From NCBI GenBank assembly GCA_019694215.1, contig JAIBCK010000033.1, positions 1 through 34,250 on the forward strand: DNA of 34,250 nt, read 5' to 3'. The translations under genes and the position numbers were made by a program. The notes under the pieces were generated by a model. That model ran no database searches, was not told where the DNA came from, and was given only the letters and a program-made list of their open reading frames with translations. Below, one piece after another: positions 1 to 34,250 of the stretch (the first letter of the stretch is position 1; every line of letters begins with the position of its first letter). The DNA is from Thermoflexales bacterium (GTDB taxonomy: Bacteria > Chloroflexota > Anaerolineae > J036 > Brachytrichaceae).

Positions 1-484
1 GCGCTCCCACCCACGAGGTGCCGGCCTCCGCGGCAGGCGCGCCATCGCGCCCCCGGATGACGGCGCGGAACTGGCCATCGGGCGTGCGAGACACGGCGGT
101 GAGCAGGTTGATGACCGGCTTCAACGCGCCGGCGGGCAGGGCGTGCACGCCGGCGACCTGCGCGTCGCGCACCTCGGCCACTGCGAGCAGGTCGTGCTGC
201 GCGCCGAGCGGGGCGCTGAACAGATAGCCGCGACCGGCGACCAGCGCCTGACGCAGCGCCTCGCGCAGCGCCTCGCCCTCGCCGCGCACAACGATCAGTG
301 GCCTAAACAGATCGAGGCCGGTCTGGCACACCGCGACGACGGCCCGCGGCGCACCCTCCTGTGGATGCACAAAGAGGCGCGTCCGGCGCGCGTCATGTTC
401 GAGCGCGTAGTACGCCCCGACCGCATCCTCCGGCCCCCGCCCAAACAACGCGGCTACCCGCGCGCGCGGCTCCTGCGCCGTCAA
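1..484 (-). CDS. Probable GNAT-like acetyltransferase, N-terminal part (runs off left edge)
   Basis: Open frame of 161 codons that leaves the window at its left end, so the C-terminal part is missing. The TTG start at 484 overlaps the stop of the upstream TPR gene (TTGA) and has AAGGTG five bases ahead, which decides the start. Visible stretches include YYALEHD, RTRLFVHP and CQTGLDLFRPLIVV, followed near the edge by PVINLLTAVSRTPDGQF and EAGTSWVG. This pattern resembles, from memory, GNAT-type proteins of Chloroflexota with a non-catalytic N-terminal half; the acetyl-CoA binding motif would lie outside the window, so the family call is an inference. The 4-base overlap implies translational coupling with the TPR protein. 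No membrane segment is visible. Confidence 0.5.
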   Translation of the reverse strand, partial: MTAQEPRARVAALFGRGPEDAVGAYYALEHDARRTRLFVHPQEGAPRAVVAVCQTGLDLFRPLIVVRGEGEALREALRQALVAGRGYLFSAPLGAQHDLLAVAEVRDAQVAGVHALPAGALKPVINLLTAVSRTPDGQFRAVIRGRDGAPAAEAGTSWVGA

Positions 485-1659
485 CGCGTCACCTTGCACT
501 TGCGGAACCCGGACGCGGTGTATTCCTGCACGTAGTCGCTTGCGGGCATCAGCGTGAGCGCCTTGCGCCAGGCCTCGACGGCCTGCGGGCAGTTGTCGGC
601 CGACACGTTGAAATACGCGAAGCCGTAGAAGATGTAGTCATTGGCGGTGATGGTCTGGCTCAGGGCCTGCGCGGTGGTCACCGCGCGGGTGTAGTCGACG
701 ATGGCGTTCTCATACAGGCGCGCGTTGAAGTTGGCCTCGCCGCGGCGCGCAAAGGCCGTGTAGCGGGTGGGATCGATCTCGATCGCCTTGTTGAGCGCTT
801 CCAGGGCCTTGTCCGCCTCGCCCAGCACGGCGTGCGTTGCGCCCTTGCGCTCCCATGCCTCGGCATACAGCGGATCGACGGAGATGGCCTGATCGAAATA
901 GAAGATGGCCTTTGTGCCAACGCCCAACGCAGCATACACACGCCCAAGCGCGAGCAGGACGTGCGGCAGGTTTGGGTTGATCTGCAGGGCGCGCTCGTAA
1001 TACACCACGGCCTGGCTGTAGTTGGTGGCCATCTCGTAGGCGTAGCCGAGGTTGCGATACGCGTCGACGTTTTGAGGATCGAGCTCGACGGCGGTGCGGG
1101 CCGTCTTGACGGCCTCGGTGTAGTTGGCGTTGTCGGCCAGGGCCTCGGCCAGATAGGCCTGCGCGGTGCTGTTGGCCGGGTCGAGGGCCACCGCCTCGCG
1201 GCAGCTTGCCAGGGCCTCGCTCACCTTGCCCAGCCAGTCCTGCACGAGGCACAGGCCGGCCCGGGCCAGCGCGTCGCGCGGGGCAAGCTGCACCATCTTG
1301 AGGGCGCGCGATTCGGCCTTGCTCGCCTGGCCGGAGAACACCAGCAGGCGCACGATCTGGAACTGCAGCGGGATGTCGTTGGGCTTGCGGCGCAGGGCCT
1401 GTTCGTAGATGGGCAGCGCCTTGCGGTAGTTGCCCGTGTCGCGGATGTCGTCGGCTTCCCTGGCAAAGCTCTCGACGCTGCGCGTGGCGGTGGGGGTGGG
1501 GGCGGGCGTCGCCGCGACGGGGATGAGGCTGAGCGCGTTGCCCAGGCGCGTCTGGATCAGCACATAGGCGCCCAGCGCGAGGGCGGCCAGCACCAGCAGC
1601 AGCCCCCAGGGGGGGCCGGCGTTGCGCCGGCGGCGGCGGGAGTCACCTCTCAGAACCAC
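481..1659 (-). CDS. Membrane-anchored TPR repeat protein
   Basis: 392 residues. An Arg-rich cytoplasmic start (SRRRRR) is followed by one hydrophobic helix at about residues 17-36, a short Ala/Pro/Thr linker (ATPAPTPTAT) and then roughly eight tetratricopeptide repeats from residue 65 to the end. Typical TPR signatures are visible, such as GNYRKALPIYEQALRRKPND, YSQAVVYYERALQINPN and ADKALEALNKAIEIDP. The topology predicts an outward-facing, single-pass anchored scaffold for protein-protein contacts; no enzymatic motif is seen and the partner is unknown. The start is GTG at 1659, with no Shine-Dalgarno site but a TAACAT hexamer six bases upstream, consistent with a leaderless transcript. The downstream gene overlaps its stop. 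A TPR fold is secure, the biological role is not. Confidence 0.85.
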   Translation of the reverse strand: MVLRGDSRRRRRNAGPPWGLLLVLAALALGAYVLIQTRLGNALSLIPVAATPAPTPTATRSVESFAREADDIRDTGNYRKALPIYEQALRRKPNDIPLQFQIVRLLVFSGQASKAESRALKMVQLAPRDALARAGLCLVQDWLGKVSEALASCREAVALDPANSTAQAYLAEALADNANYTEAVKTARTAVELDPQNVDAYRNLGYAYEMATNYSQAVVYYERALQINPNLPHVLLALGRVYAALGVGTKAIFYFDQAISVDPLYAEAWERKGATHAVLGEADKALEALNKAIEIDPTRYTAFARRGEANFNARLYENAIVDYTRAVTTAQALSQTITANDYIFYGFAYFNVSADNCPQAVEAWRKALTLMPASDYVQEYTASGFRKCKVTR

Positions 1660-1665
1660 GCCCCG

Positions 1666-1671
1666 ATGTTA
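1666..1671 (-). promoter_or_regulatory. Candidate -10 element for leaderless TPR mRNA
   Basis: TAACAT on the minus strand, six bases before the GTG start. No convincing -35 hexamer is seen. It follows the same spacing as several other starts in this window. Confidence 0.35.
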
Positions 1672-1781
1672 GCAGGGGCGGATGAGGCCTTCGCAAACGG
1701 CGCCTGAGCGCGCCGCCAGGCGGGCGGGCACCACCGCGCCAATCCCACAGGCTGGCGCGGCGGCACCCGGATCGATCCGGT

Positions 1782-2042
1782 CTACGAAGCGGCCGGCTTC
1801 TCGCCGTCCGCCTGAAAAAGCATGTCGCCCAGCAGCTTCTCGACGGCCATGGTGTGGCTGTCGAAGCCGTGCGCCTTGAAATACTCGGAATTGCAGTGCC
1901 ACTGGCCATGGTCGAAGGTGACCACATACTCGCTGTTGTCACCGCGCACGACGACCTGCAGGTTGAGGAACGTGAAGCGCTCTCGCTCGTTGGCGTATCG
2001 ATGCGCTTTCTCGACCTTGCCGATGTAGCTTGAGTCAATCAT
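1782..2042 (-). CDS. Small SWIM-zinc-finger-like protein with degenerate metal ligands
   Basis: 86 residues, start ATG at 2042 with AAAGGAG 11 bases ahead. The N-terminal half (KVEKAHRYANERERFTFLNL) is followed by two strand-like stretches and the segment WHCNSEYFKAHGFDSHTMA at about residues 48-66. The position of the residues matches the SWIM finger pattern CxCx(n)CxH, but only the first Cys and the final His are kept; the second Cys reads Ser and the third Asp. SWIM fingers usually bind one zinc and mediate DNA or protein contacts; here metal binding is doubtful. The gene has its own promoter and a structured leader with a terminator, so its expression is probably conditional. The family call is from pattern memory, not a search. 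Confidence 0.5.
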   Translation of the reverse strand: MIDSSYIGKVEKAHRYANERERFTFLNLQVVVRGDNSEYVVTFDHGQWHCNSEYFKAHGFDSHTMAVEKLLGDMLFQADGEKPAAS

Positions 2043-2202
2043 TGTTGTCTACACTCCTTTGATTCGGGTCGGTCCCGGAGGAACCGCCCGGCGACTTGCC
2101 AACAAAAAAGCGCGTCGCAAGGGTGCGCGCGCTTGTTTCCCAAACCGGGTATGGGTCGCCCGAAGCTGGCAGGGGTATCTTCAACGCCTCGAAGCTCCAC
2201 AT
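2035..2202 (-). CDS. Possible leader ORF upstream of the SWIM-like gene
   Basis: A 55-codon frame opens with ATG about five bases after the predicted transcription start of the 2214-2241 promoter and ends with a TGA that overlaps the start of the SWIM-like gene by eight bases. Its start reads MWSFEALKIPL and the terminator U-run is translated as part of TRFFVGK. There is no Shine-Dalgarno site, but the position would suit leaderless initiation. No homology is recognised and it may be a chance frame. If translated, ribosomes would pass straight through the terminator hairpin at 2104-2134. Confidence 0.2.
   Translation of the reverse strand: MWSFEALKIPLPASGDPYPVWETSARTLATRFFVGKSPGGSSGTDPNQRSVDNND
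2065..2090 (-). promoter_or_regulatory. Leader hairpin just upstream of the ribosome binding site
   Basis: On the minus strand CGGGCGGTTCC pairs with GGGACCG-A-CCCG around a TCC loop: 11 pairs, one of them a G-U wobble, with a single bulged A. It ends four bases before the AAAGGAG of the SWIM-like gene. No U-run follows, so it is more likely a translational or mRNA-processing element than a terminator. Confidence 0.5.
2104..2134 (-). terminator. Intrinsic terminator within the leader
   Basis: On the minus strand AAGCGCGCGCA, loop CCCT, TGCG, bulged A, CGCGCTT, then the U-run TTTTTT, whose first two bases close the stem, followed by G. The stem has 11 pairs. It lies about 75-105 bases after the predicted transcription start and 60 bases before the downstream start codon, which is an attenuator position. 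Confidence 0.7.
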
Positions 2203-2207
2203 AGATT
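2104..2207 (-). ncRNA. Candidate structured leader RNA / small RNA of about 100 nt
   Basis: The segment from the predicted transcription start (about 2207) to the end of the terminator U-run (2104) would form a discrete RNA of roughly 104 nt. Besides the terminator it contains short self-complementary stretches (CTTC...GAAG; GGGCGACCC; GTTTGGGAAAC) that could form an aptamer-like fold. I could not match it to riboswitch families whose core motifs I know (for example fluoride, ZTP, c-di-GMP, T-box) nor to SRP RNA. Whether it acts as a cis attenuator or a free small RNA is open. Confidence 0.35.
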
Positions 2208-2213
2208 GATCTG

Positions 2214-2241
2214 ATTTTAACCCGCTGCGGACGGATGTCAA
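2214..2241 (-). promoter_or_regulatory. Strong sigma70-type promoter
   Basis: Minus-strand TTGACA (2241-2236), 16-base spacer, TAAAAT (2219-2214). The -35 is perfect and the -10 is five of six. It is the best promoter match in the window and fires toward the SWIM-like gene. Confidence 0.75.
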
Positions 2242-2284
2242 CCAAAATGGCGGCGGCCGAAAACTTCGGGCCCACAATACGGGC

Positions 2285-3868
2285 ATGAGCACTTCCCCAC
2301 GCGCGCTGATCATCGGGGCGGGCATCGGCGGCCTCGCCCTCGGCATCCGTCTGCGCGCCCTCGGGCTCCCAACGACGATCCTGGAGAAGCACAGGGAGCC
2401 CGGCGGACGCGCCGGCGTGCTGCGCGAAAGCGGTTTTACCTGGGACATGGGCCCGACCGTCATCACGGTGCCCGGGTTCTTGGATGCGCTTTTTGCGTTG
2501 GGCGATGCGCCGGACCCGCTCGGCGGCGCGGACTTCCCGCCCATCCCCGCCACGCTGGCCGGGGCGGGGACGCGCCCGGCCTCAACAACGCGCTATGTCG
2601 ACCTGCGCCCGGTCGTGCCGTTCTATCGCATCTTCTTCGATGACGGCAGCTTCTTTGATTTCGACGGCGACCCCGAGGGCATCCGCGCCCAGGTGCGCAA
2701 GCTCGCCCCGCAGGACCTCGAAGGCTACGCGCGCTTCGAGCGCGACGCGCGGGCGATCTTCGAGCGCGGCTTTCTCAAACTGGGCTTCACCTACTTTGGC
2801 ACTCCCCTCGACCTGGCCCGCGTCGTGCCCGACCTGCTGCGGCTGGACGCCGTGCGCGGGCTCTTTCGCTTCACACGCAAGTATTTCTCCAGCGACAAGC
2901 TCCGGCGCGTCTTCAGCTTCGAGCCGCTGCTGATCGGCGGCAACCCGCTCACCGTCCCCGCGCTCTACGCGATGATCCACTTCGTCGAGCGCAGCTGGGG
3001 CGCGCACTACGCCATCGGCGGCACCGGCGCGCTCGTCCGAGCGCTGGCGCGCAAGTTCAAGGACCTGGGCGGCGAGCTGCGCGTGAACAGCGAGGTCGTG
3101 GCGGTCAATACGGCGCCGGCCCGGCCCGGCAAGCCGCGCGTCAGCGGGGTCACGCTGGCCTCGGGCGAGCACCTCGATGCCAGCGTGGTGGCGTCAAACG
3201 GCGACTATGCGCGGTTGTATCTCGACCTGGTGGCGCGCCGCGACCGACGCATCAACGCCGACTGGCGGATCAAGTCCATGCGTCAGTCCATGTCCGCCTT
3301 TGTGTGCTACTTTGGTTTCCGCGCCGAGGGGCTGGCGCTGAACCTGCGCCATCACAACATCCTGCTGGGGGAGCGCTACGAGGCGCTGCTGCGCGACCTC
3401 TTCGACCGCAAGGTGCTGCCGGATGACGCCTCGCACTACGTCTACCTGCCCACGATCAATGATCCCAGCCTGGCCCCGCCCGGCCACCACGCCGGCTACA
3501 CGCTCATCCCCGTGCCCAACAACGCCTCCGGCATCGACTGGGCCACGGCCGGCCCGGCCCTGGCCGACCGCGCCCTGCACGAGCTTGAGGCGCGTGGTTA
3601 CCTGCCCGAGTTGGGCGCGCGCTTGGTCGCGCGCCGCTTCATCACGCCCGATCATTTCGCGCGCGGGCTCAACAGCCACCTCGGCAACGCCTTTGGCCCC
3701 GAGCCGGTGCTGACGCAGACGGCCCTGCTGCGCCCGCACAACCGCAGCGAGGATGTGCGCGGGCTGTATCTGGTCGGGGCCGGCACGCAACCCGGCGCGG
3801 GGATGCCGGCGGTGATGATGTCGGCGCAGATCACCGCCCGCCTGATCGCGGAGGACCTGCACCTGTGA
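2285..3868 (+). CDS. Phytoene desaturase-family FAD oxidoreductase (CrtI-like)
   Basis: 527 residues. The FAD-binding Rossmann motif GAGIGG is at residues 11-16, followed by [13 protein letters not shown] and TWDMGPTVI, which are characteristic of CrtI-type carotenoid desaturases/isomerases. The C-terminal signature [17 protein letters not shown] is at about 497-513. These enzymes use FAD to introduce double bonds into phytoene or related carotenes at the membrane; the exact substrate cannot be told from sequence. About 20-25 extra residues rich in Pro/Gly/Ala follow residue 72, compared with the usual family layout. No crtB or other carotenoid gene is in the window. The start has no Shine-Dalgarno site; CACAAT lies six bases before the ATG. 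The gene overlaps yqeC by four bases, suggesting coupled translation. Confidence 0.85.
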
Positions 3869-4620
3869 CGTCGGCGTCGGGAGCCCTTGCGGGCTGCCGC
3901 TGCGTCGCGCTGGTCGGCGCGGGCGGCAAGACCTCGCTGGCCTGGACGCTGATGCAGCACAGCCTCGACGCCGGCCAGCGGGCGATCTACACCACCACCA
4001 CGCACACCCTGCTCCCCGCGGATGGGGCGTTTGACCGCGTGCTGGTCGAGCCCGACGCCGCGCGCGCCGCGCGTTTGCTGGCGGAGGACCGTACGTGGCG
4101 CAGCGCCTGGCTGGCGGCTGCGGTCGTGGGCGGGTTCGAGGGCGAAATTCACAGTGCCATGCCCCTGACGCGGGTCAAAGCAAAGGGTTATGCGCCCGAC
4201 GCGGTGCGCGCCCTGGCGGCGCTGGACGCGGTGCGCATCGTCGAGGCCGATGGCGCGCTGCGGCGGTGGATCAAGGCCCCGGCCGACCACGAACCCGTGT
4301 TGCCGCCAGAGCTCGACGCCGTCATCGTGGTGGCCTGTCTTGACGCGTTGGGGCAGCCGCTCGATGCGCGGATCGCGCACCGCCCGGAGCGGGTGGCCGA
4401 GGAGACCGGGCTGCGGCTCGGCGAGCGCCTGACGGCGGCGGCGCTGGTGGCGCTGCTGTGCTCACCCGGCGGTGGGCTGAAGGGGGTCACCGGCAACGTC
4501 CGGCGTATCGCTGCGCTCAGCCGCCTGCGGGCGCCGCGCGAGCGCGATATCGAGGCCGCGCTGCGCGCCCACGGCTTTGACGCGGTGCTGGACTATCCCT
4601 TGGTCGCGGCGTCGATGTAG
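3865..4620 (+). CDS. yqeC: YqeC-like putative selenium-dependent hydroxylase accessory protein
   Basis: 251 residues, GTG start inside the stop of the preceding gene (GTGA). A P-loop-like GAGGKTS is at residues 18-24, the TTTTHTLLP segment follows, and [22 protein letters not shown] at about 127-148 matches the most conserved YqeC block. [12 protein letters not shown] and [11 protein letters not shown] are also family-typical. YqeC is known as an accessory protein of selenium-dependent molybdenum hydroxylases (neighbour of yqeB and mocA in other genomes); its biochemistry is poorly defined. No molybdenum hydroxylase, selD or mocA gene is nearby, so its client enzyme is elsewhere or it has another role. 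Its last 28 bases overlap the convergent RDD gene. Confidence 0.8.
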
Positions 4621-5375
4621 CGGAGCAGGCTGAGGTCGTCCATGCCGCGCAGCTCATCCGCCGCGTCCACCAGCGTCGCACGCGCCTCCTCGGCGAGCAG
4701 GTGCGCCAGGGCCGGGGCATTCTTGAGCTGCGGCATGCGTTGAAGGAAATCGCGAATGTTTAGCACTTGTTCGTTGGACAAGGCGCGCTGCCCGCTGATC
4801 GCCACCGAGGGGGCCGGCATGAGCATCGCATACGTGAAGGTGAGGCCGACCGCGTTGATCGATTGTGATTCGCGGACGACGATCGTGCGCGCGGCGAGGT
4901 CGCCCAGGCGTTGGGCGCGTGGCGAGAGCAGCATCGCGATCAACCCGAGCGGGTTCAGAATCGGCAGGCCGTCCACCGGACGGAGCAGGTTGCGCAGCAG
5001 GACATTGGTGAAGGTGAGCGCGCTGCCATCGTCGCGCACCGTGCGCAGCCCAAGGATCGACTTGCCCACAGTCTGGCCGTTCATCCTCCATTCCTGCAAG
5101 AGCAGAAAGCCGATGTCCAGCAGAAAGTAGGCCAGTACAAGCACCGTAGAGTACCAATCGTAGCCATAGAGGTTGGCATTCACGGATAGTACGTTCACCA
5201 GAATGAACAGACCGACCTTGAGCGTCGTCAACAGCGCCATGTCGATCAGGTGGGCGTAGAAGCGCGTGCCGATATCGGCAATTTCGTAGCGCAGGGCGAT
5301 GTGTTCGGGCAGGCGCGCGGTGAGCACCCCCAGCGCGGCATTGGCATCCCCTCCGGGGCGGGATCGACGTGTCAT
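4593..5375 (-). CDS. RDD family membrane protein
   Basis: 260 residues from the chosen start; upstream in-frame ATGs at 5384 and 5438 are possible. The RDD domain spans about residues 30-175: ADIGTRFYAHLIDMALL carries the first Arg and Asp, two or three hydrophobic helices follow, and RLGDLAARTIVV carries the later Arg/Asp pair. A C-terminal cytosolic tail with Leu-rich helices (about 205-260) is not part of the domain. RDD proteins are polytopic membrane proteins of mostly unknown transport role. The start at 5375 is favoured because CATAAT lies seven bases upstream and no Shine-Dalgarno site exists. In related genomes RDD genes accompany SpoIIM/DUF4129/MoxR clusters, and here it is divergent from that operon by 137 bases. 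Confidence 0.85.
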   Translation of the reverse strand: MTRRSRPGGDANAALGVLTARLPEHIALRYEIADIGTRFYAHLIDMALLTTLKVGLFILVNVLSVNANLYGYDWYSTVLVLAYFLLDIGFLLLQEWRMNGQTVGKSILGLRTVRDDGSALTFTNVLLRNLLRPVDGLPILNPLGLIAMLLSPRAQRLGDLAARTIVVRESQSINAVGLTFTYAMLMPAPSVAISGQRALSNEQVLNIRDFLQRMPQLKNAPALAHLLAEEARATLVDAADELRGMDDLSLLRYIDAATKG

Positions 5376-5382
5376 GGCGGCC

Positions 5383-5388
5383 ATTATG
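5383..5388 (-). promoter_or_regulatory. Candidate -10 element of the RDD gene
   Basis: CATAAT on the minus strand, seven bases before the ATG at 5375. No clear -35 is present. It supports the shorter start. Confidence 0.35.
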
Positions 5389-5457
5389 GCCCAGCCCCGC
5401 CGACCTGCCTGTCGAACTGTCCAACAAGTTTTTGTCAAGTCTTGGCCGGGGTGGGAC

Positions 5458-5463
5458 TACAAT
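5458..5463 (+). promoter_or_regulatory. Candidate -10 element of the SpoIIM-MoxR operon
   Basis: TACAAT, 49 bases before the ATG at 5513. The best -35 (TTGTCA, 5432-5437) is 20 bases away, longer than ideal. It lies in the divergent gap between the RDD gene and the operon. Confidence 0.35.
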
Positions 5464-5512
5464 CGCAAACGGGTGCCAGCCGGGAGCGGCAGGCGCAACG
5501 TGCCGATCAGAC

Positions 5513-6469
5513 ATGAATCCTGAAGCGTTTATCAAAGGGCGGGTGCGCGACTGGAACCGACTGGCCGAGCTCGTCCCCAGGGCGGGCAAGCCCGGTGGGC
5601 TGGCGTCGTCTGAGGCGCAGGAGTTCGCCACGTTGTATCGCGCCGTGTCCGACGACCTCGCCTACGCGCAGCGTGAGTTTGGCCGCCACAGCATGACGCG
5701 CTACCTCAATGCGCTGACGGCCTCGGCGGCGCAGACCCTGTATCGCTCCCACGAGCCCGTCGCGCGTTCGATCGCGCGCTTCTATGCCGAGACGCTGCCC
5801 GGCTTGTTTGTCGAGTTGCGGCCCTACGTCATCGCTGCTGCAATCCTGTTCTTCGGAAGCGCCCTGCTTGCCTTCGCGATGGTGTATGTCCGGCCCGATG
5901 ACGGCGTCTCCGTACTGGGGTATTCGCTGACCATCCGTATCCGCGAAGGCGTGCAGTGGTGGAAGCAGTTGAACGGGATAAATCAGGTCGGTTCGGCGAC
6001 GATCATGACGAACAACCTGCGGATCGCCCTCATGAGTTTTGCAGGAGGCATGACGGGGGGCTTCTACACGGTCTACCTCGCGCTGCTCAACGGCTTTCAC
6101 CTTGGCGCGATCTTCGGATATTCGGCCGCGGTGGCGAACCCCTGGCCGCTGGCCGAATTTGTGGTCGGACACGGCGTGCTGGAGCTGAATGAAATCGTCT
6201 TCGCCACGGCGTGCGGGCTGGCGCTCGGCCGCACATTGCTGCAACCGGGTCTGTCCTCCCGCGCCGTCGCGCTGGGGCGCATGGGCCGGACCGCCGTCCT
6301 GTTCATGGTGGGAACGGCGCCAACCCTCGTCGTCGCCGGTCTGATCGAGGGCTTTGTCTCACCGTCCGATGTCGTTCCGCCGGTGATCAAGGTCGCCCTG
6401 GGCGTTGGGACGGGCGTGGCGTTGTATGCCTACCTGCTGGTCTTTGCGCGACGGAGGACGCGGCGATGA
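5513..6469 (+). CDS. Stage II sporulation protein M (DUF95/SpoIIM) family membrane protein
   Basis: 318 residues. An amphipathic cytosolic N-terminus (MNPEAFIKGRVRDWNRLAELV, about 1-90) is followed by about six hydrophobic helices from residue 97 onward. Family-typical signatures are the polar loop NNLRIALMSFAGGMTGGFYTVY and GHGVLELNEIVFA. In Bacillus SpoIIM is part of an engulfment complex, but the wider family occurs in non-sporulating bacteria next to MoxR/DUF58/DUF4129 genes, as here, where its function is unknown. No sporulation genes are visible. The ATG at 5513 is chosen because the MNPE...RDW start is the family-like one; the frame is open further upstream but without family-like sequence. 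The next gene overlaps it by four bases (ATGA). Confidence 0.85.
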   Translation: MNPEAFIKGRVRDWNRLAELVPRAGKPGGLASSEAQEFATLYRAVSDDLAYAQREFGRHSMTRYLNALTASAAQTLYRSHEPVARSIARFYAETLPGLFVELRPYVIAAAILFFGSALLAFAMVYVRPDDGVSVLGYSLTIRIREGVQWWKQLNGINQVGSATIMTNNLRIALMSFAGGMTGGFYTVYLALLNGFHLGAIFGYSAAVANPWPLAEFVVGHGVLELNEIVFATACGLALGRTLLQPGLSSRAVALGRMGRTAVLFMVGTAPTLVVAGLIEGFVSPSDVVPPVIKVALGVGTGVALYAYLLVFARRRTRR

Positions 6470-7305
6470 TGCCATTGGCCTGGTTGCGTCCATTGACCTC
6501 GAGCGAGCTGTTGGATGTGCCCTTCAAGCTCATGCGCGCGCGATGGGGGACGCTGACGCTGCTTCATTTGCTGTTTGGGGCACCGGTCTTGCTCCTGCAG
6601 ATCGTGCTCGTGCTGCCGTGGCTCACCCGTCTGCCGCTCTGGTCCTTCAATCTAACGCTGACGGGGCTGCCCACCTTGGTTTTCACGCAGCCGTGGCCGT
6701 TTGTGGGTGCGCTTGCACTGGGGGCGTTGCACGCCTTTCCGCAGGCGGCCGCCGCCCGGGTCATTGCGAATCAGGTCCTGGATGCTGCGCCGCTGGGCGT
6801 GCGCCAGGCCGTGGCCGTGACGTGGCGCCGCGCCCTGACAGCCCTCCCGGCCGCGTTGCTTCTGCGTCTCCTCGAGGCGGCCGCGCTCCTGGCCTGGCTG
6901 CTGCCGTTTGGCTGGCTGCTGTCCATTTTCGCGGGCTTGCCGATTCTGTGCATGCTTTCCTTTGCCCTCGAAGTCGTTGTGCTGGAAGGGGCATCACCGT
7001 GGCGCGCCCTGCGCCGCTCGGCGGCCCTGACGCAGGGCTTGCGCATGCGCCTGGCGGCGAATGCCTTTTGCTCGATGGTCGTCCTGTTTGTCGCGCACGT
7101 GCTGCCCATCCTGCTGCAGGTGTTGCTCGGCTTTCTTGCCGAAGTCAACGAAGCGACCCAAACGGTGCTCGCGTTTGGCACGCTGGCGACCATGATCGTC
7201 TGCCTCTCGAGCTGGCCGACGTGTTCGCGGGTGCTGGCCTATCTCGAGGCGCGCGTGCGCAAAGAGGGCCTTGACCTGCAGATGGCGGTGGAGGCGCGAC
7301 GATGA
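6466..7305 (+). CDS. Polytopic membrane protein of the MoxR operon
   Basis: 279 residues, starting at overlapping ATGs (MMPLAWLRPLTSSELLDVPFKL) with GGAGG about nine bases ahead and a 4-base overlap with the SpoIIM gene. Five or six long hydrophobic segments are visible at about 28-52, 71-88, 116-147, 146-170, 196-220 and 225-245. The opening RPLTSSELLDVPFKLMRARW resembles the start of membrane proteins annotated as glycerophosphoryl diester phosphodiesterase membrane-domain-like, but no catalytic residues of such an enzyme are present. Position suggests it belongs to the membrane complex served by MoxR. Function unknown. Confidence 0.75.
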   Translation: MMPLAWLRPLTSSELLDVPFKLMRARWGTLTLLHLLFGAPVLLLQIVLVLPWLTRLPLWSFNLTLTGLPTLVFTQPWPFVGALALGALHAFPQAAAARVIANQVLDAAPLGVRQAVAVTWRRALTALPAALLLRLLEAAALLAWLLPFGWLLSIFAGLPILCMLSFALEVVVLEGASPWRALRRSAALTQGLRMRLAANAFCSMVVLFVAHVLPILLQVLLGFLAEVNEATQTVLAFGTLATMIVCLSSWPTCSRVLAYLEARVRKEGLDLQMAVEARR

Positions 7306-7898
7306 CCCCTGAACAGGAACTGGAGCGGCTGCGTCAGATCCTGGCGCGCATGAATCCCACGGTTGCGCCGCCGCCGCCGAATACGCCCGTGAGGGATTCC
7401 TCCCCACTCCCGGATGTCTCCTTTCTCGTCACGCTCGGGAACATCATTCTGGTCGTGGTCGCGGTGGTTGCGATTGCGCTCGTCCTGGCAGCGGTCGTGG
7501 CCTTCCTGCGCGGGCGGATTCGGCGTGAAAAGACCGTCGCAGCATCCAGCACGCCCCAGACCGACGCCGTGCTGGTCGAGGCCACCCAGCATGCCGACGA
7601 CGGGGACATGCGCGAAGCGATGCGAAAACTGTATCTGGCCACCCTGACCCTGCTCGATGAGCGCGGCATCCTGATCCTTGACCCAAGCCGCACCAACCGC
7701 GAGATCCTGCGCGCGCTCGGGTCGCGCCCCGCCCTGCAGGACAGCCTGCTGCCGGTGGTGGACACGTTTGATCCGGTCTGGTACGGGCACAAGCCGCTCG
7801 TGCGCGAGCGCTTTGACGCCTTCAAGGCCAACATCGAGACGGCCCGGCAGCTGTCCGAGCCCGCGCCGGCACCAGTACCCGCAGGAGGCCGCGCATGA
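7302..7898 (+). CDS. DUF4129 domain membrane protein
   Basis: 198 residues. A short Pro-rich stretch (PTVAPPPPNTPV) precedes one transmembrane helix at about residues 42-70, followed by a cytosolic DUF4129 domain at about 95-185. Domain signatures are LYLATLTLLDERGILILDPSRTNREILRAL and VVDTFDPVWYGHKPL. DUF4129 proteins are commonly encoded between SpoIIM-like and MoxR/DUF58 genes, and in some families the domain is fused to transglutaminase-like enzymes; its own activity is unknown. The ATG overlaps the previous stop and the TGA overlaps the next ATG, both by four bases, so translation of this stretch is probably coupled. Confidence 0.85.
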   Translation: MTPEQELERLRQILARMNPTVAPPPPNTPVRDSSPLPDVSFLVTLGNIILVVVAVVAIALVLAAVVAFLRGRIRREKTVAASSTPQTDAVLVEATQHADDGDMREAMRKLYLATLTLLDERGILILDPSRTNREILRALGSRPALQDSLLPVVDTFDPVWYGHKPLVRERFDAFKANIETARQLSEPAPAPVPAGGRA

Positions 7899-9118
7899 GA
7901 ATCCTGCGTTGGTCAACCTGTGTGCTGGCGTTGTTGGCTGCCTTTCTCATGGCGACGCCGATCGCGGCGCAGAGACCCACTCCGGCCGTCACGAACAGCT
8001 ATGACAACCGGACGAACCAGGGTCTGTGGGCGTTTGGCAAGTGGTTGCGCGAGATCGGATATGCGCCCGAACGCATCGAGCGACAGCGGGCAACCTCACC
8101 CTTTGTCATCCCAGGCAACACGCGGGGCCTGATTGTGCTGAGCGCGCGCCAGATTCCGGACCAGGATGCCCTCACGATCAAGGAGTTCGTGCGGAGTGGC
8201 GGGACGCTGGTCTTCAATGCCCAGACCGCCCCGGCGCTCAACGCAGCGCTGGGCGTGCGTCTCGATACCAGCCGGGGCGGTGCCCCTCACGTCATCGTCA
8301 GCGACCGCTACTTTGCCCCGCGCGGCAGCGAGATCTATTGTGACGCAACCGGCGCCTTGATGGACACCGTCGAGGCCGAAGCGGGCGCCGAGCCAACTGC
8401 CATCACGACACTCCGGTCGGGCACTCCAACGATGGTGACCTTTCGGCTTGGCCTGGGGAGGGTCTATGCGACGGTGGCCCCCTGCATGTGGACCAACGGG
8501 CAACTCCAAAATGCAAACGCCGCCCTGCTCACGCGGGCGATCTTCCGCTTTCTGCCCGCTGGCAGTGTGATTGCGTTTGACGAGTATCACACATTTGCCA
8601 GTCCCGCGGTGCTGGTCTATGACCCCGATGATTTCACGACACAGGGGCGTCGCCTTGACTACACCGACCAGGCGACGCCGACGATCGGCATCAGTTCCCA
8701 GCTCACCCTTACCTCATGGGTGACGGCGGTGACGGCGAGCGCGCTGATCGTGCTCGCGTATGCGCTGCTAAACGGCCGGCGCATGGGCCGCGTCCTGCGG
8801 CCGCGCCTGGAGCTTCTGCCCCGACTGGCGTCCGACCAGGCGGTGGCCCTGGCGGGGCTGGTGATGCGGGCGCGCGATTGGCGTGGCCCGATCGAGCAAC
8901 TGCGCGCCCGGCTCAAGCGCGCCATCGGCCGGCCGCTCGGGCTGGATTCGGGCACACCCGACGCCGCGTTTGTCGCGCAGGTGCGGCTCGGTCGCCAGGA
9001 CATCCCGGTCGAGCCGCTGGCGGACCTGCTGGCCGACCTGGCTGCGCCGGACATCAAACGGCGGGAAGTGATTGACTTCGACCGCGAAGTCAGCGCGATG
9101 ATCGAACGATATCGCTGA
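7895..9118 (+). CDS. DUF4350 domain protein, copy A
   Basis: 407 residues. A signal peptide (LALLAAFLMATPIAA, cleavage near residue 25) leads to an extracytoplasmic domain of about 245 residues that starts TNSYDNRTNQGLWAFGKWLREIGY and has the GLIVLSARQIPDQDALTIKEFVRSGGTLVF block typical of DUF4350 (a ThuA/glutamine-amidotransferase-like fold). FDEYH at about residues 229-233 is also typical. A transmembrane helix at about 274-293 (VTAVTASALIVLAYALL) precedes a 110-residue cytosolic tail (DWRGPIEQLRARLKRAIG ... DFDREVSAMIERYR). The type I topology would let it pass information from outside to the MoxR ATPase; that is inference. GGAGG precedes the start, which overlaps the DUF4129 stop. It is a close paralogue of the gene at 9287. 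Confidence 0.85.
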   Translation: MRILRWSTCVLALLAAFLMATPIAAQRPTPAVTNSYDNRTNQGLWAFGKWLREIGYAPERIERQRATSPFVIPGNTRGLIVLSARQIPDQDALTIKEFVRSGGTLVFNAQTAPALNAALGVRLDTSRGGAPHVIVSDRYFAPRGSEIYCDATGALMDTVEAEAGAEPTAITTLRSGTPTMVTFRLGLGRVYATVAPCMWTNGQLQNANAALLTRAIFRFLPAGSVIAFDEYHTFASPAVLVYDPDDFTTQGRRLDYTDQATPTIGISSQLTLTSWVTAVTASALIVLAYALLNGRRMGRVLRPRLELLPRLASDQAVALAGLVMRARDWRGPIEQLRARLKRAIGRPLGLDSGTPDAAFVAQVRLGRQDIPVEPLADLLADLAAPDIKRREVIDFDREVSAMIERYR

Positions 9119-9200
9119 GGTGAAAACATGAGCGCCAGCGAAGCAACCGACCGCAAGCGGTCCGAGACCGCAAACGCCATCCGCGTGGAGACCAGTCTGC
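8741..9200 (+). repeat. Direct repeat, copy A (DUF4350 3' part plus moxR 5' end)
   Basis: Aligns without gaps, at a constant offset of 1413 bases, to 10154-10613. It contains long identical runs, including a shared segment around the rare-looking CTA codon in CTAAACGGCCGGCGC and the TGAGGTGAAA junction. By eye about nine of ten bases match up to the stop codon, then similarity falls off over some 70 bases. It marks a tandem duplication or later gene conversion. Confidence 0.8.
9128..9200 (+). pseudogene. Vestigial 5' end of moxR left by tandem duplication
   Basis: The segment begins with the same ribosome binding site and spacing as moxR (TGAGGTGAAAACATG here, TGAGGTGAAATCATG there) and encodes MSASEATDRKRSETANAIRVETS, of which 11 of 23 residues match the MoxR start at 10541. 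After about 70 bases the similarity ends and no Walker motif follows. It is read as the broken 5' end of a former moxR copy lying between the two DUF4350 genes. The frame remains open into the second DUF4350 gene. Confidence 0.7.
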
Positions 9201-9286
9201 ACGAACCTGTTGCAGTGGGTCGCCGACGGGCCCGCCCGACGGCTCTCGGGACCAGCACCGGCCCGGGTGGCGCCCGGCGCCGAGAG

Positions 9287-10531
9287 ATGAGTATCCTGCG
9301 TTTGACGACGTGCATGGCGGCGTTGCTGTGTTTCTGCCTTCTGGCAGCTCCGCTTGCCGCGCAGTATCCAAGTTTGAGAGTCACGGACAGCTACGACTCT
9401 TCGACAGAAGGCGGGTTTTGGGTGTTTGGAAAAGGATTGCGTGCGTCCGGCTATGAAGTGGAACGCATCGAGAACCAGTCGTGGCTCTCTGCGTTCGTCA
9501 TCCCACGCAACACGCGCGGCCTGATCGTGCTGACCCCGCACGACATGGCTGAATCCGACGCCAACAGGATCAGGGCCTTCGTCCGGCAAGGTGGGACGCT
9601 TCTCTACAACGCCAGCGCGCAGACGCACCTCAACGAATCGCTTGGGGTTCAAGTCGATCGCACCTTGGTCGGCTATCCGCAGTTCGTTTCCACGGACGAC
9701 TACCTCGTTCACCGCGGCAGCCAGATCGACTGCATGGGGTCGGGCGTGGTCGACAAGGTCGATGTGGAACCCGACGGGCATCCCACGGCGCTCACGACGT
9801 TGCAGTCGGGTCGCCCAACCCTCGTGACGTTCCGCCTGGGCCTTGGAAGGGTCTATGCGACGACAACCCCGTGTATGTGGAGCAATGGACGCGTCCGCGA
9901 TGACAACCCGGCCCTGCTCACACGGGCGATCTTCCAGCCGCTGCCGACGGGGAGCCTGATCGTGTTTGATGAATATCACAATGGGAGCGATCCCGGTGTG
10001 CCACGCCTGGCCGCCGATGATTTCGCGACCGAGCGATTTCGCCGCGAGCTCGCCAGCGGCGCAGGCGTGTGGCCCTGGTCCGAGTTCACGCTCGAAACGC
10101 CAAAGCATGGCGACCTTGCCTTGTCGCCGTGGCTGGCGGTGGTGGGGGCGGCCGCGCTGATCGTGCTCGCGTATGCGCTGCTAAACGGCCGGCGCATGGG
10201 CCGCGTCCTGCGGCTGCGCCCGGAGCGTCACCCCCGATCGTCGTCCGACCAGGTGGCGGCCCTGGCGGGGCTGGTGGTGCGGGCCCGCGATTGGCGCGGT
10301 CCGAGGGAGCACCTGCGCGCCCGGCTCAAGCGCGCGATCGGCCGGCAACTCGGGCTGGATTCGGGCGCCCCCGACGCCGCGTTTGTCGCGCAGGTGCGGC
10401 TCCGTCGCCAGGACATCCCGGTCGAGCCGCTGGCGGACCTGCTGGCCGACCTGGCTGCGCCGGACATCAAGCGGCGGGAAGTGATCGACTTCGACCGCGA
10501 AGTCAACGAGATGATCGAACGATATCGCTGA
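9287..10531 (+). CDS. DUF4350 domain protein, copy B
   Basis: 414 residues from the chosen ATG, with the same layout as copy A: signal peptide (ALLCFCLLAAPLAA), extracytoplasmic DUF4350 domain (TDSYDSSTEGGFWVFGKGLRASGYEVERIE, GLIVLTPHDMAESDANRIRAFVRQGGTLLY, FDEYH), a transmembrane helix (VVGAAALIVLAYALL) and a cytosolic tail nearly identical to copy A. The extracytoplasmic half is clearly more diverged, suggesting a shifted ligand or partner. The start is ambiguous: the frame is open from ATG 9128, which has the better ribosome binding site (GGTGA) inherited from the moxR remnant, and would add 53 residues before the signal peptide. ATG 9287 gives the start that matches copy A. MoxR follows after nine bases. 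Confidence 0.85.
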   Translation: MSILRLTTCMAALLCFCLLAAPLAAQYPSLRVTDSYDSSTEGGFWVFGKGLRASGYEVERIENQSWLSAFVIPRNTRGLIVLTPHDMAESDANRIRAFVRQGGTLLYNASAQTHLNESLGVQVDRTLVGYPQFVSTDDYLVHRGSQIDCMGSGVVDKVDVEPDGHPTALTTLQSGRPTLVTFRLGLGRVYATTTPCMWSNGRVRDDNPALLTRAIFQPLPTGSLIVFDEYHNGSDPGVPRLAADDFATERFRRELASGAGVWPWSEFTLETPKHGDLALSPWLAVVGAAALIVLAYALLNGRRMGRVLRLRPERHPRSSSDQVAALAGLVVRARDWRGPREHLRARLKRAIGRQLGLDSGAPDAAFVAQVRLRRQDIPVEPLADLLADLAAPDIKRREVIDFDREVNEMIERYR

Positions 10532-10540
10532 GGTGAAATC

Positions 10541-11488
<948 letters not shown>

Positions 11489-11503
11489 GCGGAGCACACC
11501 ATC

Positions 11504-12892
11504 ATGTTGACGCGGCGCGCGCTTGCGCTTCTGTTGCTTGGCCCTGTGCTGCTGGCGTTCCTGGACGTGTGGAGCGGCATGGGCATCGTGGCGGCGGGCG
11601 TCTTTGGGCTCGCGGTCCTGGCCGTCGTGGTGGACCTGGCCCTGGCGCCGCGCGCGCGCGCGCTGAGCGTGACGCGCGCCCACGAGCCCTACCTCACCAT
11701 CGGTCTGAGCAACGACATCGGGCTGCGCATCGAGACCCGCGCGACGCGGCCGACCCAACTCATCGTCCGCGATGAAGTGCCGGATGAATTTGAGCTGCGC
11801 CGCCCGATCCTGGACAGCGCCGACGTGTGGCCGATCGAGCCCGGCGAAGCCGTGCGGCGCGGCCCGATCCCCGTCCGACCCGGACAGACCGTGACCCTGC
11901 GCTACCGGGTGATCCCCCCACGCCGTGGCGACTACGGCTTTGGCGCAGTCACGATCCGCGCGCGGGGGCCGCTGAAGCTCGCCTCGCGCCAGCACCGTTA
12001 TGCGATTGGCGCGACGGTGAAGGTCTTCCCCAACCTGCTCGACACGCGCAAATACGACCTGCTCTCGCGCAAGGGGCGGTTGCAGGAGCTCGGCCTGCGC
12101 CGCCGCCGCGCGCTGGGCGAGGGCGAATTCGAGAGCCTGCGCGACTACCAGATCGACGACTCGCCGCGTCGCATCGACTGGCGCGCCACTGCGCGGCGGG
12201 GCAAGCTCACCGTCCGTCAGCTGCAGACCGAGCGCAGTCAGAACATCGTGGCGGTGCTGGACTGTGGGCGTTTGATGGATGCCCCGGCCTGGCAGGAGCC
12301 GCCCGCCACCCTGCGGCGGCGCATGGAGCTGCGCAAGCTCGATGCCGCCGTCAACGCCGCGCTCATGCTGGGGTTCGTGGCCGGGCAGCGTGGTGATCGC
12401 GTCGGTGCGCTGGCATTTTCCGACCGGGTGCTGAAATACATCGAGCCCAAGACCGGGCGCGGGCAGTTCTACCGCCTGCTGAACAGCTTGTATGACGTTC
12501 AGGCCGAGACGATCGAAAGCGACTACACGCGCGCTTTCGCATATCTTTCCGCCCAGCAGCGCCGCCGCGCGCTGATCGTCGTCTTCACCGATCTGTCCAG
12601 CGGCCTGGCAGCGCGCCAGCTCGTCGCGCGGCTGGCGCCCTTCAAGCAGCGCCATCTCACGCTGCTGGTCACGATCAGCGACCCGAGCATGGTCCGTCTG
12701 GCGCAGAGCACGGGCAGCGGCGAGCGCGAGGTGCACGAGCGGCTGGCCGCGCAGCAGATGCTCGAGGAGCGCCAGCGTCTGCTCGACTTCGTCGCGGAGA
12801 ATGGCATTCTGACGTTGGACGTGCCGGCCGATGCGCTGTCCATCTCGGTCGTCAACCGCTATCTCGACCTGAAGTCGCGCCAGGTGATCTGA
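11504..12892 (+). CDS. DUF58 domain protein, VWA-like partner of MoxR
   Basis: 462 residues. Two hydrophobic helices at about 5-20 and 25-47 anchor the protein; a beta-rich region at about 55-175 (PVRPGQTVTLRYRVIPPRRGDYGFG) precedes the DUF58 core FESLRDYQIDDSPRRIDWRATARRGKLTVRQ at about 207-237. A VWA-like fold follows, beginning IVAVLDCGRLMDAP with Asp253. The metal-site motif DxSxS of classical VWA domains reads DCGRL, so metal-dependent adhesion is doubtful. DUF58 proteins are the standard adaptor partners of MoxR ATPases. It lies 15 bases after moxR and is the last gene of the operon, ending 11 bases before the convergent dnaN stop. Confidence 0.9.
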   Translation: MLTRRALALLLLGPVLLAFLDVWSGMGIVAAGVFGLAVLAVVVDLALAPRARALSVTRAHEPYLTIGLSNDIGLRIETRATRPTQLIVRDEVPDEFELRRPILDSADVWPIEPGEAVRRGPIPVRPGQTVTLRYRVIPPRRGDYGFGAVTIRARGPLKLASRQHRYAIGATVKVFPNLLDTRKYDLLSRKGRLQELGLRRRRALGEGEFESLRDYQIDDSPRRIDWRATARRGKLTVRQLQTERSQNIVAVLDCGRLMDAPAWQEPPATLRRRMELRKLDAAVNAALMLGFVAGQRGDRVGALAFSDRVLKYIEPKTGRGQFYRLLNSLYDVQAETIESDYTRAFAYLSAQQRRRALIVVFTDLSSGLAARQLVARLAPFKQRHLTLLVTISDPSMVRLAQSTGSGEREVHERLAAQQMLEERQRLLDFVAENGILTLDVPADALSISVVNRYLDLKSRQVI

Positions 12893-12903
12893 CGCCGCCG
12901 CGC

Positions 12904-14037
12904 CTAACGGGCGAGGTGCATCGGCATCACGACGTGCAGGAAGCCGTCATCGCCGATGGGGCGGATGACGCCGGGCGCCTTGGGCGCCGAGGTCTCGATG
13001 GCCAGCTGCGGCGTGTCAACGACCGAGGCGACATCGACCAGGAAGCGCGCGTCAAAGCCGATTTCGACGCCGGGGCCGTTCACGATGCCCTCGAGCTCGC
13101 TCTGGTTGTCGCCCGTCTCCTGCGCCTGCGCGGTGATCTTGACCTTGCCCGCGCCATCCTCACCGGGCTCGATTTGAATGCGGGCGAGGTTGTTCGAGTC
13201 GCGCGCAAAGACGCTGGCCTGCTTGCAGGCCTTGAGCAGCTCGGCGGTGTTGACGACGGTGCGGGTGTTGTAGGCCCGTGGGATGACGTTGGCGTAGTCG
13301 GGGAAGCGCTGGTCGATGAGCTGCGCGATGACGTCGGCGTGGTCGAGGTGGAACAGCGCCTGCGCGCCCGAGGGCGTGACCGTGATGGCGACCGGCTCGG
13401 TCTGATCGCCGATCAGGCGTCCGACCTCGGCCACGGCCTTGGCCGGGATGAGGATCGCGAGCGGGTCGGTCACCGGCGACTTGAGCGCGCCGCGGCACTC
13501 GCTGACGCGGAAGCCATCCGAAGCGGCCAACGTCAGGGATTGACCCTCAATCCGGGTCAGCACGCCGGTGAGCATGGGGCGGTTCTCGTCGGTGGCCGCG
13601 GCGAAAACGACCTTGTTGATCATCTTGCGCAGCACGTCCGGGTCGACATACGCCACGTTGGTCGGCGTGAAGGTCGGGATGATCGGGAACTCCTGCGCAT
13701 CGATGCCCTTGATGTTGTTGTCGGTGCGGCCGCACATCACGCGCAGGCTCTGGGTGCGGATGTTCAAATCCAGTTGGGCGACATCCGACGGCAGCAGCGA
13801 AACCAGCTCGGAGAAGGTGCGGGCCGGGACGCAGATCGCGCCTTCGCTCTCGATCTTTGCGCCGATCCAGCAGTTGATCGCCAGCTCGAGGTTGGTCGCC
13901 GCAATGCGCAGCCGGCCATTCTCGGTGGCCAGCAAAATATGCGTGAGCACGGGCAGCGGGGCGCGATTGCCGGCCACGGCGCGCGCGACGATGCCAAGGC
14001 CCTTGGCCAGGTTTTCCTGCATGACCGAAACTTTCAT
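12904..14037 (-). CDS. dnaN: DNA polymerase III beta subunit (sliding clamp)
   Basis: 377 residues, standard length. The start MKVSVMQENLAKGLGIVARAV, the middle block DENRPMLTGVLTRIEGQSLTLAASDGFRV and the C-terminal VMPMHLAR are diagnostic for the bacterial clamp, which forms a ring of two three-domain subunits around DNA and tethers polymerase. The DNA-binding and clamp-loader surfaces cannot be judged by eye, but no part is missing. GAGGAG lies about ten bases before the ATG, and a TACAAT hexamer 46 bases upstream may give it its own promoter in addition to read-through from the LarA-like gene 55 bases away. It is not next to dnaA, recF or gyrB in this window. Confidence 0.95.
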   Translation of the reverse strand: MKVSVMQENLAKGLGIVARAVAGNRAPLPVLTHILLATENGRLRIAATNLELAINCWIGAKIESEGAICVPARTFSELVSLLPSDVAQLDLNIRTQSLRVMCGRTDNNIKGIDAQEFPIIPTFTPTNVAYVDPDVLRKMINKVVFAAATDENRPMLTGVLTRIEGQSLTLAASDGFRVSECRGALKSPVTDPLAILIPAKAVAEVGRLIGDQTEPVAITVTPSGAQALFHLDHADVIAQLIDQRFPDYANVIPRAYNTRTVVNTAELLKACKQASVFARDSNNLARIQIEPGEDGAGKVKITAQAQETGDNQSELEGIVNGPGVEIGFDARFLVDVASVVDTPQLAIETSAPKAPGVIRPIGDDGFLHVVMPMHLAR

Positions 14038-14083
14038 TGCGATGAGACTCCTCTACGGGCGGACAAAGATCTGAGTGCGGGGT

Positions 14084-14089
14084 ATTGTA
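14084..14089 (-). promoter_or_regulatory. Candidate -10 element for dnaN
   Basis: TACAAT on the minus strand in the 55-base gap before dnaN, giving a leader of about 40 bases that contains GAGGAG. No good -35 is seen at 16-18 bases. Confidence 0.35.
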
Positions 14090-14092
14090 GCG

Positions 14093-15433
14093 TCACAAGG
14101 CGCCATCGGCCCAGGCGCCAAAGGGGTTGTCGGCGTCGTCGCCGTCCCCGGGGTCACGGGCACCAAAGCCTGCCACCGGGAGCAGCCCCGCGCCCTGCGG
14201 GACGAGCAGCGCGCGCGGGCGATGGCCCACCCAGGCCTCGGCCAGCTCGGCGGCCTCGGCCAGCGAGCGGGCGAGCGTGGCGCTCCAGGGGTCCCGGCCG
14301 GGGGCATCGGGTTGCCACATCACGACATGCGCGCCGGCGGCCAGCGATTGGGCCAGGCGATACGCGCGCTCCTCACCGGGTGCCAGGCCGCGGGCGCGCA
14401 GCTGCCGCAGCAGCATCTCGGCCGAGGTCGCATCGGTCAGCGCGCGTTCAAAGGCCACTGCGGCGGGGTCCTCGTCGCCGCCGCCCTGCGCGATGATGAC
14501 GCCCTGCGGCCGCAGCACGGCGCGCGGGGCGAGCGTCGCCGCCGCGATGTCGCGGCTGGCGTGATAGAGCGTGCGGCGGTCGTCCGGCGCGTCGGCGAGC
14601 ACGACGACGTCATAGGCATCCCCGGGGGCCTGCGGCGAGAAACGCGCCGCGGCCAGGCGCGCCAACGCATCGTGGGTGGGGGCGGGCGCCCCGGCCAGCA
14701 CCAGCAGCGCCGTCCCGTCCGCCGGATGCAGCAGGGCGTTGACGACGAGGAGCAGCCCGGCCCGGCGCGCAACCTCGCGCAGCAACCGCTGGTAGACATT
14801 GTCCGTCAGATTGCCCGAGCGCGTGGCCGGCTGCTCCAGAAAGGCCGCGCTGTGGAGGGCCAGCCGCGTTTCCGGATCGGCGCAACCCACGGCGACGCTG
14901 TCGGCGCCGCCGGTGTAGCCGGCAAACTCGTCGGCCAGCACCCCGCCCGTGGCCAGCAGCAGATCGGCCTCAAAGGCTCGGTGGTGAAGACGAACCGTAA
15001 TGCCATCCACGGCGCCGAGCGAGACGAAATCGGCGCGTGCCGCGGCCGGCACGTCGACCAGGCCGCCCACCCGCCCGGCCAACGCGGCGCGGTCCGCCGC
15101 GCTCAGCCCGGGCCGGTCGCCGCCGGCGAGGAGCAGGGCGATGTCGGCGGCGCGCACGCCCGCGCGCGCCAGCGCGTCCAGGAGGACGGGCAGGATCAGT
15201 GCATCCGGGCTGCCGTTGAGGGCCGCGCCGCAGGCGATCGCCACGCGGCTGCCGGGGCCGGCCAGCTCCTCGACCGTCAGCGCGGCGACGGGGGTCGCCA
15301 GGGCGCGTTCGGCCGAGATGGGCTCGTCGCGGTCGCCATCGCCGGGCTCGAGCGCGTCGATGCGCCAGCCGCGCGGCAGGGCCGGTGGTGCAGCCGGGGG
15401 CTCGGGCAGGGAGGGCAGGGGCCGCTCATCCAC
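14093..15433 (-). CDS. LarA (DUF2088) family protein lacking the catalytic residues
   Basis: 446 residues, close to the LarA length. An N-terminal domain contains VAIACGAALNGSPDALILPVLLDALARAG and LLLAGGDRPGLSAADRAALA; ATGGVLADEFAGYTGGADSVAVG at about 161-183 corresponds to the LarA cofactor and substrate site. Nickel-pincer lactate racemases use two His and one Lys (H107, H173, K183 in the Thermoanaerobacterium enzyme; Lys binds the pincer cofactor). The aligned residues here are Asp106, Asp168 and Asp178, with the same 10-residue spacing between the last two. Racemase activity by the known mechanism is therefore unlikely; what it does is unknown. No larB/larC/larE gene is visible. The GTG start has TAGAAT six bases upstream and no Shine-Dalgarno site. 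Its C-terminal third is Ala-rich and weakly conserved. Confidence 0.75.
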   Translation of the reverse strand: MDERPLPSLPEPPAAPPALPRGWRIDALEPGDGDRDEPISAERALATPVAALTVEELAGPGSRVAIACGAALNGSPDALILPVLLDALARAGVRAADIALLLAGGDRPGLSAADRAALAGRVGGLVDVPAAARADFVSLGAVDGITVRLHHRAFEADLLLATGGVLADEFAGYTGGADSVAVGCADPETRLALHSAAFLEQPATRSGNLTDNVYQRLLREVARRAGLLLVVNALLHPADGTALLVLAGAPAPTHDALARLAAARFSPQAPGDAYDVVVLADAPDDRRTLYHASRDIAAATLAPRAVLRPQGVIIAQGGGDEDPAAVAFERALTDATSAEMLLRQLRARGLAPGEERAYRLAQSLAAGAHVVMWQPDAPGRDPWSATLARSLAEAAELAEAWVGHRPRALLVPQGAGLLPVAGFGARDPGDGDDADNPFGAWADGAL

Positions 15434-15439
15434 ACGCCC

Positions 15440-15445
15440 ATTCTA
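15440..15445 (-). promoter_or_regulatory. Candidate -10 element for the LarA-like gene
   Basis: TAGAAT on the minus strand, six bases before the GTG start at 15433, implying a leaderless mRNA. Confidence 0.4.
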
Positions 15446-15577
15446 GCCCGCGGTGGCCGGGGTTGCGGTGAGTTTTGCGGTGGCCCGGGCCGGGCGGCAT
15501 GGCACTCTCATCGACCTCTCACGCACATCACCGGCGATGTCAACGCAGGCATGGTGTATTCGATCCAACCCGCGACC

Positions 15578-15596
15578 GGACGTGTGTCCGTTTTTG
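15578..15596 (+). promoter_or_regulatory. Short hairpin with U-run in the YceI leader region
   Basis: CGGAC, loop GTGT, GTCCG, then TTTTT. The stem is only five pairs, so it is at best a weak terminator or pause site, 30 bases before the YceI-like start codon. I found no convincing promoter in the 15446-15626 gap. Confidence 0.25.
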
Positions 15597-15626
15597 TGCG
15601 GGGGGATCATCCAAGGAGCGAGAGAC

Positions 15627-16367
15627 ATGCAAACCCGACTTCCCATCGCTGGCCTGCTGGCCGGCACCCTGCTGCTGGCGGGCTGCGCCGGCGCAGCGGC
15701 GCCGGCGGCGACGCCGGCCCCCACCGCCGCAGCCAAACCGACCACCGCCGCACCTGCCGCGACCGCGGCACCCGCGAACACAACGGCCGCCACCACGGCG
15801 CCGGCCGCGCCCAAGCCGAGCACGGCGGGGGCAAAGGTCTACAAGATCGTCAAGGGTGAATCCAAGGCCAGCTACACCGTGGACGAGATTTTCATCAACC
15901 GCGGCAACGTGCTCAACACGGCCGTCGGCGCCACGACGTTGATCAGCGGCGAGATCACGCTCGACGCCGCCAACCCCGCCGCGGCCAGCGTGAGCGAAAT
16001 CACGGTCGACATCAGCGCCTTCAAGAGCGACAGTGATCAGCGCGACGGCCGCATCCGGCGCGAGTTTCTCGAGTCCACCAAGTTCCCGCTCGCCAGCTTC
16101 AAGCCGACGCAAATCACCGGCCTGCCCAGCACCTACAAGGAGGGCGATACGCTCACCTTCAAGATGACGGGAGAGATGAAGGTCAAGCAGGGCAGCAAGG
16201 CGGTCACCTGGGACGTGAGCGCGCGCCTCGAAGGCGGCAAGCTCATCGGCAAGGCGACCGCGGCCTTCAAGATGACCGACTTCGGTTTCACCCCGCCCGA
16301 CATCGCCGGGGTGCTGAAGGCCAACGACGACGTCAAGGCGACCTTTGAGTTCGTCGCCGTTCCGTAA
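15627..16367 (+). CDS. YceI-domain lipoprotein
   Basis: 246 residues. The signal ends in a lipobox (LLLAGC, Cys at about 18), followed by an Ala/Pro/Thr linker to about residue 70 and a YceI-like domain at about 78-246. Visible domain parts are KGESKASYTVDEIF, ISGEITLD, VDISAFKSDSDQRDGRIRREFLESTKFPLASFK and the final strands VKATFEFVAVP. YceI domains are lipocalin-like barrels that bind polyisoprenoid or similar apolar ligands; many lie outside the cytoplasmic membrane, as here through the lipid anchor. AAGGAG eight bases ahead decides the start. The longer open frame upstream has no family-like sequence. A strong terminator follows. Confidence 0.9.
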   Translation: MQTRLPIAGLLAGTLLLAGCAGAAAPAATPAPTAAAKPTTAAPAATAAPANTTAATTAPAAPKPSTAGAKVYKIVKGESKASYTVDEIFINRGNVLNTAVGATTLISGEITLDAANPAAASVSEITVDISAFKSDSDQRDGRIRREFLESTKFPLASFKPTQITGLPSTYKEGDTLTFKMTGEMKVKQGSKAVTWDVSARLEGGKLIGKATAAFKMTDFGFTPPDIAGVLKANDDVKATFEFVAVP

Positions 16368-16394
16368 CGGATAAAGACAAGCACCAACCTGCAA

Positions 16395-16428
16395 GAGGCC
16401 CCGATCCAGTCGGGGCCTCGTTCGTTTC
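16395..16428 (+). terminator. Intrinsic terminator after the YceI lipoprotein gene
   Basis: GAGGCCCCGA, loop TCCAG, TCGGGGCCTC: a perfect 10-base-pair stem followed by the T-rich GTTCGTTT. It starts 28 bases after the YceI stop. Confidence 0.85.
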
Positions 16429-16448
16429 CGGGCCTGTCGCGCATGGCG

Positions 16449-16454
16449 TACACT
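16449..16454 (+). promoter_or_regulatory. Candidate -10 element for the histidine phosphatase gene
   Basis: TACACT nine bases before ATG 16464. It overlaps the coding sequence of the alternative start at 16443, which it argues against. The hexamer 17 bases upstream (TTCCGG) is a poor -35. Confidence 0.35.
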
Positions 16455-16463
16455 GCGCGGCGC

Positions 16464-17114
16464 ATGCCCATCCTTCATCTCATCCGGCACGCCACAAACG
16501 ACTTCGTCAAGCACGGGCGGCTGCCCGGGCACGGCCCAAACCTGCACCTGAATGCCGAGGGGCGCGGACAGGCCCAGGCGCTGGTTGCGATGTTTGACGG
16601 CCAGCCCCTCGACGCGATCTACAGCAGCGCGCTGGAGCGGGCGATCGAAACCGCGCTGCCGCTGGCCGCCGCGCGCGGGCTGACGGTGCGGGTGCGCCTG
16701 ACGCTGCGCGACACCGACGCCGGCGCATACACCGGGCGCCTGCTGCGCGAGCTGGGCGAGGACGCGGCCACGCGCGAGACCTGGCAGGAGATTCGCGAGC
16801 GCCCGGCCGAGGGTCGCTTCCCCGGCGGCGAGTCGCCGGGCGACATGCGCGCCCGTGTCATCGCCGAGCTGGAGCAGATCGCCGCCGCGCACCCCGATCT
16901 GCCCGCCACGCCGGAAGGCGTTCCCGGCCGCCCGGCCGCCGTCGCGGTGGTCATGCACAACTCAACCACCCAGGCCGCGCTGGCGCACTTCCTCGGCATG
17001 CCCTTCGAACACTACGAGCGCCTCGCGGTTGGCCCGGCCTCCGTCAGCAGCGTGCTGCTGGGCGGCAAGGCACCCTTCATCCTCACCACCAACAGGACCC
17101 GCGACGCGCGCTAG
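16464..17114 (+). CDS. Histidine phosphatase (phosphoglycerate mutase-like) family protein
   Basis: 216 residues from ATG 16464; ATG 16443 would add seven. The phospho-acceptor motif LIRHATND places the catalytic His at residue 9. SSALERAIETALPLAAARGL is the usual second block, GGESPGDMRARV the third, and VMHN at about 163-166 supplies the second His (165). The family includes phosphoglycerate mutases, phosphatases and cobalamin-pathway phosphatases; the substrate is not clear, though the ESPGDMRARV pattern suits a phosphatase better than a glycolytic mutase. Soluble and cytosolic. It follows a terminator and has no Shine-Dalgarno site. The next gene begins 23 bases downstream. Confidence 0.85.
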   Translation: MPILHLIRHATNDFVKHGRLPGHGPNLHLNAEGRGQAQALVAMFDGQPLDAIYSSALERAIETALPLAAARGLTVRVRLTLRDTDAGAYTGRLLRELGEDAATRETWQEIRERPAEGRFPGGESPGDMRARVIAELEQIAAAHPDLPATPEGVPGRPAAVAVVMHNSTTQAALAHFLGMPFEHYERLAVGPASVSSVLLGGKAPFILTTNRTRDAR

Positions 17115-17137
17115 CGCGCACGGGCCCGGGAGCTGCC

Positions 17138-17593
17138 ATGAGCGACCTCTTCAAGAAACTCAACCTCACCGATCAGACCGAGATCCTCGTCATCGATGCG
17201 CCGGCCAGTGTCGAGCCCGAGATCGCGGCGCTCGTGGGCGTGAAGGTCGTGCGTCAGGCGAGCAAGGTGCGCGCGCCGCGCTTTGCGCTGGTCTTCGCCA
17301 CCACCCTGGCCCAGGTCGAGGCGGCCGCGCGGGGCATCGCCGCGCGCGCCACGGGAGATCCCATCCTGTGGATGGCCTACCCGAAGGGCAGCTCGAAAAC
17401 CTACCGCTGTGAGTTCAACCGCGACAACGGCTGGCAGGCGCTCGGCGAGGTGGGCTACGAGCCCGTGCGGCAGGTCGCCATCGACGCCGACTGGTCGGCG
17501 CTGCGTTTCCGGCGGGTCGAGAACATCCAGCGCATGACGCGCAGCTTCGCCATGACGGCCGAAGGCAAGCGCAAGGCGGGCAAGCGGCCGTGA
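17138..17593 (+). CDS. Conserved small protein of unknown function
   Basis: 151 residues, start ATG 17138 with GGGAG five bases ahead. The sequence has a compact alpha/beta look: LNLTDQTEILVIDAPASVEPEIAAL, then FALVFATTLAQVEAAARGI, then ILWMAYPKGSSKTYRCEFNRDNGW and EPVRQVAIDADWSALRFRRVENI. I recall similar proteins with YPKxxSKxYxxxxxRDxGW and VRQVAIDxDWSALRFRRVE in Bacteroidetes and other soil bacteria, without an assigned function. No membrane helix or known catalytic motif is visible; the Lys-rich tail (GKRKAGKRP) could bind nucleic acid or acidic surfaces. Its stop overlaps the next GTG start by four bases, so the two are coupled. Confidence 0.8.
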   Translation: MSDLFKKLNLTDQTEILVIDAPASVEPEIAALVGVKVVRQASKVRAPRFALVFATTLAQVEAAARGIAARATGDPILWMAYPKGSSKTYRCEFNRDNGWQALGEVGYEPVRQVAIDADWSALRFRRVENIQRMTRSFAMTAEGKRKAGKRP

Positions 17594-20172
17594 CCGCCCC
17601 GCGCCCCGCGCCCCGTCGCGCGGCCATGCTCGGGGCCGCTGTGGCGGTCTTTCTGGCGGCGGCCGCCTTCTATGGCCGGACGCTGCATGGCGCGGTGGAG
17701 GCGGCCGACAGCGGCGAGCTGCAAGTCGCGGCCTGGACGTTCAGCATCCCGCATCCGCCCGGGTATCCGCTCTACACGCTGCTCGCCGCGTTGGCGGCCC
17801 ATTTTCCGTTGGGCGATTCGCCCTATGCGCGGCTGGCGCTGCTCTCCGCGCTGATCGCGGCCGCGACGCTGGGCGTGTTGCAACTGTCCACGATGGCCAG
17901 CGCGCGGATGCGCTCCGGCGTCGTTGCCCTGGCCGGCCTCGTCCCCGTGGTCGGGCTCGCCGTGAGCGCGACGTTCTGGGCGCAGGCGACGACGACAAAC
18001 ATCCGCATCCTGACGGCCCTGTTCGCCGCGCTACAGGCCCTGGCGGTGGTGCTGATCGACCGATCCCGCCGCGACGCCGACCCCGCTTACGCCGACCGCG
18101 CCCTCGCCCTGTTCGGCGTCGCCCTCGGGCTGGGGGTCGGGCATCATCCCTCGTTGCTCTTCCCGGCGTTGGTGCTCGGGCCGTTTGCGCTGGGGGCGTG
18201 GCTGCGGACCCGGACCACGGGGCGCGCGAAGGTGTTTCTCAAGATCGTTGGGCTGGTCGCGCTGACCGGGCTGGTGTGGCTGCTCCTGCCACTGCGCAAC
18301 CGCGCGGCCGGCCCGCTCGACCATGCCGATTTCGCCACGCTTCCGGGCCTGCTCGATCACGCGCTGGCGCGGGGTTTTGGCGGCGACTTCTTCTACTTCC
18401 TCACCGTTGAGCCGGAGCGCCTGCTGGATCGCCTGGCCATCCTGCCCGATCTGCTGCAGATGCAGTTCAGCCCGACCCTGCTCCTGCTGTTTGCCCTGGG
18501 TTGGCTGCTTGCGTTGCGCGCGCGGCGCGGGCTGGCGCTGGCGTTGCTTGGTGCCGTCCTCGTGCACCTGTTTGTCACGTTGACGTATCGCGCGCCGCAG
18601 ACCGTCGAATACGCGCTGCCGGCCTGGACGCTGCTCGCCCTCGGGGCGGGCATCGGGCTGGCAGCCGCGACCGATGGCGTGCGTGCGGGTGAGGGGGCTG
18701 CCCCGCGCTGGGTGGCCGCGCTGCTCACGCTTGCCGCAGTGCTGGTGGCGCTGTTGGATGGCAACCAGCGCGCGCCGAGTTTTGCGGCGCTGGCGCAGGA
18801 CCGCAGCGACGACGCGCTCGCGCGCGCGACGCTGCAAGGCGCACCGCCCAACGGTCGAATCCTGGCGCAGTGGCATCAGGCCACGCCGATGTGGGCGCTG
18901 CAGCAGGTCGAGGGCGTGCGCCCGGATGTTCGCGTCCAGTATGCCTACCCCGAGGGCGCCGAGCCCTACGCGACGACCTTCGCGCGACGGGCCGCGGATG
19001 CCGACCTGGTCACGACCGTGTATGACACCGCCTTCGCCGAGCGTCAGTTGTGTGTCGATGCTGTGGCTGCGCTGCCGGTCTGGCGCGTCGGGGCCTGCCC
19101 GTTGCCGAAGGCGGCACAGGCGGTCGACCTGGCCGTTTTCGATGGGCGGCTGGCCGTGACGGGGCTCGAGGCCTCGGGCGATCTCGTCCCCGGCGGCGTC
19201 CTGCTGGTGAAGGTGGGCTGGGAGGCGCGCGGCGCACTGCGGCCCGGCGAGGCGCTGACGGTCCGCCTGCGCTACCCGGATGGGCGCCTGGCCGCCAACG
19301 TCGATGTGCCGGTGGATCCCGGGCAGGCACCGGGCGAGGCGCGCAGCCGGCTGATCGCGCTGGGCATTCCGCCGGACTTCGCGGCCGGACCGCAACGATT
19401 GTTCGTCGGCGCGTATCGTGCGGAGCTGGGTGGCTTTACCCCGTTGCGCGACGCGCATGGCCAGGACTTCCCGGCGCTGGCGGATTGGACGCTTCGGCCG
19501 GCCGCCCTCCCGCCCGTGACCCGCCGGCCCGCGGCCGAGGCCCAGCGCTGCGAGGTCGGGGCAGGCGGTCCAGTGCTGCTCGGCGTCGACTACGACCTGG
19601 GCGTTCCGGGGCAGATGCGCGCCTATGTCCACCTCGCGGCCGCGCAGCCCGCCAGCATCGGCCTGGCCAGCGATGTGGCCGCGCCGCTCCTGCGCGATGT
19701 GCCGGGGGCGGGCTGCACAACCGCGGTATTTGACCTGCCGCCCACCAACACCATGACCCTGACGCTGGCCGGCCGGCCGCTGCGCCTGCCCGCGCCGCAA
19801 CCGGGTGAGCGATACGTCCCCTTTGCAGGCGGATTCACGCTGATGGCCGCCGAAGTCGAGGCGTGCCCCGCAGGCCCGGCTGTCGCGCTGGCCTGGCAGT
19901 CGGCGCTGCCCCAGACGCGAGATGTCAAGGTCTCCGTCCGGCTGACCGGCGGCGGGCAGTTCGCCCGCCATGATGGAGTACCTGCGTTGGGCGCGCTGCC
20001 CACGCTCAAGTGGATCGCCGGCACGCGCCTGCGCGACGTGCACGTCTTCGATGGCCAGCCCCAGGCGGCGGCGGCGGCCGGCGAGGTGCTGCTTTACGAC
20101 AACTTCTCCCAGCTGCCGCTGCCGGTGCTCGACGTGCGCTACGAGCGCGCCGGCGCGCCGCTCTTTCGGTGA
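17590..20172 (+). CDS. DUF2723 membrane protein, glycosyltransferase-39-like
   Basis: 860 residues, GTG start inside the preceding stop. The signature AADSGELQVAAWTFSIPHPPGYPLYTLL at about 37-64 is diagnostic for DUF2723, a polytopic family related to protein O-mannosyltransferases, where the acidic residue in the first loop is catalytic. About ten further hydrophobic helices run to residue 390 (VSATFWAQATTTN, LGVGHHPSLLFPALVL, LLLLFALGWLLAL). From about 395 to 860 the protein is soluble and faces outward: a first part with ILAQWHQATPMWALQQVEGVRPDVRV is family-typical, while the last 300 residues look beta-rich and resemble no domain I know. It probably transfers sugar from a polyprenyl carrier to an extracytoplasmic acceptor. 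XseA follows after six bases. Confidence 0.85.
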   Translation: MTAPRPAPRRAAMLGAAVAVFLAAAAFYGRTLHGAVEAADSGELQVAAWTFSIPHPPGYPLYTLLAALAAHFPLGDSPYARLALLSALIAAATLGVLQLSTMASARMRSGVVALAGLVPVVGLAVSATFWAQATTTNIRILTALFAALQALAVVLIDRSRRDADPAYADRALALFGVALGLGVGHHPSLLFPALVLGPFALGAWLRTRTTGRAKVFLKIVGLVALTGLVWLLLPLRNRAAGPLDHADFATLPGLLDHALARGFGGDFFYFLTVEPERLLDRLAILPDLLQMQFSPTLLLLFALGWLLALRARRGLALALLGAVLVHLFVTLTYRAPQTVEYALPAWTLLALGAGIGLAAATDGVRAGEGAAPRWVAALLTLAAVLVALLDGNQRAPSFAALAQDRSDDALARATLQGAPPNGRILAQWHQATPMWALQQVEGVRPDVRVQYAYPEGAEPYATTFARRAADADLVTTVYDTAFAERQLCVDAVAALPVWRVGACPLPKAAQAVDLAVFDGRLAVTGLEASGDLVPGGVLLVKVGWEARGALRPGEALTVRLRYPDGRLAANVDVPVDPGQAPGEARSRLIALGIPPDFAAGPQRLFVGAYRAELGGFTPLRDAHGQDFPALADWTLRPAALPPVTRRPAAEAQRCEVGAGGPVLLGVDYDLGVPGQMRAYVHLAAAQPASIGLASDVAAPLLRDVPGAGCTTAVFDLPPTNTMTLTLAGRPLRLPAPQPGERYVPFAGGFTLMAAEVEACPAGPAVALAWQSALPQTRDVKVSVRLTGGGQFARHDGVPALGALPTLKWIAGTRLRDVHVFDGQPQAAAAAGEVLLYDNFSQLPLPVLDVRYERAGAPLFR

Positions 20173-20178
20173 TCGCCC

Positions 20179-21411
20179 ATGACGACCTGGCAATCGATGC
20201 TCCCGGGGCTGGATGAGCCCCTCTCCATCAGCGAGGCCACCGCGCGGATCAAGACCCGCCTCGAATCCGACCCGGCCCTGTCCGACCTGCGCGTGGCCGG
20301 CGAGATCGGCAACTTCACCCGGGCGGCCTCGGGGCACCTGTATTTCACGCTGAAGGATGCCGGCGCGGCGCTGCGTTGTGTGATGTGGCGCACATCGGCG
20401 GCGCGCCTGCGCAGCTATGCGCCGCGCAGCGGAGACGCCGTCGTCGCGCGCGGCAGGATCGCCGTCTACGAGCGCGACGGGGCCTATCAGCTCATCGTCG
20501 AAGCGCTGGCCCCGGCCGGGGTGGGGGACCTGCACGCGGAGTTCGAGCGGCTCAAGGCCAAGCTCGCGGCCGAGGGGGTGTTTGACGCCGACCGCAAACG
20601 CCCGCTGCCGGCCCTTCCGCGTGTGCTCGGCGTGGTGACCTCGCCCACCGCGGCGGCGTTTCAGGATGTGCTGAACGTGCTGGGCCGCCGCTATCCGCTT
20701 TTGGACGTTGTGCTGTCGCCCACCCTGGTGCAGGGCACCGAGGCACCGGCTCAGATCGTGCGGGCGCTGCGGGCGTTGGATGACTGGGGCCAGTGCGACG
20801 TGCTGCTCGTCACGCGCGGCGGCGGCAGCCTCGAGGAGCTGTGGGCGTTCAACGACGAGGGCGTCGCACGTGCCATCGCCGCCTGCCGCACGCCGGTGGT
20901 CTCGGGGGTGGGGCACGAGATCGACTTCACCCTGGCCGATTTCGCCGCCGATGTGCGCGCGCCAACCCCGTCCGCGGCAGCGGAGCTGATCGCCCCCGAC
21001 GGCGATGCGCTGGCGCAGGCCGTGGATGGCCTGGCGGCGCGTTCCGAACAGCTGCTGACGACCCGCGTGCAGCGGGCGCGCGCCGACCTGGAGGCGCTGC
21101 GTCGGGCGCTGCGCGCGCTGGGCCCGGGCGCCGCCGTGCAGCGCAGTCGCGAGCGCCTACGGATGCTTTCTGACCGTTTGACGCGCGCCATGGTCGCCGA
21201 CCTGTCGCTGCGGGCGGCCCGCCTGCGCGGGGTGAGCGGCCGGCTGGCCGCGATGGGGCCGCTGGCTACGCTGGGTCGCGGGTATGCCATCGTCACCCGG
21301 GCGGAGGACGGCACCTTGATTCGAAGCGTTGGGCAGGCCGGGCCCGGGATGCCACTTCGCGTGCGCGTCGCCGATGGGGCCTTTACCGCCCGCGCCGGGG
21401 ACGAAAAATGA
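20179..21411 (+). CDS. xseA: Exodeoxyribonuclease VII large subunit
   Basis: 410 residues, normal length. The N-terminal OB-fold is at about 12-110 (LRVAGEIGNFTRAASGHLYFTLKDAGAALRCVMWR). The catalytic domain carries VLGVVTSPTAAAFQDVLNVLGRR, TRGGGSLEELWAFNDE and SGVGHEIDFTLADFAADVRAPTPSAAAE, followed by a helical coiled-coil region and the C-terminal LGRGYAIVTR. ExoVII degrades single-stranded DNA from both ends and needs several small subunits (XseB) per large subunit. No xseB frame follows: the terminator begins two bases after the stop. The start at 20179 lies six bases after the DUF2723 stop, without a Shine-Dalgarno site. Confidence 0.95.
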   Translation: MTTWQSMLPGLDEPLSISEATARIKTRLESDPALSDLRVAGEIGNFTRAASGHLYFTLKDAGAALRCVMWRTSAARLRSYAPRSGDAVVARGRIAVYERDGAYQLIVEALAPAGVGDLHAEFERLKAKLAAEGVFDADRKRPLPALPRVLGVVTSPTAAAFQDVLNVLGRRYPLLDVVLSPTLVQGTEAPAQIVRALRALDDWGQCDVLLVTRGGGSLEELWAFNDEGVARAIAACRTPVVSGVGHEIDFTLADFAADVRAPTPSAAAELIAPDGDALAQAVDGLAARSEQLLTTRVQRARADLEALRRALRALGPGAAVQRSRERLRMLSDRLTRAMVADLSLRAARLRGVSGRLAAMGPLATLGRGYAIVTRAEDGTLIRSVGQAGPGMPLRVRVADGAFTARAGDEK

Positions 21412-21412
21412 A

Positions 21413-21440
21413 CAGGCCGGGCTGATTTCAGCCCGGCCTG
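21413..21440. terminator. Bidirectional intrinsic terminator between convergent genes
   Basis: CAGGCCGGGCTGA and its exact complement TCAGCCCGGCCTG are separated by TT: a 12-13 bp stem. On the minus strand it is followed by TTCATTTTT, which makes it a good terminator for the surface-protein gene; on the plus strand it serves xseA but lacks a clear U-run. Confidence 0.8.
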
Positions 21441-21460
21441 AATCGAACAACGGTTGACGT

Positions 21461-23227
21461 CTAGCGGCGGCGGCGCGAGAGCGCGGCAGCAGCCAGTGCG
21501 AGCAACCCGGCGGCGCCGATCGTGAGCGGCAGCGGCAGACCGTTGTCACTCGCGGCACCCGTCACGCCCAGCAGGACCTTGGGCGTTGCTGTTGCAACGG
21601 CAGCAGGCGCTGCGGGCGCGGTCGTCGCCGTGGGGGCGGGCTTGGTCGCAGTCGGTGGCACCGCGGTCGGCGGCACCGCGGTCGGCGGCACTGCGGTAGG
21701 CGGCACCGCGGTAGGCGGCACCGGGGTCGCCGCCGGCGCGTTGACGGTGACCGAGAACGGCGTATCCAGGTTCCCGGCGGCGCCGATCACGCGGGCGATG
21801 AGGTTGCTCAGCCCGGCGATCAGCGGCAGCTTGAACGACCACTTGCCATCCGGCCCGACGACCGTCGTGCCGAGAATCTTGCCATCCGGCCCGATGATCT
21901 GGACGGTCGAACCCGGCGTGCCGGACCCGTTCAGGTCGAGGTTCTGGCCGGCAATGCCGATCAGGCCGCCCGCGGGCAGCGTGATGGTGGGCTTGACCAG
22001 GGCAGGCGCAGCTGCCGTCGGGGCCGCAGCCACGGCGGGCGCGATCACCGTGAAGGCGCGTGCAACGCTGCGCGGACCTTCGGCCGAACCATCGATGGTC
22101 GCGGCGCTGATGACGTGCGCGCCAAGGCCGAGCGCAGCCGGCAGCTTGAAGGTCCAGTTGCCCTTGGCGTCGGCGGTGGTCTCACCGATCACCTTGTCAC
22201 CGTCGAAGACGCGGATCTTTGCGTTGGGTGCGGCGGTGCCGCTCAGCTCTGTCACGCTCTCGTACGCGGCACCCTTGACATCGGCGGGCACGACCTTGGC
22301 CGGGTTGGCCGGGTCGAACACGCTCGGCAGCACGCCAAAGGATGGCGCGATGGGCGCCGGCGTCGGCGGGACGGCGGTCGGGGCCGGGTTGATCGTGAAC
22401 GTGAGCGGGTCGGAGTCCAGGTTCTTGCCATCCGGCAGCGTGACGCGGGCGAAGACCGGGCTCATCCCGGCCACGGCTGGGATCTGAAGCTTCCAGCTCC
22501 CGTCAGCGCCGGCGAGCGTCGTGCCCAGCACCTGGCCATTCGGGCCAATCAGGCGCACGGTCGCGCCCGGCGCGGCCTTACCGGAGAAGTCGATCTGCCG
22601 GCCCACGACGGTGGTCGTGCCAGCGGCGGGAAGCGCGATGGTGGGCTTTACCGCGGCGGCGGCCAGGCGTGGATCGACCAGCGTCCAGGCTGCGAGTGCG
22701 GACGTGACGCGGTTGGCGCTGTCGGTGGCTTCGGCCTTGATCGAATGCGCGCCAGCGGCCAGCGTGCCCGGAAGCGCGAACGACCAGGCACCGCTGCCGT
22801 TGGCCGTGGTCTCGCCGAGCAGCTTGTCGCCGTCGAAGATCTTGATCTTCGCGCCGGGCGCGGCGGTGCCTTCGACGTTGCCGAGGGCGCCGACATCGAT
22901 GCTCGCGCCGACGGCCGGGCGCGTGATCGTGACGGGTTGCACATTGCCGTTGGCCCAGTAGGCGATCACGGCGGCGATGCAGCACAACAGCGCGAGCACC
23001 ACGCCCAGAAGGGCCAGGGCCTTGGGGTCAAACCAGTTGACCCAGAAGCGGCCCGGGCCATCGCCGGTGGCGGTGCCCTTGGCGGTGGTGGTCTCGGTGA
23101 CGACCACCTTGTTCATCGTGACGGTGGCATCCTTGCTGGAGCCGCTGGTGGCGGAGACCTTCTGGAGGGTGACGGTGGGATCCTTGCTCTTGTCGGTGGG
23201 GGCGGTTTTCTTGTCTTTGTCGCTCAT
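21461..23227 (-). CDS. Surface protein with Ig-like repeats and membrane segments at both ends
   Basis: 588 residues. A polar cytosolic start (1-68) holds two near-repeats, KDPTVTLQKV and KDATVTMNKV. A transmembrane helix (about 69-91, LALLGVVLALLCCIAAVIAYW) leads to at least four Ig-like modules alternating two types: GTAAPGAKIKIFDGDKLLGE... and GKAAPGATVRLIGPNGQVLG..., each ending in a WxF/W strand. A Pro-rich stalk with five VPPTA units follows, then KVLLGVTGAASDNGLPLPL, a second hydrophobic segment and the tail SRRRR. The tail has the layout of a sortase-type signal, but no true LPxTG is present. Extracellular adhesion or wall scaffolding is the likely role (inference). ATG 23227 is chosen because upstream residues look non-coding. 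Confidence 0.75.
   Translation of the reverse strand: MSDKDKKTAPTDKSKDPTVTLQKVSATSGSSKDATVTMNKVVVTETTTAKGTATGDGPGRFWVNWFDPKALALLGVVLALLCCIAAVIAYWANGNVQPVTITRPAVGASIDVGALGNVEGTAAPGAKIKIFDGDKLLGETTANGSGAWSFALPGTLAAGAHSIKAEATDSANRVTSALAAWTLVDPRLAAAAVKPTIALPAAGTTTVVGRQIDFSGKAAPGATVRLIGPNGQVLGTTLAGADGSWKLQIPAVAGMSPVFARVTLPDGKNLDSDPLTFTINPAPTAVPPTPAPIAPSFGVLPSVFDPANPAKVVPADVKGAAYESVTELSGTAAPNAKIRVFDGDKVIGETTADAKGNWTFKLPAALGLGAHVISAATIDGSAEGPRSVARAFTVIAPAVAAAPTAAAPALVKPTITLPAGGLIGIAGQNLDLNGSGTPGSTVQIIGPDGKILGTTVVGPDGKWSFKLPLIAGLSNLIARVIGAAGNLDTPFSVTVNAPAATPVPPTAVPPTAVPPTAVPPTAVPPTATKPAPTATTAPAAPAAVATATPKVLLGVTGAASDNGLPLPLTIGAAGLLALAAAALSRRRR
21651..21725 (-). repeat. Five tandem 15-bp units encoding the VPPTA stalk
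   Basis: Five in-frame copies of GTCGGCGGCACCGCG with one or two changes each (plus-strand reading). They encode the Pro-rich stalk of the surface protein and could change in number by slippage. Confidence 0.9.
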
Positions 23228-23306
23228 GTCAGGGTCGTGCCGACGCCCGGGTCGTTGACTGGACCGGGCCGTCGGCAAAACGCGCGATTGGCGCGAGGGT
23301 TACGGT

Positions 23307-25847
23307 CTACTTCCCCATCAGCTTGCGGGCCTGGGCGCGCCAGCTGGCGTAGTCGGGGATGCGGAACTTCGGCGGCTTGACGATCTCGTTCAGTTCGTCG
23401 TCGCCGGCCTCGATCAGGGCGCCGTAGGTGCAGATCCCTGCGTCATACAGGCGCTTCTCGAAGGTGAAGCCGATGCCGTCGATGGGCTCGAAGTCATCGG
23501 GCTTGCGCGAGTCCCACTTGCGGCCCTCGCTGTTGGTCTCGGTCGCCAGGCGGCGGGCATCCGCCACGATCCCGGCGTAGTCGAAGCGCTCGAGCTGCAG
23601 CCCGCTCACTTCGAGAACCTTGATCAGCTGTTCCCTGGGCGTGTTGGCGAGCTCGGAATAGGTGCCGATCCCGGCTGCATACAGCCGGCCCTCGAACACG
23701 GTGCCGATGCCCTTGACATCCGAAAGGTGCTGCGGGCAGGACAGCGTGTAGGGGGTCTTGTCGCCGGCCGCGCGCGGCTTGGTGATCCGCTTCTTGGGTG
23801 GCGTGTCCACCAGGCCGACGGCCGCGGCGCCTGCGGCCATCGTCACGGGCGCGACCTTGGCGTTGAGCTGCGCCTGGAGCTTCGCGATCTCGGCCTTGAG
23901 CGCATCGCGCTCCTCGTCGTCATCGTCCAGATCGGCCTTGAGTGCGGCGATGTGCTGGTTGGCCTTGTCGAGCTGGCCCTGCAGGGCCGGCACCAGGGTG
24001 TAGACCTCGGACTTGTCCGTGGCGTGCGCATCGCGCGTCGCGGCCAGCTCATGGCCGAGGCGGCTGCGGTCCTCATTGACCGAGTTGAACTCGGCCTTGA
24101 GCGCGTCATACTTCAGACGCAGGTCGGCGAGGTCCTTGCTGGACGCGCTTTCCATCGATGCAAAGGCGGTGGCCTTGGCTGTGGCTGCCTCTTCGTGCTT
24201 GTTGCGCCACATCGCGGCATCGGCGAGTGCCGCGCTCAGGCGGGCGTTGAGGTCATCGCTGGTGTTGCCGAGTTGGGCGCGTTCGGCCTCCAGCCCTTCA
24301 ACCTTGGCGCGCCACATGCCGGCATCGGCCAGCGCGGCACCCAGACGGGCGTTGAGATCGTCGCTGGTCTCGCCGAGGCGGGCCTTGTCGGCTTCCAACC
24401 CCTCGATCTTGGTGCGCCACATCGCGGCGTCTGCGGTGGCGGTGTTGGCGCGGGCCTCGAAATCACCCAGCCGCACGCGCAGCGCGTTGACTTCCTCGAT
24501 GGGGGCCATCTTGGCGTTCGCGGCGGTCAGCGCATCGAGCTTGACGCGCAGTGCGTTCGCGTCGGCGTTGGCCGCCGCGAGCTTGGCTTCCAGGTCGGCC
24601 CGGGCCTTGGCAGCGGCCGAGGCATCGGTCTCGAACTTTCCGAGCTTGAGCTTGAGGTCGGCGCTTTCGGTCTGGAGATTGGTCATCAGCGAGGCGGAAG
24701 CCTTGGCGCTGGTGGCCGCGCTCTCGGCCTTGTCGAGCTGGGCCTGCAGGCCGCCGAGGCGAACCTTCAGATCCCCGAGCTCATTGTCGCGCGCGAGCAG
24801 GCTGGTCTGGAGGGCGGTGCGCTCCTTGAGCGCGGCATCCAGCTTGGCCTGCAGATCGGTGGCGAGGCCGGCGGAGGCCTGCGCATCGGCGTAGAACTTG
24901 GCGACCTCGGCGGGGTGCGGGCCCTCGGCCTTGGCCTTGAGCGCGGCATCCAATTCACCCTGCAGCTTGCCGAGCTTGGCCTTGAGGCCATCCAGCTCGA
25001 GGCCGGCATCGGCCTTGGCCTTGAGCGCGGCGTCCAGATCGGCCTTGAGCTTGCCCTTGTCGCCCTCGAGCGCCTTGGTCAGCCCAGCGGACACGCCGGC
25101 CGCGGCGGTGAGCTTGCCGATCTCGGCGGCCAGGTTGACGCCCTTGCCCTGCTCAGCCTTGAAGTCGGCATCGAGCTTGCCAAAGCGGGCCTTGAGGCCG
25201 TCGAGTTCGACGCCGGCATCGGCCTTGGCCTTGAGCGCGGCATCCAGATCCCCTTGCAGTTTGGCGAGCTTGGCCTTGAGGCCGTCGAGTTCGACGCCGG
25301 CATCGGCCTTGGCCTTGAGCGCGGCATTCAGGTCACCTTGCAGCTTGCCCTTGTCGCCCTCGAGGGTCTTGACGGCGGCGGTCGCCTTGGTAAGGTCGGC
25401 GGTCAGGTTCACGCCCTTGGACTTCTCGGCGTTAAGGTCAAGGGTGAGCTTGTCGAGCTGGGCCTTGAGGTCGGCGAGCAAGCCTTCCTTTGTCTTGAGA
25501 TCGCCCGTGAGGCCGAGACGGGTCTTCGCGCCGGCGTCGACCTCGCCGCGCAAGTTGCCAATCTGCAGCTTGAGGTCCGCGAGCTCCTTGTCGCGGCCGG
25601 CGAGCAGGTCAGCGTTGGCCTTGGCGTCGGCCTCGAGCTTGCCGAACTTGAGCTTCCAGTCGGCCTGTTCGCGCTCGAACGCCGCGATGCGCGTTTCATA
25701 CTCGGATACCTTTGTGCTGGACTGCGAACGGCGCCATCGACCCAGCACAAAGATGTCGATGACCAGCATCAACAGAGCACCGATGACCCCAGCAATCAAA
25801 TACCACAGCCATTGCGGGACCGCGCTCCAGTTAAAGCCGAAATTCAT
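23307..25847 (-). CDS. Membrane-anchored long coiled-coil protein with C-terminal helix-hairpin-helix modules
   Basis: 846 residues. The start MNFGFNWSAVPQWLWYLIAG has GGAGG five bases ahead. One transmembrane helix (about 13-35) is followed by some 650 residues of nearly uninterrupted coiled coil (about 45-700) rich in Ala, Lys, Leu and Asp, including 28-residue, four-heptad repeats such as LQGDLDAALKAKADAGVELD. The C-terminus carries two similar modules: LSDVKGIGTVFEGRLYAAGIGTYSELA and FEPIDGIGFTFEKRLYDAGICTYGALIEAG, each with the GIG turn of helix-hairpin-helix folds (the DUF4332-like type often annotated as flap-endonuclease-like). Such modules bind DNA or protein; nuclease activity is not supported. 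It may tether a cytosolic partner, possibly DNA, to the membrane. It is encoded upstream of the surface-protein gene, 79 bases apart. Confidence 0.8.
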   Translation of the reverse strand: MNFGFNWSAVPQWLWYLIAGVIGALLMLVIDIFVLGRWRRSQSSTKVSEYETRIAAFEREQADWKLKFGKLEADAKANADLLAGRDKELADLKLQIGNLRGEVDAGAKTRLGLTGDLKTKEGLLADLKAQLDKLTLDLNAEKSKGVNLTADLTKATAAVKTLEGDKGKLQGDLNAALKAKADAGVELDGLKAKLAKLQGDLDAALKAKADAGVELDGLKARFGKLDADFKAEQGKGVNLAAEIGKLTAAAGVSAGLTKALEGDKGKLKADLDAALKAKADAGLELDGLKAKLGKLQGELDAALKAKAEGPHPAEVAKFYADAQASAGLATDLQAKLDAALKERTALQTSLLARDNELGDLKVRLGGLQAQLDKAESAATSAKASASLMTNLQTESADLKLKLGKFETDASAAAKARADLEAKLAAANADANALRVKLDALTAANAKMAPIEEVNALRVRLGDFEARANTATADAAMWRTKIEGLEADKARLGETSDDLNARLGAALADAGMWRAKVEGLEAERAQLGNTSDDLNARLSAALADAAMWRNKHEEAATAKATAFASMESASSKDLADLRLKYDALKAEFNSVNEDRSRLGHELAATRDAHATDKSEVYTLVPALQGQLDKANQHIAALKADLDDDDEERDALKAEIAKLQAQLNAKVAPVTMAAGAAAVGLVDTPPKKRITKPRAAGDKTPYTLSCPQHLSDVKGIGTVFEGRLYAAGIGTYSELANTPREQLIKVLEVSGLQLERFDYAGIVADARRLATETNSEGRKWDSRKPDDFEPIDGIGFTFEKRLYDAGICTYGALIEAGDDELNEIVKPPKFRIPDYASWRAQARKLMGK
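25191..25345 (-). repeat. 84-bp tandem repeat within the coiled-coil gene
   Basis: Segments around 25191-25260 and 25275-25345 are almost identical at an offset of exactly 84 bases, which is 28 codons or four heptads. Related, more diverged copies lie near 24950-25045. They show that the rod grew by in-frame duplication. Confidence 0.8.
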
Positions 25848-25968
25848 GGTTTCCTCCGGGGAATGTTGAAAGGGATGAAGGCTCAATGGGCCACGAACAC
25901 CAAGCCCGTGCCTCGGGGCAACGCTCAGCCCGCGAAGCCTGGGCGTATTCGTGCCGAACGTGCCGCAG

Positions 25969-25997
25969 ACGATAGCACGAGTGCGCGCTGTTGGCAA
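25969..25997 (-). promoter_or_regulatory. Extended -10 promoter of the coiled-coil gene
   Basis: TTGCCA (25997-25992), 17-base spacer, TATCGT (25974-25969), with TG one base before the -10 (TGCTATCGT). It faces the coiled-coil gene. Confidence 0.6.
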
Positions 25998-26153
25998 GCA
26001 CAAAATGGTCATTTCGGGCCGCTTGAGACACCGTCTGTATAGTCGTATGAGCGCCCAAGGTCTGCAACCGTCGTGGGGGATGCTGTTGCTCATCGTGGGA
26101 AAGCCGTCGGGCGGCCGTACCCCGCGCGCCATGCAGGTCCTTCATTCACCCCC

Positions 26154-26159
26154 TATACT
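26154..26159 (+). promoter_or_regulatory. Candidate -10 element for the C39-like gene
   Basis: TATACT, five of six to consensus, 13 bases before ATG 26173; a start 6-7 bases later would leave a leader of only about six bases. No good -35. Confidence 0.45.
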
Positions 26160-26172
26160 CCGCCGAACCGCG

Positions 26173-27492
26173 ATGCGTGCTGGTCGTGGCGTGACGATGA
26201 TGACGACAACCCGCGCGCGCCCCGTTCTTCAGATTCAACGCCTCCTCCCGGCGGCGCTGGCGCTTGTGCTGCTATCGGGGTGCGGCCGCGTTCAGGCGCT
26301 GATCAACCCGCCTACGCCGCGCCCGCCCGCGCCGACTGACTTCGCGCCCGCTGTGACGGTGGACGCCTCGCATGTGGCTTCTGTCTTTGGGCAGGAGGGT
26401 GGCGTGTCGCCCACCGAGACGCCCGTCCCGCCCGCGCTGACCGAGACGCCGACCCCGCTGCCCCCTCCCGGCCCGACGGCGACCCCTGCTCCGACGGCAA
26501 CGTCGGCACCAACGCGCACGCCCGCGCCCACCGTCACCCGGACCGCGGCACCAATTCTGGTGCCGATGACTTACACGCCGCTGAAGTCCGCCCAGCTGCG
26601 CGGCTTCCGCTACGAGCGGCAGTCCTTTAACAACTGTGGCCCGGCGACGACGGTGACGCTGCTCTCGTTCTATGGCCGGGCGGAGACGCAGGTGCAGGCG
26701 GCTGCCTTCATGCGGCCGGGCAAGGATGACAAGAACGTCTCACCGTCCGAGATCACCGCCTTTGCCGGCAGCCTGGGCCTCGGTGGCCGGGTGGTGGTGG
26801 GCGGCGACCTGACGTTGCTGCGCGCGCTGATCAGCAATGGCATCCCCGTCATCGTCGAGAGCTGGTTCATCCCTGAGCCCAACGACCAGATGGGCCACTA
26901 CCTGCTCCTGACCGGCTACGATGGCGAGCAGCTCTTCTTCAGTGACAGCTACCACGGACCGGACACGCGTCAGCGTGCGGATGAATTTGACGCGTTGTGG
27001 AAAGTCTTCAACCGGCTGATGATCGTGGTGTGGAAGCCCGAACAGGCCGGCCTGGTGACGCGCCTGCTGGGGCCGCGCGCCAATGATGCGCAGATGCTCG
27101 ACCTCGCGCTGGCCCGCGCGCGCGCCGAGATCGAGGCCAACCCGCAGGATCCCTTTGCCTGGTTCAACGCCGGCTCGACGCTGGCCGGGCAGGGCCAATT
27201 TGCCCGCGCGGCGCGGGCGTATGACACGGCGCGCGGGCTGCGGCTGCCGTGGCGGATGCTCTGGTATCAGTTCGGCCCCTACGAGGCCTACTTCGGCGCG
27301 GGCGAATTCGACACCGTCATCAGGCTGGCCACGCAGACGCTGTCCACGACCAACGGGCTGGAGGAAAGCCTGTACTGGCGCGGGCGCGCGCAGCAGGCCC
27401 AGGGCCGGGCCGCCGAGGCGAAGGCCGACTTCGAGGCGGCCTTGAAAGAGAACCCGAACTTCGCGCCGGCCCGCGCGGCGCTCGTGAAATAG
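26173..27492 (+). CDS. C39-like peptidase lipoprotein with TPR-like C-terminus
   Basis: 439 residues from ATG 26173; ATGs at 26197 and 26200 are alternatives. The signal LLPAALALVLLSGC ends in a lipobox (Cys about 37). A Pro/Thr linker (about 70-130) leads to a C39_2-type papain-like domain: QSFNNCGPATTVTLLSFYG places the nucleophile at Cys155, GHYLLLTGYDG gives His242 and FSDSYHG gives Asp258. Family members cleave peptides or, in bacteriocin exporters, double-Gly leaders; this one is a lipid-anchored extracytoplasmic protein of unknown substrate. TPR-like repeats occupy about 310-437 (AWFNAGSTLAGQGQFARAARAYDTA, RGRAQQAQGRAAEAKADFEAALKENPN). No Shine-Dalgarno site is visible. A RAM-domain gene follows after 16 bases. 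Confidence 0.85.
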   Translation: MRAGRGVTMMTTTRARPVLQIQRLLPAALALVLLSGCGRVQALINPPTPRPPAPTDFAPAVTVDASHVASVFGQEGGVSPTETPVPPALTETPTPLPPPGPTATPAPTATSAPTRTPAPTVTRTAAPILVPMTYTPLKSAQLRGFRYERQSFNNCGPATTVTLLSFYGRAETQVQAAAFMRPGKDDKNVSPSEITAFAGSLGLGGRVVVGGDLTLLRALISNGIPVIVESWFIPEPNDQMGHYLLLTGYDGEQLFFSDSYHGPDTRQRADEFDALWKVFNRLMIVVWKPEQAGLVTRLLGPRANDAQMLDLALARARAEIEANPQDPFAWFNAGSTLAGQGQFARAARAYDTARGLRLPWRMLWYQFGPYEAYFGAGEFDTVIRLATQTLSTTNGLEESLYWRGRAQQAQGRAAEAKADFEAALKENPNFAPARAALVK

Positions 27493-27496
27493 CGCA

Positions 27497-27502
27497 TACA
27501 AT
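27497..27502 (+). promoter_or_regulatory. Candidate -10 element for the RAM-domain gene
   Basis: TACAAT exactly six bases before ATG 27509 and only a few bases after the preceding stop, implying a leaderless internal promoter. No -35 match. Confidence 0.4.
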
Positions 27503-27508
27503 CGCGGC

Positions 27509-27784
27509 ATGCTCACCGCGTTTGTGATGATCCACACCGAGGCCAACCGCGTCTCCGCGGTCGCCCAGGCCGTCGCCAACCTGCCCAACGTGTCCGAGGT
27601 CTACAGCGTCACCGGCGACATCGACGTGATCGCCATTGTGCGCGTGCCCGAATACGACCAGCTGGCGGAGGCCGTGCCCGACCAGATCGCCCTCATCCCC
27701 GGCGTACAACGCACGCACACCATGCTCGCCTTCCGCAGCTTCAGCGCCCGGGACCTGGCCTGGGATGTCGGCACGGAAAATTGA
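27509..27784 (+). CDS. Stand-alone Lrp/AsnC ligand-binding (RAM) domain protein
   Basis: 91 residues, covering only the RAM half of Lrp/AsnC regulators: MLTAFVMIHTEANRVSAVAQAVANLPNVSEVYSVTGDIDVIAIVRV, then IALIPGVQRTHTMLAF. There is no helix-turn-helix and no room for one. Full-length Lrp proteins use this domain to bind amino acids and to form octamers; single RAM proteins may sense amino acids or modulate other regulators. The position 33 bases before kynureninase makes tryptophan or a tryptophan catabolite an attractive ligand (inference). The ATG has TACAAT six bases upstream and no Shine-Dalgarno site. Confidence 0.85.
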   Translation: MLTAFVMIHTEANRVSAVAQAVANLPNVSEVYSVTGDIDVIAIVRVPEYDQLAEAVPDQIALIPGVQRTHTMLAFRSFSARDLAWDVGTEN

Positions 27785-27817
27785 TCAACCCGCAGCCACT
27801 TCTTTCCTGGGATTCTG

Positions 27818-29053
27818 ATGAGCCAACACGACACGGCTGGCGCGCTCGACCGCGCCGATGAACTCGCAGCGTTTCGCGCCCGCTTCACCCTGCCCGAGGG
27901 CGTGATCTATCTGGACGGCAATTCACTGGGTGCGCTTCCGCGCGACACGCCAGCCCGTCTTGCGCGGGCGGTCGAGCAGGAGTGGGGGCGAGACTTGATC
28001 CGCAGCTGGAACCTCGCCGGCTGGATGGACATGCCGACCCGGGTGGGCGACAAGATCGGGCGTTTGATCGGCGCGCAGCCGGGCGAAGTCGTGGTGGCTG
28101 ATTCAACGTCGATCAACCTGTTCAAGGCGCTCTCGGCGGCGCTGCGGCTCAACCCGGGCCGCTCGGCCATCCTGTCCGAGCCGGAGAACTTCCCGACCGA
28201 CCTGTATATCGCGCAGGGGCTGATCGGCCAGCTGGGCGATGGGCACCGCCTGGTGCTGCGCGAACCGGAGGCGCTGCTCGACGCCATCGATGAGGACACC
28301 GCCGTCGTGGCGCTGACGCACGTCAACTACAAGAGCGGGCGTCTGCATGACATGGCCGCGCTGACGGCGCGGGCGCACGCGCGCGGGGCGCTGGTGTTGT
28401 GGGACCTTTCGCACACTGCCGGCGCGATCCCCGTCGACCTGACGGCCATCGGGGCCGACCTGGCAGTGGGCTGCGGCTACAAGTTCCTGAACGGCGGGCC
28501 CGGCGCGCCGGCCTTCATCATGGTGGCGCGTCGCCATCAGGAGCGCTTCAGCCAACCATTGTCGGGCTGGCTCGGACATGCCCAACCGTTTGCCTTCACG
28601 CCCGAATATGTCCCGGCGCCGGGCATCGCGCGCTATCTGTGCGGCACGCCGTCGGTGCTGGGGATGATCGCGCTCGAAGTGGCCGTCGATCTGATGCTCG
28701 AGGTGCCGCCCGCCGCACTGCGGGCCAAGTCGCTGGCGCTGACCGACCTGTTCATCCGCGAGGTCGAGGCGCGCTGCGGCGGGCATGGCCTGAGGCTGAA
28801 TACGCCGCGCGCGCATGCCGAGCGCGGCAGCCAGGTCAGCTTCTCGCACCCCGAGGGTTACGCCATCATGCAGGCGCTGATCGCCCAGGGCGTGGTCGGT
28901 GATTTCCGCGCGCCCGACATCATCCGCTTCGGGTTCGCGCCGCTCTACCTGCGTTATGCCGATGTCGTCGAGGCGGCCGTCCGGCTGGCGCGCGTGCTCG
29001 ATGAGCGCCTGTGGGACACGCCCGCCTACCGCGCGCGCAAGACCGTCACCTGA
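27818..29053 (+). CDS. kynU: Kynureninase
   Basis: 411 residues, typical of bacterial kynureninases. The start VIYLDGNSLGALPRDTPARL, the substrate-loop RSWNLAGWMDMPTRVGDKIGRLIGA, ALTHVNYKSGRLHDMAALTARAH and WDLSHTAGAIPVDL are family signatures; GCGYKFLNGGPGAPAF gives the pyridoxal-phosphate Lys at 222. The enzyme hydrolyses L-kynurenine to anthranilate and alanine (or 3-hydroxykynurenine to 3-hydroxyanthranilate) in the cytosol. No other kynurenine-pathway gene (tryptophan dioxygenase, formamidase) is within the window. It probably shares an mRNA with the RAM-domain gene and lacks a Shine-Dalgarno site. It ends three bases before the convergent subtilase stop. Confidence 0.92.
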   Translation: MSQHDTAGALDRADELAAFRARFTLPEGVIYLDGNSLGALPRDTPARLARAVEQEWGRDLIRSWNLAGWMDMPTRVGDKIGRLIGAQPGEVVVADSTSINLFKALSAALRLNPGRSAILSEPENFPTDLYIAQGLIGQLGDGHRLVLREPEALLDAIDEDTAVVALTHVNYKSGRLHDMAALTARAHARGALVLWDLSHTAGAIPVDLTAIGADLAVGCGYKFLNGGPGAPAFIMVARRHQERFSQPLSGWLGHAQPFAFTPEYVPAPGIARYLCGTPSVLGMIALEVAVDLMLEVPPAALRAKSLALTDLFIREVEARCGGHGLRLNTPRAHAERGSQVSFSHPEGYAIMQALIAQGVVGDFRAPDIIRFGFAPLYLRYADVVEAAVRLARVLDERLWDTPAYRARKTVT

Positions 29054-29056
29054 CGG

Positions 29057-31429
29057 CTACTTGAAGCTCAGCGCGGCGCGCACGGCCGCGTAGGCGTTGA
29101 CGATCCCGGCTCCGGTGACGTTTGCGCCGAGGCCGCCGCACGCCACAGGCAGGTTGCCCGAGAGCGGCGTCGCCGTTTCGCGCAGGATGCGTTCGGTGGC
29201 GTCGATGTTCCCGACCAGTTTGGGTTGGGCCGACCACATCAGCGCGACCACGCCGACGATGTGCGGGCCGGCCATCGACGTGCCCGACTCCGAGATGTAG
29301 CCGCCGCCGGGCCAGGCCGAGAGCACATTCGCCCCGGGCGCGAGGATGTCCGGCTTGGTCCGCCCGGAGCCGTCGACGGTCACCGGCCCGCGGCTGCTGA
29401 AGCTGGTCACCTTGCCGGCTGAATCGACGGCGCCGACGGTGAACGACTCGTCATACAGCGCAATCGGATCCTGAACCGTCGAGCAGGCGGGGCCGTCATT
29501 GCCCGCCGAGGCGACGACGAAGATGCCGGCGCTGCGCAGCGCAGCCACGGCCGGCCGGAGGGCCTCGGGGTCGCAGCCTTCGACCGGCGGGCAGCCCCAT
29601 GAGTTGTTGATGACGTGCGCGCCCAACGCTGGATTACCATCCTTGAGCGCGTCGCCGTTGCGCGGCCAGGGCGCAAGCATGAACTGCATGCAGTCGAGAT
29701 ACAGCGCCGGGCTGGCCAGATTGCGGGCGAGGTTGACGCAGCCGAACCACTCCGCGCCGGGGGCGACGCCGGTCGGCGCGTTGCGGCCATCGGCGCGGCC
29801 GAGGATGCTGCCCAACGTATGCGTACCATGACCTCCGATGTCGGTCGGGGTCTGGGTGCCAAACCACGGATCGAACCAGTTGTAGTCGTCGTGCCCGCCG
29901 CGGCCACGGTAGGCATTGCGAAGCACCGCATGGGTGCCATCCACGCCGCTGTCGGACTGGCCGATCACGATGCCGGTGCCATTGACGCGAAACTCCGACC
30001 AGACCCGCTCGGCGCCGATCGAGGTCAGGTTCCACTGGGCGATAAAGGGCGGCGATTCATGCGAGGGCTCGGCGGCGGGGACCGGCACCGGGCGCAGGTG
30101 CGGGCTCTCCAGCACGCGGGCGACGTCGGGCCGCGCCTCCAGCATCAGGCGGGTGGGCAGGCCGCCATGCACCTCGATGGCATTGACCAGGTAATACGGT
30201 TTGTAGGGGATGCCGAGGTCGCTCAGGGTCTTGCGCAGCGGGGCCTGCGTCCTGTCCGCGTGCGCGACCAACGTGTCGTACACCGTCTTCATGCGTTGGG
30301 CGCGATCCGGGATCGCCTCGGCGCGCGAGACGTCGGCCTGATCCTTGAGGATGACGAACAGGCGATCCCCGTTCCATCCGGGATGGCCGAGCCCGGCATA
30401 CACCGCAAGGCCCAGCAGCGCCGCGCCGGCCACGGCCAGGCTCCCGAGCGCCGGGCCGACCGCCTTGCGCGACCGGCGCGCCAGCAGATACGCAATCAGC
30501 GTGACGGCGGACAGCACCGCCGCGATCAGCACGGTGAGCGTGACGGTGGGGAAGGCGGCGGCGAGCACCTCGCCGAGCACGACCGTGAGCTCATCCGGGT
30601 CGACCAGCGCGAGGGGCATGGCGAGGGCGGGGGTGAGCAGCGCGGCCAACGCTCCAGCGCCACTCCCGCGCAGGAAGATGGCGCCGGCCAGCCCGAGCAG
30701 CCCGAGCGGAAAGACCAGCAGCACTTGCGCGCCATCAAAGCCAAGCGCCGCGCCGAGGGCCATGACCCCCACACCGACCACGGTGCCGTCAAAGAGCAGG
30801 TCGGCAAGGTCGGGCTGCGCCGGCAAGCTTGCGACGCCGCAACGCGCAAACCACAGCGCCGCCGCGACGGCCACGCACAACCCGGTGGCCGTGGCCAGCG
30901 CCGTGTCGAACCAGGATCCCAGCGCACCGGCGGCCAGCCAGGCCAGGCCTGAGAGCAGCCCTACCGCGAGCGCGAGCAGCACGCCGCCGCCGCGCGGTTG
31001 GCCCGCCATCGCGCGTCGGGTCAACAGCAAGACTGCAATGACCAGGATGCACAACGCAATGAGCGATAGCGCCGCCGGTTGGGTGGCGGTCTTGGGCCAC
31101 AGGCGCAGCAGCGCAGCCGGAAGCGCAAACACGGCGATGCCCGCCCAGGCACGGTAGGCCTGGCGATCACGCTGCGACTTGAGCAGGAGGGCCAATGGCA
31201 GGGTCGGTACGACCAACGCAAGCGCAAAGCCGAGGCCGGCAATGGCCGAGACCGATGGGGCGAAGCGCTGACCGGTGGCCATCGCCAGGTCCGCCGCCCC
31301 CCATAGCCCGTTGGCAAAGAGCGCAGACACGGCGATCCACCAGAGCGCGATGCAGACAAACAACAGGATGCGCAGGGCGCGCGTGCCGGAGCCCGACGTT
31401 GGCGGGGGTTGGGGCGTTGGGTTGAGCAT
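29057..31429 (-). CDS. Subtilase (S8 family) fused to a polytopic membrane domain
   Basis: 790 residues. The first 350 contain about ten hydrophobic helices (for example LRILLFVCIALWWIAVSALF, LSLIALCILVIAVLLL, VTLTVLIAAVLSAVTLIAYLL). Residues about 355-450 (DRLFVILKDQADVSRAEAIPD ... YYLVNAIEVHGGLPTRLMLEARPDVARVLESPHL) resemble an inhibitor-I9-like prodomain. The subtilase domain from about 465 has the full triad: Asp493 (SDSGVD), His534 (GGHGTH) and Ser718 (GTSMAGPH), plus the oxyanion Asn in INNSWG. Secreted subtilases normally have one signal peptide; here the protease is held at the outer face of the membrane. Start ATG 31429 lies 20 bases after the esterase stop, with GGAG 11 bases ahead. 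The helices may sense or transport something, unknown. Confidence 0.85.
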   Translation of the reverse strand: MLNPTPQPPPTSGSGTRALRILLFVCIALWWIAVSALFANGLWGAADLAMATGQRFAPSVSAIAGLGFALALVVPTLPLALLLKSQRDRQAYRAWAGIAVFALPAALLRLWPKTATQPAALSLIALCILVIAVLLLTRRAMAGQPRGGGVLLALAVGLLSGLAWLAAGALGSWFDTALATATGLCVAVAAALWFARCGVASLPAQPDLADLLFDGTVVGVGVMALGAALGFDGAQVLLVFPLGLLGLAGAIFLRGSGAGALAALLTPALAMPLALVDPDELTVVLGEVLAAAFPTVTLTVLIAAVLSAVTLIAYLLARRSRKAVGPALGSLAVAGAALLGLAVYAGLGHPGWNGDRLFVILKDQADVSRAEAIPDRAQRMKTVYDTLVAHADRTQAPLRKTLSDLGIPYKPYYLVNAIEVHGGLPTRLMLEARPDVARVLESPHLRPVPVPAAEPSHESPPFIAQWNLTSIGAERVWSEFRVNGTGIVIGQSDSGVDGTHAVLRNAYRGRGGHDDYNWFDPWFGTQTPTDIGGHGTHTLGSILGRADGRNAPTGVAPGAEWFGCVNLARNLASPALYLDCMQFMLAPWPRNGDALKDGNPALGAHVINNSWGCPPVEGCDPEALRPAVAALRSAGIFVVASAGNDGPACSTVQDPIALYDESFTVGAVDSAGKVTSFSSRGPVTVDGSGRTKPDILAPGANVLSAWPGGGYISESGTSMAGPHIVGVVALMWSAQPKLVGNIDATERILRETATPLSGNLPVACGGLGANVTGAGIVNAYAAVRAALSFK

Positions 31430-31449
31430 GGGGATGGCGCCTCCGGCGC

Positions 31450-32139
31450 CTACAGCACGCGGCGCAGCCAGGCGCCGATGTCATCGATCTCGTCATCGAC
31501 CACGGCATGCGGCATGTCATATTCATGCCACTCGACGGTGTGGCCGGCGGCCCGCAGGGTGTCTCGCGAGCGTTGGGCGATGACGAAGGGAATCAGGTCA
31601 TCCTGTTTGCCGTGGGCGAGGAAGACCGGGCAGTCGCGGTTGACCGCCTGCGCGCCCGCGAAGAGCGTGCCGGCGGCGGGCAGGTAGGTCGAGAGCAGCA
31701 TGACGCCGGCCAGGGCTCGGGCGTGCTGCAAGGCCGTGGCGACGGCGATCACACCGCCCTGCGAGAAGCCGGCCAGCACGATGCGGTTGGCCGGCACGCC
31801 CCGCGCGACTTCAGCGGCGATGAGCGCCTCGACGGCCGCAACACTCTTCGCGATGCCGGCGTGGTCGACATCCGCCTCGAAGTCGAAGGAGAGCAGGTCA
31901 AACCAGGCCGGCATGACGTGCCCGACGTTGACCGTGACGGGCAGCTCGGGGGCGTGCGGGAAGACAAACCGGGTGGGGGTGCCGGGGGGCAGGCGCAGGC
32001 TCGGCACGAGCGGGACGAAGTCGTAGCCATCCGCGCCGAGCCCGTGTAGCCAGATCACGCTGGCGGTGGGGCTGGCGGCGGTCTCGACCTCGACGCGCGC
32101 AAGCAAGCCGTTCCCGGCGGGGCGGTCAGTGGATTTCAC
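31450..32139 (-). CDS. Phospholipase/carboxylesterase family alpha/beta hydrolase
   Basis: 229 residues, normal length. IWLHGLGADGYDFVPLV is the oxyanion segment, RFVFPHAPELPVTVNVG follows as usual, GFSQGG gives nucleophile Ser126, HGKQDDLIPF the Asp (180 or 181) and DMPHAV the His at 211. The family (LYPLAL/acyl-protein-thioesterase type) hydrolyses short- to medium-chain esters in the cytosol; the natural substrate is unknown. The GTG start has TAGAAT seven bases upstream and no Shine-Dalgarno site, so its mRNA may be leaderless. The subtilase gene follows closely, probably in the same transcript. Confidence 0.9.
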   Translation of the reverse strand: MKSTDRPAGNGLLARVEVETAASPTASVIWLHGLGADGYDFVPLVPSLRLPPGTPTRFVFPHAPELPVTVNVGHVMPAWFDLLSFDFEADVDHAGIAKSVAAVEALIAAEVARGVPANRIVLAGFSQGGVIAVATALQHARALAGVMLLSTYLPAAGTLFAGAQAVNRDCPVFLAHGKQDDLIPFVIAQRSRDTLRAAGHTVEWHEYDMPHAVVDDEIDDIGAWLRRVL

Positions 32140-32146
32140 GCCGGTG

Positions 32147-32152
32147 ATTCTA
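32147..32152 (-). promoter_or_regulatory. Candidate -10 element for the esterase gene
   Basis: TAGAAT on the minus strand, seven bases before the GTG start at 32139; the same hexamer and nearly the same spacing occur before the LarA-like gene. Confidence 0.4.
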
Positions 32153-32175
32153 TGCCGGACCCGCCGCCCAGGCGT

Positions 32176-32197
32176 TCGGACTTGTCCAACCGTCCGA
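32176..32197. repeat. Inverted repeat between PIG-L and esterase genes
   Basis: TCGGAC and GTCCGA flank a 10-base centre. It begins about 20 bases past the PIG-L stop on the minus strand and could be a weak terminator (no U-run) or an operator site. Confidence 0.35.
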
Positions 32198-32215
32198 CCC
32201 CATCTTTGCGCGCGT

Positions 32216-32956
32216 TCAGGCTGCCGGTGCTTCGGGCGCGTTCTGGGCCGCCGGCTCAGCCGCCGGCTCGCGCGCGACCAGCTTCATGACCTTGAAATTC
32301 TCGGCAGCGATCAGACCGTGTCCGGCCTCGCGCGCCCACGCCGCGACCATCTTCACGACATCCTCGCCAACCTGGCTCTTGTGCTGGCGCAGGGCGTCGA
32401 GCTTGGTGTCCAGCACGTCGCTGATGTCCACCCAGGTGTCGGGGGTGGGGTGCATCACCAGCCACACCTCGTGCACGCGGTGCGCCTCGCCCAGCTCGGG
32501 GTACATCAGCGGCATGGCCGCGACCGGGGCAATGGCATCCAGGGCCGCCGTCCCCACCGCGCGATGGTCGGGATGGTTGATGTAGTCGCTGCCGAAATAC
32601 AGCTGCGAGGGATCCATCGTGATAACCACCTGCGGCTTGTGCTTGCGAATCATGCGGATGAAGTCCTTACGTAAGGTGAGCGAGGCGATCACCTCGCCAT
32701 CCTGGTGGCGCAGATACTCGACCTCTGTCACGCCGCACAGCGCGGCCGCGGCGGTCTGCTCCTGCTCGCGCAGCACCGCGATGCTCTCGCGCGTATAGGC
32801 CGGGTCATGCGTGCCGCCGTTGCCGCTGGTGGCCAGCACATACACCACGCGGCAGCCCCGGCGCGTCCAGTGCGCAACGGTGCCCGCGCAGCCAAACTCG
32901 ATGTCGTCGGGGTGGGCGACGATGACCATCGCCGAGGTGGGAATGAATTCAGACAT
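32216..32956 (-). CDS. PIG-L/LmbE family deacetylase
   Basis: 246 residues. The metal-binding motif AHPDDIE is at 14-20 (His15, Asp18 as ligands, Asp17 as base) and NHPDHRAVG at 127-135 gives the third ligand His131. TSGNGGTHDPAYTRESIAVLREQEQTAAAALCG is the usual family stretch. Members remove N-acetyl groups from GlcNAc-type conjugates (GlcNAc-PI, mycothiol or bacillithiol precursors, antibiotics) using zinc; the substrate here is undetermined. The last 20 residues are an Ala/Glu/Pro tail. AAGGAG lies eight bases before the ATG and the start overlaps the plsY stop by one base, so it is the second gene of a plsY operon. Confidence 0.9.
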   Translation of the reverse strand: MSEFIPTSAMVIVAHPDDIEFGCAGTVAHWTRRGCRVVYVLATSGNGGTHDPAYTRESIAVLREQEQTAAAALCGVTEVEYLRHQDGEVIASLTLRKDFIRMIRKHKPQVVITMDPSQLYFGSDYINHPDHRAVGTAALDAIAPVAAMPLMYPELGEAHRVHEVWLVMHPTPDTWVDISDVLDTKLDALRQHKSQVGEDVVKMVAAWAREAGHGLIAAENFKVMKLVAREPAAEPAAQNAPEAPAA

Positions 32957-33594
32957 CACTTCTTCTCCTTGCGCGCAAAGACACCGACGCGGCGCTCGCC
33001 GCCGGCGCGATAACGGGCGATATTCGGACGCAGCGCCCACACGATCAGCGCCACGATCCCCCAGCCAAACCCGGCGTAGGCCAGAGGCACCTGGCCGGCG
33101 GCTGCCGCGAGGGTGAGGGCAATGGCCGCCGTCAGCGCGGCGACGATCGAGGCCATGAAGGGATAGCCGACGACCATCAGGAAGAACAACCCGGTGATCA
33201 TAGAGAGTATCCCGGCCAGCGGCAGATACGCCAGCGAGGTGCCCACTGCCGTCGCCCCGCCGGCGCCGCCCTTGAAGCCGAGGAAGAGCGAGGCGTTGTG
33301 GCCGAGCACCACGCCGATGCCCGCGAGAGCCTCGGCCCAACCGGCGGTCTGCTCCCCTGCGCCAAGCGCGCGGATGGCGAGCACGCACAGCAGGCCCTTG
33401 ATGGTGTCCAGAATGGCGGTGGCCGCGCCGGCCGCAAACCCCGCCGCGCGGTAGGCGTTGGTGCCGCCCGTGCGGCCGCTCCCGACCGTGCGCAGGTCGA
33501 CGCCCTTGACGGCCTTGACGATCAGAAAACCAAACGGGATGGAGCCGACCAGGTAGCCGGCCAGCCCGGACAGGAGCGCGATCAGGATGGGCAT
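32956..33594 (-). CDS. plsY: PlsY-like acyl-phosphate glycerol-3-phosphate acyltransferase
   Basis: 212 residues with about five to seven hydrophobic helices. GSIPFGFLIVKAVKGVDLRTVGSGRTGGTNAYRAAG (17-52) matches the first PlsY loop and GHNASLFLGFKGGAGGATAVG (98-118) the second. PlsY transfers an acyl group from acyl phosphate to glycerol-3-phosphate, the first step of phospholipid synthesis, in the cytoplasmic membrane. The usual GSGNxGATN reads GSGRTGGTN and the usual KGGKGVAT reads KGGAGGAT, so one glycine-loop Lys is missing; it may be a divergent paralogue. ATG 33594 has GATAAT nine bases upstream and no Shine-Dalgarno site. Divergent from the DtxR-type gene. Confidence 0.85.
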   Translation of the reverse strand: MPILIALLSGLAGYLVGSIPFGFLIVKAVKGVDLRTVGSGRTGGTNAYRAAGFAAGAATAILDTIKGLLCVLAIRALGAGEQTAGWAEALAGIGVVLGHNASLFLGFKGGAGGATAVGTSLAYLPLAGILSMITGLFFLMVVGYPFMASIVAALTAAIALTLAAAAGQVPLAYAGFGWGIVALIVWALRPNIARYRAGGERRVGVFARKEKK

Positions 33595-33603
33595 GGGGTT
33601 GAC

Positions 33604-33609
33604 ATTATC
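33604..33609 (-). promoter_or_regulatory. Candidate -10 element for plsY
   Basis: GATAAT on the minus strand, nine bases before ATG 33594; no good -35. Confidence 0.4.
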
Positions 33610-33679
33610 CGCGTGTGCGATGAGCGGACGCCCCGTGTCGCGGCGGCCGTGAGCGCATGGGTCATCGGGATGGAAGACG

Positions 33680-33685
33680 GATAAT
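33680..33685 (+). promoter_or_regulatory. Candidate -10 element for the DtxR-type regulator
   Basis: GATAAT (five of six to TATAAT), eight bases before ATG 33694; no good -35. It mirrors the plsY element about 75 bases away on the other strand. Confidence 0.45.
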
Positions 33686-33693
33686 AGAACCCC

Positions 33694-34250
33694 ATGTTGT
33701 CGGAGTCGGTGCAGAACTACCTCAAGGCCATTTACGCCCTGCGCGAAGACGGCCAGCGGGCAACGACGAACGCCCTGGCCGAGCGCCTCGGCGTCGCCGC
33801 GGCATCGGTCACCGGCATGCTCAAGAAGCTGGATGAGATGTCGCTCATCGCCTACGAGCCCTATCAGGGCGCCACGCTGACGCCGGCCGGCGCGCGCATT
33901 GCGCTGGAGGTGGTTCGCCACCATCGCCTGATCGAGCTGTATCTCACCAGCGCGATGGGCTACTCGTGGGACAAGGTGCACGCCGAGGCTGAGCGCCTCG
34001 AACACGCGATCAGCGAGGACTTTGAAGACGCGATGGCCCGCGTGCTGGGCGATCCCAGCCGTGATCCGCACGGAGATCCCATCCCGACCAAGGATGGCCA
34101 GGTCGCGCCGCACTCACGGCTGAGGCTGTGCGAGCTGAGCCTGGGCCGCATTGGGCGCATCGAGCGCGTCCGCGACGCCGACCCGGCCGTGCTGCGGCGC
34201 GCCGCGCAGCTTGGCCTGCGGCCCGGCGCCCGCGTCACGGTGCTGGCCCG
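33694..34250 (+). CDS. DtxR/MntR-family metal-dependent repressor, partial (runs off right edge)
   Basis: 185 complete codons are present and the frame is open at the window end. The N-terminal winged helix (SVQNYLKAIYALREDGQRATTNALAERLGVAAASVTGMLKKLDEMSLIAYEPYQGATLTPAGARIAL) is followed by the dimerisation and metal domain (VVRHHRLIELYL, VHAEAERLEHAISEDF) and the start of a FeoA-like SH3 domain (LRLCELSLGRIGRIERV ... LGLRPGARVTVL). His and Glu ligands of the second region are kept, whereas the first-helix ligand position (Met10 in DtxR, Asp8 in MntR) reads Asn8 and the MntR Glu11 position reads Lys. Iron or manganese is the likely co-repressor; which one cannot be told. The start has GATAAT eight bases upstream. 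Confidence 0.9.
   Translation, partial: MLSESVQNYLKAIYALREDGQRATTNALAERLGVAAASVTGMLKKLDEMSLIAYEPYQGATLTPAGARIALEVVRHHRLIELYLTSAMGYSWDKVHAEAERLEHAISEDFEDAMARVLGDPSRDPHGDPIPTKDGQVAPHSRLRLCELSLGRIGRIERVRDADPAVLRRAAQLGLRPGARVTVLA

Follow-up and report, generated by a model that had tools for sequence, protein, structure and literature searches.

The leader of a small SWIM-like gene in a Thermoflexales bacterium is probably a translation-coupled transcription attenuator, similar to that of pyrBI in Escherichia coli. The gene lies on the minus strand of the window, by which we mean the whole 34,250-nucleotide stretch of DNA analysed here. A short reading frame in the leader, overlooked in an earlier sequence-only reading of the same DNA, is the best clue to how the attenuator works.

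Elements of the leader and the SWIM-like protein

Between 2241 and 1782 on the minus strand, the elements follow one another in the order promoter, predicted start A2207, ATG 2202, terminator, second hairpin, AAAGGAG and ATG 2042, corresponding to a leader of about 165 nt and a predicted terminated RNA of about 100 nt.

2236..2241, minus strand: −35 element TTGACA (from the sequence; exact TTGACA is the rule at orthologues)
2214..2219, minus strand: −10 element TAAAAT, with a 16-nt spacer (from the sequence and orthologues)
2207, minus strand: predicted transcription start, an A 7 nt past the −10 element (from orthologous leaders)
2035..2202, minus strand: putative leader reading frame of 55 codons plus stop, with a near-leaderless ATG at +6 (from family comparison)
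2108..2134, minus strand: intrinsic terminator hairpin of 11 bp with one bulged A (from folding; position conserved and compensatory changes in the family)
2104..2109, minus strand: terminator U run of six T, with the AA of the stem able to pair with the first two (from the sequence)
2065..2090, minus strand: second hairpin of 11 bp with one bulged A, MFE −18.7 (from folding)
2054..2060, minus strand: Shine-Dalgarno sequence AAAGGAG of the SWIM-like gene (from the sequence)
1782..2042, minus strand: SWIM-like gene of 86 codons, with ligands CxS..DxH replacing CxC..CxH (from orthologues and a structure model, pLDDT 87)

The promoter TTGACA-N16-TAAAAT is present at 2241-2214 as the sequence-only reading had claimed, and is the sole promoter-like match within positions 1-20000 of the window. 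A spacer of 16 nt is usual in the window's family and one of 17 nt in other families. At the predicted start position, A is found in 65% of leaders outside the family, preceded by C or T in 77%. The 11-bp terminator stem with its six-U run was also correctly described (AAGCGCG-CGCA / CCCT / TGCG-A-CGCGCTT, 2134-2108; about −17 kcal/mol folded alone, GC core −13.7), as was AAAGGAG at 2060-2054 before the ATG at 2042. The leader frame opens at ATG 2202, 5 nt after the predicted start site, crosses the terminator and extends over the SWIM start codon. The divergent neighbour, at 2285-3868 on the plus strand, encodes an FAD-dependent, amine-oxidase-type oxidoreductase (Pfam Amino_oxidase, 7.9e-23) that resembles phytoene desaturase.

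Orthologues of the window protein were found in 56 of 60 relatives, in 253 of 296 genomes of the class (85%) and in 237 of 301 genomes sampled over the phylum (79%); its named relatives belong to Thermoflexales and other Chloroflexota. The description of the gene as tiny and SWIM-like holds by homology, with Pfam SWIM (PF04434) matched by 11 of 16 alignment members (best 8.7e-8). The window protein itself has no Pfam hit and carries CNS...DSH, two of the four zinc ligands being replaced. Like SWIM zinc finger proteins of PF04434, orthologues outside the window's family carry CxC..CxH (132/132 in the class and 45/45 further orthologues). Unlike them, the protein stands alone at about 80 aa, and within the window's family CxC..CxH occurs in 0 of 27 members and CxS..DxH in 26 of 27. 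Since it lacks both a Pfam match and CxC...CxH, the window protein is a SWIM orthologue and at most a putative zinc finger; two of the four zinc ligands of SWIM proteins have been lost in its family, yet the gene and the attenuator have been kept. The structure model contains a helix, four strands and two helices, and no solved structure convincingly related by sequence or fold was found. In one genome (G045, locus L061), a tandem pair of SWIM-like units shares one open frame, the zinc ligands of the second unit being degenerate. The SWIM gene has no general conserved neighbour and its downstream genes vary. A literature search, incomplete in coverage, found no report of SWIM genes from Chloroflexi or Dehalococcoides, nor of the leaders preceding them.

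Conservation of the promoter and terminator

Single-sequence folding alone makes no case for the leader; comparison across orthologues does. Among 159 distinct orthologous loci of the class, 129 show the order promoter, terminator, gene, and 125 have the promoter/terminator pair upstream of SWIM under a stricter rule. The same stricter rule gave five pairs in 789 kb of flanking DNA, four of them SWIM leaders lying further upstream, leaving one elsewhere. Outside the family, the exact sequence TTGACA-N17-TATACT is found in 76 of 107 leaders. As a control within the bacterium's own genome, a pattern search returned nine sites fitting TTGACA-N16-18-TANAAT, and a terminator follows the SWIM site only.

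The sequence-only reading had made its case depend on conservation of the stems in related genomes, and the two hairpins differ in this respect. The terminator stem is conserved: in a 20-sequence DNA alignment of the family, 97.5% of cells are paired and four of the eight pairs show changes on both sides. The second 11-bp hairpin exists in the window (2090-2065) and does not look conserved, with no matching strong hairpin seen by eye in the sister species and only slightly better folding than shuffles in the gap regions overall (mean z −0.29). It is probably not part of the mechanism. The bulged A in both hairpins, to which the same reading had drawn attention, is likewise present in the window with no sign of conservation, the outer stem being unbroken and free of a bulge in most family terminators.

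A further 45 orthologues, sampled mainly outside the class and including one from another family of the window's class (L193), showed the layout in 22 cases by script and in a few more by eye (L204, L215, L235); no promoter-leader-terminator layout was seen in L211, L217, L223, L199, L205 and L225. By script, the layout is thus missing from about one fifth of the orthologues within the class and from about half of the set drawn mainly from outside it. In genus g2 of the window's family (L024-L026), the promoter lies directly ahead of the SWIM start codon with no leader or terminator, so that the attenuator has apparently been lost there and the SWIM gene left near-leaderless. No promoter-leader-terminator arrangement was found at L094, L103, L110, L116 and L154 either. 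In a 12-locus cluster that includes L154, an upstream open frame on the same strand ends near SWIM, which may therefore be transcribed from the upstream gene. Across genomes that are not independent of each other, the attenuator looks very old and conserved across the phylum Chloroflexota. The sequence-only reading had recognised the layout of an attenuator or riboswitch: a transcription attenuator is well supported by conservation in the class, recurrence in other Chloroflexota classes and near-exclusive association with the gene, and a riboswitch is unsupported.

The leader reading frame and its position

About 70 bases of potentially structured RNA had been proposed upstream of the terminator. 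This region (2130-2206) folds no better than shuffles (z = −0.16; whole leader, z = −1.68) and holds an open reading frame instead. A metabolite-binding riboswitch or other structured-RNA attenuator would account for a terminator located between promoter and gene and for leader folding slightly above that of shuffles on average (mean z −0.44); it is very improbable, as leader length and sequence vary freely and neither a conserved sequence, an Rfam family nor an antiterminator was detected. Searching Rfam gave no match at the gathering score and, at a permissive E-value, a single chance-level hit (E 3.9); the earlier reading had also failed to match the 5′ part to a known riboswitch class. A test for enriched words across leader, frame, stem and gap brought out only ribosome-binding and start signals and the repeated arms of the terminators. 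Pairing of the leader with the 5′ arm of the terminator was no better than in shuffles (mean z +0.46) and, if anything, less complementary. With no aptamer conservation and no match to a known class, the riboswitch reading is contradicted; lacking conserved non-ribosomal sequence and antiterminator pairing, the leader is probably not a riboswitch.

Ribosome-binding signals take up a defined position ahead of the terminator. Outside the window's family, ATG triplets are most frequent 30-44 nt upstream of the terminator stem, and Shine-Dalgarno cores 48-62 nt upstream. Of 107 leaders, 52 have a start with a Shine-Dalgarno sequence at a distance of 30-45 nt ahead of the stem, compared with 10.5 ± 2.9 after shuffling (maximum 20 in 300 shuffles); 30 of the 107 have no start with a Shine-Dalgarno sequence anywhere in the range searched. 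The frame was analysed in 77 leaders outside the family that have a Shine-Dalgarno sequence and a start located 28-61 nt upstream of the stem (median 39). The starts were picked by a rule (Shine-Dalgarno, ATG preferred) that could favour some frames and is blind to stops. Early in-frame stops (before −15) are found in 3 of the 77 leader frames versus 33 and 12 in two control frames, and 48 leader frames end in the zone from −15 to +28 nt relative to the stem, versus 13 and 18 for the controls. The leader frame reaches or crosses the terminator in 74 of 77 cases; it runs past it in 26, as in the window, so the position of the stop is not uniform.

The same distribution is retained in smaller sets. 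Thinning to SWIM proteins of <65% identity gave early, zone and past counts of 0/19/6 among 25 leaders (controls 13/2/10 and 6/6/13), and loci mainly from outside the class gave 1/17/5 among 23 (controls 7/3/13 and 8/5/10). In the window's family, an ATG lies 6-12 nt after the −10 element in 19 of 22 leaders, that is, at the 5′ end of the RNA. In 18 of these 19, no stop codon interrupts the frame before it reaches or crosses the terminator; the control frames are open this far in 4 and 13. Comparison of these sequences shows that the positions of the leader start and stop relative to the terminator are selected, and establishes the promoter, the terminator, the leader frame and the spacing between them as elements of the leader.

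Several individual loci deserve mention. Two other strong promoters in the bacterium's own genome (L237, L244) are followed, a few tens of nt on, by an ATG with no clear Shine-Dalgarno sequence, which fits leaderless or near-leaderless starts being common there. At L006 and L023, tandem-repeat-like expansions lie inside the leader, between promoter and terminator. The repeat-bearing 182 nt from start to stem in L006 are open in the leader frame only; the 5′-end frame of L023 is not open through its expansion.

The encoded peptide appears to drift. Between close pairs, which overlap within groups so that the counts are not independent, leader-frame substitutions number 104 at the first codon position, 123 at the second and 80 at the third, and of the 215 codons that differ, 180 differ non-synonymously; the third-codon-position test for a selected leader peptide was negative. 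Composition is near that of random frames, with Trp low, Val raised (8.6% vs 4.5%) and no runs of control codons. Since the peptides look unselected, ribosome position rather than peptide sequence seems to matter. An amino-acid-specific attenuator of the trp/his type would also place a short leader frame before a terminator. We regard it as highly improbable: it is contradicted by the codon counts, which show neither codon runs nor strong enrichment of a single amino acid, there is no antiterminator, and the frame reaches into the terminator rather than ending well before it.

The leader could instead be a separate small transcript, a small RNA or short peptide gene, with SWIM expressed by incidental read-through and the layout held together by gene order only. 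A terminated RNA of the predicted length would suit such a unit, and a gene ending close to a terminator is commonplace. It is nonetheless improbable: a product acting in trans would require a conserved peptide or RNA sequence, and none was found; no other promoter is recognised for the SWIM gene of the window; and the promoter/terminator pair stays with SWIM across families despite differing downstream neighbours. In addition, ordinary terminators are separated from the stop codon by a much greater distance: those at the 3′ end of the SWIM gene itself, taken as a yardstick, are typically 25-44 nt past its stop, with 3 of 75 in the leader-stop zone.

Proposed mechanism and significance

From these positions, we infer that a ribosome on the leader blocks termination, and likewise the direction of the response and its input signal. 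In the proposed pathway, transcription would begin at the near-perfect promoter, and a ribosome would initiate on the leader frame. Over most of the phylum it would do so at a Shine-Dalgarno sequence some 39 nt ahead of the terminator, and in the window's family at the RNA 5′ end. Close behind RNA polymerase, this ribosome would sit on or move through the 5′ arm of the terminator, preventing the hairpin, and the polymerase would read through into the SWIM gene. Where leader translation fails or lags, the hairpin would form and the short RNA would be released. The simplest input would be how strongly translation of the leader is initiated or how tightly transcription and translation are coupled, and the SWIM protein might feed back on leader translation. 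The 55-codon frame of the window and the SWIM start codon overlap, so translational coupling from one into the other may strengthen the effect; such an overlap is found in a few members only.

Precedents come from E. coli, where a terminator near the stop codon of a translated frame is repressed almost completely, termination becomes maximal once the stop-terminator distance exceeds about 27 nt, and uncoupling of translation abolishes the repression (PMC4824070). Attenuation at pyrBI requires coupled translation of its leader (PMC5021804). As in the SWIM leaders, the translated pyrL frame overlaps the intrinsic terminator, and coupled translation there prevents the terminator (PMC5021804, PMC4824070). 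Unlike pyrBI, the SWIM leaders have no enriched T-rich tract before the terminator for UTP sensing by the polymerase: runs of at least four T between start and stem occur in 8 of 77 leaders versus 5.1 after shuffling, with no clear U- or A-tract sensing signal. They also differ from pyrBI in preceding a SWIM gene and not one of pyrimidine synthesis, in being phylum-wide with an unselected peptide, and in the near-leaderless start in the window's family. A pyrBI attenuator proper was thus rejected, on the missing U-rich pause tract and the identity of the downstream gene.

In the mgtCBR leaders of Salmonella, short leader frames likewise steer termination. Those leaders have alternative stem-loops, adenine runs and proline codons, whereas the SWIM leaders lack alternative pairing and have runs not above expectation.

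A stall-inducible attenuator of the vmlR or bmrB type, in which ribosomes slowed by inhibitors or stress hold the terminator open and SWIM is induced, is a related alternative. Bacillus has ribosome-mediated attenuators of this kind, the leader frame here extends to the terminator, and unselected peptides would suit drugs that stall ribosomes at many codons. Antiterminator pairing is a usual part of antibiotic-inducible stalling leaders. Such pairing was not found in the SWIM leaders, and the gene is a near-universal small SWIM protein gene and no recognisable resistance gene, making this alternative unlikely. The vmlR, bmrCD and hflX leaders, the last with uORFC-6-1 upstream of hflX (PMC8632094), resemble the SWIM leaders in placing a leader frame and an intrinsic terminator ahead of the gene; that class depends on stalling, and the SWIM leaders differ in lacking alternative structure and in the gene they precede.

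We thus favour translation-coupled attenuation by ribosome position. To our knowledge, few attenuators working by ribosome position only have been described outside Proteobacteria and Firmicutes, and none was found described in Chloroflexota in a literature of incomplete coverage. Translation-coupled attenuation as such is already known; the SWIM leader switch is apparently undescribed so far. More tentatively, the leaders may form a Chloroflexota-wide translation sensor that has no sequence signal, in which the presence of a coupled ribosome alone is read out to set the level of the orphan SWIM protein; SWIM might then act on translation or coupling, possibly feeding back.

The attenuator is tied across the phylum to one gene of obscure function, while its peptide is apparently free to drift. 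For a phylum that has been little studied, the SWIM leaders represent a natural test of how transcription and translation are coupled. They also offer a first handle on the SWIM protein: a read-out of translation seems to determine how strongly it is expressed.
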